From Chloroflexota bacterium (GTDB lineage: Bacteria; Chloroflexota; UBA11872): 64,000 nucleotides of DNA. Position 1 is the stretch's first letter; each line of letters starts with the position of its first letter. The stretch is taken from NCBI GenBank assembly GCA_026707585.1, contig JAPOWQ010000029.1, positions 293,362 to 357,361 of the forward strand, given 5' to 3'. Below the pieces are notes generated by a model. The model ran no database searches, had not been told where the DNA came from, and saw nothing but the letters and a program-made list of their open reading frames with translations. Below are positions 1-64,000 of this stretch, piece after piece. The translations under genes and the position numbers were made by a program.

Positions 1-542
1 ACTGGGGTCGGATCTTTGCGCTGAACGATGGCGGCATTACCGTGTGGGGCGCGCCGCTGGGCGGCGCCGTTGGGGTGTCGCTGGCGGCGTGGTGGATGAA
101 GCTGGATGCCCCGACGGCCGTGGACATAGGGGCGCCGGGCTTGATCCTGGGCATGGGGATCGGCCGCATCGGCGACCTGATCAACGGCGAGCACCACGCG
201 CTGGCGACCGACCTGCCCTGGGCCGTCTACTACACGCACGCGAACGCCATTGGCCAGACAACGCCGGTGCATCCGGCTACGACCTACGAAATGCTGGGCG
301 ACTTTGCAATTTTCGGGATCACGATGTGGCTGGCCAGCCGCTACATCGGACGGCTATACATCTTCTGGACGGTGCTGGCGGGCTATGGCGCCATGCGGCT
401 GGGACTACAGTTTCTGCGGATCGATCAGCCGGAGCATCTGTGGGGACTGCAGCAATCCCAGATCATCGGCGTTCTGGTGTTGCTGGCCTTCGCAGCGTGG
501 GTGGCGAATCGGGCGCGGGTTCGGTGGGCAGGTCGGTCATAG
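1..542 (+). CDS. lgt: Prolipoprotein diacylglyceryl transferase, 3' part only
   Basis: The reading frame is already open at base 3 and ends at the TAG at 540-542, so only the C-terminal part (about 180 residues) is here. It has the Lgt signature (GRIGDLINGEHH, usually GRIGNFINGE), a downstream HPATTYEML segment matching the family HPxxLYE motif, and further hydrophobic segments. Lgt is an integral membrane enzyme that transfers diacylglycerol from phosphatidylglycerol to the lipobox cysteine of prolipoproteins. A lipoprotein gene follows directly, and two more lipoproteins are encoded downstream in this window. A decayed copy of this gene's 3' end lies at 3550-3690. Confidence 0.93.
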   Translation, partial: WGRIFALNDGGITVWGAPLGGAVGVSLAAWWMKLDAPTAVDIGAPGLILGMGIGRIGDLINGEHHALATDLPWAVYYTHANAIGQTTPVHPATTYEMLGDFAIFGITMWLASRYIGRLYIFWTVLAGYGAMRLGLQFLRIDQPEHLWGLQQSQIIGVLVLLAFAAWVANRARVRWAGRS

Positions 543-600
543 CGGGGATTGACGCCCCACCGACTCGATCTTGGTCTTGTTGCCCGAATCGGCAGGCGCG

Positions 601-2868
601 GTGTTGAGTCGGCCGGCGGCGCTCATTCTTGGAGGCTGGCTGGGTCTGAGCATGCTGCTGCTCGTCGCCTGCGAGGCGCAGCCGGCGCCAACGACGGTCC
701 AGGGTCGGACGCCGCAGACGCCTCAATCCTCGTTGAGGCCGCGGGTGACTACGCCGGCGCCAACGCCGATTCCACCCACGCCGCAACCCGCACCCGGGCC
801 GCGAGCGACCACGCCCGCGCCAATATCGAGGCCTGAGCCGACCCGGAGCGGCGCGCCTGATGCTCCCCCGGCACCCGATCAAGCGTCCTACGTCCAGGTG
901 GCTGTTGGCGAAAACCACTCGTGTGTCCTGCAGGACAATGGCCGTGTTCACTGCGTCGGCGCGAACGACGACGGACAGTTGGATGTACCGGAAGGCGTCA
1001 GGTTCACGCGGATTACCGCCGGGTTCCGATTCTCCTGCGGCATCCGGGCCGATGGCGGCGTCTCCTGCTGGGGAAAGAACGATCATCACCAGGTTGAAGC
1101 GCCGGACGGGCAGTTCACGGCTATCGACGCGGGCTGGGACCACGTCTGCGCGCTCAGCGAAGGCACGGCCACGTGCTGGGGATGGAACGCGAACGAGCGG
1201 GCGACGCCGCCGCAGGGCGTCCCGCTCGCGGCGATTGGGGCCGGGGCGGAGCATAGTTGTGGCCTGACCCTTCGCGCTGACCTGGTCTGCTGGGGGAAAA
1301 ACGATGACGGACGGGCGGCGTCGCGCAGCGGACCGTTTCTCGCCCTCGCCGTCGGCGCGGCACACACGTGCGTGCTGCGACAGGACGGCATGGTTGCTTG
1401 CCAGGGAATGAACGACGCCGGCCAAGCGAGTCCGCCGGCAACCGAATTCACTCAGATAACGAGCGGATCCACGCATGGATGTGGCATCGCCAGTGACAAG
1501 AGCCTGCGGTGTTGGGGCCTGAACACCAACCCGGCTGACAGCACCGTACTTCCGGTGCCGCCCGGCGAGTTCACATCATTGACCGCTGGCTGGAATACCA
1601 CATGTGGCGTACCTCCAGGCGGCCTGGCGCAGTGCTGGGACTACGGCTCATGGAGCGCTCCGGAATCTCCCTATCGTGGCTTGACCTTTGTCTACGACTT
1701 ACCGTCAACCGCCTTTGCGGAACCCGTCGACATCGCGCCGTGGCCGTACGGCGGCATCCTGGTCGCTGAAAGACATGGAGTAGTCAATCTTGTCGAAAAC
1801 GGAACAAGCTCGCGGATTCTATTGGATTTGAAAGACGAACTGTTCCTCGAAGGTGGTTTCACCGGCCTGCTGAGCGTCGCTGTCGACCCCGAATTTGAAA
1901 AGCTCCCATACCTTTATGCGTACTTCACAGCTATACAAAGGCACTCCGACGCAGATCGGCCCAGCGTCAGACTCGCGCGATTTCCGATTGTCGACGGTCG
2001 TGCCGTCAAGGACGAAGGGCTGATAGTCCTGGATCTGCTACTGCCTCCACCTGCCTATGGACACTACGGCTTCGGTCACTATGGCGGCACAATAAGATTC
2101 GGCCCGGACGGCATGCTGTATCTCAGTATGGGAGACGCAGATTGCTTTGAATGTCCACAATCTCTGGATAGCCTCTTCGGCAAGATTATTCGTATCGATG
2201 TTCGCCGAGCGACAGCTGAACAACCATATCGGATTCCCGCAGACAATCCATTCCTTCGAGTTCCGGACGCACGACCGGAGGTCTGGGCCTTGGGCTTCAG
2301 GAATCCCTGGAGAATGGCGATTGACTCCCGACAAGGCACCCTGTGGGTTGGCGATGTCGGGCATGATTCCCAAGAAGAAGTTTCCATGGTCGTCGCTGGT
2401 GCAAACCTGGGCTGGCCGGCTTTCGAAGGAGCTGGATGTGTCACGGTGGATGAATCTATCAAGATCCACTATGGCATAGAGACGGGCTATGCCTGTGAGG
2501 AGTTTCAGGACGCAATCAAGCCGGTCGTGTCCTATGAGCACACAGGTAGTGTGTGCGCCGTTGTCGGTGGCCTTATGTATCGAGGCACAGCGATTCCATG
2601 GCTGGACGGCGTCTATCTGTTTGGTGACTACTGCAGCGGACGAATCTGGGCGCTTGAAGGGGATGCTGATCGAGGATGGCACATGATCCAGATTGCGGAT
2701 CTTCCGACGCCGCTTATCTCGTTTGGAACCGATGCCGCGGGCGAGGTGTACATCCTGACAATCGGAGGGCCTGTGCATCGTCTGGTCGACGCTGACGATG
2801 AATCCGGGCTGCCATTGACTATCCCACCCAACGAGACCGCGGTTCCGCCCAACCAGGGCGATGGGTGA
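601..2868 (+). CDS. Lipoprotein with RCC1-like repeats fused to a glucose/sorbosone dehydrogenase propeller
   Basis: From the GTG at 601 the protein has a hydrophobic signal ending in lipobox LVAC (Cys24), then a Pro/Thr-rich linker to about residue 95. Next come about seven RCC1/BNR-type repeats with recurring CVLQDNGRVHC- and SCWGKND-like units to about residue 370. The C-terminal 360 residues match soluble PQQ-dependent glucose/sorbosone dehydrogenases (GSDH): EPVDIA, then GGTIRFGPDGMLYLSMGD, then GFRNPWRM, and GANLGWP. The expected role is a membrane-anchored, cell-surface sugar or alcohol dehydrogenase; whether PQQ is bound cannot be told. A TTG at 571 would lengthen the N-terminus, but the signal peptide fits the 601 start. 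The double-propeller fusion is unusual. A decayed copy of the GSDH half lies at 5636-6505. Confidence 0.85.
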   Translation: MLSRPAALILGGWLGLSMLLLVACEAQPAPTTVQGRTPQTPQSSLRPRVTTPAPTPIPPTPQPAPGPRATTPAPISRPEPTRSGAPDAPPAPDQASYVQVAVGENHSCVLQDNGRVHCVGANDDGQLDVPEGVRFTRITAGFRFSCGIRADGGVSCWGKNDHHQVEAPDGQFTAIDAGWDHVCALSEGTATCWGWNANERATPPQGVPLAAIGAGAEHSCGLTLRADLVCWGKNDDGRAASRSGPFLALAVGAAHTCVLRQDGMVACQGMNDAGQASPPATEFTQITSGSTHGCGIASDKSLRCWGLNTNPADSTVLPVPPGEFTSLTAGWNTTCGVPPGGLAQCWDYGSWSAPESPYRGLTFVYDLPSTAFAEPVDIAPWPYGGILVAERHGVVNLVENGTSSRILLDLKDELFLEGGFTGLLSVAVDPEFEKLPYLYAYFTAIQRHSDADRPSVRLARFPIVDGRAVKDEGLIVLDLLLPPPAYGHYGFGHYGGTIRFGPDGMLYLSMGDADCFECPQSLDSLFGKIIRIDVRRATAEQPYRIPADNPFLRVPDARPEVWALGFRNPWRMAIDSRQGTLWVGDVGHDSQEEVSMVVAGANLGWPAFEGAGCVTVDESIKIHYGIETGYACEEFQDAIKPVVSYEHTGSVCAVVGGLMYRGTAIPWLDGVYLFGDYCSGRIWALEGDADRGWHMIQIADLPTPLISFGTDAAGEVYILTIGGPVHRLVDADDESGLPLTIPPNETAVPPNQGDG

Positions 2869-3302
2869 GGAGACGCGCATCTGCCTGGGCGATGCCGGGA
2901 TAGGACGGTGTGTGCTGCTGCAACCAAAAGGCTGACGCCGCTGTGCAATGCAGCGGTGCCCGATGCATCCGCCGTTGGACGGAGAAGTCCCGGAAGCCGA
3001 TGCCAATGTTCGGCAAAAGGCGAAATGGATCGGGAAAAACGAGCCCAATTGGCCCAGCCGTGCCTGGCGGAGTCGACGCCGAGCGTGATTCGCACCCGAG
3101 GAACCTGCGTGGCCCGCTACTTCCGCCCCCACGGCAGAGTCTGTGAGAAGCCTGGCTCAAGTGAGATGGCGCCGAGCCAAAGACACCGCGGGACTTGCTG
3201 CGCCGGGCCGCCTGCCGCGCGACGGCTCCACGAGAATCCGCACAGGCGATCGAAGCCATCCTCTTGGCTGCCTGAGCGCTCCTTAAGTGTGCGGCGATTA
3301 AC
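2869..3302. other. Gap of 434 bp with no recognisable gene
   Basis: No frame here shows a family I recognise, and the open frames are short and strongly Arg/Pro/Ala-biased. By position it is the spacer between the intact dehydrogenase and the decayed chelatase fragment, matching 6506-6730 in the second copy of the duplication. Similarity between the two spacers is too weak to claim by eye. Confidence 0.5.
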
Positions 3303-3535
3303 GGATGATTCGCTCATGCGCTGCGGCCTTCCAGTCGGCGGCCATCGTTGGCCAGGACCTGATGCGCCTGACGCTGGCGCTCGATGCGATCCCCCAGCAT
3401 CGGTGGAGCGTTGATCCATGCCGAGCGCGGGACGGCGATATCTAAGGCGGTGCGTGGTCTGGTCGGGCGGTGTTGGCGGAGATCGCGGTTGCGACCCGAA
3501 AGGGTGCCTGTACGCCCAGTTTGCTGAACGCGTCC
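3303..3535 (+). pseudogene. Decayed 5' fragment of the chelatase (ChlI/ChlD-type) gene
   Basis: The DNA aligns base for base, with scattered substitutions and small indels, to the start of the intact chelatase gene at about 6727-6965. Shared blocks include GGCCAGGACCTGATGCGCCT, then GAGCGCGGGACGGCGA and CGGTGTTG. The frame is broken and the Walker A codons are mutated. It ends where an lgt-like fragment begins, as expected at the joint of a tandem duplication. Confidence 0.8.
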
Positions 3536-3549
3536 GAACACTGCCCGGA

Positions 3550-3690
3550 ACAGCGCGCTCTGGACATTGAAGCAGGCTCTGCGGCTCGATCAGCCGAAAG
3601 AACCTTAGGGGGCTGCGGCAGTCGCGGATTACTCGAGTCCTGGTGCTGCTGGCGTTTGAGGCGAGGGCGTACAAGCAGGGAACAGTCCCT
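3550..3690 (+). pseudogene. Decayed 3' fragment of lgt
   Basis: This stretch follows bases about 395-525 of the window. It shares CTGCGG-CTCGATCAGCCG (intact CTGCGGATCGATCAGCCG), then a GGGGxCTGC block and CTGGTG-TGCTGGC. It is out of frame with several indels, so it is non-functional. It lies directly after the chelatase fragment, in the order expected at a duplication junction. Confidence 0.75.
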
Positions 3691-4223
3691 TGCCTGGCTC
3701 GTGGCCAGTCAGCGAGTTCGCCTCGCTAAGGCCGAAGTGTTCGTGATGCCTGCTACGCCTGGCCCAGGAGTCATGTGCCGTGGCAAAGGCCGCGTCCGGC
3801 TAGGCGGCGTTCACCAACGCGGATAGACCCAGCGTTACGCTTGCGCACCCGCTTAGGACGATTACGCATGCGCCGCTGACGCCAGTGGCACGCGCCAGGC
3901 CAGCCTGGTGTTCGACTTGTGTCTCGGCCAAAGCGATTCAGCCGACGCCTGCGACGGGATTGAGAAAGCACGAGTCTCTGCCACGATGGAATGCACCTCC
4001 GCTGCCTGAAGTCGTTCGCGTCCCTGGCTCCACTCCGGCGTACCACTACCTCGTCTCCGCGCCTACACCTGGGCAGCCGACGAAATGTACGTCGGGGCGG
4101 TCGAACTCCGAGCGAACGCCCCGACGGTCGGCAGCGTGACGGTCGGCTAGACTGCCCGCACGGCCGCATCGAACGGACAGACCGCGAGGGACGGCCGACG
4201 GTTCGGTGGTCCCAGAAACCCCC
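3691..4223. other. Gap of about 530 bp, probably eroded duplicated DNA
   Basis: I see no gene here. By position it should derive from the stretch downstream of lgt in the second copy of the duplication, but I could not align it convincingly to the dehydrogenase 5' end. Long open frames on the minus strand are GC-driven shadows rich in Arg and Pro. Confidence 0.45.
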
Positions 4224-5438
4224 ATGCCTCGACTCGTCCGCCGAACCGTCGTCATCTGCATGTTCACGGCGAGCCTTGCGCTGGCCTTCGAGCCGGTCGT
4301 CGATCGCCGTCTGCCCTGGCTCAACCTGGACGCCGAACTCACGCTTGCCAACTTCGTCTGCGGTGCGCTCTGGTGCGCGGTCGCCGTCCTGGCTGGGAGA
4401 CTGGCACGCCGTCGGCGTCGGCTCGGCTGGCTCAGCGTGGCCATCCTCGCGGGCACTGTGGCCATTCTTGAGGTCTACGACGTGAAGGAGGGGCTCGGCC
4501 CCTGGGGGGCAAGCTCCTGGATGTTGATATCGGCCCCGGCGACCGTTCCGATGCTCGTGCTGGCGGCGCGCACCTTGCTCGTCGAGGCCTCCTCCGTCAC
4601 CCACCGCACGCTGCTGGGATTGGCCGGCATCTTCGCTGTGGCCGGACTCTGGCTCGACGCGTTCGACCAGCCCATCGCCATTGGCGAGGAAGGTTCCGAA
4701 CTGTTGGCGGCCGCCGTGCTGATAGCCCTTTTCCTGTCGCTTCTTGACGAGGTCCCGTTGGCCCCGACCGTCGTCGTACGACCGCTCGTCGTCGCGACCG
4801 TGCTGGTCACGATTGGGGGCGTCGGCTTCCTGGCGATGCGCGAATACTGGACGCCCATCTCCAGCGCCACCGTGCGGCGCTGCGATGTCGACCACGGTCC
4901 GCTGGCGGTCGTGGCCCAGGGCGTCACGATCAACCGCCCGAACTTGGGTCGCATCGACCTATGCGTTGAGTCAAGCGGCGGCCCGGCGGATCTCTGGCTG
5001 AGCGTGGGGCAGCCGGGTCAGCCACCGATCCGAGAGAGTCGTACCACCACGTCGCACGCGCGCTGGTCCAGCGGAACCGTGACCTTCACCTTCGACGCGA
5101 TCCCTGACAGCCAGGGCCAGACGTACGAGATCGCCATCGGCGCGCTCCATCGGACGCCTTACCTCTTTCTGGGCCTGGCATCCGGTGATCCGCTGGCCGG
5201 CGGGGTCGCCCATATCAACGGGAGGCCCGATCCCTGGGCGAACGACCTCGCGCTCCGCGCCTATGCGAAGCATCGGCTGCTGGACCGGCTCCGCGCCCTC
5301 CTTACGGACAGGTCCGCGATCGACAGGTTGATCATCGTGGAACTCCTTGTGGCGTGGCTGTGGGTGGTAGCGATGCTCGTGTGGCTCGCCGCGTGGCCTG
5401 TCGACTCCGAGCGGCGCCACAGGCTCAGAGCTTCGTGA
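4224..5438 (+). CDS. Polytopic membrane protein of unknown function
   Basis: 404 residues from the ATG at 4224; a GTG at 4206 would add six. There are about seven hydrophobic segments in the first 215 residues, including the stretches around VVICMFTASLALAF, LSVAILAGTVAILEV and LVVATVLVTIGGVGFLAM. A polar region of about 150 residues follows, rich in beta-type sequence (VDHGPLAVVAQGVTINRP, then TVTFTFDAIPD). A last transmembrane helix (IIVELLVAWLWVVAMLVWLA) lies just before a basic tail. This layout, a membrane bundle, an external beta domain and a C-terminal anchor, suggests an envelope protein. I do not recognise the family. The gene sits between decayed copies, so it arrived in, or survived within, the duplicated block. 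Confidence 0.72.
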   Translation: MPRLVRRTVVICMFTASLALAFEPVVDRRLPWLNLDAELTLANFVCGALWCAVAVLAGRLARRRRRLGWLSVAILAGTVAILEVYDVKEGLGPWGASSWMLISAPATVPMLVLAARTLLVEASSVTHRTLLGLAGIFAVAGLWLDAFDQPIAIGEEGSELLAAAVLIALFLSLLDEVPLAPTVVVRPLVVATVLVTIGGVGFLAMREYWTPISSATVRRCDVDHGPLAVVAQGVTINRPNLGRIDLCVESSGGPADLWLSVGQPGQPPIRESRTTTSHARWSSGTVTFTFDAIPDSQGQTYEIAIGALHRTPYLFLGLASGDPLAGGVAHINGRPDPWANDLALRAYAKHRLLDRLRALLTDRSAIDRLIIVELLVAWLWVVAMLVWLAAWPVDSERRHRLRAS

Positions 5439-5635
5439 AACGCACAGACCAACGCCCGGTCCAACGCCCGGTCGCCGCCACAAGGGGTTGCAGCGTCCCG
5501 TCCGGAGATGTTTGAGCGTTGCTCCCCGGCTGTACCGATGGGTGCCGCCACGAGAACGCTGTGTGGTCCCAGCCGTGAATCCCCGACTATGGATGTCCAC
5601 GGCGTTGTCGGACGAGGGCCCGTGGCTCGCTCTGG

Positions 5636-6505
5636 AAACGTCACGCACACGACTCGCTCGCTTACCAATTGTCGAAGGACGAGCTGTGCCCAACCAGCAG
5701 CCTACAATCTTGGAAGTGGTTCGGCCTGAGTCTTCGAAGATCCACTACGGCGGCTCCACTCGCTTTGGCCTGAGAAGGAATGCTCTTTCTGGGAATCGGA
5801 GATGCGGAGTGCTTCGTATGTCCACAAGATCTGCAGAGTCTGTACGGTAAGACAATACGTATTGATGTTCGTGGTGCATCTGACTGATCCCCTTAGCGGA
5901 TGCCTGCTGATAGTCCGTTCCTTGATACCATCGGCGCAAGATCGGAAGTCTGGGCCTGCGGGCTTCGCAATTCATGGCGTATGGCCTCTGGCTCGGTGAC
6001 TGGCAGGCTCCGGCTGGGCGTTGTAGGCCAAGCTTCCGAGGACGAAGTCTCGATTGCAGTGGCAGGCGCAAATCTGGGCTGTCCGCTGTTCGAGGGTAAG
6101 AACTGCCTTATCCTCGCGGATGAGACGACAGCAATACAGTACAGCATATCCAGTGAACTTCCATGCAATCAATCCGTCGAAATACAAGCGACGTCATAAG
6201 CTATCGACGCGAAGGAGGGAACGGTGCAATTGTAGGAGGGCTCGTGAATCGAGGAAGTGCGATCCCCTGGATCGTTGGCACAAACTTGTTTTCCGACATT
6301 TGCAGCGGGAGATTCTGGGTAATTGAAAGCAACGTTGAATCTGGCTGGCAAGTGACCCAGATCGCTGATGTTCCATAAGTCGTTAGTTCACTTGGGACAG
6401 ACGGCGACGGCGAAGTTCACGTGGCCACATTTGAGGGTTCGATCCTGCGCCTTGGCGAAGCCAATACGGGGTATCGCTTTTCGGTAGACATCGTGCCATC
6501 CGGGA
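5636..6505 (+). pseudogene. Decayed copy of the glucose/sorbosone dehydrogenase gene
   Basis: The sequence can be followed along the intact gene from about 1972 to 2775. Matching stretches encode RLARLPIVEGRAV (intact RLARFPIVDGRAV), then ADSPFLDTIGARSEVWACGL, then VAGANLGCPLFEG, then GGLVNRGSAIPW and a final VTQIADVP. These lie in different frames, broken by stops and indels, and one segment before PADSPFL is missing. Only the dehydrogenase half is recognisable; the signal peptide and RCC1 part are gone or replaced. Confidence 0.88.
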
Positions 6506-6730
6506 CCATCAGGCCCCCTGCCGCTGGCCGTTCGGTACCCTTCGCCACCGGCTGACACTCTTCTTGAGTGGAACATATCCCGTATTCAGCTCTACGACTC
6601 CACAGTTCAGATTCCGCTGACGGTCTCCAATGCCATCACGGCGATAGCGCGGACGCACTCTCTTGCACCGGCGCTGGGCGGCGCCGGTGGTCTGGGTGCC
6701 AGGCAAGGTCCGGTGTGCGACGATGGCGGA

Positions 6731-8722
<1,992 letters not shown>

Positions 8723-8766
8723 GCCGACCGGACTGGGCAGGCGGATAGCCCTCCGCCACGCCGACG

Positions 8767-9342
8767 ATGACTGACGGACTGCCCCAACGAGTCTGGATTT
8801 GCGGGCTGTCGGGTTCCGGCAAGACGACCGTGGCGGCACGATTGGCGCAGATTCTCGATGTGCCGCACGTGGAACTTGATGCCCTGCATTGGCGCCATCG
8901 TCCCGATTGGGGCATGCCCTCCGACGCGGAGTTTCTGCCCGAAGTGCGGGAGGCTACGGCCGGCGACGCCTGGGTGGTGGAAGGCAACTACAGCCGCTCG
9001 CGGGACATCTTCTGGCCGCGGGTGGAGCTGATGGTCTGGCTGGATCTACCGCTGCGAACGGCCTGCTGGCGCGTGCTTCTGCGAACGCTGCGGCGGATTC
9101 GAAGCAAGGACCAATTGCTCTGGGGCGTGCAGCGGGAGACCGTTCGCAGTGCGCTGCTGACCTGGGATGGCCTGGTGCTCTGGAACCTGCGGGTACATCG
9201 GCGGCGCCACGGGACGTACACGGGGCTCATGCAGGATGCGAACGCTCGTGGAACGGACGTGGTCCGGTTGCGAAGCCAGCGCGCGGTGGATGCGTGGCTA
9301 GACGATTTCGAGCGTCGGGTCGGGCCAAAGGCCCAGGCATAG
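8767..9342 (+). CDS. P-loop kinase of the adenylate-kinase-like 'topology modulation' group
   Basis: 191 residues. It begins with a beta strand and Walker A GLSGSGKTT (residues 13-21), then LDALHWRHRPDWGMP. That Asp-Ala-x-His-Trp segment is typical of the FlaR/'topology modulation protein' relatives of shikimate and adenylate kinases. VVEGNYSR follows, and a C-terminal Arg-rich stretch resembles a lid. The substrate is unknown; small-molecule phosphorylation is the usual suggestion. It starts 44 bp after the chelatase gene on the same strand and may be co-transcribed. Confidence 0.8.
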   Translation: MTDGLPQRVWICGLSGSGKTTVAARLAQILDVPHVELDALHWRHRPDWGMPSDAEFLPEVREATAGDAWVVEGNYSRSRDIFWPRVELMVWLDLPLRTACWRVLLRTLRRIRSKDQLLWGVQRETVRSALLTWDGLVLWNLRVHRRRHGTYTGLMQDANARGTDVVRLRSQRAVDAWLDDFERRVGPKAQA

Positions 9343-9461
9343 ATCCACACGTCGGCGGCGGCTGACCGTGCCTGGCGGGCGATATAGGCTGGGCGGGAAC
9401 TCGCGGCCAACGCGGCTCTCGGGTTAGCACTCGAAGCGCCGCCGATGAATCGAGCGCGCCC

Positions 9462-10625
9462 GTGAAGATCCAATCGGTTACCCCGCTCACGTTCAACCCC
9501 GAGGTCTACTACGGCCGGGGATCCTTCAACTACTGCTACGTCCGGATCGAGACGGAGAACGGGCTGGTGGGGTACGGCGAGTGTTCGCTGATGCCCGGGG
9601 CCGTGGCCGGCGCGGTGGAGACGATCGGGGACTACCTGGTCGGACGCGACGCCCGCCGGGTCGAGCAGGTCTGGTCGAGCATGTACTACATGTGGCACAA
9701 CGTCCGCGGCGGCGTGGTCTACATGTCGGCGATGAGCGGAATCGACATCGCGCTGTGGGACATCAAGGCCAAAGCCGCCGGGCTGCCCATTCACGAAATG
9801 CTGGGCGGGCCGATGCGAACTCGGCTGCGCTGCTACCGGGGAATCAGCGGCGCGGACACGGACGAACTGGTCAAGGCCGCTAAGGACGCGGTGGCCGACG
9901 GGTGGACAGCGATGAAGTTCGATCCCCTGTCGACGGCGGGGTACTACCTCTCGCCCGCGCAATTCGAGGAAGCCATCGCCAGGGTTGGCGCGGTGCGGGC
10001 GGCGGTGGGGCCGGACGTGGACATCATGGTGGAAACGCACGGCCGGCTGAGCCTGGGGATGATCCGCAAGCTGGCCGAGGGAATCGCCGAATCCAACCCA
10101 ATGTTCCTGGAGGAGCCGTGCGGGCCGGAGTACACGAGCGCGATGGAAAAGCTCTCGCAGGAAACCACGGTGCCGCTGGCGACCGGCGAGCGGCATTACA
10201 CGCGCTGGGGGTTCCGGGAACTGTTCGAACGCGAAGCCGTGTCCTACGCGCAGCCGGACATCGGGCATTCGGGTGGCATATCGGAGCTACGCAAGATCGC
10301 CAGCATGGCCGAGGCCTACGGCATCGCGGTGGCGCCGCACAACCCGTTCAGCGTGTTGAACTTCGTGGCTTCGGCACAGGTCGACGCATCGATTCCCAAC
10401 TTCCTGATCCAGGAGAGCGGCAACTTCAGCATCGAGGGCGTGCTGAAGAAGCCGGTGCGAATCGTGGACGGGCACTACGACCTGCCGACGGGACCGGGGC
10501 TTGGCGTGGAGCCGGACGAGGAGTTCATCGCCGCGCATCCGCCGCGACCGGTGGAGCCGGAGCGCTGGCGGGAGCAGTCGATGGGACGGCCCTATACGTT
10601 TGCGGGTGGCGACGACGGGCTGTAG
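9462..10625 (+). CDS. Mandelate racemase / muconate lactonizing enzyme family dehydratase (enolase superfamily)
   Basis: 387 residues from a GTG. The N-terminal cap domain begins MKIQSVTPLTF and is followed by the barrel: Lys152 in AMKFDP, VETHGRLS, LEEPCGPE, ATGERHYTRW and a final IAVAPHNP. These match the acid-sugar dehydratase branch (galactonate/mandelate-like), in which Mg-bound enolate chemistry removes water from a sugar acid. The first metal ligand position reads Glu-Thr-His rather than the commoner Asp-x-Asn, so the exact subgroup is uncertain. A Gfo/Idh/MocA oxidoreductase follows, consistent with use of a sugar acid or a related compound. Confidence 0.88.
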   Translation: MKIQSVTPLTFNPEVYYGRGSFNYCYVRIETENGLVGYGECSLMPGAVAGAVETIGDYLVGRDARRVEQVWSSMYYMWHNVRGGVVYMSAMSGIDIALWDIKAKAAGLPIHEMLGGPMRTRLRCYRGISGADTDELVKAAKDAVADGWTAMKFDPLSTAGYYLSPAQFEEAIARVGAVRAAVGPDVDIMVETHGRLSLGMIRKLAEGIAESNPMFLEEPCGPEYTSAMEKLSQETTVPLATGERHYTRWGFRELFEREAVSYAQPDIGHSGGISELRKIASMAEAYGIAVAPHNPFSVLNFVASAQVDASIPNFLIQESGNFSIEGVLKKPVRIVDGHYDLPTGPGLGVEPDEEFIAAHPPRPVEPERWREQSMGRPYTFAGGDDGL

Positions 10626-10748
10626 CGCGGGAGAAGCTGCGGGCGTAGCCGACGGCGGGGACTGTGGTTCGACACGGTCCTCCGAAGACTCCGGACCGGC
10701 TCACCACGAACGGACGGGACGCGCTCGGCTGCCAGGCAAGGGGCGCAC

Positions 10749-10754
10749 AGGAGG
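10749..10754 (+). promoter_or_regulatory. Strong Shine-Dalgarno AGGAGG that decides the next start
   Basis: AGGAGG directly abuts an ATG at 10755, which leaves no room for initiation there. The second in-frame ATG at 10761 has a normal 6-nt spacing, so it is taken as the start of the oxidoreductase. Confidence 0.75.
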
Positions 10755-10760
10755 ATGAGC

Positions 10761-11774
10761 ATGGCGGCGATTCGGATGGGAATCATCGGCTGCGGCAACT
10801 TTATGTCAACCCACATTCCCCGGCTGCTGGACATCGACGACGTTGAAATTGTTGGGCTGGCCGACCCCAGCGCGGCCTCCATCACACGAATGAAGGAGCG
10901 GAATCCGGGGCTGCACGGCGTCCCCGAGTTCGCGTCGCACCAGGAACTACTGCGCGAGACCAGCCCAGGCGCCGTCGAAATCGGCTCGCCGCATGCGCTG
11001 CACTTCGAGCAGATCGTGGATTCGCTGGACGCCGGATGCCACGTCATGACCGAGAAGCCACTGGTCTGCACGGTGGCCGAAGGCGAGGAGGCGCTGCGGC
11101 GGCGCGAGCGGGCCGGGACGATTCTGATGGTTTCGTACCAGCGGCACTACGCGCCGGCGTATCGGTACATCCACCAGCAGATCCAGGCCGGCGCCATCGG
11201 GCGGATCCAGTTCGTGACCGGCCTGCAGCACCACGGCTGGTACTGGGAACAGCGAGGCCAGTGGCGGCAGGACCCTGAGCTCTCAGGCGGCGGCCAGTTG
11301 ATCGACTGGGGCAGCCACCTGATGGACTGCGTGATGTACGCCACCGGGCTGCGGATCAGCGCGGTGATGGCGCATGAGAACCGCTACGACCTGGACGTGG
11401 ACGTGGACATGACCATCAGCGCGCGATTCGAAAACGGCGCCATCGGCAGCTTTGCGCACGTGGGCAACGCGGCGGCGCCGGCGGCCGAGGACATGGGCTT
11501 CTATGGCAGCGAGGGGACGCTGCTGGTGCGGGGCGTCGACTACAACTCGCTGGACCAACTGCGCCACTACGACGCGCGGCAGGAATTGGTAGACGTAGGC
11601 GAGTTGCCGGCCCAGTCCAGCCCCGACCACAACTTCGTAGACGCCATCCAGGGCCGCGACCAGGTGCGCTCCAGCGGCGAAGGCGGGCTGGACGTGTTGC
11701 GAGTCAACGAGGCCTGCTGGGAATCGGCGCGGACCGGGCGGGAAGTCAAAGTGAGCTACTCAGGCAGTCGCTAA
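10761..11774 (+). CDS. Gfo/Idh/MocA family NAD(P)-dependent oxidoreductase
   Basis: 337 residues. The N-terminal Rossmann fold has GIIGCGNFMSTHIPRLLD and an acidic end to strand 2 (VGLADPS). TEKPLVC carries the conserved Glu-Lys-Pro. The C-terminal alpha/beta domain has GGGQLIDWGSHLMDCV, the family GGGxxxDxGxH substrate and catalytic segment. Members oxidise or reduce sugars, inositols and related polyols. It lies 130 bp after the enolase-superfamily dehydratase on the same strand and probably belongs to the same catabolic set. The transporter genes beyond it run on the opposite strand. Confidence 0.9.
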   Translation: MAAIRMGIIGCGNFMSTHIPRLLDIDDVEIVGLADPSAASITRMKERNPGLHGVPEFASHQELLRETSPGAVEIGSPHALHFEQIVDSLDAGCHVMTEKPLVCTVAEGEEALRRRERAGTILMVSYQRHYAPAYRYIHQQIQAGAIGRIQFVTGLQHHGWYWEQRGQWRQDPELSGGGQLIDWGSHLMDCVMYATGLRISAVMAHENRYDLDVDVDMTISARFENGAIGSFAHVGNAAAPAAEDMGFYGSEGTLLVRGVDYNSLDQLRHYDARQELVDVGELPAQSSPDHNFVDAIQGRDQVRSSGEGGLDVLRVNEACWESARTGREVKVSYSGSR

Positions 11775-11831
11775 ACCCCTCAAGCAGCGAGCGTCCGAGC
11801 CAACGACCCGCGGGCCGCGCCACCAATCCGG

Positions 11832-12740
11832 TTACACGCGCCGCCGCAGGCGCGGGTTGGCCAGTTCGTCCAGGCCGTGGCTAATCAGAAACAGCCCAAT
11901 GAACAAGGTGACGATCACCACCATGGGCGACAGCCACCACCACCAGAGGCCCCGAATCACGGCGGAGTGCAGCTGCGACCAGTAGATCGTCATGCCCAGC
12001 GTGTTGGTGGTCTGGGGCCCGAGGCCCAGGACTTCCAGGCCGATGGCGAAGAGGATGGCCGTGGAGACGGCGGCCACGAAGCTGGCGCCCAGGTAAGGAA
12101 GCATGTTGGGCATCAACTCCTTGAAGATGATTTCCATCCCCGACATGCCGTTGAAGCGGGCGATGGGCACAAAGGCGCGCTCGCGCATGCTGAGCACCTG
12201 CGACCCGATGGCGCGGGTCGTGCCAGGCCAGGCCAGCAGGGCGATGATGATGGCCATCGACTCGACGGTCACCTGCCGAACCTGGCTGGCGACCGTGATG
12301 AGAATCAGCAGGGCCGGGATAGTGAGCGTGACGTCGGTGACGCCGCGCACTGAAGTTCCGATCGGACCCCGGTAAAAGCCCTGGATAAACCCCAGGGTCG
12401 ACCCGATGATCAGCGCCATGAACCCCGCGATCAGGCCGATCTTCACGGTCTGCGGGGTGCCCACCACGATCAGCGCCAGCATGTCGCGGCCGAAGCTGTC
12501 GGTACCCAGCGGATGATCCAGGCTGGGCGGCAAGTCCTTGGAGAAGGCGGTCGTTCGGGTGGCGTCCTGGTCGATGATGAGTGGCGCCAGCAAGCCAAAG
12601 ACGACGATCACCGTGATGATGGTCAGTCCGGCGACCAGCGTGGGGTTGCGGCGGCCGTAGGAAATCCACTCGCGGCGGCGGCTCCAGGTTTCGGGCGAGC
12701 GCGACTCGGTCGTTGCGGGGGCGGCGCTAGCGGCGGACAT
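11832..12740 (-). CDS. ABC transporter permease, DppC/OppC type
   Basis: 302 residues from the ATG at 12740, which overlaps the end of the upstream permease by 14 bp, so the two are translationally coupled. It has an N-terminal cytoplasmic stretch, one helix (LVAGLTIITVIVVFGLLAPL), then HPLGTDSFGRDMLALIVVGT, the classic DppC/OppC segment before the core membrane domain, and about five further helices. The EAA-like loop reads AIGSQVLSMRERAFV. It pairs with the DppB-type permease to form the membrane channel of a peptide/nickel-family (family 5) importer served by the binding protein and ATPases encoded divergently. Confidence 0.93.
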   Translation of the reverse strand: MSAASAAPATTESRSPETWSRRREWISYGRRNPTLVAGLTIITVIVVFGLLAPLIIDQDATRTTAFSKDLPPSLDHPLGTDSFGRDMLALIVVGTPQTVKIGLIAGFMALIIGSTLGFIQGFYRGPIGTSVRGVTDVTLTIPALLILITVASQVRQVTVESMAIIIALLAWPGTTRAIGSQVLSMRERAFVPIARFNGMSGMEIIFKELMPNMLPYLGASFVAAVSTAILFAIGLEVLGLGPQTTNTLGMTIYWSQLHSAVIRGLWWWWLSPMVVIVTLFIGLFLISHGLDELANPRLRRRV

Positions 12741-13728
12741 AGACGATCCGGCGGTCCACAAACGGGTAGAGCAGGTCCAGGACCAACATGGCCAGCGCCA
12801 CCGAGACCACCAGCACAAAGACGATGCCCTGGATCAGGAAGTAGTCGGTCGCGCGGATGGCGTACCAGAGAATCCAGCCCATGCCGGGATAGTCGAAGAT
12901 CACCTCCACCAGCACCGAGCCGGCAATAATCCCGCCGAAGGTGAGGGCAAGCCCGGTGACCTGGGGCAACATGGCGTTGCGCATGGCGTAGCGCAGAAAA
13001 ATACGCATGGGTGACAGGCCCTTGGCCTCGGCCATGATCATGTAGTCCTCGCCCATGTTGGTCACCATCATTCCCCGCATGCCCAGCATCCAGAATCCGG
13101 TCACCGATAGCACGATGGACAGCGCGGGCAGGATGCTGTGGTAAAGGATGTCGAGCGTGAAAGCCGGCGCAAGTTCAATCTTGGCGCCGGTGCTATAGGC
13201 GCCGCCCAGCGGGAATAGTTTGAAAGTGAACGCGAACGTAAAGATCAGGATGAGTCCCAGGAGGTAGTAGGGAATGGCAGATAATGGCATCAAAACGGGT
13301 ACAAGCCATTTCACCCAGCGGGACGATCCCGGCCAGCCCAGCAACGCCCCCAGCAGGTTTCCGACAATGAACGCAATGATGGTGGAGGCCGTGAGCAGGC
13401 CGATCGTCCAGGGCAGCCGCTGGACGATCAGGCGGCCGATATCGGCCGGGAAGTAGGTAATCGAGGGTCCGAAGTCGAAGCGCGCCACGTTCCACAGGTA
13501 GGAGAAGTACTGCTCGACCATCGGCCGGTCCAGGCCAAGACGCTTCTTGTAGGCGGCCACCACCTGATCCATGCCCGAGGTACGGATGCCCAGGGTCTCG
13601 AGCTGGGCGAACTGGGCCTGGATGGGGTCGCCGCGCGCCAGGCGCGGGATGACGAAGTTAATCGAGGCCGCAACCCAGACGACCAGCAGGAACATGCCGA
13701 CCCGCCGGAGAAGGTAGCCCAGTGACAC
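12727..13728 (-). CDS. ABC transporter permease, DppB/OppB type
   Basis: 333 residues. The opening MSLGYLLRRVGMFLLVVWVA, then SINFVIPRLARGDP, is typical of DppB/OppB. Six hydrophobic segments follow, with a permease loop ending YMIMAEAKGLSPMRIFLRYA. This is the first gene of a two-permease operon and is transcribed away from the binding-protein gene. The roughly 295-bp region between 13728 and 14024 must carry divergent promoters. The extra-long first periplasmic loop (GIRTSGMDQVVAAYKKRLGL) also occurs in oligopeptide permeases. The substrate is unknown; sugar oligomers, peptides and nickel chelates are all carried by this family. Confidence 0.93.
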   Translation of the reverse strand: MSLGYLLRRVGMFLLVVWVAASINFVIPRLARGDPIQAQFAQLETLGIRTSGMDQVVAAYKKRLGLDRPMVEQYFSYLWNVARFDFGPSITYFPADIGRLIVQRLPWTIGLLTASTIIAFIVGNLLGALLGWPGSSRWVKWLVPVLMPLSAIPYYLLGLILIFTFAFTFKLFPLGGAYSTGAKIELAPAFTLDILYHSILPALSIVLSVTGFWMLGMRGMMVTNMGEDYMIMAEAKGLSPMRIFLRYAMRNAMLPQVTGLALTFGGIIAGSVLVEVIFDYPGMGWILWYAIRATDYFLIQGIVFVLVVSVALAMLVLDLLYPFVDRRIVYVRR

Positions 13729-14023
13729 GCGCGAAATCTCCTGAGCTGTGCCCAGTCAGCCTGGTGAAACGTTGCGTGATGCTCCGCGACACACCTGCCC
13801 GCACCGGTTTGCGAGCGAGCAAGGCGACGCCGAAGCCTTATTGAGTATAGGGAGAGCGCGCGCGGCCGGTCCATCCCGCCGCCCGCGCGGGCTGCTATGG
13901 CGTGGTCAGGAGGCTTCGGCAATTCGAACGCGAAGAACTTGACGCCGGCAAGCCAGCCGCAGAATATGCTTGACTGCGCGTGTGGCGTGCTATCGCAGCT
14001 TGTCGCCAGGGGAGGAATTGCGT

Positions 14024-16033
14024 ATGAGTTCTCTTAATGGACTGAGCCGACGGAGGCTGCTACAGCTCCTCGGCGGCGGAGCGGCAGCCGGCACGGCCGT
14101 GCTGATTGCCGCCTGCGGCGAAGACGAAGAACCGGCGCCGACGCCAACACCGGCCGCAACGGCCATGGCGGAAGCCACGCCGGAGCCGACCCCCGAGCCA
14201 ACGCCGGAGCCCACCGAGGCCCCAGCGCCGGCCGCGACCGCAGCCCCGGCGCGCACCGCCGCGCCCACTCGAGCCGCGACGCCTGAGCCGACCCCCGAGG
14301 CCATGAAGGAAATGATGGGGGCGACCGGTCCGCGCGAGAATGTGCCGCGCAACCGGACGGTGATCGCGGAGAACATCTCGGGCCGCAACGCCAACCCCGA
14401 GGTCTTCAACCCCTTCAGCAACAGCATGACCATGCACACCGGGTCGCAGCAGCTGGCGATTGAATCCGTCATCTACATCAACCTGCAGACCGGCCAGGAA
14501 GAGCTCTGGCAGATCGACGGGTTCGAGTACGACGAGGGCTTCAACGGCGTCACGATGAACGTGCGCGAGGGCGTGGAGTGGTCGGACGGCATGCCGTTCA
14601 CAGCCCACGACATCGCCTTCACGCTGAACATGCTGCTCAATGGCACGGCGGACCTGCGCTGGGCCGTGGACGTTCAGGAGTGGGTCAAGTCGGCCCACGC
14701 CGACGACGACATGACCGTGCACATCGAGTTCAACAAGCCCAACCCTCGATTCATGTCGCAGATGTTCGCGACCCTTTACTGGTCGGTCTACATCGTTCCC
14801 AAGCACATCTGGGAAGGCAAGGACCCGGCCACGTTCACCAACTACGACCCGGACCAGGGCTGGCCGGTGTTTACAGGTCCATACACGCTGACCTCCACCA
14901 CCGAGCTTGAGACGGTGTGGGACCGGAACGACAACTGGTGGGGCGCCAAGGCCGCGCCGCCCATCGGCGGCGTGGACCGCCAGACGCCGCTGGCCCTGCC
15001 GAAGCCCGAGCGTGTGATCTTCGTTGGCGTGGAGAACGCCGAGAAGCGTGCCGCCAGTGCCATCGCCAACGAGCAGGACACGTTCTGGCACATGCCGCGC
15101 AGCGTCTACGAGCAGGTCAATAGCGAGAACCCGAACATCAAGGCCTGGTTCCCGGACCTGCCGTATGCCTACTTCGACCCGGCGCCGCGGCACCTGGCCT
15201 TCAACCTGAAGGCGCCGCCGTTTGACAACGCGGACGTGCGCTGGGCGATCTCGTACGCGGTCGACCGCGAGAAGATCGTGGAGTTCGCCTACGAGGGCAT
15301 CACCACGGTCACCGACGTATTCTTCCCGCACACGCCGGCCATGGACGTCTTCTACCAGCACGCCGCCGACCTCTTTGAGAAGTACCCGGCCAAGGAGTTC
15401 AACCTCGAGAAGAGCGCTGAACGCATGGAGGCCGCGGGCTACTCGAAGAACTCCGACGGTCTCTGGGCCGACGGGGACGGCAACACCGTGGTCATGGAAA
15501 TCCACGTGCGCGGTGGAGAGGAAGACCAGCAGCGCGTGGCGCCGATCCTGGCCGACCAGTTACGGGTCGCCGGATTCGACTCCACGTTCAAGATCACCGA
15601 GGCCGGCGCCTTCTTCGACGGCATCGCCCGCGGCGACATCCTGACCAACATGCAGTTGGTGGGCGGCAATACGGTCAACGTGGCCGACCCGTGGGGTACC
15701 TGGCGACTGCTTCACAGCAGCCACTCGGCGCCGATCGGCGAGGTTGCAACCGGACAGCGCTCGCGCTTCGAGAATGCCGAGTTCGACGCCATTGTGGATG
15801 CAATGGCCGGGTTAACCACCAGCGACCCGGAAATGAAGAGCCTGTTCTACGACTCGATGGAGATCATCCTCCGCGAGATGCCCATCGTGTCGATCGTCCA
15901 GACGGCATTGTTGACACCCAACAACTACACGTACTGGAGCAACTGGCCCGACATCGCGAACGACTACCAGGCGCCTTCGCAGTGGTGGGGCAACTTCTAC
16001 CACAGCATCCTGACGATCGAGCCCACGCAGTAG
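14024..16033 (+). CDS. ABC transporter substrate-binding lipoprotein, family 5
   Basis: 669 residues from the ATG at 14024, which has a GGGGAGGA ribosome site about 10 bp upstream; an in-frame GTG farther up is less likely. Twin-arginine SRRRLLQLL leads to lipobox IAAC (Cys31), suggesting Tat export and lipid anchoring. A Pro/Thr/Ala-rich linker of about 70 residues follows. The mature domain resembles DppA/OppA-type proteins: VEWSDGMPFTAHDIAFTLN, then ADVRWAISYAVDREKIVE and NNYTYWSNWP near the end. It delivers substrate to the permeases encoded divergently and to the ATPases downstream. A strong hairpin lies just after the stop. Confidence 0.93.
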   Translation: MSSLNGLSRRRLLQLLGGGAAAGTAVLIAACGEDEEPAPTPTPAATAMAEATPEPTPEPTPEPTEAPAPAATAAPARTAAPTRAATPEPTPEAMKEMMGATGPRENVPRNRTVIAENISGRNANPEVFNPFSNSMTMHTGSQQLAIESVIYINLQTGQEELWQIDGFEYDEGFNGVTMNVREGVEWSDGMPFTAHDIAFTLNMLLNGTADLRWAVDVQEWVKSAHADDDMTVHIEFNKPNPRFMSQMFATLYWSVYIVPKHIWEGKDPATFTNYDPDQGWPVFTGPYTLTSTTELETVWDRNDNWWGAKAAPPIGGVDRQTPLALPKPERVIFVGVENAEKRAASAIANEQDTFWHMPRSVYEQVNSENPNIKAWFPDLPYAYFDPAPRHLAFNLKAPPFDNADVRWAISYAVDREKIVEFAYEGITTVTDVFFPHTPAMDVFYQHAADLFEKYPAKEFNLEKSAERMEAAGYSKNSDGLWADGDGNTVVMEIHVRGGEEDQQRVAPILADQLRVAGFDSTFKITEAGAFFDGIARGDILTNMQLVGGNTVNVADPWGTWRLLHSSHSAPIGEVATGQRSRFENAEFDAIVDAMAGLTTSDPEMKSLFYDSMEIILREMPIVSIVQTALLTPNNYTYWSNWPDIANDYQAPSQWWGNFYHSILTIEPTQ

Positions 16034-16049
16034 CACGGGCTTCGTCGGC

Positions 16050-16083
16050 GTGGGGGGCTTCCCGGCTGCGGGAAGCCCCCCAC
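16050..16083 (+). terminator. Perfect 15-bp hairpin after the binding-protein gene
   Basis: Bases 16050-16064 and 16069-16083 are perfect reverse complements (GTGGGGGGCTTCCCG pairs with its complement) around a 4-base loop. No T-run follows, so it may act as a Rho-assisted terminator or an mRNA 3'-end stabiliser. Either would lower expression of the downstream ATPase genes relative to the binding protein, a common arrangement in ABC uptake operons. Confidence 0.75.
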
Positions 16084-16204
16084 ACGGGTACCATCGGAAC
16101 AGAGAAGTCTTCGTCCGAACTGTTTGGTACTGCCCACAGTGCGGCGGCGTGAATAGCGTCTCGCGGGTGGGCAGCCGCATGGAAAGGATGCGGGCCGCAA
16201 ACCC

Positions 16205-16456
16205 ATGACACACAGCACGCTCACCCGCCGCCGGATCCTGGCGGCAATCCTGGTCGCGGGAGTCGCCGGCGTTGCCTGCGGACCTTCGCCAAGCGCCTCG
16301 AACGAATCCGGGGACTCGTCGGAGTCATCGGACACCTCGGGATCGACGACCGAGCCCACCAAGACTCCAACGCTCGACTTCTTCCGCGCCGGCGGCCGAA
16401 ACCCGAGCTACCCAACGCCGACTCCGCAGCCCATTCCAGGGCAGCGACAGTCCTAA
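16205..16456 (+). CDS. Small secreted lipoprotein-like protein, unknown function
   Basis: 83 residues. TRRRILAAILVAGVAGVAC is a Tat-like or Sec signal with a lipobox cysteine at position 25. The mature part is only about 58 residues, rich in Ser, Thr and Pro, with a C-terminal PTPTPQPIPGQ stretch and no recognisable domain. It sits between the binding protein and the ATPase genes, after the hairpin. The mature part is almost all linker, so it could be a remnant of a second binding protein or a genuine tiny surface lipoprotein. Confidence 0.6.
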   Translation: MTHSTLTRRRILAAILVAGVAGVACGPSPSASNESGDSSESSDTSGSTTEPTKTPTLDFFRAGGRNPSYPTPTPQPIPGQRQS

Positions 16457-16514
16457 TCCGGCCGTGGCAGCAGGCGCGCATGCCTGACCTGGCGCCACAC
16501 GAGGGACGACTGCA

Positions 16515-17489
16515 CTGAATAACGGCGCCGTACTGACAGTTAGCGACCTGCGGGTCTACTACGACACGCCCGCGGGCACGGTGAAGGCCGTGGACGGCGT
16601 GAGCTTCGACCTGCGGCCGGGTGAGCGCCTGGGCCTGGTGGGCGAGTCCGGCTCAGGCAAGAGCACGATGGCGCTGGCGCTGATGCGCATGCACAAGCCG
16701 CCGGCCCGCATCGCCGGCGGCGAGGTGCTGCTGGACGGCGTGGGCGACGTAATGAAGCTGGACGACGACGCCCTGCGTCGCATCCGCCTGGACCGGCTGG
16801 CGCTGGTGCCGCAGGGCGCGATGAATTCCCTGAATCCGGTGATGCGAGTTCGGGACCAGTTGGCCGACGGCATCCGAACGCATGAGCCGGGCGATGACCG
16901 CGACGCACTCGCCGCGCGCATACGTGCGCAATTGGCTCGTGTGGGCCTGGACGCTGACGTCGGCGGCAAGTTCCCGCACGAGTTGAGCGGAGGCATGAAG
17001 CAACGCGTGGCAATTGCCATCGGCACGTCGCTAAGCCCCTCGGTGATCATCGCCGACGAACCCACCAGCGCGCTGGACGTGGTGGTGCAGCGGCAGGTGA
17101 TGGAAACGCTGCGGTCGGTGCAGGAAGAGATCGGCGCCTCGGTTCTGATCGTGGGACACGACATGGGGCTGATGGCGCAAATCGCCGATCGGATGGGCGT
17201 GATGTACGCCGGCAAGTTGGTGGAACTGGCGCCGGTGCACGACCTATTCGCCAACCCGCAGCATCCCTACACCAGGCTATTGATCGAGAGCGTGCCGACG
17301 CTTATGGCCAAGCGCGCGCTGGCGAGCATTCCGGGCGCGCCGCCCACGCTGATCAACGTGCCGCCCGGCTGCCCCTTCCATCCCCGCTGTCCCAGCGCCT
17401 TCGAGCCGTGCGACTCGAAGGTGCCGTTGCCGACGTCTCAGAACGGCCGCGTGGTGTCCTGTCACCTGTATCCGGAGCAGGCCGCATGA
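16515..17489 (+). CDS. ABC transporter ATP-binding protein, DppD/OppD type
   Basis: The ABC fold needs the strand encoded before the first in-frame GTG (16581), since VLTVSDLRVYYDTPAG lies upstream of it. The best start is a CTG at 16515 with GAGGG about 8 bp ahead, giving 324 residues. Features are Walker A GESGSGKS from residue 43, Q-loop VPQGAMNSLNP, signature LSGGMKQR, Walker B VIIADEPTSALD and H-loop VGHDMG. The C-terminal Cys-containing extension (PPGCPFHPRCPSAFEPC) is typical of the oligopeptide/dipeptide ATPases. Its stop overlaps the ATG of the next gene (ATGA), so the two ATPases are coupled. Confidence 0.92.
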   Translation: MNNGAVLTVSDLRVYYDTPAGTVKAVDGVSFDLRPGERLGLVGESGSGKSTMALALMRMHKPPARIAGGEVLLDGVGDVMKLDDDALRRIRLDRLALVPQGAMNSLNPVMRVRDQLADGIRTHEPGDDRDALAARIRAQLARVGLDADVGGKFPHELSGGMKQRVAIAIGTSLSPSVIIADEPTSALDVVVQRQVMETLRSVQEEIGASVLIVGHDMGLMAQIADRMGVMYAGKLVELAPVHDLFANPQHPYTRLLIESVPTLMAKRALASIPGAPPTLINVPPGCPFHPRCPSAFEPCDSKVPLPTSQNGRVVSCHLYPEQAA

Positions 17490-18550
17490 CCGCCTTCCTT
17501 GAGATGACCAACGTCAGCAAGGTCTTCTCGGCCGGGATCATCCGGCGCCAGCACACCGTGGCTGTTGACGACGTGACGATGACCATCGACGAGCAGTCGC
17601 CGTCCATCCTGGCCGTGGCCGGCGAGAGCGGCAGCGGGAAGACGACGCTGGCGCGCTTGCTGCTGGGGGTGATTCCGCCGTCCTCGGGCGAGGTGATTTA
17701 CCGCGGCCAATCGGTGGACGACCTTTCGCGCGAGCAGCGGCGCACCTACCTGCGCGAGATTCAGCCGATCTTCCAGGACCCGTTCGAGTCCTACAACCCG
17801 TTCTACAAGGTCGACCACGTCCTGACCGTGCCCGCCAAAAAGTTCGACCTGGCCGCCACCCGCGAGCAGACGATGCGGCTGATCGAGGAGGCCCTGGACA
17901 TGGTGGGCCTACAGCCGGCCGAAACGCTGGGGCGGTTTCCCCACCAGCTGAGCGGCGGCCAGCGCCAGCGGGTGATGGTGGCCCGGGCCATGCTGCTGCG
18001 GCCGCGGCTGATCGTGGCCGACGAGCCGGTGTCGATGGTGGACGCCTCGCTGCGAGCGACGATCCTGGAGAGCATCCGGCGCATGAAGCAGGAGCTTGGG
18101 ATCTCGGTGGTCTACATCACCCACGACCTGACCACGGCCTACCAGATCGCCGACAACATCCTGGTGATGTACAAGGGGTCGGTGGTGGAAGCCGGCTCGG
18201 TGGAACAGGTAATCCGCGACCCCAAGCACCCGTACACGCAGCTGCTGGTCTCGTCGATCCCCCAGCCCGATCCCTCGGTGCCCTGGGGCGCCGAGGGCGA
18301 GATTGCGGGGGACCCGGAGTCGATGGAGGTCGCGGCCACGGGGTGCAAGTTCGTGGATCGCTGCCCGGCGGCCTTCGAGCCCTGCCGCGGCCAGCGGCCG
18401 CCGCTCTACCACGAGCACGCCTCGCGCGCGGCGGCCTGCTTCCAATACGACGGCTCGTCGGCGCTGGAAGACCAGAACCTGGACGTGGTTTTCGAACCGC
18501 AACTCACCTCGCAGGCGGCCGGCGCCTCAGAGGAGCCGGCCGCAAACTGA
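17486..18550 (+). CDS. ABC transporter ATP-binding protein, DppF/OppF type
   Basis: 354 residues from the ATG at 17486, overlapping the stop of the previous ATPase by 4 bp. It carries Walker A GESGSGKTT, Q-loop FQDPFESYNPF, signature LSGGQRQRVMVARA, Walker B LIVADEPVSMVD and H-loop ITHDLTT, then the family C-terminal ATGCKFVDRCPAAFEPC motif. The Met in EPVSMVD, where EPVSALD is usual, also occurs in DppF relatives. It completes a five-component importer with the binding protein, the two divergently encoded permeases and the partner ATPase. Confidence 0.94.
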   Translation: MTAFLEMTNVSKVFSAGIIRRQHTVAVDDVTMTIDEQSPSILAVAGESGSGKTTLARLLLGVIPPSSGEVIYRGQSVDDLSREQRRTYLREIQPIFQDPFESYNPFYKVDHVLTVPAKKFDLAATREQTMRLIEEALDMVGLQPAETLGRFPHQLSGGQRQRVMVARAMLLRPRLIVADEPVSMVDASLRATILESIRRMKQELGISVVYITHDLTTAYQIADNILVMYKGSVVEAGSVEQVIRDPKHPYTQLLVSSIPQPDPSVPWGAEGEIAGDPESMEVAATGCKFVDRCPAAFEPCRGQRPPLYHEHASRAAACFQYDGSSALEDQNLDVVFEPQLTSQAAGASEEPAAN

Positions 18551-18759
18551 GTCGAGCGACCGGGGCCATGCGAGTCGAGCGGCCGCCTGGGTGCCCGATC
18601 GTTACGTCTCTCAAGCATCTCCCCAATCCCCTGCATGCCAGGACGCTTGGACCGCAAGCCATCTGTTTCTCAAACCATCTCCCAAAGGCCGCTAAGTCTC
18701 CGCAGCCCCCAAACTGACGCCCTGTACGCTGATCCCCTGCTTCCCGGGAGCCACGCGAC

Positions 18760-19866
18760 ATGAACGCCAGACGCTTCAAAGCCCTTCTCGCGGAGTCTGG
18801 AATGGACGCCGTAGTCGCCAGTTCATTGGAAAACGTCTCCTACCTCTCGGGCGCTCGAATCGTCATGCAGCGCCTCATTCCTGATCGTCTGGCGCTGCTC
18901 GTGTGGCCGGGTCAGGGAGATCCGGCGATCGTCGTATGCAAAGGCGAGGACGTCGCGTGCCGGGACGACTGCCGAATCGAGGACATGCGCGCGTACACCG
19001 AGTTCGTCACGTCCCCGATTGATCTCTTGGCTGACGTCGTCGTCGAGAAGGGTCTCGCCAACGGCCGACTCGGCGTGGAGAGCCGCTTGTTGCCCGCCGC
19101 ATACGTGGACCGGCTGCGCACACGGCTCCCGGGCGCCACGCTGGTCGACTGCGGCGACCTGATGGACCGTACCCGGATGATCAAGACGCCCGAGGAGGTC
19201 GACGCTCTCGCAGGGGCCGGCCGGGCCACCGAGCGCGCGATTCACGGCGCCTTTGAGCTAGCGTCCGTCGGCGATTCCGAGAAGAAGGTCGCGGACGACA
19301 TTACCGCGGGAGTGACCTCAGCCGGCGCGGACGTCCTGAACTTCATGTTTCTTGGAACCGGGAGGCGATCGTTCGAGTGGCACGCCCGTCCCGGTACGAC
19401 GCGACTGAGGGCGGGCCACGTGCTGCATACGGACGTCGCCGGCAACTTCATCGGCTACTGGTCGGATCTGGCCCGAACGGCCTTCGTCGGCAATCCAGGC
19501 CCTCCGCAGCTCGACATCTACCGTCGGCTTTATCAAACCCACGTTGAAACGCTCGATGCCATTCGTCCCGGGCTTCATGTACGCGAACTGTATTCCGTGT
19601 GTCAGACCGCCTACCGGAAAGTCGGCCTACCGTTCCAATTGGCGCACATCGGCCACGGGCTCGGCCTGGGCCTCCACGAATACCCCATGCTCAAACCCTC
19701 CACCGACGAAATGCTCCAGCCGGGCATGGTTCTGTGCATCGAGCCCGCCTACCTCGATCCGGGTGTCGCCGGCTACCACATCGAGGATCTCGTCCTCGTC
19801 AACGAAAAGGGACGAGAGGTGCTGACCGACTATGCGAGTGCCAACGAAGCCCAGGTGATCACGTAG
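18760..19866 (+). CDS. M24 family metallopeptidase (Xaa-Pro dipeptidase/creatinase-like)
   Basis: 368 residues. The N-terminal creatinase-type domain (ENVSYLSGARI) precedes the pita-bread domain. All five metal ligands can be placed: Asp225 and Asp236 in HTDVAGNFIGYWSDLA, His299 in HIGHGLGLGLHEYP, Glu328 in CIEPAY and Glu342 in YHIEDLVLV. It should cleave Xaa-Pro dipeptides or a related amidine or amide. It follows the peptide-type ABC operon on the same strand after 209 bp, consistent with processing of imported peptides, but it could have its own promoter. Confidence 0.92.
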   Translation: MNARRFKALLAESGMDAVVASSLENVSYLSGARIVMQRLIPDRLALLVWPGQGDPAIVVCKGEDVACRDDCRIEDMRAYTEFVTSPIDLLADVVVEKGLANGRLGVESRLLPAAYVDRLRTRLPGATLVDCGDLMDRTRMIKTPEEVDALAGAGRATERAIHGAFELASVGDSEKKVADDITAGVTSAGADVLNFMFLGTGRRSFEWHARPGTTRLRAGHVLHTDVAGNFIGYWSDLARTAFVGNPGPPQLDIYRRLYQTHVETLDAIRPGLHVRELYSVCQTAYRKVGLPFQLAHIGHGLGLGLHEYPMLKPSTDEMLQPGMVLCIEPAYLDPGVAGYHIEDLVLVNEKGREVLTDYASANEAQVIT

Positions 19867-20065
19867 ACCGCCGCGGGATGTCACTGGGTCGGCGGCGCGC
19901 GGCTCGTACACCGCACGGTTTCGCACATGCCCTGGGCGAGTTGTCCCGCACGCCAACATGCTCCGGGCCAGAGCCGCATTACCTTCGTGTGCAATCCCAC
20001 CTAGCTCTGTTCGGTGCCGCGACTAGGATTGACTCAGATCAAGACGGCAGGGTGGGAGCCCCGAC

Positions 20066-21559
20066 ATGATCCTGGTCACCGGAGCCACAGGCTACATCGG
20101 CGGACGACTGGTGCCTCGCCTCATTCAGGATGGCCATCGCGTCCGCGTGCTAGTGCGAAGCCGTGCGCGTGCGCGTGCTCGCTCATGGTCCAGTCGGGTC
20201 GAGATCGTGATTGGCGACGTCCTCAGTCCTCATGACCTGTCCAAAGCGCTTCAGGGAGTGCAGACCGCCTACTACCTGATTCACAGCATGACCAGGGGAG
20301 CCAGCTTCGGCAATCTCGATGCCCGTGCAGCCCGCGCCTTCGGTCTGGCAGCACGGGACTCTGGCGTTCAGCGCATCATTTACCTGGGAGGCCTCGGTCA
20401 GCCGGCCGCCGAATTGTCCCGTCACTTGCGCTCGCGTCACGAGACGGGACGAGCGTTGCGCGAAGGCGGGGTTCCCGTCACCGAGTTTCGGGCCGCGGTC
20501 ATTGTCGGCTCTGGCAGCATCTCGTTTGAAATGATTCGGCATCTCGTCGAACGCCTCCCGGTCATGGTCTGTCCCAGGTGGATCTACTCGCGGATTCAAC
20601 CCATCGCGGTTGACGACGTTCTGGCCTACCTGGTTGCGTCGCTCGAAGTGTCCGACAGCCAGGGGCAGATCATCGAGATCGGTGGTCGCGACGTCACGAC
20701 CTATCGAGGATTGATTCTCGGTTATGCAGCCGCACGAGGTCTGCGGCGATTGCTGGTACCCGTTCCGGTTCTAACCCCACGCTTGTCGTCCTATTGGGTT
20801 CACTGGATCACACCCATTCCGTCTGGCATTACCAGTGCGTTGGTGGAGGGGCTTCGCAACGATGTGGTTGTCACGGAACCTCGCGCCCGCAAGCTCTTTC
20901 CGCACATTGAGCCCCTCAACTTCGCCTCGGCGCTCGACCGGGTGATGGAGGACCTTGACCAGGGGCTCATCGATACATCCTGGAGCGACGCCGCCGGCCC
21001 GGCGCCCGAGCCTGGGCGGCAGGTCGTGCTCGAATCAAGTCGAGGATTGATCGTCGAGCGCCGCGGCCGTCGCATCGCGGCCCCCGCTGCCGATGTCTAC
21101 CGGGTGATCGCTGGCATTGGAGCGGCGCGGGGGTGGTACTTCGCCAACTGGACGTGGCGGATTCGCGGAATGCTGGATCGGCTCCTGGGCGGCGCTGGAC
21201 TGCGCCGGGGACGACGGCATCCCGATGACCTGCGCATTGGCGATGCCCTCGACTTCTGGCGAGTCGAGGATCTCGAAGTCGACCGCCGTATTCGGCTGCG
21301 CGCTGAGATGAAACTCCCCGGTCGGGCTTGGCTTCAATACAGACTCACGGCGGCGCCTGACGGATCAACCCACATCGATCAGGCGGCCGCGTTTAGTCCG
21401 AAGGGACTGGCCGGTCTCCTCTACTGGTATGCCTTGTACCCCGTACACGCCTGGATCTTTGATGGGTTGGCCACAGCCATTGCCAAACGTGCCGAGCGTG
21501 CGGCGGCGCCCCCGGCAGGATTCGAACCTGCGACCCACGGCTTAGAAGTACGGCGGTGA
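20066..21559 (+). CDS. SDR/NmrA-like NAD(P)-binding protein with DUF2867-like C-terminal domain; 3' end altered by island insertion
   Basis: 497 residues. The N-terminus has the nucleotide-binding GATGYIGG (residues 6-13) and GDV...AYYLIHSM, as in the YbjT/NmrA-like group. From about residue 325 a second, lipid- or ligand-binding-like domain (RVIAGIGAARGWYFANWTWR, then DALDFWRVED) resembles DUF2867. The last 16 codons translate the tRNA 3'-end repeat and stop just inside the island. If the island is removed in silico at the 47-bp repeats, the frame would run on through the tRNA antisense to a TAA near 50647. The insertion therefore changed the C-terminus, but all recognisable domains remain. 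Confidence 0.85.
   Translation: MILVTGATGYIGGRLVPRLIQDGHRVRVLVRSRARARARSWSSRVEIVIGDVLSPHDLSKALQGVQTAYYLIHSMTRGASFGNLDARAARAFGLAARDSGVQRIIYLGGLGQPAAELSRHLRSRHETGRALREGGVPVTEFRAAVIVGSGSISFEMIRHLVERLPVMVCPRWIYSRIQPIAVDDVLAYLVASLEVSDSQGQIIEIGGRDVTTYRGLILGYAAARGLRRLLVPVPVLTPRLSSYWVHWITPIPSGITSALVEGLRNDVVVTEPRARKLFPHIEPLNFASALDRVMEDLDQGLIDTSWSDAAGPAPEPGRQVVLESSRGLIVERRGRRIAAPAADVYRVIAGIGAARGWYFANWTWRIRGMLDRLLGGAGLRRGRRHPDDLRIGDALDFWRVEDLEVDRRIRLRAEMKLPGRAWLQYRLTAAPDGSTHIDQAAAFSPKGLAGLLYWYALYPVHAWIFDGLATAIAKRAERAAAPPAGFEPATHGLEVRR
21502..21548. repeat. Left 47-bp direct repeat (attL), tRNA-Arg 3' half
   Basis: Identical over 47 bp to 50517-50563. Bases 21507-21548 equal the 3' half of the tRNA-Arg gene, from the anticodon loop to the discriminator base, on the minus strand. 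Only this half is present here, as expected for the displaced original 3' end after site-specific integration. Confidence 0.93.
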
Positions 21560-22189
21560 CACGCACCCCGCGCGAGCCATCCCAAACCTGTTACGGCTTC
21601 GAGGCCGATTTACAGGCCGTTGCCCCCTTCCAGGAACAATGGCACGGAAATTCTACCCTAATTCGGGGGAAACTCCGCCTGCGCCAGCGCCAGGAACTCG
21701 CGAGTCACGACTTCCACCGCCGGGCGGCGGGTAGGCCGCCCAGAGGTGCTGGTGGCTGCGCAGGCCCAATCGCGCTGCGATGACGGCCATGGGCTGGCCG
21801 TCGCAGAAGAGTTGCAGCGCCAGGGCCTGTCGCGGGGTCAGGACCGCCAAGGCCCCGCTCGGTCACCTGCTCAAAGAGCGCCCGCGTCGCGTATACGTCG
21901 GCGAAGGCACTGCGGCGAAACCGGCGGCGCGCGAGGCGTTGGACGCCAGGCAGGCTCACCAACGGCGAGTCGAGCAGGCGATACCCGTCGGCGCGGTGCC
22001 GCAGGGCGTCGTCGACCCAGCGGTAGTAGGCGGCGAACGACCGCCGGCCGCGGCGGGCTGCCCGTCGTGCGTGGGGCCGCCCGGAGATCGACGAGGCCGC
22101 GGCCTGGGACATCTGGGTCCTCGTGGTGCACGTACGGTCCCACCTCAGGGTGCCGAGCCGAGGATCCGCGGGGAAGGCAGGATTCCGTA
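21541..22189. repeat. Repeat module copy A (649 bp)
   Basis: Starts in the tRNA core CTTAGAAG and ends in GGCAGGATTCCGTA. It can be aligned along its length with copies B (24213-24810) and C (31418-32064). It carries a broken copy of the HTH gene on the minus strand. Confidence 0.88.
21658..22112 (-). pseudogene. HTH protein gene, copy A, frameshifted
   Basis: It starts MSQAAASSISGRPHAR and matches copy C closely to TRALFEQVTERG. One extra G in a G-run then shifts the frame, so the helix-turn-helix part (in copy C LTPRQALALQLF and onward) is read in another frame. The rest of the HTH coding sequence is still present and well conserved, so inactivation looks recent. Confidence 0.8.
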
Positions 22190-23207
22190 GGCACCCTCGC
22201 CGGCCGCGGAGGCGACGCACCGCCGTTCCACAGCGGTCCCCCTGCATACTGATGGTGGCGCCTGAGTACTGGGTACGGTGCGCCACCCTCCAACGGTGGC
22301 CTGGGCGAAAGCGCGCGCCGTCGGCGATATGGCCGCACCTGAACAAGCCACGCCTTACCGCCCGCGATGGCAACGCGCTGGCCGACGCAAGCTCGCGGGA
22401 TGGGTGCCCGCGGTTCGCCGACGAGGCCCCTTGTCGCGTCGTGCCGACGCACCTGCCCTCGCCGATCCGCTGAGGTGTCAATGGTGAGAGCAGCGCTGCG
22501 GGAATCGCGCTGCGCGTTGACAGCCCTGCGGCCAGCCACGGACACGATCAACGTCCCGTCCGACCCTGGCAGAGCCGGCCGTGCGACGGCGTCGAGAAGG
22601 CGACATCCGTCACGGCCACGACGACCGCGGCCTTCGTGTGCCCGCCCATGCCTTCGATGGCTTGCACCGCCAAGCTTGCGGCCGGCCGTGGCTTCGTGGC
22701 TGAGCGCCGCCGCAACCATGATGCACCCCGTACGTAGCAGAAGCAGCGGTCGACGGAGGGGCGTCGGAACAACATGCGTAAGTGTGCGCGTGCCCTCGCT
22801 GTGCACAAGCGCGAGCGCGCAAATGTCACTGAGAGTCACCTGCGGCATGACCGATCGTCACAAAATCGTCATCTGCAATACGTAAACTTTCCGGCGAACC
22901 TTCTGCACATATTCCAGACGTGACATCCTGCGCGACGCTTGCTCATCGTCGAGTCGTCAAGCGTGATTCTTGACGTCGGCGCTACGTCTGGCCGTGCTTA
23001 GCCTTACGGCGGGTGACCCGATTTACTGGATATGCCTCCGGTGGCAAAGTATATGGTTCAGCAGTATTCTTAGGATCACTTCTGTCTATGGCGTCGAGCA
23101 TAGGGTGAATTACTCTCGCTTCAGCTATTCGCATCCCCACATCTAAAGCTAAGGACGGCCAAAGGACCAAATGGACAACAGGAGAGTGCACAGCGAACAA
23201 ATGTGAC
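22190..23207. other. Stretch of about 1 kb without an intact gene; possible flavin-binding protein remnant
   Basis: No complete gene is seen. On the minus strand at about 22459-22566 one frame reads GTLIVSVAGRRAVNAQRDSR followed by ALTIDT. That recalls the strand pair of pyridoxamine-phosphate-oxidase-like flavoproteins, but it is isolated and interrupted. From about 22880 the DNA becomes AT-richer and leads into the next gene. Confidence 0.35.
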
Positions 23208-24209
23208 ATGCTTGCAAGCAAAATACGTCTCATTACGAAAACCTGTATTGTCCTCCTGATTGCCCTATTGGCCATGAGCAGTACACCTGATGAGCCGTCG
23301 GTGGATGCAACAGACATCCTAGAGCGGCTTTTTGTATTAGAGGAACTTTTGGAGATTGGAAGTAGCCCTATTGATCCTTACATCTACCGCCTGAAGTACG
23401 ACGCCGCTCCGTATCCGATCTCCTTCCCGCCGTTTGATACCGATGTACTCACGACTGCGGCAAATGAATGCTGGCACATATCGATCGCTCTGGGCATGCT
23501 TGCCACGGCCAAATCAAATAGCCAGATCACACTTGATGTATACGCCTACCCAGACTTGGTGGTGGCACAAGTTCCCGAGGCTGCCGTATACGACGTTGCC
23601 CAAAGCTATCTTGCCGTTACGTGCACAAGTCTAAATCGTGGACGCAGCCAACTAGGTATTGGTAATCGAATCTATGAAGTATCTCCCGATTCAACCATGC
23701 ATATTGACGTGTATGAACGTGCCGGCATATTCTTGGATACTGCGTCGAGTGCACTATCGTCGACCGTCCACATTCTCGGTGACAACCCAGCAGAGTATGG
23801 GCTACATGGGCGTAACTATTCGCTATCTTCACTATCAAAAGAACATCGTGATCTGCTTGTCACTGCTCTGTGGACAAGAGCGGATTCAGAAGTGAATCGG
23901 ATTGCTGATCTGTTTGAACAAATACCAATAACATGCGAAGATGCATCATGCATGGCAACAATGATGCAGGCTGCCGCAGATACATGTGATATTGCCAATG
24001 ATTACATTGGTAAGATTGTTTTTTTGTCAGACGAACCCGATTGGTCGCAAGTTCAGGTACATATGATCCACTACTGTGATGGGCTTGACGGAGTGGTCGA
24101 ACTGCTGGATGCAAATCAAGTTCGTGCTGCTGGACCTGCACTTGATACTGCCTTAGCTTCACTTGCCCTAGCCTTGCCTTATATTGAGCGTCTTCTGGGT
24201 AGTGAGTGA
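23208..24209 (+). CDS. Predicted secreted protein of unknown function
   Basis: 333 residues with an N-terminal basic-hydrophobic signal (KIRLITKTCIVLLIALLAMS) and no lipobox. The mature part is mostly helical in appearance, with scattered cysteines (ANECWH, AVTCTS, ITCEDASCM, ADTCDI, HYCDGL) that could form disulfides outside the cell. I recognise no domain. Base composition is distinctly AT-richer than the chromosome on either side, pointing to foreign origin. It is the only intact gene between repeat modules A and B and is probably the cargo of that segment. It ends 3 bp before the core of module B. Confidence 0.7.
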   Translation: MLASKIRLITKTCIVLLIALLAMSSTPDEPSVDATDILERLFVLEELLEIGSSPIDPYIYRLKYDAAPYPISFPPFDTDVLTTAANECWHISIALGMLATAKSNSQITLDVYAYPDLVVAQVPEAAVYDVAQSYLAVTCTSLNRGRSQLGIGNRIYEVSPDSTMHIDVYERAGIFLDTASSALSSTVHILGDNPAEYGLHGRNYSLSSLSKEHRDLLVTALWTRADSEVNRIADLFEQIPITCEDASCMATMMQAAADTCDIANDYIGKIVFLSDEPDWSQVQVHMIHYCDGLDGVVELLDANQVRAAGPALDTALASLALALPYIERLLGSE

Positions 24210-24212
24210 TTC

Positions 24213-24810
24213 CTTAGAAGAACCAGGGTGACATGCACCCCGCGCGAGCCATCCCAGACCTGTTACGGCCTTGAGGCCGGTTTGCAGGCCGTTGCGCCCT
24301 TCCAGGAACAAAGGCACGGAAATCCTACCGTAGTTCGGGCAGAATACCGCCCGCGCCAGCGCCAGGAACTCGCGGGCCACGGCTTCGATCGCCGGGCGCC
24401 GGTAGGCGCCCCACAAGTGGTGGCGGCTGCGCAGACCCAACCGCGCCACGATGGCGGCCATCGGCTGGCCGTCGCAGAAGAGCTGCGGCGCGTGGGTCTG
24501 CCGCGGGGTCAGAATCGCCGAGGCCTGCTCAATGGCCAGCTGCAAGATCGCCCGCGTTGCGTGCACGTCGGCGAAGGCGCTGCGGCGAGAGCGCCGACGC
24601 GCCAACTGCTGGACGCCGGACAGGCTCATCAACGGCGAGGCGAGCAGGCGATATCCGTCGGCACGGTGCTGCAGGGCGTCGTCGACTCAGTGATAGTAGG
24701 CGGCGAAGGATCGGCGGCCGCAGCCTGGGGCATCCGAGTCCTTGTGGTGCACGGGCAGTCGTACCTCAGAGTGCCGAGCCAAGGATCCAGGAGGAAGGCA
24801 GGATTCCGTA
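24213..24810. repeat. Repeat module copy B (598 bp)
   Basis: Begins with the tRNA core CTTAGAAG, immediately after the secreted-protein gene, and ends in GGCAGGATTCCGTA. Relative to copy C it lacks about 48 bp inside the HTH gene's 5' part. Confidence 0.88.
24330..24733 (-). pseudogene. HTH protein gene, copy B, inactivated
   Basis: Homologous to copy C. It has a deletion near the N-terminus, an in-frame stop (a TGA where copy C encodes Trp of QWVDD), and loss of the normal stop codon, so the frame runs on past the gene. The HTH core SAILTPRQTHAPQLFCDGQP is still readable. Confidence 0.8.
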
Positions 24811-25502
24811 CGCGCAAACCTTCGCTCGAGTTGCCGGGTGAGCAGAATGACGTCAGGCGCTGCGGATGTACATCCGTTGCTCGAACCCTTTCCGTAGTCA
24901 ATGCGCATGGCTCGATGATCAGAGCGGTTGCGCCTCCCGATCATGCGGCCAACGCCCTATTCGAGGGCTAGGTCTAGGGGCATGGGGCGTGTGCTCCCTT
25001 GATAATCTCCGCATGCCCTGTCCCAGTGCGCGATGCGTCCGCTCTCGGACTCGTCCACGTGCGCGTGGACACGGTTCAACCGTTGGCCCTAGCGTTGACC
25101 TTAGGAGATCCCACCTTGGCGGACACGGACTGGGCTACGTCCTGCTGGTCGGCTACCCCCCTAGGGTCGAAGTGTCGCCGGGGTTCGGGCCTCGGCCTTG
25201 GTTGAGCGCCGACGCATCTGTTGTCGGGCTAGGCGGACTGCGTCGCTGGGTGTCTCGGCCAGTTCGGTGACTGGGAGAGGGTTCCTCTCTCGGTCCCTTG
25301 GAAAAATTACGATGTCTACGAAGCCTATAATCCGTCGTTCCTCGACGAAATGTATTCGCAGATTGACACGACTAATGAGTGATCCCGAAAGTGGATTCTG
25401 GGTTCTCTACGCTCGGCGAGGGCGTTCCTACGAAGTCATTCCTGGCCAATACAACCGCACCCTCACCGAAAGCGGGTGCGTTCTACTCTTGGGAGGGTAG
25501 CA
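24811..25502. other. Gap of about 690 bp upstream of the protease gene
   Basis: No gene I can support. Open frames here are short and Arg/Ser/Pro-rich. The last 200 bp become AT-richer and presumably contain the protease promoter. A GGGAGGG ribosome site lies at its end. Confidence 0.5.
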
Positions 25503-26396
25503 ATGCAAACATCAATACTGGAAGACAGCCACATAGCATGCCCATTTCAAGTCCTAATGCTCGACTCGCAAGGGGTCATCGGCCTCGGAACCGCATTCTT
25601 CTATGAGCACGCAGCTGAGAACTTCATTATCACCAACTGGCACAATGTTGTCGGCAAGCATCCCTATACGGGTGAAGCTCTGCATGACGAGCGAAGCCCG
25701 AGTCTCATGGCAGCAAAATGGCCTTCGCTGGAGGGCATTGAAGATCTGGGAGACGGCCTGCTACGTACCCACTTTCAGGCTCAACCCATTTCGATAGAAG
25801 ACGAAGGCCAGCCACTATGGTTTGAGCATCCCGAGTTCGGCTCAGTGTGCGACGTAGTGGCAATTCCATTCCAGAAACCCGACAATTGGCCTCCCGTCAC
25901 CCACAAAGCAGCCAACAAGATCGAGGAAGGTTCAATTCCTATACGTCCTGGAACCTCCGTTGCTGTAATCGGATTCCCACTGGGTTTGAGTACTGGTCCG
26001 GGATTGCCGCTGTTCAAAACCGGCTGCCTCTCCTCAATTCCAGGATTTGAGATCCGACTCGGGGGCGAGTTCTCGCCGGTGGGAGGACTGAAGAGTGGCA
26101 TAAGAACTCCAGCACTGTTGCTTGACGTTCACACACTTCCGGGAATGTCAGGCTCGCCAGTCTTCGCGGAGCATTCGGGTTTGTGGAATCCTGCCGACCC
26201 ATTAGCCTCGGGCATAACTGGAAATTCCGTTATCGGAACTGGCCGTATGTTCCTGGGCTGTCACAGCTCCAGGGTTTTGGGGCTTGAGGACAGAAGTGGG
26301 CTGGGCCTGTGTTTCGGGGAAGACGTGATCAAGGAGATCTGCCAAGCCAGATTCCCAGGGAGTCGATGTGTAGGGATTAGCTCAGAGAGCGCATAA
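25503..26396 (+). CDS. Trypsin-like serine protease
   Basis: 297 residues from the ATG at 25503, preceded by GGGAGGG at a good distance; an in-frame GTG at 25476 is less likely. The catalytic triad of a chymotrypsin-fold peptidase is clear: His47 in FIITNWHNVVG, Asp117 in CDVVAIPF and Ser216 in LPGMSGSPVF. There is no signal peptide or membrane segment, so it should act in the cytoplasm. A large HSP90-like ATPase/nuclease gene follows 547 bp later on the same strand. In bacterial conflict systems intracellular trypsin-like proteases often cleave a partner effector. That role is inferred here, and the intact triad supports a working enzyme. Confidence 0.88.
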   Translation: MQTSILEDSHIACPFQVLMLDSQGVIGLGTAFFYEHAAENFIITNWHNVVGKHPYTGEALHDERSPSLMAAKWPSLEGIEDLGDGLLRTHFQAQPISIEDEGQPLWFEHPEFGSVCDVVAIPFQKPDNWPPVTHKAANKIEEGSIPIRPGTSVAVIGFPLGLSTGPGLPLFKTGCLSSIPGFEIRLGGEFSPVGGLKSGIRTPALLLDVHTLPGMSGSPVFAEHSGLWNPADPLASGITGNSVIGTGRMFLGCHSSRVLGLEDRSGLGLCFGEDVIKEICQARFPGSRCVGISSESA

Positions 26397-26943
26397 CCCA
26401 AGTGCCCTAAGGGCACAGGCCGGCTCTAGGGGGCGTGTCTCGAATCTTGTCTAAACATCGCAAGCTCGGAAGTCAAAGTCAAAGCTGTTGACTTCGTCAA
26501 GTCCGGTGCACCATGGCGTACTGAACTGCAAACCTCTTAGTAGGTGGTCCTCATATAGGAACAAGATCTTCGAACCCTAAATTGACTCAGCAAGCCTCCG
26601 GCACATTGGGGTTGGAGATACTCTCGGTATCGAGGACAGCTCCCGGCCGTCCCGAGATTGGCGGGGATTATCGCCGGAAGGACTATGCAGAGACAATGCG
26701 AAGAATCGCGACAGCGCACTCTTTTCAATGGGTAATCCCGAGTAGTTATACATGTGGAGCCGTAACTCCTCTCTCTCCATCGCCGATCTTACATCGTCCT
26801 ATAGACAAGTCGGCGACATCATGGCCGCAGTCTCACTCCGGATGTGTATCGTTGGTAGGTAATTGGTCTATCGCTGGGAAGATGCTAGCATGACTGTCAC
26901 GGATACCTTCTTAGGATGACCGACGACCGAGGAGTACTTCATC
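26397..26943. other. Gap of 547 bp between protease and ATPase genes
   Basis: No convincing gene. A 103-residue open frame at 26582-26893 (+) has no recognisable features. A GAGGAG ribosome site lies at 26929-26934, 9 bp before the ATPase start. Confidence 0.5.
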
Positions 26944-29900
26944 GTGACAATGCCGAAAAACGAATTTGACTCGATTATAAGCCAGGTACTCACTGACAAC
27001 ACAGCCCAGAGTGTCTTGAATCATCTCACAACATTGGAATCGAACCGTGCCCGCGTGCGGACGCGGTGGATCTGGGAACTACTGCAAAACGCACGGGATG
27101 CATCGGCTAATCCTGATGCAGATCTGATTGCCTCCATCGAGCAGAGCGATGATGAAGTCGTCTTTCGCCACAATGGGAGGCCCTTTGAGCGAGAGGAGAT
27201 AATCCACCTGATTTACCATGGCTCTACAAAGGTCGACAATCCAGAGGACCTCGGACGGTATGGCAGCGGTTTTCTAACTACCCACTTGCTTTCACCTGAG
27301 ATTGGAGTTTCCAGTCAGCTTGAAGATGGTCGGCGTTTCAATTTCCAACTGAAACGCGACGTTGGATCGGTTGGTGAGCTCAGTAAGTCGATGCAGGGTG
27401 CGGCTACAGCTTTTGTGAATTCGCTATCGAATGGGCTGCGTACTGGTTCTTCCTACACCACGGAGTTTCGGTATCCGTTGAGAAACGACGCCTCTGAGGT
27501 CGTGGCGGAGGGCATTGCGACACTGAAGCGATGCGCTCCCTTTGTGGTTGCCTTCAACCGGGAGTTTTCTAGCATCAGGATTGAGTCCTCTGGAAATACC
27601 GTGGAGTTCCGAGTCAGTGGACGTCAGAGCATGAAACAGAACCAATTTGAATTGGTCACGGTGGTAGAGACTAAGAATGGCAACGGCATGGCCCGTGAAT
27701 ACCTTGTGGCACAGGGTGAGAAATCGTCAGTTGCTATTCCAGTAGGATCGGTGACCGACGGGCGTGTGGTGTTGCCGATTGACCACACCCCACGTCTGTT
27801 CTTGGGATTTCCGCTGATGGGTACCGAGAACTTCAGCTTTCCTGCCGTCATCAACAGTTTCCGATTCTCTCCGACGGAACACCGCGACGGCGTGTTTCTA
27901 TGGCAGGCAGAGGACACTCCTGACGCGGCTAACCAAGAAAACCAGGCTGTCATCGAAGAAGCCTGCGAGTTGCTTACCCAGATGCTGCGTTTCGTCGCGT
28001 GTTCTGGCTGGAGGAAAGCCTACCTTCTGGCCGAGATTCCCGAAATACAGACGCAGACATGGCTGAATGAAGAGAGGCTTCGCGAATGTCTAGCCGAGCT
28101 GCTTATAGAGAGAATCCGAGAAACACCCGCGGTTCTTAGTGAATCTGGAGGAGCCCTATCCCCGCAAGACGCCGAACTGCCACTTGCTGGCACCGCAGAA
28201 GGCGTGGTCACCTTGTGGGATCTGCTGGCGGAGTGGCAAGAAGAACAGGACATCTGGCCGAGGCGCGACGAAGCATTCGGCTGGAGTAATGCCGTCAGGA
28301 GTTGGGCTAGACTAACAGATTTTGAAGTTTCGTCATTCATTGAAGGTCTCGATGGTCGAAAACTAGCTTCGAGAGTCCATAGGGTATCGCGGGATCAGTC
28401 AGCCACAACGAGAACCCATCGTGTCAGTCAGTTGGCGTCCCAGTTGAAGGAGGGTGTCTCCGCAATTGACTGGCTCGACCGGTTGATTGGTTTTCTCCGC
28501 AATGAAGGACTGGGGGAGGTAGTCAGTGAACACCGCATCGTTCCAAGTCAGGAGGCTTCTCTCCGAGTCCTGCCCCAACTGCATCGCGACGCGGGAATCA
28601 GTGAGGAACTGAAAAACGTCGCCGACTTCCTGGGTTGGCGAATCAGACCAAGCCTTCGGGACCCTCGGATCGCTTCCGTTTCCGAAGAACTCGGTTTGGG
28701 CGACTGGGATAACGCGTATGTCGTTGGGAAACTTAGCAGAAGAATTCGCGAAAGGGCCGATGAAGACCCAGACGACGATTTCAGGAAGGCGAGCATTGAA
28801 CTCTTCACCTGGATGGTGCAGCAGGAGGCTTGGGAAGCCCTACGCGGTTACCCCGCTGTCTCACGAATGCTAGGCCCCGACCAGCCCACCGCCGTTGTTT
28901 ACCTGCCAAACAATGACCAGGATGTTGAACCTCCGCTTGCCCCCGTCGGGGCATGGCCGGAAGACCTGCGTCCCTTCGCAGACCTCTTCCCTCCAAACCG
29001 TATTCTGGCAGACGATTTCCTTCGTGCGTTCCCCAACGCTGATGACTGGCGACCGCTTGTTGAACTGCATCTGGTCAGGACGGACATTCTCAATCCCAGA
29101 AGTGTCAGCTTCGACCGATTCTATCCCGACCAACCGTTAGATGACGCGGTTGATCATAGGACAGTGAACGAAGTCGAGGTAACGGACGTCTGGCGTCAAT
29201 CGGAAACCATTAATCGTGTACGGGACAGCCAGGAACGTGCCGGGTTGTTCTGGCGTTTTCTAAGCGAGTATCTTGTTCCCAGAAACATCCATAGCCTCGA
29301 CGCCCATACTGCCGACTGCGAGTGTGGAGATAGCCATCGATACTTTCCGGCAGCTTGGCTTGAGCCAGTCCGAGAGAACAGTTGGGTTCGCCTGGCAAAC
29401 GGCAGGCGAGACAGACCCAACGCCCGGTCTCTTGCAAATCTTATGAAGGCTAGTGGATGGACTCCCAGCTCTTCAGACAGAGACTCAGCAGTGGACAAAC
29501 TTCTGGAAGCGATCGACGTGTCTCGCTTCGACCTGATCCTGGAATCCGTCGCCGAAGACAACGATTCCCGCGCAGCAGTTCATAGTGCATTCACAGATAT
29601 ACTGGAAACTGCCAAGGGGAACGTGGACGATCTTGCTCATGTCCCACAGTATCTGGAAGACCTGAGAAACGACGAAGCTCTTCCCGAGGTCCTGAATGAA
29701 CGCCGAGAACGAAGGCGTCAGGTACAGGAAAACCAACATCTGGGCAGCCAGATTGAAGTGTTGGTGAAGCAGAGCTTGGAGGGCGAGGGCTTTACTGTAC
29801 GGCGCACGGGAATCGGTTCAGACTTCGCTATTGAGTTCAACGATATAACCAGATTGGAACTGGCCAAATCAGGCAGAACTTGGTTGGTCGAAGTCAAGGC

Positions 29901-30246
29901 CACTCGCGACAACAGGGTCAGCATGACGGATACGCAGGCTGTCACGTCGGTCAACGAAGGGGATGGATTCCTGCTCTGCGTTGTTCCAGTACAGGGTGAA
30001 GTCGCGGACTTGGAGTTACCAACTATTCGAGAGAGTATGCTCTTCGTGGCCAACATCGGCCCACGCCTGGACGAATTCTGCAGCAATCTCAATGCTCTCA
30101 ACGCATTTAGAGAAACCATTACGTCGGAAGACGCCGAGGGTATTCAGCTGGAAGTTGATTCTGCCAACGCGAGAATTCGTGTCGCCAACTCCGTATGGGA
30201 AAATCACGGAATTCGGCTTGAGGATCTCCCATCCAGGATACAATAG
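26944..30246 (+). CDS. Giant HSP90-like (sacsin N-terminal type) ATPase with C-terminal DUF3883-like nuclease domain
   Basis: 1100 residues from the GTG at 26944 (GAGGAG 9 bp upstream). The first 200 residues form a GHKL/HSP90-like ATPase of the sacsin type: N-box WELLQNARDA with Glu45, Asn49 and Asp52, then FRHNGRPF at 74-81 and glycine box GRYGSGFLT at 104-112. The long middle region (about 300-900) has no domain I can name. Near the C-terminus, from about residue 935, lies a PD-(D/E)XK-like fold: GSDFAIEF (Asp960) and WLVEVKAT (Glu983, Lys985), as in DUF3883-type modules. ATP-driven dimer closure could gate a nuclease. Such GHKL-plus-nuclease proteins (MORC/paraMORC-like and sacsin-like) are known from restriction and conflict loci. 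The upstream protease and the island setting suggest phage defence. Confidence 0.87.
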   Translation: MTMPKNEFDSIISQVLTDNTAQSVLNHLTTLESNRARVRTRWIWELLQNARDASANPDADLIASIEQSDDEVVFRHNGRPFEREEIIHLIYHGSTKVDNPEDLGRYGSGFLTTHLLSPEIGVSSQLEDGRRFNFQLKRDVGSVGELSKSMQGAATAFVNSLSNGLRTGSSYTTEFRYPLRNDASEVVAEGIATLKRCAPFVVAFNREFSSIRIESSGNTVEFRVSGRQSMKQNQFELVTVVETKNGNGMAREYLVAQGEKSSVAIPVGSVTDGRVVLPIDHTPRLFLGFPLMGTENFSFPAVINSFRFSPTEHRDGVFLWQAEDTPDAANQENQAVIEEACELLTQMLRFVACSGWRKAYLLAEIPEIQTQTWLNEERLRECLAELLIERIRETPAVLSESGGALSPQDAELPLAGTAEGVVTLWDLLAEWQEEQDIWPRRDEAFGWSNAVRSWARLTDFEVSSFIEGLDGRKLASRVHRVSRDQSATTRTHRVSQLASQLKEGVSAIDWLDRLIGFLRNEGLGEVVSEHRIVPSQEASLRVLPQLHRDAGISEELKNVADFLGWRIRPSLRDPRIASVSEELGLGDWDNAYVVGKLSRRIRERADEDPDDDFRKASIELFTWMVQQEAWEALRGYPAVSRMLGPDQPTAVVYLPNNDQDVEPPLAPVGAWPEDLRPFADLFPPNRILADDFLRAFPNADDWRPLVELHLVRTDILNPRSVSFDRFYPDQPLDDAVDHRTVNEVEVTDVWRQSETINRVRDSQERAGLFWRFLSEYLVPRNIHSLDAHTADCECGDSHRYFPAAWLEPVRENSWVRLANGRRDRPNARSLANLMKASGWTPSSSDRDSAVDKLLEAIDVSRFDLILESVAEDNDSRAAVHSAFTDILETAKGNVDDLAHVPQYLEDLRNDEALPEVLNERRERRRQVQENQHLGSQIEVLVKQSLEGEGFTVRRTGIGSDFAIEFNDITRLELAKSGRTWLVEVKATRDNRVSMTDTQAVTSVNEGDGFLLCVVPVQGEVADLELPTIRESMLFVANIGPRLDEFCSNLNALNAFRETITSEDAEGIQLEVDSANARIRVANSVWENHGIRLEDLPSRIQ

Positions 30247-30668
30247 TGAGATAGTAATACCCTCCGCTATCACTTTGAGACGATTTCATAAGTGAGAGTC
30301 TAATGAGATCTTTTGGCATACATGGTTCGGCAAGGGGAGGGTATCAACACTGCGGCTTCCTCAAGTCTGCTGCGGTCTTTGTCCTGTGCTGATCGTCTCG
30401 ACTTCTCGCTGCTACTCCAGCGCCGACTTGAACATCGAGAGGGCGGTGGTCTCGACCGGAATCGAATCGCCGACCTTTTCAACGCCATTGCGGCGACGGG
30501 TCAGGGCCGCTGCGACGCTCGTCGGCAACGTGCTCGGCGAGCGTGTTGAGGTTCAGCACGACGAGCTCGGACAGGACGGGCACCGAGCGTAGGCTACAAA
30601 GGTGTCGGGTAACTACGGTTCGCAGGCCGTCGGCGGTCTTGGGGACCTGTTCGAGTTCTGGGGAAGTG
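30247..30668. other. Gap of about 420 bp between convergent genes
   Basis: No gene recognised. The middle part (about 30440-30660) is GC-richer than its surroundings and has only short, biased frames, so it may be a remnant of unrelated DNA. Confidence 0.45.
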
Positions 30669-31358
30669 TCAACCGAGGTGTTGAGGGAGGCCAGCCTCGG
30701 CAATTTCACCAATTTCGTTCCAAGATAGTACGTTCTGTTCCTTCATCCATCCTTTGGAGATCATAAACTTCACTTGAGTCGTGCGCGTTAAGCTTGCAAT
30801 CTTACCTGCGTTGCCGACGATGAATGCGATCACAGTCTTATTGCTAGATATCAAATCGATAAGGATTCTAGCCATCACATACTGACGAATCATCTGGTGC
30901 ACCAGGACATACGCGCGATTCGTGCCCAGATCGCCTTCGTCCTTAGCCTCACCGATAAAGAGATGCCTCGGGGTTTGTAGGACAATGTCTATCTCTGTTC
31001 TCGCAAGATTGTCAGACAATTTGTCGGAATGCGACGCATCATAGTTGCAGTCCTTCAGATTGTTAAATCCTCTGAAACCCTCTATTGCCTCACGCAAACT
31101 ATAAAAGTGATTCCGATAGCTCTGTGCAAAGCAATCGGATAGTTCCCCGGCCTTGAGAGATTCTCTTTCTAAGTAGTCACGCATCCCTTTCCAAAACAGC
31201 TCAATCTGAATGTCCCTACTTGGAGTGTCTTCGGGCTCGCCCAGTCGCTGGGCAAGAACTGCACGGGCTGAGTCGCACTCGATGAATGGAGCGAAGTATC
31301 GGGCCGTTCTCCAGTTTTCTGTCCTGTTACTGATCCCTAGAATTGTCACGGCATCCAC
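30669..31358 (-). CDS. PD-(D/E)XK nuclease-like protein
   Basis: 229 residues, GTG start. The middle has the layout of a restriction-endonuclease-like core: TEIDIVLQTPRHLFIGEAKD, with Asp124 on one strand and Glu137-Ala-Lys139 on the next, giving D-(x12)-ExK. A helix rich in Gln and aliphatic residues follows (VHQMIRQYVMARILID) and then a strand (VIAFIVGN). The N-terminal 100 residues carry no recognised motif. It runs convergent to the ATPase gene, is similarly AT-rich, and is the last gene before the next repeat module. It may be a stand-alone nuclease of the same defence locus. Confidence 0.72.
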   Translation of the reverse strand: MDAVTILGISNRTENWRTARYFAPFIECDSARAVLAQRLGEPEDTPSRDIQIELFWKGMRDYLERESLKAGELSDCFAQSYRNHFYSLREAIEGFRGFNNLKDCNYDASHSDKLSDNLARTEIDIVLQTPRHLFIGEAKDEGDLGTNRAYVLVHQMIRQYVMARILIDLISSNKTVIAFIVGNAGKIASLTRTTQVKFMISKGWMKEQNVLSWNEIGEIAEAGLPQHLG

Positions 31359-31379
31359 GTGGAATCAGGCATGGGTCGC

Positions 31380-31425
31380 TGGTGTGCCTAGCGAGACTCG
31401 AACTACGCAGGCTAGCATTTAGATG
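31380..31425 (-). other. tRNA 3'-end-like remnant at an island joint
   Basis: Read on the minus strand, the core TTTAGATG-like stretch is followed by GTAGTTCGAGTCTCGC and then TAGGCACACCA. This resembles a T-loop, an acceptor strand and CCA. The T-stem does not pair well, so it is not a functional tRNA. It sits directly before repeat module C, as the tRNA-Arg fragment sits before module A. Confidence 0.45.
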
Positions 31426-32064
31426 TACGGCCGTGACACACACCCCTCGCGAGCCATCCCAAACCTGTTACGGCGCTGCGGCCGATCTACAGGCCGTTGC
31501 CCTCTTCCAGGAACAATGGCACCGGACTTCTACCCTAATTCTGGGAAAATTCCGCCTGCGCCAGCGCCAGAAACTCGCGCGTCACCGCCTCCACCGCCGG
31601 GCGCCGATAGGCGGCCCAGAGGTGCTGCCGGCTGCGCAGACCCAAGCGCGCCGCAATGACGGCCATCGGCTGGCCGTCGCAGAAGAGCTGCAGTGCCAGG
31701 GCCTGCCGCGGGGTCAGAATCGCCGAGGCCTGCTCAGTCGCCCGCTGCAGGAGCGCCCGCGTTGCGTGCACGTCGGCGAAGGCACTGCGTCGGAAGCGCC
31801 GGCGCGCGAGCCGTTGGACGCCCGGCAGGCCGACTAAAGGCGAGTCGAGCAGGCGATAACCGTCGGCGCGGTGCCGCAGCGCGTCGTCGACCCATTGATA
31901 GTAGACGGCGAATGATCGGCGGCCGCGGCGGGCTGCGCGGCGCGCGTGGGGCCGCCGGGAGATCGATGAAGCCGCGGCTTGGGGCATCCGACTCCTAGTG
32001 GTGCACGGGCGGTCGTACCTCAGAGTGCCGAGCCTAGGCTCCGGGAGGAAGGCAGGATTCCGTA
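31418..32064. repeat. Repeat module copy C (647 bp), the copy with an intact gene
   Basis: Begins TTTAGATGTACGGC, a variant of the tRNA core plus the module's first bases (copy A CTTAGAAGTACGGC), and ends GGCAGGATTCCGTA. It contains the uninterrupted HTH gene. Confidence 0.88.
31535..31987 (-). CDS. Small arginine-rich helix-turn-helix protein repeated at island joints (intact copy)
   Basis: 150 residues. A basic N-terminus (RRPHARRAARRGRRSF) is followed by YYQWVDDALRHRADGYRLLD and another basic helix. Residues about 90-140 form a helix-turn-helix with LTPRQALALQLFCDGQP and IAARLGLRSRQHLWAAYRRP, resembling sigma-70 region 4 or LuxR-type DNA-binding helices. No other domain is present, so it should bind DNA. 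Copies A and B elsewhere in the island are broken. Each copy lies 100-120 bp from a tRNA-core sequence and points away from it. A role in integration, excision or control of the element is suggested by position only; the family is not one I can name. Confidence 0.7.
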   Translation of the reverse strand: MPQAAASSISRRPHARRAARRGRRSFAVYYQWVDDALRHRADGYRLLDSPLVGLPGVQRLARRRFRRSAFADVHATRALLQRATEQASAILTPRQALALQLFCDGQPMAVIAARLGLRSRQHLWAAYRRPAVEAVTREFLALAQAEFSQN

Positions 32065-32275
32065 CTCTTACTCAGCGAGCTTCCACGACGCATGCGCGCT
32101 GGGTCGGCATCCCCGCATAGCCGACCGATTCTCATAAGTGGAGGTTCGCAAGACTAAATGCGACTTGGATCCAGTGCCAGGTGTGGAGCACTACGATGTC
32201 TTATGCAGCGAATTAAGGCCCACAGTAGTTTCGCGCCTGGTGCTTAGCACAAGGCCTGTGGGGCACTGGCACCCA

Positions 32276-32479
32276 TCACGGGAGTGCATCAGATTGGGTG
32301 ACGGTAGACTCCAGTAGATCACGGTGCTTAGCCGGCGTGAGTTCAGCCATGGCCGAAGTGATTTGATCTTCCCGCCCGACAGGAACTGCCAACTTAGTCT
32401 CAAATCTCGGAATCGTGGTAACAAAGACTTGCATTTCCAAGTCCAACTGGGCAGTACTCTGAATGCGATCAACATTCAT
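32276..32479 (-). CDS. Small hypothetical protein
   Basis: 67 residues: MNVDRIQSTAQLDLEMQVFV then TTIPRFETKLAVPVGRED. Composition is normal for a coding gene (mixed Glu, Asp, Thr, Val) and AT-richer than the next kilobase. AAAGGA lies about 10 bp before the ATG. No domain is recognised. It lies just beyond repeat module C on the same strand as its HTH gene. Confidence 0.42.
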   Translation of the reverse strand: MNVDRIQSTAQLDLEMQVFVTTIPRFETKLAVPVGREDQITSAMAELTPAKHRDLLESTVTQSDALP

Positions 32480-32764
32480 TCCATGTAGGTCCTTTCCCTA
32501 CACCGTTGGTTCGGCCCTAGATGTCGCGTAGCCCCGGGAGAGTCCCGGCGCTGCCCTGGGCTACCCTGCAGCCACCACTCAAGCGATGCATTACCCGGCG
32601 GCCTCGGACGGGCCGCTGGCGAGCTCGTGTGGTAACGGGTTATCCGACCGGGGGGCCGGCCGCGGTCGCTGCACGGGTAGCCCCGAAGGAACCCCGTGGG
32701 CTCGCTGGGACAATAAGAGCAGCGGCAACACACCCGCCGCCCACCATCCACGCGCGCTCGCTGA

Positions 32765-33175
32765 CGGCAAGGCAAGCCACGGTCACAACCGGTCTGGGCC
32801 GACGCCTCGGGCCCAACCCCAGGAGCCCGCAAACTCGCGGCCCAGAGCGCCGCGCGAGCAGCGGCCGAGGCTCAGCTGGAGCGGGCGACGCAACGCAAGC
32901 ACGTGGCCATGGTGGTCGGGATCTTTGCCGCATTGGCCGTCGGGCAGTCGGTTTGAATTGCCAAAGAGCCATCCAACAGACCGCGCCGCGAAACTGTCAG
33001 TGTGGTTGGCAAGCTGGTGGGCATCAGCCGGTCGGAGTGCGAGCTATACGCCAACCATTGGCAGCAAGAACGCAACCAGATCAAGCGCATGGAGTACGCA
33101 GCCTACTACAACGATTGGAGTCGGTGCCCGCAGACGCTCGGGACGATGGCGGACATGCTGGGGATTGGCCGCTAG
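32765..33175 (+). pseudogene. Two short same-frame segments split by one TGA: coiled coil/TM, then a small helical protein
   Basis: In a single frame, bases up to 32957 encode an Ala-rich helix (LAAQSAARAAAEAQLERATQ) running into a transmembrane-like VAMVVGIFAALAVGQSV. A TGA follows, then from the GTG at 33002 to the TAG at 33175 come VVGKLVGISRSECELYANHW and YNDWSRCPQTLGTMADMLGI. Neither part has a good ATG start with a ribosome site. It may be one damaged gene or two tiny ones. The second part looks the more protein-like. Confidence 0.35.
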
Positions 33176-33468
33176 GAGCTAGCCCCGTCTGCCCGGAAGA
33201 CAGGGGCCGACCAGAGCATGCCAAGACAAGCTCTATATACGTCCAGGGCTGGGCGGCGAGTGGGTACATTGGACTAATGCCGGGCGCAGGAGATTGCGCC
33301 GAGGCCCAGTTCCCAGGTGTGCCCGAAGGCTTCCCGTTCGTTGCGGCCTCAGTCAAAGGTAGTGTCGGAGTTTGAGACTGTGGGCTGACTGGCGCCGTTC
33401 GTACGGTGTGGCCCGGTGGCGGGACTTGGGGGACTTCCCATTTTCCTACCTACGACGGATGTGGCAAA

Positions 33469-34170
33469 ATGAGCATCCTTTCCCTTTCGATTCCGGCCAT
33501 GCCGTTTCCACCCACGTTCTACGGACTGGACACCGACCGGGAGTTGGCTCGTCTTGAGTTAGGCCCCAACGCGCAGGATCGCTTTGTCGACGCAGTTGAG
33601 GCAGGTCACATCGACGCCGGACAAGCGACGACTTACAGCGCGCGGTCCGATGCCGGGTCCAGGCGGTGGTACCGCATGGTGCAAGTACTTCGCGAGCGCC
33701 TACATGTGGATCTCGGTTGGCATAAGAAGGACACCGGCGGGTGCACGCTGTCGCTCCGGCCCGATGGCCTCATCGCTGTCCAGGTGGCGAGAGGTACGTA
33801 CAGGACAGGTCTGCCAGGCTACGGCCCGTCATTTGCCAACCCAAAGGGCGTGTACACGGTGCGGGCCGCCGACATCAACCAGATGGTTATGCGCGATCCG
33901 CTGACCGGCCAAACCATGGCTACGGTACCGAAGTACAGCGATACGCCTCCCCCGTGGGTTACATGGTTTTTGATGTACTACGTGGACCGGACCGAGGACA
34001 GTCTAGAAGTGCGGTCGGAACTATCGCTGCTCAATAGCCTAAGCGCCGATGGTAGGGCCTGTACATGGGGGCAGCGCAACGTGATTCGGTCGATGCCCAT
34101 CACGGATGAACCGGCAATTGGCCTCCCGCCTGAGTCAACCGGCGACGCGGACATTAGGCGACAGGCCTAG
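33469..34170 (+). CDS. Hypothetical protein paired with an XRE-ImmA peptidase
   Basis: 233 residues from the ATG at 33469. There is no signal peptide, membrane segment or named domain. The sequence is soluble and mixed, with LGPNAQDRFVDAVEAGHIDA, a region rich in aromatic and Arg residues (SRRWYRMVQVLRERLHVDLG) and WVTWFLMYYVDRTEDSLEV toward the C-terminus. Its TAG shares one base with the GTG of the next gene, an XRE-ImmA/IrrE protease, so the two are translationally coupled. In such pairs the ImmA protein commonly controls or cleaves its partner. This gene could encode the controlled factor or a toxin. Confidence 0.65.
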   Translation: MSILSLSIPAMPFPPTFYGLDTDRELARLELGPNAQDRFVDAVEAGHIDAGQATTYSARSDAGSRRWYRMVQVLRERLHVDLGWHKKDTGGCTLSLRPDGLIAVQVARGTYRTGLPGYGPSFANPKGVYTVRAADINQMVMRDPLTGQTMATVPKYSDTPPPWVTWFLMYYVDRTEDSLEVRSELSLLNSLSADGRACTWGQRNVIRSMPITDEPAIGLPPESTGDADIRRQA

Positions 34171-35255
34171 TGCTCGAATCCCAGGTGACCCTGAGTCCCA
34201 GCCGCCTGACCTTGGCGCGCCACCTGCGTGGGCAGACCAAAGTGGAGCTAGCGGCAGCCAGTGGTATTTCCCGACGGAGCCTTGCGAACTATGAAGCCGG
34301 GCGCTCGCTTCTCGGCCAATCGGCGGCCATGCGGCTAGCCCAAGTGTTGAATGTGTCTATCGAGTTTCTCATGGCCGCCGAAGTGGACCCGCCACCGGCG
34401 GAAGCCATCAGCTTTCGGTCGCTCAGCAGGTTGCCGGCCCGGACCCGTGACCGCGCCTGTGCCTTGGCCACGTTGGCCAGCCACTTGTCCGACTGGCTGA
34501 CTGACAAGATTGATCTACCGGAGGCCGACCTACCCGACTGGCAGTACGTGAACCCGGAAGCGGCGGCCGAGGGCCTACGCGCTCAGTGGGGTCTTGGCGT
34601 AGAACCATGCCCGCCACTGGTCCCGTTGCTGGAAGCTCATGGGGTGAGGGTTTTTTCTTTGGCCAGGCTCGCAAACCAGTGGGTTGGGCTAGACGGGCTG
34701 TCGTTCTGGCATGGGACCACGCCCATTGTGTTGATCGACACGGCCATGCCCACGTCGCGACTCCGCATGTCATTGGCCCATGAACTGGGTCACTTGGTTC
34801 TCCACAAAGCACACGGATTGGCCGATCGTCGTGTGACCGAGCACGAGGCCGCCAAGTTTGCGTCGGCATTTTTGTTACCAAGTAACAGCCTGACGACCTG
34901 CGGCGTCCGCACATACAACGTGGAAGCCATCGTGCAACTCAAGGCGGTGTGGGGTGCATCCGTGGCGGCCCTAGCACGGCGGCTGTACGAGATCAAGATG
35001 TTGTCCGAGTGGAACTACCGACAGGTCTTCATTCAACTCAGCATTCTGGGCTGGCGGAAGGGCGAGCCGGAGGACACCGAGCGCCCGCTACCTAGTGAGG
35101 CGTCGGTCCTGCTCCGCAAGGTCTTCACGACCTTACGGACAGACGGTACGACCCGCCCAGCCGTGGCCAAAGCTCTCCATCTGGAGATGGACGACCTCGA
35201 TGCTCTGTTGGTCGGGTTGGTTCCCACCACCGTGGCGCCCGTAGCCACCCCCTAG
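34170..35255 (+). CDS. XRE-family helix-turn-helix protein with ImmA/IrrE zinc peptidase domain
   Basis: 361 residues from a GTG overlapping the previous stop. Residues 12-60 are an XRE helix-turn-helix (LTLARHLRGQTKVELAAASG, then RSLANYEAGRS). From about residue 150 it is an ImmA/IrrE-type (DUF955) metallopeptidase with zinc motif HELGH at 204-208 and a downstream EHEAAKFASAFLLPS segment supplying the third ligand and substrate groove. Proteins of this layout sense a signal and cleave or derepress a partner in mobile elements and toxin-antitoxin loci. The coupled upstream gene is the obvious partner. GC content here is close to the chromosome. Confidence 0.88.
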   Translation: MLESQVTLSPSRLTLARHLRGQTKVELAAASGISRRSLANYEAGRSLLGQSAAMRLAQVLNVSIEFLMAAEVDPPPAEAISFRSLSRLPARTRDRACALATLASHLSDWLTDKIDLPEADLPDWQYVNPEAAAEGLRAQWGLGVEPCPPLVPLLEAHGVRVFSLARLANQWVGLDGLSFWHGTTPIVLIDTAMPTSRLRMSLAHELGHLVLHKAHGLADRRVTEHEAAKFASAFLLPSNSLTTCGVRTYNVEAIVQLKAVWGASVAALARRLYEIKMLSEWNYRQVFIQLSILGWRKGEPEDTERPLPSEASVLLRKVFTTLRTDGTTRPAVAKALHLEMDDLDALLVGLVPTTVAPVATP

Positions 35256-35574
35256 CGGCTGCCAGTAGGCTCCTCGGCCATGTGGACCCACAGCTATTAC
35301 GCCGGGGCGGTTCGGCCTTGATCTCGAACTGGATCACACGGGTAAATGCGTCGTGACCGATAGGCAGGTCTCGAAGGGCCTGCATCAGTTGCCAGGTTGC
35401 CGATACATTCCCATGCGATTCCCAGCGAGTCTCGCCTGAGGGACACTCCAGCAGGCTGGCGAGCTTCGGGAGCGACGCATTGAGTTCGGCGTCGCAGTCC
35501 ATACACGAGACCTTGACGGCCACAAGGTCGACAGTTTCAAACTCGATGGGGTCTACTTGTCCATCATGGGCCAA
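35125..35574 (-). CDS. Hypothetical protein, 3' part doubtful
   Basis: The open frame starts with a TTG. The first 95 residues look genuine (VDPIEFETVDLVAVKVSCMD, then LASLLECPSGETRWESHGNV and DAFTRVIQFEIKAEPP), with a CMDC pair. The final third runs antisense to the end of the ImmA gene and is Arg/Trp/Pro-rich, as shadows are. Either a frameshift removed the true end near 35280 or the frame is fortuitous. No function can be given. Confidence 0.3.
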   Translation of the reverse strand: MAHDGQVDPIEFETVDLVAVKVSCMDCDAELNASLPKLASLLECPSGETRWESHGNVSATWQLMQALRDLPIGHDAFTRVIQFEIKAEPPRRNSCGSTWPRSLLAAARGWLRAPRWWEPTRPTEHRGRPSPDGELWPRLGGSYRLSVRS

Positions 35575-35911
35575 GTGTACTCTACCAGAGGTCAGAAAGG
35601 GCTCACACAGTTAGTGACGGTCTCTGGGCTGCGACTGTATGCAGTCGTCGATACCCGACGACGTTCGGCCCAGACAATCGGCAGGCAAGGGTATAGTTGT
35701 CGGCCGTGGGCGACAGAGAGGGAGCCACAGCTCTTCCTCCACGGTAGGGAGCCGGTATGTGCTCTCTGGCTTCACACGTGCGAGGCGCGTCTAGAAGGCT
35801 ATGCCCCAAGGCTTGCGAGTTCCTTAGGTTAGGGTGCCCGCCCAAGGGTACGGTCGATGACCTGCTGTATACGACCCACCTCCTGGGTCAGGGTGTAAGC
35901 CATGGCGCCGG
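35575..35911. other. Gap of about 340 bp, nothing recognised
   Basis: Only short frames with biased composition. No repeats or hairpins stood out by eye. Confidence 0.4.
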
Positions 35912-36115
35912 TCAGAAGCGCAACGTCAGAGGTGCCTGCAAGGGACTGGCCCAGCTGCCGAAATCGTGCTTCACCATGGCCAGCGCGCACTCCGCACACA
36001 AGCGGGCCAGCCCGGCCGTTCCGTCTTCGACCTCACGACCCTCTGTATAGGTACAGACGCGGCCCGCTTGGTGATACACCGTCGGCTTGGGCGGAACGTG
36101 ACAGAACTCGCTCAT
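35912..36115 (-). CDS. Small cysteine-containing protein, possible zinc-binding
   Basis: 67 residues from the ATG at 36115, with AAAGG about 8 bp upstream. MSEFCHVPPKPTVYHQAGRV, then CTYTEG and LARLCAECALAMVKHDFG: Cys5, His6, His16, Cys21, then CAEC and a later His could form a small metal site. Such short zinc-ribbon-like proteins are common in phages and mobile elements. The family is unknown. Confidence 0.45.
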   Translation of the reverse strand: MSEFCHVPPKPTVYHQAGRVCTYTEGREVEDGTAGLARLCAECALAMVKHDFGSWASPLQAPLTLRF

Positions 36116-36519
36116 CGTGGACCTTTCGTTCGGTGATGGCTTTGGTCGGCGCGGCCACGTGGCAGGTGCAGGCGACAAGCTCTAGACGAGCGACAGTCGC
36201 CACCGCCACTAGTAGCGGCGCAGTCTATGGGCTTAGCCCCTTGTCGACCACCTGTCTACGACGTGTCGCGCGGCTCACTGGGCGACGGCTCTTCGCTGGG
36301 CGCCGCGCAGGACCTAGACGTGGAAGGGCCGTTCAGGGTACCGAACCTGGCCGCCCAGGCTCTGGCCCGCAACGGCCTGCCAGTAGTTTAGTCCACGTGG
36401 AGTTCGAGGCCCCGGTCCTCACGGGCCGCCACCTTGGCGGCGACAGCCGCTTCTCGGTGGGACCGAGCCGGGCAAGCGTCACCTAAGCGAGCGGCCCGTT
36501 GCAGCACGGCCAAGGCATT
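36116..36519. other. Gap of about 400 bp, nothing recognised
   Basis: Plus-strand frames across this stretch are Arg/Ser/Thr-rich shadows, and no family resemblance was found on either strand. Confidence 0.4.
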
Positions 36520-36705
36520 TCAGAACTCGCAGGTACAGCGCGGATGCTGGGCGACTTCCCGATTGACAAGCGTGTTTAGGGCTCTACACGTGGGACACCC
36601 GCAGGTTGCGTCGGCCGCTGTGTCTGGGTCCAGGTCGTACCCGTGGACCTTGGTGTGGGCAATGTGGCCCAGTACCACTTTCATGAGGGCGGTTGGCAAC
36701 TTCAC
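36520..36705 (-). CDS. Small cysteine-rich protein, possible zinc ribbon
   Basis: 61 residues from a GTG: VVLGHIAHTKVHGYDLDPDT, then CGCPTCRALNTLVNREVAQH and PRCTCEF. The CxCxxC and a terminal CxC suggest a metal-binding knuckle. No clear ribosome site. It lies on the same strand as the neighbouring small genes, so the three minus-strand genes here may form a unit. Confidence 0.4.
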   Translation of the reverse strand: MKLPTALMKVVLGHIAHTKVHGYDLDPDTAADATCGCPTCRALNTLVNREVAQHPRCTCEF

Positions 36706-36759
36706 CGCCGCAGCTTAGCGGGTGGTCGGCCATGGATCGTCGCACTTGTGGTGGGCCGA

Positions 36760-37218
36760 TTAGACCCGCTCTAGCCAGAACTGCATGAGGTAGTCGTAAG
36801 CCATGTTGAAATCCTTGAGGTGCGAATAGCGAAACCTCGCTCGACATATGCCGTAGACCTCGTTGGTCGGCGTATAGCGAACCACGTCACCATTGGTGCG
36901 ATTTCGGACAACGAATAGGTGCGGACTGGCGGGCGTTGCTGGACTGTGCGTCCCAGCAGTCACCGGTCTCGGCATAGGTATGGGTCTTGGCGCTGGGGTC
37001 GGCCGCACCAGATGTCGTTTGTGTTCGAGTTGACCATCACGGGCGTAGCCATGGTTGTCGACGTCGGTCTGACCTTGGGCCAACTGGCATGGGAATGCTG
37101 CACGGCCTTGCGAATCAATGACAAGATGGCGTGTCGCAATGCTGTCGCACGTGGTTGGCGTCGGCGTGGACGTCGGCCGCGGCACCGCCTGTCGGGGTGC
37201 GCGGGCGCCCGGTAACAT
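36760..37218 (-). CDS. Hypothetical protein with Pro-rich middle
   Basis: 152 residues. The C-terminal third looks protein-like (PHLFVVRNRTNGDVVRYTPT, then YSHLKDFNMAYDYLMQFWLE), while residues 60-95 are a Pro/Arg linker. The N-terminal part is weak, and an overlapping minus-strand frame upstream (HAILSLIRKAVQHSHASWPK) may be the true N-terminus displaced by a frameshift. No domain is recognised. Confidence 0.38.
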   Translation of the reverse strand: MLPGARAPRQAVPRPTSTPTPTTCDSIATRHLVIDSQGRAAFPCQLAQGQTDVDNHGYARDGQLEHKRHLVRPTPAPRPIPMPRPVTAGTHSPATPASPHLFVVRNRTNGDVVRYTPTNEVYGICRARFRYSHLKDFNMAYDYLMQFWLERV

Positions 37219-37595
37219 TCCTGGGCACCAGACGTGTCTCGCCAGTGGGGCGCAATTCGCTCGGCACTAGTGGCATCCGTCGCCATCGAGTCCGTCCGGA
37301 TGAGCCCGTACTGGTCGAAGTCGAATGTCGGTCAGCACAAGCGCAGGCGTCACTGAAGTAACGCTGACGCTAATGCAAGCCCGGTGTGCCGCCCCACCTT
37401 GACACACATTCCGTCGCGCTAGCGAAACATGGCGCGAAGTCTTCCACCTCAGCAGCGGCATAACCCTGGGAGCCGGTATAGTCTCGGGCGCTGATGGAGG
37501 CCCAAATGGGATCCAGCCCCACGACTACCGCTCTCAAGGCGGGTCGTAGGTCTCTTGCCCCTGGCCCTTCTTCACAACCCGACGAGTTTGCTTGA
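37219..37595. other. Gap of about 380 bp upstream of the Panacea gene
   Basis: No supported gene. A tiny open frame of 33 codons starting at the ATG near 37495 (+) is noted but has no support beyond its start and stop. Confidence 0.4.
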
Positions 37596-37610
37596 CTTGA
37601 TATCCTCAAG
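37596..37610. promoter_or_regulatory. Possible operator, inverted repeat CTTGA-n5-TCAAG
   Basis: CTTGA and TCAAG are exact complements spaced by 5 bp, 28 bp before the Panacea gene start and just downstream of a TTGACT sequence that could serve as a -35 box. Toxin-antitoxin operons are usually repressed from such sites. A short palindrome can also arise by chance. Confidence 0.35.
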
Positions 37611-37637
37611 TGTGGTACCGGCAACGAAGGAGCGCAT

Positions 37638-38087
37638 GTGGCAGCAAACGTAAACGACGTCGCGGCCTACTTGTTGGAGCGTCATGGCCCCATGTCGACC
37701 ATGAAGCTGCACAAGCTCCTGTATTACTGTCAGGCGTGGCATCTAGTCTGGACAGGTAAACCGCTGTTCGAGGCAACTATCGAGGCGTGGCGGGACGGCC
37801 CGGTGGTTCCCGACGTGTTTGCTCTCCACGAAGGACGGTTCATGATCGACTCGATTCCAGTCACCACCGACCCTGCGGACATCGAGCCCAGTGAACGTGA
37901 GTCCATCGACATCGTCTTTGCCACCTATGGCCCCCAGTCGGCATCCGACTTGAGCGCCCGGACCCACGCGGAGGCTCCCTGGGTTAATGCGCGCGCCGGC
38001 GTCGCGTCCCACCTGCGCGGGGCCAAGGTCATTACTCACCACGCCATGTTTGAGTACTTCGACGAGCAGTACCAGGCTACGGGGTGA
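37638..38087 (+). CDS. Panacea-domain (SocA-like, DUF4065) antitoxin-type protein
   Basis: 149 residues from a GTG with AAGGAG 5 bp upstream; the ATG two bases earlier is out of frame and stops after five codons. NDVAAYLLERHGPMSTMKLH, then KLLYYCQAWHLVWTGKPLF and IEAWRDGPVVPDVF are the hallmark of the Panacea/SocA-like domain. That domain serves as a versatile antitoxin neutralising many unrelated toxins and as a proteolysis adaptor in SocA. The next gene overlaps it by 4 bp. The pair is therefore read as a toxin-antitoxin module with the Panacea protein as antitoxin, or as a fused regulator of the membrane partner. Confidence 0.88.
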   Translation: MAANVNDVAAYLLERHGPMSTMKLHKLLYYCQAWHLVWTGKPLFEATIEAWRDGPVVPDVFALHEGRFMIDSIPVTTDPADIEPSERESIDIVFATYGPQSASDLSARTHAEAPWVNARAGVASHLRGAKVITHHAMFEYFDEQYQATG

Positions 38088-38392
38088 GCCCTGAAAGAGG
38101 ACGCCAGCGTGTCTTTCGCCGCATACAGACCGCGGGCGGTGACGACAACGGTGGTGGAACTGGGGGTGTGCCAACCAATGGCCCCTTTGACGGAGACGAG
38201 CGCGACAAGCGGATTCCAGATATTGACCCACGGGTTGCGCAACGCCTGACGGGACTTGAGACGCAGGCCAAGTCCTTCGTGACGTTCAAGCACGTTGCCT
38301 ACGGCGTCGTCGCATTCTTGGCGGCCTTGCTCGTGTCCATCATTGGGTGGGTTGTGAAATTCCTGCTGGACTACTCGTTCGTCCTCCGGTGA
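38084..38392 (+). CDS. Small membrane protein coupled to the Panacea gene, candidate toxin
   Basis: 102 residues from a GTG overlapping the previous TGA. The N-terminal 50 residues are polar, Gly/Asp-rich and probably disordered (GGDDNGGGTGGVPTNGPFDG). A short helix follows (VAQRLTGLETQAKSF) and one or two transmembrane segments (VAYGVVAFLAALLVSIIGWV, then KFLLDYSFVL). No enzymatic motif. Several known Panacea-linked toxins are membrane-active, so a membrane-depolarising role is a reasonable but untested guess. Polar N-terminus and C-terminal anchor also fit a sensor or holin-like protein. Confidence 0.72.
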   Translation: MSPERGRQRVFRRIQTAGGDDNGGGTGGVPTNGPFDGDERDKRIPDIDPRVAQRLTGLETQAKSFVTFKHVAYGVVAFLAALLVSIIGWVVKFLLDYSFVLR

Positions 38393-38917
38393 CCATGGGT
38401 TCCACCCGGTGGCCAGGAAACGGGCCATAACAAGGCGGCCCAGCCATCCGCATGGCCATGCCTCCCCGTCGCCGACGGTGCGACGCTTGGAATTGCCGCA
38501 CAAGCTCTTGGCTGCGGGCCGCGGCGGCCACGCAGGCCGCGAGGTCGGCTTGGGCCTGCTGAATAGCAGCGCGGCGAGGCGATCCCGAACGTCGGCCTCA
38601 TAGGCTGCGAGTGGGTGGCCGGGGCGGCCGTGCTGGGGTAGCGTCGAGCCTTGCTTCTAGGGCATAGCAGCCGCCCGCCATTCGCGGTGGACGCTGCCGA
38701 GGCTGATTGGCCCCGGGTCCGCCGCCAGCAGAAAAACCCTTGGACTGCGGACCATGTGTCCCCACGCCTTCAGTCGCCGCCGGTCGCTTGTCGGGCCCTC
38801 TAGGCCGTGGCCCCAATCATGCGCCGGCCACGGGTCGAAGCCCAGGTCCAGTTGGGCGCGGGCGAGTCCGCGCCGCTGCTGTTCGGCCCCGCGCGCACCA
38901 GCACACGGCCACCGAGC
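38393..38917. other. Gap of about 520 bp, GC-rich, perhaps the eroded rest of an IS110-type element
   Basis: No intact gene. Minus-strand frames contain an Ala/Gln-rich helix (AAIQQAQADLAACVAAAARS) that might belong to the middle of the neighbouring transposase remnant, but no diagnostic motif survives. Confidence 0.35.
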
Positions 38918-39130
38918 TCACGTTCGAGACTTTCTTGTAATTGTGGTCTCGTGCAACCTGGCCCTGCATCCAGCCAGGACGACTGGTATAGCCGGCTCGC
39001 AGCCGCCGTTGGACTCCAGCACGATGCGGGCGAGTCCCAGCGCCTGGAGTTGCCTCCGCAAGCGCTGCACACCGCCGCGCGAGTGCGGTACCGTCCGCGT
39101 CTTGCCGGTGAGCTGCACGGCTAGTTCCAA
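38918..39130 (-). pseudogene. Remnant of an IS110-family transposase (N-terminal part)
   Basis: The frame reads ELAVQLTGKTRTVPHSRGGV, then LRRQLQALGLARIVLESNGG and CEPAIPVVLAGCRARL. This follows the IS110 DEDD transposase N-terminal pattern: VAV.(P)SG....VPN..GG...L...L.. then VLEATGGYE..L...L...GLPV. The expected VVNPRQVRDFA continuation is absent, and the initiating part with the first catalytic Asp is missing. It is therefore a fragment. Element ends were not found. Confidence 0.5.
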
Positions 39131-40287
39131 TCAGGCCATCACCACCTCAATCTCAACATGAACATCTGCTAGGCAGCAATTGGGTATCGACCGCAGGCGC
39201 TGGCGGCACGCCCCACTTACCAGAGACGGACTCGTCATGACCGCCCCTACACCTGTTCGGGCTCTGGGCCAGCGGTTAAGCCGGGACGACCCCGGTCTCC
39301 CACGATCTCGGACGACGCAGGATTGGTCGGTCTATCCCGTCCCATCAACTCTCAACCCGAGCATGCCAAGGCCCTGGGAACATTCAAGGGGAAGGATGGT
39401 AGTCGGGATTTGGGAGGGGTCGGGGCTACTCAACTAGTGCCTCCTGGCTGGGGATGGATGGCGAGTGTTTGGTGGCTGGTGAGGAGGCGGTTGCGGCAGC
39501 ACTGGGTTCTGTTGCAGAAGGGATTCGAGCGGATGCGGGCGCATTTGGCGAATTCAGAGAGCGGGGAGCCGTGGATCGCGGTGAACTCGCGGTGTCAGTC
39601 GTTGATCCGGGGTTCGGGTGTTACGGGAGTCACGAGCCTCAGGAGCATCACTCGGTCTCGGATCTGCCGATCGAGGCGGACAATCAGGCGATCAAAGCGT
39701 TGCGTTACTGGGCGGTAGGGCCCGTTTGGGACACTGCGGAGGGTGCCGCGGCAGTCAATTCCGTTTCTGCCTACGTGGCGACATGGCTGCTGATTTGCAT
39801 AGTCTCCTTCGCACTCACCGCAACAGCTCCGGGACGCCGAATCGAGTGGGGTTCTAGACGCCAGAACGACGAAGGACCACCAGCAGGATTCAGGCACTTG
39901 TGGGGAAAGTCACCGACAAGTCAGTCGACGGACCCCGACTGTATGGCTGGCTGCGCTCCAAGGACTCGCTGGTGGCTACCATGCTACCCATGATCGGTCG
40001 AGGGGATTCTCTTCTGTACGACTATCAGGATCGTGCGCGCCGTGTTCAAATCGGCGAAAGCACTGCATACCATCGACGCGCGCGACGCCATCGTGCCTCG
40101 GGCCAACTATACTCGCCTGCGGGACTCACCAAGGAAGGGTACCCACGTTGGCCTGCAGATGCTCAAGTGCGATCTGAACAGCATAATGCACGCCATTCGC
40201 GCACCTCGCACATCTACGACCGTTCCTCTATGGCACACGACACCGTTAACACCGCTAATCTGACATACGAGCATTTGGTTCCCTAAC
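39131..40287. other. Stretch of about 1.15 kb without a supported gene
   Basis: The longest frame (39454-39993, +) is Ala/Gly/Val-rich at first and includes one hydrophobic run (VATWLLICIVSFALTATA), but it lacks family resemblance and its last third is low-quality. From about 40000 the sequence turns AT-richer toward the FRG gene and probably holds its promoter. Confidence 0.45.
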
Positions 40288-41211
40288 TTGCCAAGTCACC
40301 TCGTCCAAACGAACGGAGTCAGGATCACTCGCTGTCAGTCGTGGGACGAGTTTATCCAGGGTCTGAGACATGTCGCAGCGAAGCATCATGCACCGAGGCT
40401 ATTTCGTGGCCACGCTCGCCCAAACTGGAAGCTATCTTCGACTTGGGAGAGAGAACTAAACCGATTCCGCTCTGAGGAACGACCCTTCAGCCGGCGCCGG
40501 ATCTACGAAGCAACTGGCGGCTACGAAAGAGAACGAGATAGTGGTCTCGAAAAGTTCAAACAGCTTGCCAAGGCAATGCCTGAAATCCCTTTGCAGATCA
40601 ACGACCCCGACGATGATTGGTGGGCCCTGGGTAGACACTATGGCTTGGAAACTCCTCTCCTTGATTGGTCTCGCAGTCCGTTCATTGCTGCCTTCTGGGC
40701 TTTCGCAGAGCGATTAGAAGCTGAAAGGGCTCGTCCAGATCGGACGCATAAGATGACTATCACCTATGAGTCGGAGCAGCCAGTTGTGGTCTGGGAGCTT
40801 GGTTATCTGGATCCCGATCCGATTGCTTCACAAGGCAGAAGGGTATTTGAAGAGAGCGAGTTCGATTTAATTGACAATGCAACCTACGATCTCCATAGGC
40901 AAAGAGCTCAACAAGGTGTCTTTACTCGTCTTGAACACGATGAGTACACCGACGTTGAGAGTTATTTAGCATCGAAGGGCCTTGGTGGCTTTCTGGAGCG
41001 ATACGAAGTCCCTTGCTATTCTATGGATGATCTAAGCGTTGCAATGTCTGACCTAGAGCGGATGAATATTCACTACGGCACTGTATTTCCCGATCCTCAG
41101 GGTGCTGCGTTACAGACCAATATGGAGCCTGAATGGGACATGTTTAGAAATGAAGGCGAAGGATCCCATGAGACGCCAGTCTGGGGGCGAGCTCCAGTGA
41201 TTGAAGGCTAG
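40288..41211 (+). CDS. FRG domain protein
   Basis: About 307 residues; the start is a TTG at 40288 and uncertain. The FRG domain is clear: LFRGHARPNWKLSSTWERE, then WWALGRHYGLETPLLDWSRS and PFIAAFWAF, matching the family pattern FRG...W.L....R and QHYG.PTRLLDW. The domain is widespread in bacterial conflict loci; its chemistry is not firmly established. The gene ends 5 bp before a type ISP-like restriction-modification gene, and both share AT-richer composition. The two are probably one operon, with FRG as an accessory effector or regulator. Confidence 0.85.
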   Translation: MPSHLVQTNGVRITRCQSWDEFIQGLRHVAAKHHAPRLFRGHARPNWKLSSTWERELNRFRSEERPFSRRRIYEATGGYERERDSGLEKFKQLAKAMPEIPLQINDPDDDWWALGRHYGLETPLLDWSRSPFIAAFWAFAERLEAERARPDRTHKMTITYESEQPVVVWELGYLDPDPIASQGRRVFEESEFDLIDNATYDLHRQRAQQGVFTRLEHDEYTDVESYLASKGLGGFLERYEVPCYSMDDLSVAMSDLERMNIHYGTVFPDPQGAALQTNMEPEWDMFRNEGEGSHETPVWGRAPVIEG

Positions 41212-41216
41212 GCAGT

Positions 41217-44200
41217 GTGACTCCTCAACAAGCGTTTCGTGCATATCTGCAGACCCTTCGTGGCAGTTTAGACTTGGGTAACGCGACGGAACATACGCAT
41301 CGGCCCGCGTTGAAGGCGCTGCTCGAAGCGTTGGACAAGAACATCGACGCAGTAAACGAACCGCAGCGAATTGAGTGCGGTGCTCCGGACTTTGTCGTCA
41401 CCAAGAGTGCCTCCGACCACCCGACCATTGGATATTTGGAGGCAAAGGACATCTCTGAAAACCTCAGCGAGATGGAGCGGGACAGCAACCGGCGCAACCC
41501 AGCGTCGCCAGGTGGCCGTCAATTGCGTCGCTACCGGCAGTCGCTTCCAAACCTCATTCTGACGAATTACATAGAGTTCCGTCGATATGTCGACGGCGAT
41601 GCTGTGGAAGGCGCGCGGCTTGCAACTGAGACGGTTGACGGACTCGCTTTTGACTCCGACGGAGCGCGGGCCGTACGAGAGCTACTGTCTGCATTCTTTC
41701 AGCATCCGATTGAGCCAGTCGCAAGCGCCGAAGAACTGGCAGTGCGCTTGGCACGGATCTCTCACATGATTCGAGAGGTCGTGGCGAGGGGCTTCGAACA
41801 GGATCATGTCTCCCAGAACCTCCGCGACCTATTTGACCAGTCGAAGAAAACGCTCGTGCCCGATCTTGACTTCGAGTCCTTTGCGGATATGTTCGCGCAG
41901 ACCTTGGCATACGGCCTATTTGCAGCCCGCGTCAACTTTCGGGGCCCAGGCCCATTCCGCTGGCAGGGGGCCTCTTATCACATTCCACCCACAAATCCAT
42001 TCATCCAGCAGGTTTTCGACCTTGTAACTGGACCATCCCTGAACCAAGAGCCGTTCGTCAGCTTCGTCGACGACCTGTCGCAGTTGCTCGGAACCGCCGA
42101 AATGGACGCGGTGCTGGCCGACTTTGGCAAGCATGGCGTGGACGAGGATCCAATTCTTCACTTCTACGAGACGTTTCTGTCCGCCTATGACCCAACCGAG
42201 CGCGAGCGCCGCGGTGTCTACTACACGCCGGAGCCGGTTATCTCTTACATCGTGCGCTCCGTGGACTACGTGCTTCGCGAGTGCTTTGGGTGTCCCGAAG
42301 GGCTCGCAGACTTTGGCAAGACTCGGTATGTGGACAGCCAGGACATCTTGCAAGAAGCGCACCGAGTGCTTGTTCTGGATCCTGCTTGCGGCACAGGTTC
42401 GTTTCTCTACGCGGTGGTCAAGCACGTCCGGCGACACTATCGATCCACCGGCCAGGCGGGGCTTTGGCGCAGTTACGTCAAGAACGACTTATTGCCACGG
42501 CTGTTCGGCTTCGAATTGCTTATGGCGGCCTACGCGATGGCGCACCTGAAGCTAGGAATGCAGTTTGCGGCCTTGGATCTGCCCGAAAGCAGCCGCGCAG
42601 ATTGGGCGTATTCATTTGATGACCACGAACGGCTGCGCGTATATCTCACGAACACTCTCGAACAGTCGGAGTCAGAGCCTGGGCCTCATCAGCTTGGCCT
42701 ATGGCGAGCATTCGAAGACGAGGCGAGCGCTGCAAACGGAATCAAGCGTGAACTGCCGATCATGGTGGTGCTCGGGAATCCTCCATATTCCGGGCACTCA
42801 GCTAACGAGAGCCGCAAGAACGGTGAGCTCACTTGGATCGGGCAACGAATAGAGGACTACAAGCGAGTCGACGGAGAGCCGCTGCGTGAACGCAACCCAA
42901 AGTGGCTGCAAGATGACTACGTCAAATTCATCCGCTTTGGCCAGTGGCGGATCCAGCAGTCAGGCTCGGGCATCCTTGCATTCATCACGAACCACGCCTA
43001 TCTGACCAACCCCACATTTCGCGGAATGCGCCAGCAACTGATGAACACCTTCAGTGACATTTACCTGTTAGACCTGCACGGCAACGCTAATCGCAGTGAG
43101 CGCGCTCCCGATGGCGGCACAGACGATAACGTATTCGACATCCGACAAGGGGTTGCTATTGCCCTGTTTGTCAAGAACCCTGCTTCAACCGGACCATCAC
43201 GCGTGAGGCACGCCGATCTGTGGGGAACGCGCAAGTCAAAGTATGAGCGTCTATCCACTACTGACCTTGCTTCTACTGAATGGCACCGGATTGAACCAAC
43301 CTCTCCCACCTACCTGTTCGAGCCCTGGGACGCCTCATTGGAAGACGAGTACCGACGGTGGCCCGCCATCACAGACGTGTGTCCAGTCAACTCCGTTGGG
43401 ATCGTTACGGCTCGTGACAGGCTGACGATTCACTGGTCTAGTAACGAAGCGCTGGGTATTGTGCGTGACTTCGCTACACTCTCGACTGAAGAGGCTCGAC
43501 GCAAGTACTCCCTTGGTCGCGACTCAAATGACTGGAAGGTTGAATGGGCACAGAGCGACGTGAATGAAGCAGGAATTCACCCTAACCTAGTCAAACCTAT
43601 CCTCTACCGTCCATTTGATACCCGTTTCACGTACTATACGGGCACTAGCCGGGGATTTCTATGCCGGCCGCGACAGGATGTTATGCGGCATATGGTTGAA
43701 GGGAACAACTTAGGACTAATTGTATGCCGTCAGCAATCGGAACGTGGCCAACCTTGGGCTCATGTTGGGGTGACGAAGTCCGCCATTGAATCATGTAGCA
43801 TTTCCAATAAGACGAGAGAGATAAACTACATTCTACCATTGTATGTCTATACGCCATCTCTGGTAGACACGGATTGTGATGATGGAGGCACCCAACGACA
43901 ACCCAATTTCGACTCACGATTCACAGATGAACTCGAACAGCGCTTAGGCATCCCATTTGATAGCCAGGGTCGAGGTGAACTGGAATCGACATTCGTGCCC
44001 GAAGACGTGTTTCATTACATTTACGCGACACTACATTCACCTATGTATAGACACCGTTATGAGCAGTTCCTCAGGACCGACTTTCCTCGGGTTCCGCTTC
44101 CGAACGATCTCCGTCGGTTTCGATTGTTGGCCGAGTTGGGACGGCGGCTGACGGCGGCGCACTTGCTGGACACGAGCGCATTGAGGGCGGTAGACCTTCG

Positions 44201-44558
44201 GTTTCCGATCCCCGGAGAAAACGTGGTCGAGAAAGGTCATCCAAAGTACTTTGCACCTGGTGAAACTCCAATAGGCGAACAGCGGCCGGTGACCGTAGGG
44301 CGCGTGTACCTGAGTCGTAGCGTGCGGCCACGCAGCGCAGAGGTAGGCCACCAGGGACAGTATTTCGAGGGAGTCGAGCCAGACGTCTGGGCATTCAGGA
44401 TCGGCGGCTATCAGCCAATGGAGAAGTGGCTAAAGGATCGAAAAGGTGAGATTCTCGATTTCAATGACTTGACGCACTACCGGCGGATGGCGGCGGCGAT
44501 TCGGGAGACGATTCGATCAATGAAAGAAATAGATCGGGTGGGAGTGCCACTTTCATGA
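41217..44558 (+). CDS. Type ISP/IIG-like restriction-modification enzyme (nuclease-methyltransferase fusion, no helicase)
   Basis: 1113 residues. An N-terminal PD-(D/E)XK nuclease is followed by an N6-adenine methyltransferase: Asp58 in GAPDFVV, Glu75 and Lys77 in IGYLEAKD, then motif I DPACGTGSF from residue 388 and motif IV NPPYSG from residue 521. The region from about 690 (YLFEPWDASLEDEYRRWPAI, later LVKPILYRPFDTRFTYYTGT) matches the C-terminal target-recognition domain of type ISP enzymes such as LlaBIII. The Swi2/Snf2-type helicase that lies between nuclease and methyltransferase in true type ISP enzymes is missing. It should both methylate and cut DNA at one target. No separate specificity subunit is needed. 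Confidence 0.9.
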   Translation: MTPQQAFRAYLQTLRGSLDLGNATEHTHRPALKALLEALDKNIDAVNEPQRIECGAPDFVVTKSASDHPTIGYLEAKDISENLSEMERDSNRRNPASPGGRQLRRYRQSLPNLILTNYIEFRRYVDGDAVEGARLATETVDGLAFDSDGARAVRELLSAFFQHPIEPVASAEELAVRLARISHMIREVVARGFEQDHVSQNLRDLFDQSKKTLVPDLDFESFADMFAQTLAYGLFAARVNFRGPGPFRWQGASYHIPPTNPFIQQVFDLVTGPSLNQEPFVSFVDDLSQLLGTAEMDAVLADFGKHGVDEDPILHFYETFLSAYDPTERERRGVYYTPEPVISYIVRSVDYVLRECFGCPEGLADFGKTRYVDSQDILQEAHRVLVLDPACGTGSFLYAVVKHVRRHYRSTGQAGLWRSYVKNDLLPRLFGFELLMAAYAMAHLKLGMQFAALDLPESSRADWAYSFDDHERLRVYLTNTLEQSESEPGPHQLGLWRAFEDEASAANGIKRELPIMVVLGNPPYSGHSANESRKNGELTWIGQRIEDYKRVDGEPLRERNPKWLQDDYVKFIRFGQWRIQQSGSGILAFITNHAYLTNPTFRGMRQQLMNTFSDIYLLDLHGNANRSERAPDGGTDDNVFDIRQGVAIALFVKNPASTGPSRVRHADLWGTRKSKYERLSTTDLASTEWHRIEPTSPTYLFEPWDASLEDEYRRWPAITDVCPVNSVGIVTARDRLTIHWSSNEALGIVRDFATLSTEEARRKYSLGRDSNDWKVEWAQSDVNEAGIHPNLVKPILYRPFDTRFTYYTGTSRGFLCRPRQDVMRHMVEGNNLGLIVCRQQSERGQPWAHVGVTKSAIESCSISNKTREINYILPLYVYTPSLVDTDCDDGGTQRQPNFDSRFTDELEQRLGIPFDSQGRGELESTFVPEDVFHYIYATLHSPMYRHRYEQFLRTDFPRVPLPNDLRRFRLLAELGRRLTAAHLLDTSALRAVDLRFPIPGENVVEKGHPKYFAPGETPIGEQRPVTVGRVYLSRSVRPRSAEVGHQGQYFEGVEPDVWAFRIGGYQPMEKWLKDRKGEILDFNDLTHYRRMAAAIRETIRSMKEIDRVGVPLS

Positions 44559-44572
44559 TCAGTGCAGCGTAG

Positions 44573-45292
44573 ATGGAAATCGCGTCTTTTGTGCTCTCAG
44601 TGTCCAGCACTTTGCTCGTGTTATTTGGCTTTATTATATGGAGGTGCAGTAGGAATCTACGGCAGCCAGAATTGGTTGTCCATTCTGAAGGTCACTCTCG
44701 CAAAAGGAGTGTTGCTATTCTCCATATCTTTGTGGGGAATAGATGCGTCACGGGAGAATTGAATAGAGTGATTCTCAGCATCATCGGCAGAGATGAAAGA
44801 CCGGTGGCAGAACAGTGTAGATTCACAGTCGATGTAAAGCGGAAAGACGGAGAAACGGTATTCGAAGGGATGCCTGGAAGGTGGAATGACGCACCAGAAC
44901 CACTGGTTCCATTCAGCCGCAGTCTGAGGTACACCGCCAGTCCTAGGCGGCGACGTAAGTACAACCGTAAGATACGTGGCATTCCGAGTATCGCACACGC
45001 CGTAGACAAGACATTCTTGGACCTCTTCCCAGGGGACGCCAAAGTGGGTGCTGGCATATTCATCAAGCGTACAGGAGATTCGGCGTGTTACGGGTTCAAT
45101 ACGGGAAGCTACTTCTGGAAGAAATTCAGGCAGAAGAACTTTAGGATTGGCTCTGGAGAATACCGAGTGACCATACGAGTTCGGTCAGGATCATATGAGG
45201 CGTGCACAAGCTTCGAACTCATCAATAGGGGATCGGAGACGGATGAACTTCACTTCGATCTCAGGCCGGAAACCCTGTGCATGCAGGAGTAG
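44573..45292 (+). CDS. Membrane-anchored protein of unknown function
   Basis: 239 residues. One N-terminal transmembrane helix (FVLSVSSTLLVLFGFIIWRC) is followed by a soluble, beta-rich domain of about 200 residues with many basic residues (TASPRRRRKYNRKIRGI) and a terminal strand pair. No recognised family. It starts 15 bp after the restriction-modification gene on the same strand with similar base composition, so it is probably the third gene of the FRG operon. Confidence 0.65.
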   Translation: MEIASFVLSVSSTLLVLFGFIIWRCSRNLRQPELVVHSEGHSRKRSVAILHIFVGNRCVTGELNRVILSIIGRDERPVAEQCRFTVDVKRKDGETVFEGMPGRWNDAPEPLVPFSRSLRYTASPRRRRKYNRKIRGIPSIAHAVDKTFLDLFPGDAKVGAGIFIKRTGDSACYGFNTGSYFWKKFRQKNFRIGSGEYRVTIRVRSGSYEACTSFELINRGSETDELHFDLRPETLCMQE

Positions 45293-45312
45293 CCACGCGG
45301 GGCTATTGAACG

Positions 45313-45597
45313 GTGGGGCTGCGGGAGGGACGTGCAGCGAGCGGCGGAAGAGGGTTGGATTCTGGGGGTGTGATTCTAAATCAGCCTCCGAACGACACCG
45401 CCGAATTCACTTCGGACGAGAGTGGGCCCGTGATGTCGAGTGCGCCGAAGACACTCGGGTCTGCGACGCCCGAATTGGGCGAGGAGCGGATGGTAGTGAG
45501 GGAGAGGTCAGAGCGCGAAGCACCTGCGTTGGACTATCTAGCGCTAGGACCTGGTGGGATACCGGATGAACTCGTGCCTACACTGGGCATTGCATAG
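45313..45597 (+). CDS. Small acidic hypothetical protein
   Basis: 94 residues, polar and probably disordered (LNQPPNDTAEFTSDESGPVM, then GSATPELGEERMVVRERSER and LDYLALGPGGIPDELVPTLG). The central and C-terminal part is free of shadow-like bias. The first 15 codons may be untranslated, as no ribosome site fits well. Function unknown. Confidence 0.35.
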   Translation: MGLREGRAASGGRGLDSGGVILNQPPNDTAEFTSDESGPVMSSAPKTLGSATPELGEERMVVRERSEREAPALDYLALGPGGIPDELVPTLGIA

Positions 45598-45736
45598 GAC
45601 GAGCCGCCCGCGCATGCAAGTCGTGGGCGCGGCTTTGGGGCTGCCTGCCGCCAGCGAGCAGGCGCTGATAGCAGGCGCAGGGTAGGGTTGACACGGGTGG
45701 CTGCCGGAGCGGCCGTCTAGATCCCGGCGCTGACTT

Positions 45737-46315
45737 AGGCGCACCTCTCCAGCAGCTGCGGCTCCCGCGCGCGGTCGATCAGCGTCCGCGGTAGGTATTC
45801 GCCCAACCTAAGCCCGACCCAAGAACCAAGGGCCCGCGGCTTTGCAAATGCCTGTCGAAATCTCTTGCGCCATCTGCCAGCCGGAAGGTCTCAACCTCGC
45901 GAAGCTGCCGTGCGCGCTGTCGGATGCTAACAGGGAGTCGTGGTAGTTCGTCACCAGCACCAGTCAGTAGCAGGCCCAGTACCGCGTCACCTAGTCGCTA
46001 TCCGCGGTCAGCCACACGTCGGCCTCCGCCGGATTCACCGTTACCACGGCCGCATGCTCAGGCAGTTGGTCGTCTTTGAGTCGTTCCCACTCGCTGCACC
46101 TGCTTCGCCGCGTGCAACCTAAAGTCGGGATGTCCCGCCCTCTGATCCCGCAGGTGCCCGACGCAGAACACCTTGGGCCTGAGCCCGGTGCGAACCGCGT
46201 CGAGGAGCATCTCCAGCGGGGTGTAGCTGGACGTCTCAGCCGTCACCCTGCCGGAGGCGCGGACCCGTCGTAGGTCGGCCAGAAGCGTCTCGACGAATGT
46301 CTGAGACTGCGCCAT
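45737..46315 (-). pseudogene. Decayed N-terminal fragment of a type IIG-like restriction enzyme/N6-methylase
   Basis: From the ATG at 46315 the frame reads FVETLLADLRRVRASGRVTA, then ETSSYTPLEMLLDAV and LRPKVFCVGHLRDQRAGHPD. This matches the nuclease N-terminus of large type IIG-like enzymes (ETSY.PAL..LL..VG..LKPKV......GAG.PD). After a frameshift it continues WERLKDDQLPEHAAVVTVNP, then VWLTADSD, a TAG, VTRYWACY, a TGA and LVLVTNYHD. The methyltransferase part is absent. It is therefore the stump of a second, unrelated restriction enzyme, not of the intact one upstream. Confidence 0.78.
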
Positions 46316-46579
46316 ACGTGTCGGTCGGCGTCCGCTACCGCCACAGCGTAGCCGCAAAGGAACATCGCGACGCCGGCAAGAGGACTGCTGCCCATCGCAG
46401 GTCGGACAGGCTTCGAATTACCAGCACCCGAGAATTCAACGCAGCCAGGCCAGGCGGTCATCGTCGGCGCGGAGTCCGCGTGTTGATGCCGGGGCGAGGC
46501 ACACCGGCGCATCGCGGGTGACGGATCTCGGACCGGACATCGCCTCGACGGCGGGAGCCGTAAGGCCCAGCCTAGGCAC

Positions 46580-47692
46580 ATGCCCGTCGAGCGTGAGGCG
46601 CCGCTTCGCCCAGATCTAGGCGACGACCTGCGGCGCCACGCCAGACGCACGGGCATCGCAGTCGACCGGCTCCGCCGCGAATTCGCAATCGAACAGCTCC
46701 TGTGCCGGCTCCTGGACACGACACCCGACCGCTGGGTCCGATTCGATGACTGGCGGCTGGAATACCGCGTGGACGCGCCGGAGGCCACACACGAGGCTTC
46801 CGGCGGCGTGAGCGAGCCCACGCGCGCCGCCGTGGATGCGGCGCTCCGGCGGGCCACCGAACACCAGGACCTGCAACCGATCCAGTTCGCCGTCCACGCC
46901 CGTGATCGCGCCCCGCAGGTCCCTGAGGGACCCGCGCTCGCCTACCGGGTCGAGGCCTCCGACCGCGACGGCGCAATCGGCGAGATCGACCTGATCGTCG
47001 GGTTCGCGTTCCCACCGGCGGACGAGATCGAGTGGCTCGCCGGCCTCGACGTGCCGTCGGCCCAGGACGGGTCGCCACCGCGGATTCCGACCCGATCCCG
47101 AACGGTCCAGCTTGCGGCCCGTCTGGGCGCGTACACGGGCCGTACGAGCCGTTTCCCGAGCTGCGAGGACCTGCTGACCATCGCCCGCTATGCGCCGCAG
47201 GTCACGGGCACGGCAGACCGGATGCGCCGGGCGTTGGACCGCGTGTGGCCGTGGACCGCGACGCCGGCCTGGCCGCTGGTCGTGCCCGCGCCGCCGCCGT
47301 GGTGGGCGGACGAGTATCGACGCGCCGCGGCCGAACTCGGCCTGGAGCCCGTCGTGGCCGCCGGGCATGCCTGGGCCGCCGCGCTGCTCGACCCGATCCT
47401 CAGCGGAACCGTCCCGCCGCGCGCGAGATGGAACGCCACGGAGCTTCGATGGGACCCACCGCGCCCCGCGGCCGTCCCGCGTAGCGCGGGTCCGGCACGG
47501 CCTCAGGTGCCGCTGGCACCACCCGACGCCAGCGGGGCCGGGGCCGACGCACCCTCGCGGAGCCAGGCGTGGCGGGCGTCGCGGGGGCCGTCGGCCGGTC
47601 GCCAGATCTCGCCGAAGGGATCGGCCAGCAGCTCCTCCTCCGCGGTTGCCGCCACGTACACGCTGGGGCGCTGGGGCCAGTACACGTCCTGA
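46580..47692 (+). CDS. AbiEii-like protein lacking the nucleotidyltransferase catalytic residues
   Basis: The layout follows the AbiEii/AbiGii toxin family of actinobacterial type: VDRLRREFAIEQLLCRLLDT, then DRWVRFDDWRLEYRV where KGG-x-AL is normal, and later IPTRSRTVQLAARLGAYTGR and SRFPSCEDLLTIA. The latter is the equivalent of the family QxAeKLHAYT...SRvKDLvDL segment. The catalytic signature (lysine-GG, then T-x-DLD) is replaced by RFDD and THEASG, so transfer activity is unlikely. The last 60 codons run antisense to the next gene and may not be real. No AbiEi antitoxin gene adjoins. Confidence 0.6.
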   Translation: MPVEREAPLRPDLGDDLRRHARRTGIAVDRLRREFAIEQLLCRLLDTTPDRWVRFDDWRLEYRVDAPEATHEASGGVSEPTRAAVDAALRRATEHQDLQPIQFAVHARDRAPQVPEGPALAYRVEASDRDGAIGEIDLIVGFAFPPADEIEWLAGLDVPSAQDGSPPRIPTRSRTVQLAARLGAYTGRTSRFPSCEDLLTIARYAPQVTGTADRMRRALDRVWPWTATPAWPLVVPAPPPWWADEYRRAAAELGLEPVVAAGHAWAAALLDPILSGTVPPRARWNATELRWDPPRPAAVPRSAGPARPQVPLAPPDASGAGADAPSRSQAWRASRGPSAGRQISPKGSASSSSSAVAATYTLGRWGQYTS

Positions 47693-48408
47693 TCGACCTG
47701 GTCGAGCACATCCGCCGCCAGCTCGGCCATGCCCGCCGCCCGCCGCGGCGACACGCTCACCACCCGCAGGGCGGGGAAGACCGGGTAGTACGACAGCCAG
47801 GCCTTGGAGCGCTGATAGCGCGCATAGCGGCGGATCTTGGCGACATAGCGGGCCAGCGGCTGCGTGCCGCGGTCGATCTCCAGGAAGGCCCAGTGGTCGC
47901 GATCCCCATCTCGCAGCATGGCGATCACGTCGGGATGGACGCTGCGCCAGGACCGGGCGCCGTCGGGCCGGTAGCGCAGCCGACTGTGGGGATCGGAGAT
48001 CCACTGACAGAGTTGAGTCCGAGGGCTCTGCCATGTCGCACAGGTGACGGCGACGAGACAACGATTGGCAGCTAACTGGTGATGGACGAAGACCGATTGC
48101 GCGGTGGGAGCATCGGGATCGACGGGGATGTCCACGACAGGGATGTTGTCAGCCTGGGCCAGGACCTGGGCGCCTGCAGGGGCTAACGCATAGACGTAAC
48201 TGGATCGACCTCCACCTAAGCCACCCCGAGCGAGTTCGAAGCGATGAACGAAGCCCTTGCGATGGAGGGTGGTGCAGCAAGCCTGGCAGGCGCGGCGGCT
48301 GGCGGTGGCAAAGACGAGGGTGGCGATCTGGTCGACCGCAAGATACCGATGGAGATAGAGCATCCGCAGGACCAAGTGTTGGCGGGTGAGGGGGCGCTGG
48401 GCGTGCAC
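47503..48408 (-). CDS. Replication-relaxation family protein
   Basis: About 301 residues if started at the GTG at 48408; the open frame runs farther upstream but with Arg/Pro-biased sequence. The N-terminal winged helix (PLTRQHLVLRMLYLHRYLAV, then GFVHRFELARGG and SSYVYALAPAGA) and middle (SVFVHHQLAANRCLVA, then PDVIAMLRDGDRDHWAFLEI and LARYVAKIRRYARYQ) match the replication-relaxation protein family, in which the LE(I/V)D...K...Y segment recalls a restriction-endonuclease-like core. These genes travel on plasmids and integrative elements. Here it lies near the integrase and overlaps the AbiEii-like frame tail to tail. Confidence 0.75.
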   Translation of the reverse strand: MHAQRPLTRQHLVLRMLYLHRYLAVDQIATLVFATASRRACQACCTTLHRKGFVHRFELARGGLGGGRSSYVYALAPAGAQVLAQADNIPVVDIPVDPDAPTAQSVFVHHQLAANRCLVAVTCATWQSPRTQLCQWISDPHSRLRYRPDGARSWRSVHPDVIAMLRDGDRDHWAFLEIDRGTQPLARYVAKIRRYARYQRSKAWLSYYPVFPALRVVSVSPRRAAGMAELAADVLDQVDQDVYWPQRPSVYVAATAEEELLADPFGEIWRPADGPRDARHAWLREGASAPAPLASGGASGT

Positions 48409-49359
48409 GGGGCAGCTGAGCGTTAGACCAAGGGTGTGGAGATCTGCAGGAGAAACGGACCCGGGTCTAACGTTGGGCGATGCGCACCCCCGGAACCTGG
48501 GGGGTCCGGGTCGCTCGGTGGCGCCTCGCACTTCGAGGGCGGCCGGTCGACGGGACCGCAGTCGCCCGGCGACAGGCGATCCCGCCCAACGCATGGCATT
48601 CCGTGGGGGTTGACGGAAAAGTTCGCGCAGGGGTTGACGCCATGGCGGGGCGGAGGACGCGAGCGATGGGGAATCGCAGGGCGGACGGTGGTCAGGCTAT
48701 GCCTCGAACGGGTCCGGCTGGCGCGAGTCGGGTCGGCGTCGGGCGAGCCGGACATCTCGCCGGATCGAGCTGGACCGCGAGCGACCGCGGGCCGGGTGGT
48801 GGCCGAGAGCCGATTGCCGACCATGGCCGCACGGTTTCACACGGCTGTTCGACGGTCGAGCCGGTGTCCGGTCGGTGTCCGGTCGAGGCCGAGGCCATGC
48901 GAGGTCGGGGGTGCCGCGGGACTGAAGCCGCAGGCCCCGGTGGGCGGATCGCGTTGCCGAGGGCGACGGCACCGAATGGCAGGACGCGGAGGCACGACCC
49001 CGCGGCAGGGTGCGATGCTGAGCGGACGCGTCCGCAGATACCGCCAGCGCCCGTCTCCGCAGTCGAGGCACGCATCGGGGTCGGCCCCAGTGTCGATCCG
49101 CGCCAGCCGACCCATACGACGGGGCGGTTGCCCCTGCAGGCGATGTGCAGCCCGGCTGGCACGGGCCAGTCCATACGAAGCACCAGGCGTTTCCCTCGAA
49201 GCGGTCGGGCCGCGCACGCGCGCGCCACGCCCGCCGCGGCGATGGTCGGTCGACGCAGGGGTTGGCGAAGGGTGCCCGGCACGGCCACCGGGCGGCCGGG
49301 CGCGAGACGACACGGGCCGGCCGCCGCCGTCGCCACCCCGCCCGGCGGTTTACCCGCCC
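48409..49359. other. GC-rich stretch of about 950 bp without a supported gene
   Basis: All six frames stay open for long stretches because of high GC, but none resembles a protein. A short tandem GGTGTCCGGTC repeat lies at about 48862-48885. Position between integrase and replication-related genes would suit regulatory or origin sequences, but nothing specific is visible. Confidence 0.45.
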
Positions 49360-50436
49360 CTACAGATTGTCGAGCGGGCTGCTCTGGCGATGCGCCGCCA
49401 CCAGGTCACCGGTGGCCAGCGTCACGTAGCGGTTCGTGGTCGCCAGCGACGCATGCCCCAGCAGCCGCTGCAGCGTCAGCGGGTTGCCGCCGTTGCGCAG
49501 GAAGTGCACCGCGAAGGTGTGCCGCAGCAGATGCGCGTAGAGCCGCGGGATCCCACTGCGCCGCCGCAACCGCCGCACGATGTGCCCGATCTGGTTCGGG
49601 TCCAGCGCCCGCCCCGAGGTCGTCACGAACAGCCGGTCGCTGGCCTGGCCCAGGCCGGGCGGCCGGTGATGCAGGTAGCGCCGCAGCAGGCTCAGCGCCC
49701 GCCGTCCCGCCACCACCACGCGCGCCTTCTCCCCCTTGCCCACCACGCGCAGCTCGCCGATGTGGAGGTTCACGTCGGCGGTGCGCAGGGCCGCGAGCTC
49801 GCCGGTCCGCATGCCGGTGTCCACCAGCAGGCCCACCATCGCCGCCGTGCGCCGGTCGTAGGCCTTGCGCGGATCGAAGACCGCCAGCAGCCGTTCCACC
49901 TCGGCCGGCGTGAGCGGCTCGATGTCGCTCAGCGGCACCTTGGGCATGCGCAGCCGGTCCAGCCGGTGCTCGGCCGTGAAGCCCTCGTCCCAGAGCCAGC
50001 GGGCGAAGGCGCGCAGCGCCCGCGCGTGCTGGTTGAGCGTGGCGGGGGCGAGCCGACCGCCGCGGCGGTCCGGCATATCGACGTAGCGCGGCTGCTGCTG
50101 CAGGTGCACCAGGTAGCGCCGCGCGGCGTCGCGGGTCAGCGCGTCGGCGCTCGGTGCGTAGCCGAGGTGCGCGGCTAGGAACCGCTCGAAGCGGCCCAGG
50201 ATGCGCGTGTACATGACGATGGTGCCGTCGCTGCGGCGCGAGGCCTGCAGATGCAGCAGGTAGGACTCGGCTAGGTCCGCCAGCGGCGGGCTGGGGAGGG
50301 GCACCTGGGCCATGTGCATGGGCCCGAGGATGGGGAGCGCGAGCTCGAGCGGTCGAGGGTCGGTCCGCTGCAGGTCCGGTGCGCGTCCGGGCGCGGTCGG
50401 GTTGAGGCGAGACACAGGCCGTAGGTCACGTCGCAT
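49360..50436 (-). CDS. Tyrosine recombinase/integrase of the island
   Basis: About 358 residues from the ATG at 50436; ATGs at 50319 and 50313 are alternatives. The open frame also extends into the tRNA, which is not coding. The N-terminal SAM-like core-binding domain (LADLAESYLLHLQASRRSDG) precedes the catalytic domain: first Arg in DTGMRTGELAALR, then HLLRHTFAVHF supplying His and second Arg, LLGHAS, and the nucleophile in TNRYVTL. This is the XerC/D-like set R...HxxR...H...Y. The gene starts about 80 bp from the 3' end of tRNA-Arg, the site where the island is inserted, so it is the expected integrase. It is the only recombinase that looks intact. Confidence 0.93.
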   Translation of the reverse strand: MRRDLRPVSRLNPTAPGRAPDLQRTDPRPLELALPILGPMHMAQVPLPSPPLADLAESYLLHLQASRRSDGTIVMYTRILGRFERFLAAHLGYAPSADALTRDAARRYLVHLQQQPRYVDMPDRRGGRLAPATLNQHARALRAFARWLWDEGFTAEHRLDRLRMPKVPLSDIEPLTPAEVERLLAVFDPRKAYDRRTAAMVGLLVDTGMRTGELAALRTADVNLHIGELRVVGKGEKARVVVAGRRALSLLRRYLHHRPPGLGQASDRLFVTTSGRALDPNQIGHIVRRLRRRSGIPRLYAHLLRHTFAVHFLRNGGNPLTLQRLLGHASLATTNRYVTLATGDLVAAHRQSSPLDNL

Positions 50437-50516
50437 GGAATCCACCCTGGGGGCGCGGCCGGTGACCTCGGCCGACACGTCCGCTAACAGGTTCGGGTCG
50501 GGCTGCGCCTCAAGGT

Positions 50517-50563
50517 GGCGGCGCCCCCGGCAGGATTCGAACCTGCGACCCACGGCTTAGAAG
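50517..50563. repeat. Right 47-bp direct repeat (attR), within tRNA-Arg
   Basis: Identical to 21502-21548. It covers the tRNA from the anticodon loop to the 3' end plus 5 bp beyond. The crossover probably falls in or near the anticodon loop, the usual exchange region for tyrosine integrases of this kind. Confidence 0.93.
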
Positions 50564-50595
50564 GCCGTCGCTCTGATCCACTGAGCTACGGGGGC
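50522..50595 (-). tRNA. tRNA-Arg, anticodon UCU
   Basis: A cloverleaf folds on the minus strand: acceptor GCCCCCG/CGGGGGC with discriminator G, D-arm with GCTCAGTGGATCAGAGC, anticodon stem ACGGC/GCCGT around loop CTTCTAA (anticodon TCT), and T-arm GCAGG-TTCGAAT-CCTGC. No CCA is encoded. It is intact because the island restored its 3' half on insertion. Confidence 0.95.
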
Positions 50596-50698
50596 CCCGG
50601 CGAGTCTGGCACAGGCGCAAGCCCGGACGCGTCGGGCTCGCAGTAACCCGCGGCTCCGTTCGAATCGCCCAGTGCGGGACTGGGCGAGTGACGGCGCG

Positions 50699-51646
50699 TT
50701 ATCGGTAGGCGTCTTGAAGCCGCGAGATGTCCTGGCCCGGCGTCGCCAGGTCCAACAGGCTATTGGATGCCAGGTCCGGCAGGCGACCGGCCAGCTCGTC
50801 CTCATAGGTCGGGGCGTCGAGCTGATAGAGCACCCCGGTGGGGATCCTGTCACCCCACTCAAACGACTTCGCGATTGCGGCCTGTTGCTTGGCCACGATC
50901 TCGTCCTGGTTGCTCGGGTCATGCACCCGGCCGTCGTAGCCTTCGTCCGCCAGCCAGTAGGTGCGGTTCTGCCCGATGTCTCTGCCACGGAAGAAATCGA
51001 TCGTCATCAGGTCGTTGTAGATCGGGCAGGGCTGCAGGATGTCGATCAGCGCGGTTCCACGATGCTGGACTGCCTGCACGATCAGGCTCACCAGGTCCCG
51101 CTGCGCCATCGCATAGCCGCGCGCAATGAAGGTGTAACCCGAGGCGATAGCCAGGCCGATCGGGTTAACGCTCTCCTGGATTGCGGCTTCAGCCATGGCC
51201 TTTGTCTTCTGGCCGCGGCGCATGGTGGGAGCCGCCTGGCCCTTGGTGAGACCGTAGACGCCGTTGTTGTGGACCAGGTAGGCGATGTTCAGGTTGCGGC
51301 GACCCGAGTTGACCAGGTAGCCCGCGCCAATGCCGTAGCCATCGCCGTCGCCGCCGGCTACCAGAACCTCCAGGTTTTGATTGGCCAGCTTCACGCCGGT
51401 AGCCACGTTGAGGGCTCGACCGTGGAGCGTGTGCAGGCCATAGGAGTTGATGTAGTGCGAAATCTTGCCGGCGCAGCCGATGCCCGAAATCACAGCGACT
51501 TCGTGCGGTGGGCGTCCAAGCTGGGCCAGGGCCTGCTTGACTGCGCTCAGAATCCCGAAGTCGCCGCAGCCGCCGCACCAGTCCGGATGCGCGTCCTCTA
51601 CCCCAAAGGTCTTGGCCGTCAATCGTTCGGTGTCAGCGACTACCAC
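50699..51646 (-). CDS. korB: 2-oxoacid:ferredoxin oxidoreductase, beta subunit (probably 2-oxoglutarate)
   Basis: 315 residues, GTG start. HPDWCGGCGDFGILSAVKQA carries the conserved Cys-x-x-Cys iron-sulfur segment; GIGCAGKISHYINSYGLHTL, GGDGDGYGIGAG and VHNNGVYGLTKGQ form the thiamine-diphosphate pocket. With the alpha subunit it oxidatively decarboxylates a 2-oxoacid to its CoA thioester, reducing ferredoxin. Adjacent succinyl-CoA ligase genes make 2-oxoglutarate the likely substrate. It follows korA after 17 bp, so the two are one operon. Confidence 0.93.
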   Translation of the reverse strand: MVVADTERLTAKTFGVEDAHPDWCGGCGDFGILSAVKQALAQLGRPPHEVAVISGIGCAGKISHYINSYGLHTLHGRALNVATGVKLANQNLEVLVAGGDGDGYGIGAGYLVNSGRRNLNIAYLVHNNGVYGLTKGQAAPTMRRGQKTKAMAEAAIQESVNPIGLAIASGYTFIARGYAMAQRDLVSLIVQAVQHRGTALIDILQPCPIYNDLMTIDFFRGRDIGQNRTYWLADEGYDGRVHDPSNQDEIVAKQQAAIAKSFEWGDRIPTGVLYQLDAPTYEDELAGRLPDLASNSLLDLATPGQDISRLQDAYR

Positions 51647-51663
51647 GTCGATCCATGCCCCTT

Positions 51664-53523
51664 CTACGGGTGCGACAGCACCAGCCGGCCAATGTCGGCC
51701 TCGCTGTGCTCGCGCACGGCTTCAACGACTTCGTCCTGCGAGAACGGGCGCCCGTCGTACTTCAGCGCGAACCGCTCAAGCTTAATCCCGGTCTGCTCCG
51801 CGATCAGCATGCCCAACTGGCCCATGTAGTTGTCTTCCACCAGGACCACTCGGCGGGCGCGGCTCAGCGCGTTGTGCACGACTGCGGCCGGGAACGGTCG
51901 CAGGAGCCGAATCTGTAGGAAGTTGGCGGAGATGCCGTGTTCCGACTCCAGCACCGGCAGGGCGTCCATGATGGGTCCGCGCGTCGAACCCCAGCCGACA
52001 ATCGTCACGTCGGCCTCCTCCGGACCCACGAGCTCGTACTGCCACTCGTCCGAAATCTCTTCCGCCGCCAGATCGAGCTTCTGCATGCGCTTATCCATCT
52101 GCGCCATGCGGTTCTCGATCTGCTCGTCGATCCGACCCCGCTCGGTATGCTCGTCGCTCGTGGTCACATACTGTCCGCCCGGCGTTCCAAAAACCGCGCG
52201 TGGGCTGATCCCGGACTCGGTGAGGCGGTGCCGCCGGTAGGGTTCCGAACCGTTCATCTCCAGCGTCCAGTACTCACCCCGATCGACGGGAAGCCCGTCC
52301 AGCCCAAGATCTTCGAGTGTGACCAGCGAGTTGGCGATGGACTTGTCCGCCAGCACGACCACCGGCATCTGATAGCGGTCCCCCCAGTTGAACGCCATGT
52401 GCGTGATGCGCGCGGCTTCCCGAGCGTCGCCAGGTGCGACGACGATATGCGGAAACTCGCCGTGCGCGGGCTGCAAGGCGAAACGCAGGTCTTGCTGCGA
52501 CTGGCGCGTTGGAAGTCCCGTACTCGGGCCGCCGCGCTGCCAGAGGACAACGATTGGACCCGCGGATTCCGTAATCGACGCGAAGCCGAGTCCTTCCGCC
52601 ATCAGGCTGAAGCCCGGTCCGGCCGTTGAAGTGGCTGCGCGGACGCCGGCGTGAGCTGCCCCAACCGCCATGTTCATCGAGGCGATCTCGTCTTCGGCCT
52701 GCAAGACGACGATGGGATAGCTCGTCTGGTGACGCTCGAGCATCACGCTCTCGTCCGACGCCGGGGCGATTGGGTAATACGTTTGGAACGCGCAGCCGGC
52801 GTGAATCTTGGCAATCCCCACCGCGTCCACACCCTTGATGAGCATGTGCCCGTTGCGCTCGGGACGTGGCCGCAGGGTGACGTGAAACTCCTCCTTGGCG
52901 TAGGCGCGCCGCGCCTGCTCCGCCGCATGCTGCAGGACGTGGCGGTTCATTTCCACCATGTCCTGCCGGTGTGCCGGAAGCACCTCGGCTACCAGGGACA
53001 CGACATGACTGATGTCGAAGTCCAGCAAGGCGCAGCTGGCGCCGATCGGCACCATGTTGCGCATCACGGAGTGTCGCCGGGCGTTGTAAGTCATGCCCAG
53101 TTCCTCGACTGACTCGCGAACAACGTCGTCGTAAGCCAGCGCAACCACGTGTATGTCGTCGCGCTCGATCGCCGAGTGGTCAACCTTGGCCTTCGAGTCC
53201 AGGATCACGACGCCGTCCGGAGCCAGCCGGTGCAGGTGGCCGCCGTGCCGCTGGTAGTCCTGGTACGCGGGTGTACCGAACAGGGTCTCCGCGTCAAGGG
53301 CCAGCAGCAGGTCGACGTGTTCGACGTGCGAGTGAACCGGCTTGTCGCTCGTCCGAACGCGATAGGAGATATGCCGTCCCATGATGTTCGAGTGGTACTC
53401 GACATTTGAGAACACGTAGAGCCCGGCTCGGGTGCAGGCTTTGGCAAAAAGCTCGGCTGATCGGTTGACGCCGCCGGTCAGGGCCGGGCCGCCAATCATC
53501 CACGAGAGGGAGTTTTCCGTCAT
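51664..53523 (-). CDS. korA: 2-oxoacid:ferredoxin oxidoreductase, alpha subunit with fused gamma domain
   Basis: 619 residues, the size of the gamma-alpha fusion form. Residues 1-190 are the gamma domain (MIGGPALTGGVNRSAELFAK, then YHSNIMGRHISYRVR). The pyrimidine-binding alpha domain follows (AVGAAHAGVRAATSTAGPGF, then SITESAGPIVVLWQRGGPST), with a C-terminal transketolase-like segment ending VVLVEDNYMGQLGMLIAEQT. It pairs with the beta subunit encoded just downstream. A ferredoxin-type delta subunit is not encoded nearby, as is usual for this KorAB type. Confidence 0.93.
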   Translation of the reverse strand: MTENSLSWMIGGPALTGGVNRSAELFAKACTRAGLYVFSNVEYHSNIMGRHISYRVRTSDKPVHSHVEHVDLLLALDAETLFGTPAYQDYQRHGGHLHRLAPDGVVILDSKAKVDHSAIERDDIHVVALAYDDVVRESVEELGMTYNARRHSVMRNMVPIGASCALLDFDISHVVSLVAEVLPAHRQDMVEMNRHVLQHAAEQARRAYAKEEFHVTLRPRPERNGHMLIKGVDAVGIAKIHAGCAFQTYYPIAPASDESVMLERHQTSYPIVVLQAEDEIASMNMAVGAAHAGVRAATSTAGPGFSLMAEGLGFASITESAGPIVVLWQRGGPSTGLPTRQSQQDLRFALQPAHGEFPHIVVAPGDAREAARITHMAFNWGDRYQMPVVVLADKSIANSLVTLEDLGLDGLPVDRGEYWTLEMNGSEPYRRHRLTESGISPRAVFGTPGGQYVTTSDEHTERGRIDEQIENRMAQMDKRMQKLDLAAEEISDEWQYELVGPEEADVTIVGWGSTRGPIMDALPVLESEHGISANFLQIRLLRPFPAAVVHNALSRARRVVLVEDNYMGQLGMLIAEQTGIKLERFALKYDGRPFSQDEVVEAVREHSEADIGRLVLSHP

Positions 53524-53630
53524 CGCGTGGTCACCAGCCGGCGGCCGCGTCGTGCGCCGGCCTCGGGCGACCAGATGTCCCTACGGGTCGTTTTCGTTCC
53601 GTCCATTATCACCAGCCGGACTCTCTCCTC

Positions 53631-54512
53631 CTAACGCAATCGGTCGACCAGTAAGCGGGCGGCGTGCTCCGGCGTCTCGCCCACCCGCACACCGGCCGCC
53701 CGCAGCGCGGATTCCTTCGCAGTTGCACTGCCGGATGTGCCGGACACAATGGCGCCCGCGTGCCCCATCCGGCGTTCGGGGGGCGCGGTCTTCCCGGCGA
53801 TGAACGATGTGACGGGCTTCGTCATTCGCTCTTGAATATACGTGGCCGCCCGTTCTTCGTCGTCACCGCCGATCTCGCCCAACAAGACTACTCCATGCGT
53901 AGCCGGGTCTGCCTCGAACATCGCCAGTACATCGGTGAAGCGCGTGCCGATAATCGGATCGCCGCCGATTCCGACAGTCGTCGTCTGCCCGGCGCCAAGG
54001 TCGGTCAGGTGTTGAACCACTTCGTAGGTCAATGTGCCGCTGCGGCTCACAACGCCCACGGGTCCCGGCGAATGCACGGCCCAGGGCATGACCCCGACCT
54101 TCACGCCATCGCCTGGCGTGGTTACGCCCGGGCAGTTCGGCCCGATGAGATGCGCACCGGCCGCGCGCACGCGCGGCATCACGCGAAGCATATCCAGGAC
54201 GGGAATCCCCTCCGTCAGGCAGACGATCACGTCCAGGCCGGCGGCGGCATCCTCCAGGATGGCGTCGGCGGCAAACGCGGCCGGGACGAAGATGCAGGCG
54301 GCGTTGGCGCCCGTTTCCTGCGTCGCCTCGGCAACCGTGTTGAAGACCGGAACGTCCTCCAGGCCCTCGACCGTGGCGCCGGCGCGGCCCGGCGTAACGC
54401 CCGCCATCACCTGCGTACCCGCCTCGCGCATGAGCCGGGTGTGAAACGATCCCTGGCTGCCCGTCATTCCCTGGACCACGAGCCGCGTGGTTGCGTCAAG
54501 CAAAACGCTCAT
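53631..54512 (-). CDS. sucD: Succinate--CoA ligase, alpha subunit
   Basis: 293 residues. The N-terminal CoA-binding domain begins [20 protein letters not shown]. The ligase domain has [20 protein letters not shown] and the phosphorylated active-site His251 in GHAGAIVSG. It forms the succinyl-CoA to succinate step with ATP or GTP formation. Its ATG overlaps the sucC stop by 4 bp, so the pair is coupled. Together with the korBA genes downstream this gives the 2-oxoglutarate to succinate arm of the TCA cycle. Confidence 0.96.
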
Positions 54513-55639
54513 CGCGCCGCCTCCACGACCTGGGCGGCGGCCGCGTCCATGGAGCGTTCCGCTCCAATCCCGGCCTCTTCAAGGAGTTCCAGCGCCTCGG
54601 CCTCGCGCGTACCGGCGACCCGAACTACGAGCGGAATGTCCTCGATCAGGCCGGCGCGGGCCGCTATCACGCCCGCCGCCACGTCGTCGGCACGTGTGAT
54701 GCCGGCAAAGATGTTCACCAGCACCGCGCCCACGTTGGGATCTTCCAGGATGATCTCAAAGGCCGTCGTGATCTTCTCCACCCCGGCGCCGCCGCCGACG
54801 TCCAGAAAGTTGGCGGGTTCGCCGCCGTAGTGCTTGATTACGTCCATCGTGGCCATCGCGAGCCCCGCGCCGTTGACCATGCAGCCGATCGTGCCGTCGA
54901 GCTTGATGTAGCTGAGTCCGGCGCCGCGAGCCCGTCGTTCGGCCTCGCTCTCCTCGTGCGGGTCGCGCAGGCGCGCGACCTCCGGCTGTCGAGCCAGCGC
55001 GTTGTCGTCAATGTTCAGCTTGGCGTCGATGGCTTGCAGGTTGCCGTCGGCGTCGACGACCAGCGGATTGACCTCGGCAAGCGACGCATCGACCTCGACA
55101 AAGGCCTCCACGAGCCCCTGTGCTATCCGCACGAACTGGCGGACTTGCGCGCCGCTCAGTCCAAGCGCGAAACCAAGCTGCCGAGCTTCCCAGTCGGGCA
55201 GGCCGGCCAGCGGATCGACCTTCACGCGGAGGATCGCCGACGGGTTCGTTGCCGCCACCTCCTCGATGTCGACGCCGCCCTCGGCGCTGGCCATCAGCGC
55301 CAGTGACTGCGCCGTCCGGTCGATCACCACGCCCAGGTACAGCTCGCGAGCAATGTCGACCGCGGGTGCGATCAGCACCTTCCGCACCGGCTCGCCGCCG
55401 ATCTCCAGGTCCAGGATGCGCGCGGCTTCCAAACCGGCTTCAGCCGGCGAGTCCGCCAGGCTCACGCCGCCGGCCTTCCCTCGTCCGCCGGCCAGGACCT
55501 GGGCCTTCACTACAACGCGGCCCGCAATCGCGCCGGCCGCCTCGGCGGCCTCCTCGGCGGACGCAGCCAGCCTCGACTCCGGCACCGGCAGTCCATGCCG
55601 CTGGAAAATCGCGCGGGCGTCGTGCTCGTGAACCTTCAT
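54509..55639 (-). CDS. sucC: Succinate--CoA ligase, beta subunit
   Basis: 376 residues. MKVHEHDARAIFQRHGLPVP is the typical SucC start. An ATP-grasp domain (GRVVVKAQVLAGGRGKAGGV) is followed by NPLVVDADGNLQAIDAKLNI and the C-terminal CoA-ligase domain (GTIGCMVNGAGLAMATMDVI, then GGEPANFLDVGGGAG). It is the first gene of the sucC-sucD pair and lies 45 bp after ndk on the same strand. Confidence 0.96.
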   Translation of the reverse strand: MKVHEHDARAIFQRHGLPVPESRLAASAEEAAEAAGAIAGRVVVKAQVLAGGRGKAGGVSLADSPAEAGLEAARILDLEIGGEPVRKVLIAPAVDIARELYLGVVIDRTAQSLALMASAEGGVDIEEVAATNPSAILRVKVDPLAGLPDWEARQLGFALGLSGAQVRQFVRIAQGLVEAFVEVDASLAEVNPLVVDADGNLQAIDAKLNIDDNALARQPEVARLRDPHEESEAERRARGAGLSYIKLDGTIGCMVNGAGLAMATMDVIKHYGGEPANFLDVGGGAGVEKITTAFEIILEDPNVGAVLVNIFAGITRADDVAAGVIAARAGLIEDIPLVVRVAGTREAEALELLEEAGIGAERSMDAAAAQVVEAAR

Positions 55640-55684
55640 GCGCGGTCCCGCGTCGTCGAAGCGAAACGATTGACCCTCACCGGC

Positions 55685-56140
55685 TCAGTCCGACTCATAG
55701 ACCCACCGGTCGAGTTGCCGGTCATAGTCCAGCACTTCGTCAGGATCGAACCAGTGGGCAATCTCGCGTGCCGCGGTTTCCGGTGAGTCTGACGCGTGAA
55801 CTAGATTGCGCAGACCGGCCAGCGCCAAGTCGCCCCTGATCGTGCCGGCCGCGGCCTCGTGCGGCCGGGTGGATCCAACCATCGCGCGAACCACGGCAAT
55901 GGCCTCGGGGCCTTCCAGAACGACGGTAACGACAGGTCCGCTTTGCAGATGGGCAACCAGACCATCGAAGAAGAACTTCCCCTCGTGCTCGGCGTAATGC
56001 TCGCTCGCCTGCTCGCCGCTCGCGGCCACCAGCTTCAGCCCAATCAGCCGCAGCCCGCGCTGTTCGAACCGCTGAAGAATCTGCATCGCGATCCCGCGCT
56101 GCAGGGCGTCGGGCTTCAGCAGGACTAAGGTCCGTTCCAT
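55685..56140 (-). CDS. ndk: Nucleoside diphosphate kinase
   Basis: 151 residues from the ATG at 56140, which has AGAGGA a few bases upstream; the open frame extends 16 codons farther without support. MERTLVLLKPDALQRG carries the conserved Lys, and the phosphorylated His115 lies in RNLVHASDSPE. It balances nucleoside triphosphate pools. It sits ahead of sucC, and the nucleotide product of SucCD may be exchanged through it. The C-terminus (WFDPDEVLDYDRQLDRWVYE) is longer than in E. coli but normal for this group. Confidence 0.96.
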   Translation of the reverse strand: MERTLVLLKPDALQRGIAMQILQRFEQRGLRLIGLKLVAASGEQASEHYAEHEGKFFFDGLVAHLQSGPVVTVVLEGPEAIAVVRAMVGSTRPHEAAAGTIRGDLALAGLRNLVHASDSPETAAREIAHWFDPDEVLDYDRQLDRWVYESD

Positions 56141-56168
56141 TCGGAATCCTCTCTTCGGACGCCCATGG

Positions 56169-56516
56169 TCAGGCGTCAGGTTCGGCATTTGCCGCGAGCA
56201 GATTGGTCAACCCGTCGCGAACGCTGTCCACGTCCATTTCGAGACCGCCGACCACGACGGCCTGCCAATGTCCCGATCGCATGGCCAGGCACTGCGTGTC
56301 CTCGGTCACGAACCAGATCTCGACAATCTCGCCGAGTCCCATCGTCTCCACCGCTTGCTCCATCGTGGCGATGCTGGCAGAGAGCAGGCCGGGGCCGACC
56401 GGTCCACCGCGTCCACCCAGGTCGCCCGTCGGAATCTCGCCAGCCCTCCATACCGCGGCGCCGGTGACACCGGACAGCCGCTGGATTCCCTCATGGAGGT
56501 CTGAGGCGGGCATCAA
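56169..56516 (-). CDS. Roadblock/LC7-type small protein
   Basis: 115 residues. SDLHEGIQRLSGVTGAAVWR, then ASIATMEQAVETMGLGEIVE and AVVVGGLEMDVDSVRDGLTN follow the Roadblock/LC7 alpha/beta fold (helix, strands, TMEQA-like helix). Prokaryotic members usually regulate small GTPases of the MglA type. No GTPase is encoded nearby. Its start overlaps the stop of the TPR gene by 4 bp, so the two are co-translated. The Roadblock identification is by fold pattern. Confidence 0.68.
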   Translation of the reverse strand: MMPASDLHEGIQRLSGVTGAAVWRAGEIPTGDLGGRGGPVGPGLLSASIATMEQAVETMGLGEIVEIWFVTEDTQCLAMRSGHWQAVVVGGLEMDVDSVRDGLTNLLAANAEPDA

Positions 56517-57943
56517 CCCTCCGATCGGCCGGCGACATTCGCAGCCCGCAAGTAGGCATCCGCAGCGGCCTGGGGCCGGCCGGTTTGCATGTAGTGGTCG
56601 CCCAATAGTTTCCAGGCGGAACTTCGGAGGTCGCGATGCGCCACAGCTTCCAACAGCAGCCCGTCAACACGCGACACGTCGGGATCATTTGCCGTGACGA
56701 TGTCCGTCAACACGCGCTCGGCTTCCCGCCAGTCCGAGCGCTCAATCAGGTGACGCGCCCAGTCAAACGTCGAAAAGGACGCACCTGCCGCGGGCTCGTC
56801 CTCAGGCGCGTTAGAGTCCGACGCGCCCTCTGGGCCGGCGGGGAGCATCTCGTCCGCCGATGGCTCTTCCGTGTCCGTCAATTCGGGCTCCTCGGAACCC
56901 TCATCGCGACGCAGCTGCTCGGGCGCGGCGGCTGCTTCCTCGCCGGTGAGCGGAACGCTGCCGGCCGCCTCTCCCTGAACCCGGGATCCCAGGAGTGCAT
57001 TCTCCGGTGGCGACGGCTGGACCTGATCCGCGGCTTCACCTGGCATCTCGGCCTGGCCGCGCCCACCCGCATCCTCCTGGGCGCTCGCCGGGGCGGGATC
57101 CGAGTCCAGCGAAGCTCCCGAATGAAGTCCATCGGCAGGTGACGGAACGGCCGCCGTCTCGACGGTCCCGTTGGATTGACCGAGAATCTCCGCCGGCAAG
57201 GTGATATCCGCCACGTCCGGCAGCACCAGGCGATGGACTTCCAGGGTACCCAGCAGTTCACGGGCTTCCCGAAATTCGGGATCGATCCGCCCGATTCGAT
57301 CCAACAACTCCTGGCCCTCGGCCGTGCGTCCCCGCTCAGAGAGGATGTGAGCACGCATCACGGCGGCGCGGACGCACTCCTCGGCCTGATCGGCGACCAC
57401 GCGGCATTCGGCTTCGCAGGCGGAGAGCCGCCCCAGGCGCCACAACGCCTCGGCCAGCGTCAGCCGGACATCCACCCGCTCCGGGCTCTCGTTCACGGCG
57501 GTACGGGCGTGACGCTCCGCCAGGTCCGGCCAGCCGCAGTTGAGGTGTACGCGTGCCAGGACCGCGGCGCTCGTATCCAGCGAATCGGCCTGCACATTCA
57601 GGACTTCGAGAGCGGACTCCAGAACCCCCGGGTCGCCGGGAATGAGTTCCACCGCCTGTCGTGCGGCCATGCGGGCGCGGTCCATGTCGCCTCGACGCTG
57701 AAACAGGCGGGCTTGAATGGCGCGCGCCTCCGCGTTGGCAGGCTCCGCGGAGGCAACGGCGCGAAGGTCGTCCAGCGCCGCATCGGTGTCGTTTGCCCGT
57801 TCGGCTAGCAGGGCCCGCACCAGCCGCGCGGGAGGGTAGCTCGCAAACTCGGCAAGCAGCCGTTCCGCGATGGACCCGGCCAGCGCCGAATCGCCAGCAG
57901 CCAGCGCCTGACGCGCCAGGCAGGCGGCCTCGCTTGGTCGCAT
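56513..57943 (-). CDS. Tetratricopeptide-repeat protein
   Basis: 476 residues. Residues 1-235 are helical TPR-like repeats (AEPANAEARAIQARLFQRRG, then VLARVHLNCGWPDLAERHAR and MRAHILSERGRTAEGQELLD). A long acidic, Pro/Ala/Glu-rich linker follows (about 260-390), and a final repeat near the C-terminus (SSAWKLLGDHYMQTGRPQAA). It has no signal peptide. It is probably a scaffold for the coupled Roadblock protein encoded just after it. It starts one base after the M16 peptidase stop, so the three genes form an operon. Confidence 0.8.
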   Translation of the reverse strand: MRPSEAACLARQALAAGDSALAGSIAERLLAEFASYPPARLVRALLAERANDTDAALDDLRAVASAEPANAEARAIQARLFQRRGDMDRARMAARQAVELIPGDPGVLESALEVLNVQADSLDTSAAVLARVHLNCGWPDLAERHARTAVNESPERVDVRLTLAEALWRLGRLSACEAECRVVADQAEECVRAAVMRAHILSERGRTAEGQELLDRIGRIDPEFREARELLGTLEVHRLVLPDVADITLPAEILGQSNGTVETAAVPSPADGLHSGASLDSDPAPASAQEDAGGRGQAEMPGEAADQVQPSPPENALLGSRVQGEAAGSVPLTGEEAAAAPEQLRRDEGSEEPELTDTEEPSADEMLPAGPEGASDSNAPEDEPAAGASFSTFDWARHLIERSDWREAERVLTDIVTANDPDVSRVDGLLLEAVAHRDLRSSAWKLLGDHYMQTGRPQAAADAYLRAANVAGRSEG

Positions 57944-57944
57944 T

Positions 57945-59234
57945 TCAAACGGCGCCTTTCAGCACCAATTCCGTGGGAATCTGAACGTTGTCGCGCAGCG
58001 GTCCGGCGACGGCGATCAGTGGCCAGTCCTGGGCCAGGCAGGCTCGGGCGCACGCGTTGACGTCGCTGCGAGTCACAGCGCGCACTCGCTCGATCAGTGC
58101 GCCCGGTGCCAGCGGGGTCGGCTCCAGCGCCTGCTCGCGGGCATACCAGGCAGCAACAACCGCGGAGTCCTCCAGGGATCGAACCATGCCGCCGACGCTA
58201 TAGGCGCGGGCTCGGTCGAATTCGTCCTTCGTAACGCCGCGGTCAGCGACGTCGCACAATTCGCCCAGAATGATCTCGATGGCCTTTGTCACCTGGTCCG
58301 GATCGGTTGCGCCGTCAATCGACAGAACACCCCGTTCGCCGCAATGCCCAACATCCGCGCCGATGTCGTACGCCAGACCGTGCCGTTCGCGTAGCTCCAG
58401 CACCAGCCGCGCGCCAAAGCCGGCGCCCAGCACCGCACCCAACAACTCCAACGCATAACGGTGACGACTGGACCGGCCTGGCGTAAACCCGGCGATGGAA
58501 AAGTACGCCTGCTCGGCCTCGCGCCGAATGATCTGGCTTCTTGCCGACGGCTGGCCGTTCGCATGGAAGACGGGATAGACCTCGCGGGAGCCCGCGGGCG
58601 CCGAACCAAAGGCGTCGGAGAGCAAGTCCAACGCCGCCGCCGGATCCAGCGCGCCCGCCACGCTTACGATCGTGTTTCGGCCGGCAAACATCGCGGCAGC
58701 ACGCCGGAGCAGGGCGTCGCGAGTCAAGGACCGCACGGTGGTCGCCGTGCCGGCGATTTCGCGGCCGAAGGGATGGTTCGGCCACAGACGACCCAGCACC
58801 GAACGGCGGGCGGCCTCCTCCGGCAGGTCGTCGAGCATCCCCAACTCGTCAAGGATGACCGTGCGTTCCTTTTCAATCTCGTCTGGGTCCATGGTGGGCT
58901 CATGCACCATGGGCGCCACGACCTCGAGCGCCGCCGGCCACGCCTCGGCAAGTACCTTGGCACCCACGACCGTCAGTTCAGGTTCGGTCGCCGCACTGAT
59001 CTGACCACCCAGCCGCTCGATCGCACTGGCAAACGCGCCGGGTTCGTGCGAGGGGTGGCGAAACAGCATATGTTCAACGAAGTGCGTAACCCCGCTTAAT
59101 TCGGCCGGCTCGCTGCCCGATCCGGCTCGTGAGGCCACATGCAGGCTCACCGCCGCGGTGTGAGGAACAGCAGTTGCGGCGAGATGAACGCCATTTGGCA
59201 GCGTGCGGCCGGTCGCCGTCAACGCGGCGGGCAT
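57945..59234 (-). CDS. M16 family zinc metallopeptidase
   Basis: 429 residues. The inverted zinc motif is HFVEH at residues 51-55 with further ligands in EIEKERTVILDEL. The second M16 half follows (AYFSIAGFTPGRSSRHRYAL, then GLAYDIGADVGHCGERGVLS). It has the size of bacterial processing-protease-like M16B peptidases, with no signal peptide. It leads the operon with the TPR and Roadblock genes. Confidence 0.92.
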   Translation of the reverse strand: MPAALTATGRTLPNGVHLAATAVPHTAAVSLHVASRAGSGSEPAELSGVTHFVEHMLFRHPSHEPGAFASAIERLGGQISAATEPELTVVGAKVLAEAWPAALEVVAPMVHEPTMDPDEIEKERTVILDELGMLDDLPEEAARRSVLGRLWPNHPFGREIAGTATTVRSLTRDALLRRAAAMFAGRNTIVSVAGALDPAAALDLLSDAFGSAPAGSREVYPVFHANGQPSARSQIIRREAEQAYFSIAGFTPGRSSRHRYALELLGAVLGAGFGARLVLELRERHGLAYDIGADVGHCGERGVLSIDGATDPDQVTKAIEIILGELCDVADRGVTKDEFDRARAYSVGGMVRSLEDSAVVAAWYAREQALEPTPLAPGALIERVRAVTRSDVNACARACLAQDWPLIAVAGPLRDNVQIPTELVLKGAV

Positions 59235-59265
59235 CGAAGCGGCGGAGAGCCCGGCGGCCGCGCCG

Positions 59266-59394
59266 CTACGACGTCTGACGCGACCGTCGGCGGGCAGGCG
59301 TGCTGTCGGCTTCGCGTTCAGCCTTACGACGCAGGCGGCCGCGTTTCTTGGTGCGGCGGTGCTTGCGCCAAGCCACGCGCTTACGCTTGTTCAA
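59266..59394 (-). CDS. Tiny basic protein, ribosome-associated type (AURKAIP1/COX24-like pattern)
   Basis: 42 residues if started at the TTG at 59394: LNKRKRVAWRKHRRTKKRGR, then LRRKAEREADSTP. The K-K-R-x-x-W-R-K-H-R-R pattern resembles the short basic COX24/AURKAIP1-like proteins found in many Chloroflexota and other bacteria, considered ribosome-associated. No clear ribosome site was found, but the composition differs strongly from shadows. It lies 31 bp ahead of the M16 gene on the same strand. Confidence 0.55.
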   Translation of the reverse strand: MNKRKRVAWRKHRRTKKRGRLRRKAEREADSTPARRRSRQTS

Positions 59395-59499
59395 CGGAGG
59401 CGTTCGCCCAGATCTGGGTGACCAAAGGTTAGACAAGATGATAGCAGGAACGTCGTTGCGCTCTGCTACCCTGCCGCCCCGAAGGAGCAAGGCCCAACC

Positions 59500-60267
59500 A
59501 TGAAACTGTCCGCGCAGGTACGACTGGCTCCAGGTTACTCGGTCGCCGAGCGGATTGACTGTCTGGCCGCCGCCGGCTACGAAGCTGTCGAAATCCACAG
59601 TGACGCGGTTGAAGAGGTTGCGGCTTACCGCAGCGCGCTCTCGTCGGCCGGCATCCCGGCCATGAGCATGTGTCCGGCCGGCCGGAGCCTGGACCTCGTG
59701 GCGGACGAATACTCGCAGCGTCGGCGAATCGACCAGACGCGGCGCGCTCTTGATGCCTGCAACGAACTGGGCATCACGGCGTTGATCTCGGTGCCGGTGC
59801 GCGGTGCGCTGCCGGCCGACACCGTCGCCCAGGATCAGGCGGACAGCTACGTCCGCGCCCTGGAGCACCTGGCGCCCCACGCGGAAGCCGCTGGCGTGAC
59901 CATCACGGTCGAGCCGCTCAATCGCTACGAAATGCACCTGATCAACACCGTCGCCGACGGCATCGCCATCGCCGAGCGCGTCGGCAGCGCCAGCGTGAAA
60001 GTCCTGGCCGACGTCTTTCACATGAACATCGAGGAAGACAACCTGCCCGCAAGCATTCGAGCGGCGGGCGATTGGATCGGGCACGTGCACTTCGCCGACA
60101 ACCAGCGAGCGCATCCCGGCACGGGCTCGCTCGACTTCGCCGCGATCTACGCGGCGCTGCGCGACATTGGCTACACCGGATCAACGGCCCTGGAGTGCAG
60201 GATGCGTGGCGACGCGGCCGAGGCCTTGCGCCAGTGCGCCGTGTACCTGCGCACGGCGCGCGGCTGA
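59500..60267 (+). CDS. Xylose-isomerase-like TIM-barrel protein (sugar phosphate isomerase/epimerase or hydroxypyruvate isomerase type)
   Basis: 255 residues with GAAGGAG upstream of the ATG. An AP-endonuclease-2 type TIM barrel is seen: YEAVEIHSD, then TVEPLNRYEMHLINTVADG, VKVLADVFHMNIEED, WIGHVHFADNQRAHPGTGSL and TALECRM. The Glu, Asp, His and Glu are the usual divalent-metal ligands. Substrates in this family include hydroxypyruvate, tagatose and inositol derivatives. It begins the plus-strand operon that continues with heptose kinase and nucleotidyltransferase genes; the link in chemistry is unclear. Confidence 0.85.
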   Translation: MKLSAQVRLAPGYSVAERIDCLAAAGYEAVEIHSDAVEEVAAYRSALSSAGIPAMSMCPAGRSLDLVADEYSQRRRIDQTRRALDACNELGITALISVPVRGALPADTVAQDQADSYVRALEHLAPHAEAAGVTITVEPLNRYEMHLINTVADGIAIAERVGSASVKVLADVFHMNIEEDNLPASIRAAGDWIGHVHFADNQRAHPGTGSLDFAAIYAALRDIGYTGSTALECRMRGDAAEALRQCAVYLRTARG

Positions 60268-60270
60268 TAA

Positions 60271-61296
60271 ATGGGGGCCGACGGCCCAACCATTAGCTCC
60301 GAGCGCGCCGCCGAAATCTTCAATCGTGCGGCCGGCAAGCGCGCCATCGTGCTCGGCGACATGGTGGTCGACGAGCACATCATCGGTTCGGCCAGGCGCC
60401 TCTCCCGCGAGGCGCCACTTCCCGTAATCGAGGAGCACGAGCGCGTTCTCGTTCCAGGCGCCGCCACCAATGTGGCCACCAACCTTCGCGGTCTGGGGTG
60501 CCGGGTCGCCGTGGCCGGCCTCGTTGGTGCCGACGCCATGGCCGTTCGTCTCGGTGAACAGCTCGCGACGCGGGGGATTGAAACCGACGGCCTGATTCGC
60601 GACGTGGATCGAACCACCGCCGTCAAGCTGCGCATCTGGGCCGGTGGCGACCGACAGCGACCCCAAAGCATGATTGCGCGCGTGGACTCGGTAGACCGCG
60701 CGCCGGTCAAGCGCGCGTCCGCTGACGCCATGGCCTCATTCCTTGCCGCCGCCATCCCCGAGGCCGATGCGCTCGTGATCTCGGACTACGAAGCCGGGGT
60801 CGTGAGTTCGTCCGTGCTGCAGGCCGCGCTGCCCTCGGCGCGCGCGGCCGGGTTGGTGATAACGGCCGACGCGCATGGCCAGCTCGCCAGATTCCACCAC
60901 GCCACCCTGCTCACGCCCAACCAGCCGGAGGCCGAGGCCGAACTCGGTCGCGAGATCACATCCGTGACCGACGCGCTGGCCGCCGCCGGCGAACTTCGGG
61001 AGGCGATTGAAGTCGAAGCGGTCCTCGTCACGCTCGGAGCGGCCGGAATGGCCCTGGATGCCGGCGACCGTGGGCGCGCTTGCATCCCCGCCGCCGTCGC
61101 TGGCCGGGTCGCGGATCCAACCGGCGCTGGCGACACCGTGGCCGCGACCATGACCACCGCGATTCTTGGCGGCGCCACGCCCTGCGAGGCTGCTTTGCTT
61201 TCGGCACTGGCGGCACGCATTGTCGTGCGACAGCTTGGGGTCGCCGTGGTGTCGGCCGACCAGATCGTCAGCGAGGCCGGTGACGACGACACCTGA
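60271..61296 (+). CDS. D-glycero-beta-D-manno-heptose-7-phosphate kinase (HldE kinase domain type)
   Basis: 341 residues. This is a PfkB/ribokinase-type kinase: GKRAIVLGDMVVDEHIIGSA then RRLSREAPLPV, which is diagnostic of the RfaE1/HldE kinase domain; GAATNVATNLRGLG; and the anion hole with catalytic base DPTGAGDT (282-289, Asp288). It phosphorylates heptose 7-phosphate at C1. It starts 3 bp after the previous stop and overlaps the following nucleotidyltransferase gene by 17 bp. In many bacteria the two activities are fused as HldE; here they are split but coupled. Confidence 0.92.
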   Translation: MGADGPTISSERAAEIFNRAAGKRAIVLGDMVVDEHIIGSARRLSREAPLPVIEEHERVLVPGAATNVATNLRGLGCRVAVAGLVGADAMAVRLGEQLATRGIETDGLIRDVDRTTAVKLRIWAGGDRQRPQSMIARVDSVDRAPVKRASADAMASFLAAAIPEADALVISDYEAGVVSSSVLQAALPSARAAGLVITADAHGQLARFHHATLLTPNQPEAEAELGREITSVTDALAAAGELREAIEVEAVLVTLGAAGMALDAGDRGRACIPAAVAGRVADPTGAGDTVAATMTTAILGGATPCEAALLSALAARIVVRQLGVAVVSADQIVSEAGDDDT

Positions 61297-61780
61297 GGCC
61301 GACCTGGTATTGCCCCGCGACCTCCCGGATTGGGCTTCGCGCCAGCGTGCCTCCGGCCGCCGGCTGGTGCTTACCAACGGCTGCTTCGACTTGATTCATC
61401 CGGGTCACGTCGCCCTCGTGCGTGGCGCCGCCGCCTTCGGTGACCGGCTGGTTGTCGGCGTCAACAGCGACGCCGGCGTCCGCAAGCTCAAGGGTCCCCA
61501 TCGGCCCCTCATGCCCCTGGCGGACCGGCTCGCGGTTCTGCGCGCACTGCGCTGGATAGCGGCTGTCACGCCGTTTCACGAGGAGACCGCCGACCGGCTA
61601 ATCGAGCTGCTGCGACCATCGCATTATGTCAAGGGAGCGGACTACGATGCCGCCACCGGTGGCCGCGCGCTTCCCGAGTCCGCCACCCTCCACCGCCTGG
61701 GAATCCCCGCCGAATTTGTCCCCCTCGCGCCGGGCCATGCCTCCAGCGAATTGATCGCACGGAGCCGTCGAGCGACGTGA
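61280..61780 (+). CDS. D-glycero-beta-D-manno-heptose 1-phosphate adenylyltransferase (HldE transferase domain type)
   Basis: 166 residues from the GTG at 61280, inside the end of the kinase gene. LVLTNGCFDLIHPGH (His40-x-x-His43) is the nucleotidyltransferase signature, followed by VVGVNSDAGVRKLKG, then ALRWIAAVTPFHEETADRLI and VKGADYDAATGGRALPE. It forms ADP-heptose (RfaE2 type). Its stop overlaps the GTG of murJ by 4 bp, so kinase, transferase and flippase are one translational unit. Confidence 0.92.
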   Translation: MTTTPEADLVLPRDLPDWASRQRASGRRLVLTNGCFDLIHPGHVALVRGAAAFGDRLVVGVNSDAGVRKLKGPHRPLMPLADRLAVLRALRWIAAVTPFHEETADRLIELLRPSHYVKGADYDAATGGRALPESATLHRLGIPAEFVPLAPGHASSELIARSRRAT

Positions 61781-63357
61781 ACAAGGCCACTACCAGGCGT
61801 GTGGCCGTGGCCGCCGCGCTGGTCGCGGCGGGCAACATCCTCAGCCGGCTCCTGGGCTTCGTCCGCGAGCCCGTCATCGCCGCGCTGTTCGGCGCCTCCG
61901 GGGCAACCGACGCGTTCGAAGTTGCCACGCGTCTGCCGCAACTCGTCCACGAACTCGTGATCGGCGGCGCAGTCTCCGGGGTGCTGATTCCCCTGTTCAG
62001 CGAGATGACGGCTGACGACCGTCGGTTGGCGGGGACCTTCTCGTCCCTCATTGCGTCGGTCGGAGTTGCATTGATCGGCGTAACGGTCGTCCTGGTTGCG
62101 CTGGCCGATCCGTTGGTGGCCGCCGCCGCACCGGGATTGCCCGTCGAAACACGCGACCTGGCGGTGGTCATGACGCGCATCACCCTTCCGGCGGTGCTGT
62201 TTCTCGGACTATCCGCGGTTACCGCGGCCAGGCTCTATGCCCGCGATCGCTACGCCGCACCGTCATTTGCACCGGCATCGCTCAACGGGACGCTGATCGT
62301 GCTGGCTCTGGCGCTCACGCCCGCCGTTGGACCCGTCGGCGTGGCCGTCGGTTATTTGGCGGGCGCCGGAGCGCACCTGCTCGTCCAGCTTCCGGCCCTG
62401 GCCCGGGACGGCGTCCGAATAACGGCGCCGGCGTGGCGAGGCAACCCCGATACGGCCCGCGCCCTGCGTCTCTATCTCCCAATCGCCGCCGGGCTCCTGG
62501 TCGCGCAGGCGCTCGTGATCGTGGATACCAACCTCGCGTCGCGTACCGGCGAAGGCAGCCTGGCAATCATGCGGTTTGCCACCCGCCTGCAACAGTTTCC
62601 ACTGGGACTGATCGGTTCCGCGATTGCCCTCGCATTCCTTCCCGTGCTGGCGCGCCGTGCTCCCGAGGAATCGCGCGACCTGGTCAACGCGGCCGAGTTC
62701 AAGTCCGCGCTCGTGGCCGCCGCGCGGAGCGCCTTCGTCCTCATGGTGCCGATTACCGCGATTCTGACCGTGCTGAGCGTTCCAGTAATTCGTGTGGTCT
62801 ATGAGCGCGGAGCCTTCGATGCGGCCGCCACCGATCTCACGGGTCTCGCCCTGCTGATCTACGCGGTCCAACTTCCCATCACCGTCCTCGACCAGGTATT
62901 CATCGCCGCGTTTTACGCCACCCGCAATACCTTGACGCCGGTGCTGGTCGGCGTCGGGGGCGGGCTGGCATACCTCGTCGCCGCGCTGGCCTTGGTCGAG
63001 CCGTTTGGCGTCTTCGGACTCGTGGCCGCCAATTCAGTCCAGAACAGCCTCCACGGCGCGATCCTGGGCTGGCTTCTGTGGCGTCGACTTGGCGGATTCG
63101 ACGATCCTGGACTCTGGTTCTTTGGCCTCCGCGTGATCGCGGCCGGCGCCCTCGCGGCGGCCGTCGGCCTGGTCGTGCGCGAATGGTCGACCCTGGCGCT
63201 GGAACCTGCGGGCACAGCCGGCTGGCGCGTGCTGTTCGTGAGCGGCGCGGGCATCGCGGTCGTCTATGTCGCCGTGCTGGCGTTCCTTCGGGTCCCCGAG
63301 GTGCCGCAACTGGCGCGGCTGCTTCGGAGTCGCCTGCGTACTCAGCGGCCCGTCTAG
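61777..63357 (+). CDS. murJ: Lipid II flippase MurJ/MviN family
   Basis: 526 residues with about 14 hydrophobic segments. The N-terminus AALVAAGNILSRLLGFVREP and the next segment AALFGASGATDAFEVATRLP are the MviN hallmark, followed by ISG-like AVSGVLIPLFSEM and a loop with charged residues (GEGSLAIMRFATRLQQFPLG). It moves lipid-linked peptidoglycan precursor, or a related lipid-linked sugar, across the membrane. The start GTG overlaps the previous stop. Linkage with heptose genes may point to a surface polymer role as well. Confidence 0.93.
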   Translation: MNKATTRRVAVAAALVAAGNILSRLLGFVREPVIAALFGASGATDAFEVATRLPQLVHELVIGGAVSGVLIPLFSEMTADDRRLAGTFSSLIASVGVALIGVTVVLVALADPLVAAAAPGLPVETRDLAVVMTRITLPAVLFLGLSAVTAARLYARDRYAAPSFAPASLNGTLIVLALALTPAVGPVGVAVGYLAGAGAHLLVQLPALARDGVRITAPAWRGNPDTARALRLYLPIAAGLLVAQALVIVDTNLASRTGEGSLAIMRFATRLQQFPLGLIGSAIALAFLPVLARRAPEESRDLVNAAEFKSALVAAARSAFVLMVPITAILTVLSVPVIRVVYERGAFDAAATDLTGLALLIYAVQLPITVLDQVFIAAFYATRNTLTPVLVGVGGGLAYLVAALALVEPFGVFGLVAANSVQNSLHGAILGWLLWRRLGGFDDPGLWFFGLRVIAAGALAAAVGLVVREWSTLALEPAGTAGWRVLFVSGAGIAVVYVAVLAFLRVPEVPQLARLLRSRLRTQRPV

Positions 63358-63418
63358 CTTGGCCGCCACGGCTGGTCGGCTACGATCAGCGCTCGCACGC
63401 GCCCGTGGGAGTTCTTGA

Positions 63419-64000
63419 ATGGCAGCGATGACCGGCTCCGACGCCGTGGTCCAAAGTTTGATCGCCGAGGGCATTGACCTCGTGTTCGGGATTCCCGGAT
63501 ATCACAGCGAGCACCTCTACGGCCGCCTGATGCAACAGGACAAGATTCGCCACGTCCTGGTGCGGCACGAACAGGGTGCCGGCTACATGGCCATCGGCGC
63601 CGCGCGAGTCACCGGCAAACCCGCCACGATTCTCAGCACCGCCGGCCCCGGCGCTTTGAACGTGGCAACCCCCATGGGGGAGGCCTACGGCGACGGAATC
63701 CCCCTGCTCAACATCATGGCCGAGGACATGTCCGCCTATCTCTATCAGGACAAGGGCATCGTCCACGAGAGCAAGGACCAGTTCGGAGTCTTCAGCCGCC
63801 TCAGCCAGTGGAGCCGTCAGGCCATGTCGCCCGGAGAGATTCCAGGCGCCATCCACGAGGGTCTCCACCGCATGCAGGTCAACCGCCCGCGTCCGGTCGT
63901 CGTCGAAATCCCGGTCGACGTCTTTCAGGGCGAAGGCGAGGTCGCCCTACTTCAAGCGGAAACCCACCAACCGCCGCAAGGCGATCCGACCGACCTGGAG
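63419..64000 (+). CDS. Thiamine-diphosphate enzyme (acetolactate synthase large-subunit-like), 5' part only
   Basis: The frame runs from the ATG at 63419 (GGGAG upstream) off the window edge after 194 codons. The N-terminal ThDP-binding domain is clear: TGSDAVVQSLIAEGIDLVFG, then IPGYHSEHLY, catalytic Glu in LVRHEQGAGYMAIGAARVTG and STAGPGALNVATPMGEAYGD. This matches the acetolactate synthase/benzoylformate decarboxylase superfamily. The central and C-terminal domains are outside the window, so the exact reaction cannot be given. Confidence 0.88.
   Translation, partial: MAAMTGSDAVVQSLIAEGIDLVFGIPGYHSEHLYGRLMQQDKIRHVLVRHEQGAGYMAIGAARVTGKPATILSTAGPGALNVATPMGEAYGDGIPLLNIMAEDMSAYLYQDKGIVHESKDQFGVFSRLSQWSRQAMSPGEIPGAIHEGLHRMQVNRPRPVVVEIPVDVFQGEGEVALLQAETHQPPQGDPTDLE

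Follow-up and report, generated by a model that had tools for sequence, protein, structure and literature searches.

A gene for a trypsin-like serine protease and a gene for a very large protein lie side by side in a Chloroflexota genome, which raises the question of whether the two proteins form one defence system or are neighbours for another reason. The window, i.e., the whole stretch of DNA that we analysed, comprises 64,000 nt of Chloroflexota bacterium (UBA11872; assembly GCA_026707585.1, contig JAPOWQ010000029.1, positions 293,362-357,361 of the forward strand). The protease is encoded by an intact, stand-alone ORF of 297 aa at 25503..26396 (+), with an ATG at 25503 and a stop at 26396; the same frame also opens at a GTG at 25476. 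The ORF of the large protein (1100 aa) is intact from a GTG at 26944 through 30246 (+). An earlier note had proposed the pair as a candidate undescribed system, citing co-orientation, shared base composition and position in a defence-rich island. These observations stand. Both genes are on the + strand, and both have a GC content of 54.0%, compared with 63.4% in the window (GC3 is 55.7 for the protease and 56.9 for the large protein). They are part of a mobile element in which other defence-type genes are present. Similarly low GC contents (51.4 and 55.7%) are seen in the genes for FRG and type ISP proteins (40288-44558).

The junction between the two genes, at 547 bp, is not operon-like. A possible small ORF (62 aa, 25312..25500, +) ends 2 nt before the protease start. 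It has no convincing homologue, and its one weak match (E 0.58) has no protease beside it. A scan of 25270-27000 for promoters and terminators found them at no more than chance level.

Judging by its sequence, the large protein belongs to a known family. It matches the PADLOC profile PDLC03967 (TmtA) with an E-value of 7.8e-174, residues 4-1097 covering positions 4-1054 of the 1063 in the profile. The PADLOC table itself gives the name TmtA alone, which we take to be the protein of the Tiamat system; this system is said to have been described originally as encoded by a single gene. The system is thus not undescribed, as had been proposed, since its main component matches a named profile from end to end. 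The window protein resembles Tiamat in this full-length match, in having a GHKL domain in front and a nuclease at the back, and in lacking a partner that recurs in at least three loci of its clade. It differs in being 20-53% identical to the other 30 aligned rows, and an anti-phage role can be predicted for it. It is best regarded as a new and diverged member of the named system. Its nearest rows in the tree are from Chloroflexota and Poribacteria metagenome-assembled genomes; lineages of this type are often sponge symbionts. One survey places Tiamat among the systems of unknown mechanism (PMC10482375), and another lists it in island hotspots of Pseudomonas (PMC12629846). Our search of a mostly open-access literature found nothing that links Tiamat with the name TmtA or with HSP90.

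We analysed the domains of TmtA using an AlphaFold2 model built on 31 family sequences (mean pLDDT 83.7) and a separate model of residues 356-1100 built from 28 sequences (pLDDT 83.6). Residues 1-355 (26944..28008, +) make up a sacsin-type GHKL ATPase followed by a transducer. They match the sacsin-type N-terminal domain of NCBIfam (NF047352, 58.8 bits for a cut-off of 50) and, with VIA-align, both topoVI-B (1mx0, Z 15.8, 281 residues, rmsd 4.0) and Hsp90 (6xld, Z 15.6, 271 residues, rmsd 5.6). A sequence search of solved structures gave a weak match of TmtA to HtpG (0.0058). The residues E45, N49, D52, G104, G107, and G109 are invariant in all 31 rows of the family, and H76 is nearly so. Hsp90-type ATPases have the adenine-binding Asp at the position that corresponds to H76. 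Because a His replaces this Asp, ATPase activity of TmtA is not certain. None of the Pfam families matches the window protein at E≤0.001, the best indications for both ATPase and nuclease (HATPase_c_3 0.0098, Mrr_cat 0.0029, NOV_C 0.0079) being below the curated cut-offs; NOV_C does match 11 of the 31 family members at E≤0.001.

The C-terminal residues, from about 928 to 1100 (29725..30243, +), are a PD-(D/E)XK nuclease domain. It aligns with the archaeal Holliday junction resolvase Hjc (2eo0, Z 11.1, 107 residues, rmsd 2.9) and with a chain of SPARDA (9qcc_M, Z 9.4, 128 residues, rmsd 4.3) in VIA-align, and the best Foldseek E-value is modest (0.011). This is the least confident region of the model, with pLDDT blocks of about 40-84. 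All 28 rows of the nuclease-bearing set share the active-site residues D960, E983, K985, and Q998. The architecture given in the earlier note, an ATPase in front of a nuclease in a protein of 1100 residues, is borne out. Its estimate of 600 unexplained residues between them needs trimming: some 130-150 of these, up to residue 355, belong to the Hsp90/topoVI-B-like transducer. The mostly helical middle (residues about 356-900; 28009..29643, +) does remain without a match, as Foldseek found no convincing similarity to solved structures. Its pLDDT is mostly between 75 and 96 as far as about residue 840 and lower beyond that point. Because a single domain took up the VIA-align list for residues 356-1100, the lack of a match is no proof of a new fold in the middle.

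The combination of a sacsin-type ATPase followed by NOV_C is also the architecture of the plant NO VEIN proteins, which are longer than the bacterial protein. TmtA is like them in having a C-terminus of the NOV_C (DUF3883) type behind the ATPase, and unlike them in being bacterial and in retaining intact nuclease residues. This resemblance may fit the finding of a study of plant-associated metagenomes that their Tiamat hits came from plant DNA (PMC12409356).

The protease also has the features first attributed to it. It matches Trypsin_2 above the cut-off (E 7.3e-08, 33.7 bits for a cut-off of 27.6), and its triad (H47, D117, S216) is invariant in five of five rows, i.e., in the window protein and four relatives that are each 30-31% identical to it. 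Inspection of the N-terminus revealed no hydrophobic or signal-like stretch, in line with the claim that the protein has no export signal. Searches by sequence among solved structures gave weak matches to serine proteases, the best being SplE (0.00053). The match to the PADLOC profile PDC-S45 is also weak (E 9e-08). Relatives on plasmids are found near a SIR2 protein in one case and near a J-domain protein in another, and one genomic relative is near an OLD-like TOPRIM protein. The viral collection contains no relative of the protease.

If the two proteins worked together, one might expect their genes to be neighbours elsewhere, and the earlier note had proposed conserved adjacency as a check. 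We scanned 84,980 species genomes for TmtA-like loci by means of two short peptide patterns, so that a gene had to match at least one of these to be seen; of 100 relatives, 80 were kept. The addition of the sole TmtA-like contig of the viral collection (L122) led to 81 loci. A TmtA-like ORF of at least 90 aa is present in 80 of them, and the remaining locus (L097) was dropped from the count. Both flanks are 2 kb or longer in 51 of the 80 loci and 5 kb or longer in 39; of the 19 loci closest to the window protein, 17 have a left flank of 3 kb or more. ORFs were picked by simple rules in place of a gene finder. Within this sample, searches with the protease and five other seeds found no relative of the protease with E below 0.001 among 7,535 ORFs of at least 60 aa. 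The marginal matches were L050 (E 0.025) and L102 (0.93). A profile of the five protease rows matched L050 alone (E 0.0029), and five distant relatives used as controls score 5.5e-09 or better with it.

The gene of L050 lies 460 bp downstream of TmtA and encodes a Trypsin_2 protein of another kind, which bears TPR repeats. It is the sole Trypsin_2 match among the best 25 of 241 families in the neighbourhoods of the 19 closest loci, for which we scanned 113 of 117 neighbour ORFs (four TmtA pieces, as well as ORFs shorter than 100 aa or at contig edges, were dropped). One such neighbour is unremarkable because the genome of the window has five Trypsin_2 matches itself. A looser motif scan indicated three ORFs: those of L047 and L055 resemble the protease in length and motif and lie some 3.6 kb upstream, and that of L101 is at a distance of about 10 kb. 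When TmtA pieces are left aside, no cluster of neighbours recurs in at least three of the 19 closest loci within 4 kb, a feature shared with a single-gene system.

The genomes of the phylum give a similar picture. Among 400 of them, the TmtA profile matches 40 at E≤0.001, with a clear match over most of its length in three (G000, G149, and G051). The protease family is found in seven at E≤1e-8, two of which are rows of the profile, and at the level of the class in nine of 41 genomes at E≤0.001. The window's own genome is the only one of the 400 with both a clear TmtA and the protease family, a count with little power given just three clear TmtA genomes. The TmtA flanks of G149 and G051 lack a relative of the protease, and at the loose limit of E≤0.001 another genome (G093) has weak matches to both proteins on different contigs. 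Among plasmids, 76 records have relatives of the protease and four have partial relatives of TmtA, in different genera; two plasmid stretches with protease relatives have no TmtA annotated alongside. In summary, the protease is not a recurring neighbour of TmtA, and their pairing was not found again in the 81 other loci (both flanks being 2 kb or longer in 51 of 80). TmtA loci occur without this protease and the family already has a name, the outcome that the earlier note itself had set down as speaking against one system. The protease looks like a chance neighbour, a passenger that arrived on the same mobile segment.

This segment can be delimited. A perfect 47-bp repeat at 21502-21548 and 50517-50563 bounds a tandem integrative element with all the expected parts: att repeats, an adjacent integrase and internal att-like cassette borders. 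The left copy (attL, 21502..21548, +) is identical to the 3' part of a tRNA-Arg gene, and the right one (attR, 50517..50563, +) is at the 3' part of the tRNA-Arg(TCT) gene at 50520..50595 (-). Next to it are genes for a tyrosine integrase of 397 aa (49360..50553, -; Phage_integrase E 9.3e-35) and for a replication-relaxation protein of the element (47503..48594, -; Replic_Relax E 1e-32). Three element-end repeats of about 600-650 bp each (21541..22192, 24213..24813, and 31419..32065) mark the cassette borders. The cassette at 24214..31418, bounded by such repeats, contains the protease, TmtA, and an ORF at 30669-31358. The 29-kb tandem element at tRNA-Arg thus carries both genes within a single cassette of 7.2 kb.

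The borders have a further signature. We collected 36 repeat copies from the window, its contig (C45), and the arrays of six related genomes, leaving out L186, which overlaps L185. Of these, 34 extend to the start of the repeat, and 27 of the 34 have the heptamer TTAGAAG beside this start, compared with 0.6% of random stretches of 120 nt. It is the anticodon-loop heptamer of the tRNA, i.e., the crossover heptamer, and in the window it is found in copies 1 and 2 and, with one mismatch, in copy 3. We compared nine arrays from other genomes, and BLASTP at 1e-5 gave no match to TmtA or to the protease in any of them. The tandem ssrA islands of Dehalococcoides (PMC3146451) are alike in that an integrase-borne element lies at a stable RNA gene and att-bounded islands adjoin each other. 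They differ in having ssrA and serine recombinases in place of tRNA-Arg(TCT) and a tyrosine integrase. The adjacency and equal composition of the protease and TmtA are explained by their presence on one mobile cassette. We considered whether the shared cassette proves that they are one unit and rejected this because one cassette can bring along several genes. The locus shows how adjacency, co-orientation, and composition can mislead.

The TmtA-like loci differ in their C-termini. Using classing profiles whose sequences came from this same set, and on which the split therefore leans, we classed the 80 loci into 37 with a fused nuclease of the window type, 10 with a fused C-terminus of the NOV_C type, 19 with another C-terminus, and 14 left unclassed. 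Among the 19 loci with another C-terminus, 12 have an AlbA_2 (Schlafen) gene that follows on the same strand, from -3 to +38 bp downstream. No such same-strand gene is found within 2.6 kb downstream in the 47 loci with a fused nuclease (the sequence extends at least 1.2 kb to the right in 37 of these); one of them, L109, carries an AlbA_2 gene some 2.1 kb upstream, on the opposite strand. The AlbA_2 partners that were scanned with Pfam all match this family (7/7, one below the cut-off), and three of the seven also match TIR. Seven of the 19 loci have no AlbA_2 gene: an AAA_21/AAA_15 ATPase gene adjoins in two (L087 and L089), another two have less than 0.5 kb to the right, and in the last three the nearest 120 bp contain no gene on the same strand. 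The labels of C-terminus and partner are clustered in a tree that comprises the window and 71 of the 80 loci. The AlbA_2 group needs three changes, of which starred branches force at least two; for the fused-nuclease group the numbers are five and at least three. Among the titles listed in a search of a mostly open-access literature, none was on a pair of AlbA_2/Schlafen-TIR and GHKL proteins. The split of the C-termini favours, from sequence comparison, a sensor ATPase with exchangeable effectors: where the ATPase is conserved and the ends and partners vary, sensing would fall to the ATPase and execution to the nuclease.

How would TmtA then work? We think it probable that it acts as a Tiamat protein independently of the protease. 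In this scenario, the GHKL ATPase and the transducer would form a clamp driven by ATP, the clamp and the helical middle would sense a signal of infection, and the change would be passed on to the C-terminal nuclease, of the Hjc/SPARDA-like type, which would then cut DNA and thereby act against phages. The protease would be an independent gene of the same 7.2-kb cassette. This is compatible with the protease being a small defence or conflict gene of its own, PDC-S45-like and parked beside TmtA in a defence cassette, to which we give slightly less than an even chance. The weak match to PDC-S45 and the SIR2, J-domain, and OLD-like TOPRIM neighbours of its relatives point in this direction; against it, neighbours vary among the few relatives read and so define no system. 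A role of TmtA as a modification-dependent or Mrr-like restriction enzyme, with the ATPase as a gate or switch, rather than as a sensor that sets off indiscriminate cutting, is rather unlikely. It would agree with the weak match to Mrr_cat and with the description of DUF3883, in one study, as a novel REase domain found with components of restriction-modification (PMC3710099). However, we identified no DNA-recognition domain in TmtA, and the nuclease-less relatives with an AlbA_2 gene better fit a split between sensor and effector.

The proposal that both genes are one system, the protease clipping TmtA upon infection (for example, in the low-confidence stretch near residues 890-917) and thereby freeing the nuclease, now seems improbable. 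The genes do share strand, cassette, and composition, and in the close relative L050 a different trypsin-like protein is encoded close to TmtA. Activating a nuclease by proteolysis is also an established route of defence. The nuclease-protease pairs of Hachiman, AVAST, Lamassu, and DRT have an MBL-type nuclease upstream and a protease fused to a defence enzyme, and the MBL-nuclease/trypsin-like-protease pairs of Hachiman and AVAST act by a protease-activated nuclease (PMC12799240). The idea is thus not absurd, but the defining features of these pairs are absent here. The ORFs upstream of the protease (21871-, 23208, 24228) have no MBL match, the protease is not fused to a defence enzyme, and the nuclease is of the PD-(D/E)XK type and is fused to an ATPase. 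The gap between the genes, the absence of protease relatives (E below 0.001) from the 81 other TmtA-like loci and from the flanks of TmtA in G149 and G051, the occurrence of its relatives in genomes without a TmtA match, and the different genera of the plasmid relatives also argue against it. More improbable still is a combined scenario in which Tiamat belongs, as one of several branches, to a modular family of sensor ATPases, with a fused nuclease of the Hjc-like or NOV_C type or with a separate AlbA_2-TIR or other protein, and the protease is a one-off activator at this locus, an independent case of a nuclease-protease pair with a PD-(D/E)XK nuclease.

Under the reading that we prefer, TmtA acting without the protease, the value of the locus lies in what it suggests about the mechanism of Tiamat: it provides a map of the domains and points to branches that lack the nuclease end and have an AlbA_2 gene, in some cases with TIR, directly behind TmtA. 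This leads to a concrete prediction for Tiamat, that of a conserved sensor whose effector would be swappable.

An AlbA_2 (Schlafen-type) gene directly follows a TmtA-like gene that lacks the nuclease end in loci from several other genomes (L062, L067, L068, L069, L074, L077, L079, L081, L092, L101, L113, and, on a viral contig, L122). A TIR domain was found in three of the seven AlbA_2 partners that we scanned, and the partner in L069 matches the PADLOC family PDC-S35. These gene pairs look like two-gene sensor/effector systems. Other neighbours are also observed: an AbiEii-type ATPase (AAA_21/AAA_15) lies downstream of the TmtA-like gene in L087 and L089 (gaps of 12 and 66 bp), and in L050, whose TmtA-like gene is a close relative, a gap of 460 bp separates this gene from a downstream one for a Trypsin_2-TPR protein (positions 13847-15643). 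The end of the TmtA-like ORF of the cyanobacterial locus L100 (1698 aa) matches Peptidase_S10 (E = 1.5e-17), and this could be another end exchange. Some TmtA-like genes are broken over two or three frames (L045, L055, L060, L062, L101, L113, and others), reflecting either decay or sequencing error.

The integrative element of the window spans 29 kb at a tRNA-Arg(TCT) (21502-50563) and has 47-bp att repeats, a tyrosine integrase, a Replic_Relax protein, and internal cassette borders. Inside it, an FRG-domain protein (PDC-S15) is followed by a type ISP/IIG restriction-methylase (40288-44558). At 33406-35255, a 254-aa ORF overlaps by 1 bp with the gene of an HTH plus M78-peptidase protein, which matches a spr1629-like antitoxin family below the cut-off; the two may form a toxin-antitoxin pair.

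Related genomes of the same family (stretches L172-L187) carry arrays of the window's element-end repeat, and the cargo between copies mostly differs. A diverged relative of the restriction-methylase (26-28% identity) occurs in four of the nine arrays compared. We compared 105 ORFs of at least 190 aa from nine arrays with PADLOC, and 179 families were matched at E ≤ 1e-10; the 25 of these that were listed include mad2, mad3, mad6, AbiEii, PD-T4-6, and type IIG enzymes. The repeat arrays appear to be series of defence cassettes anchored at a tRNA.
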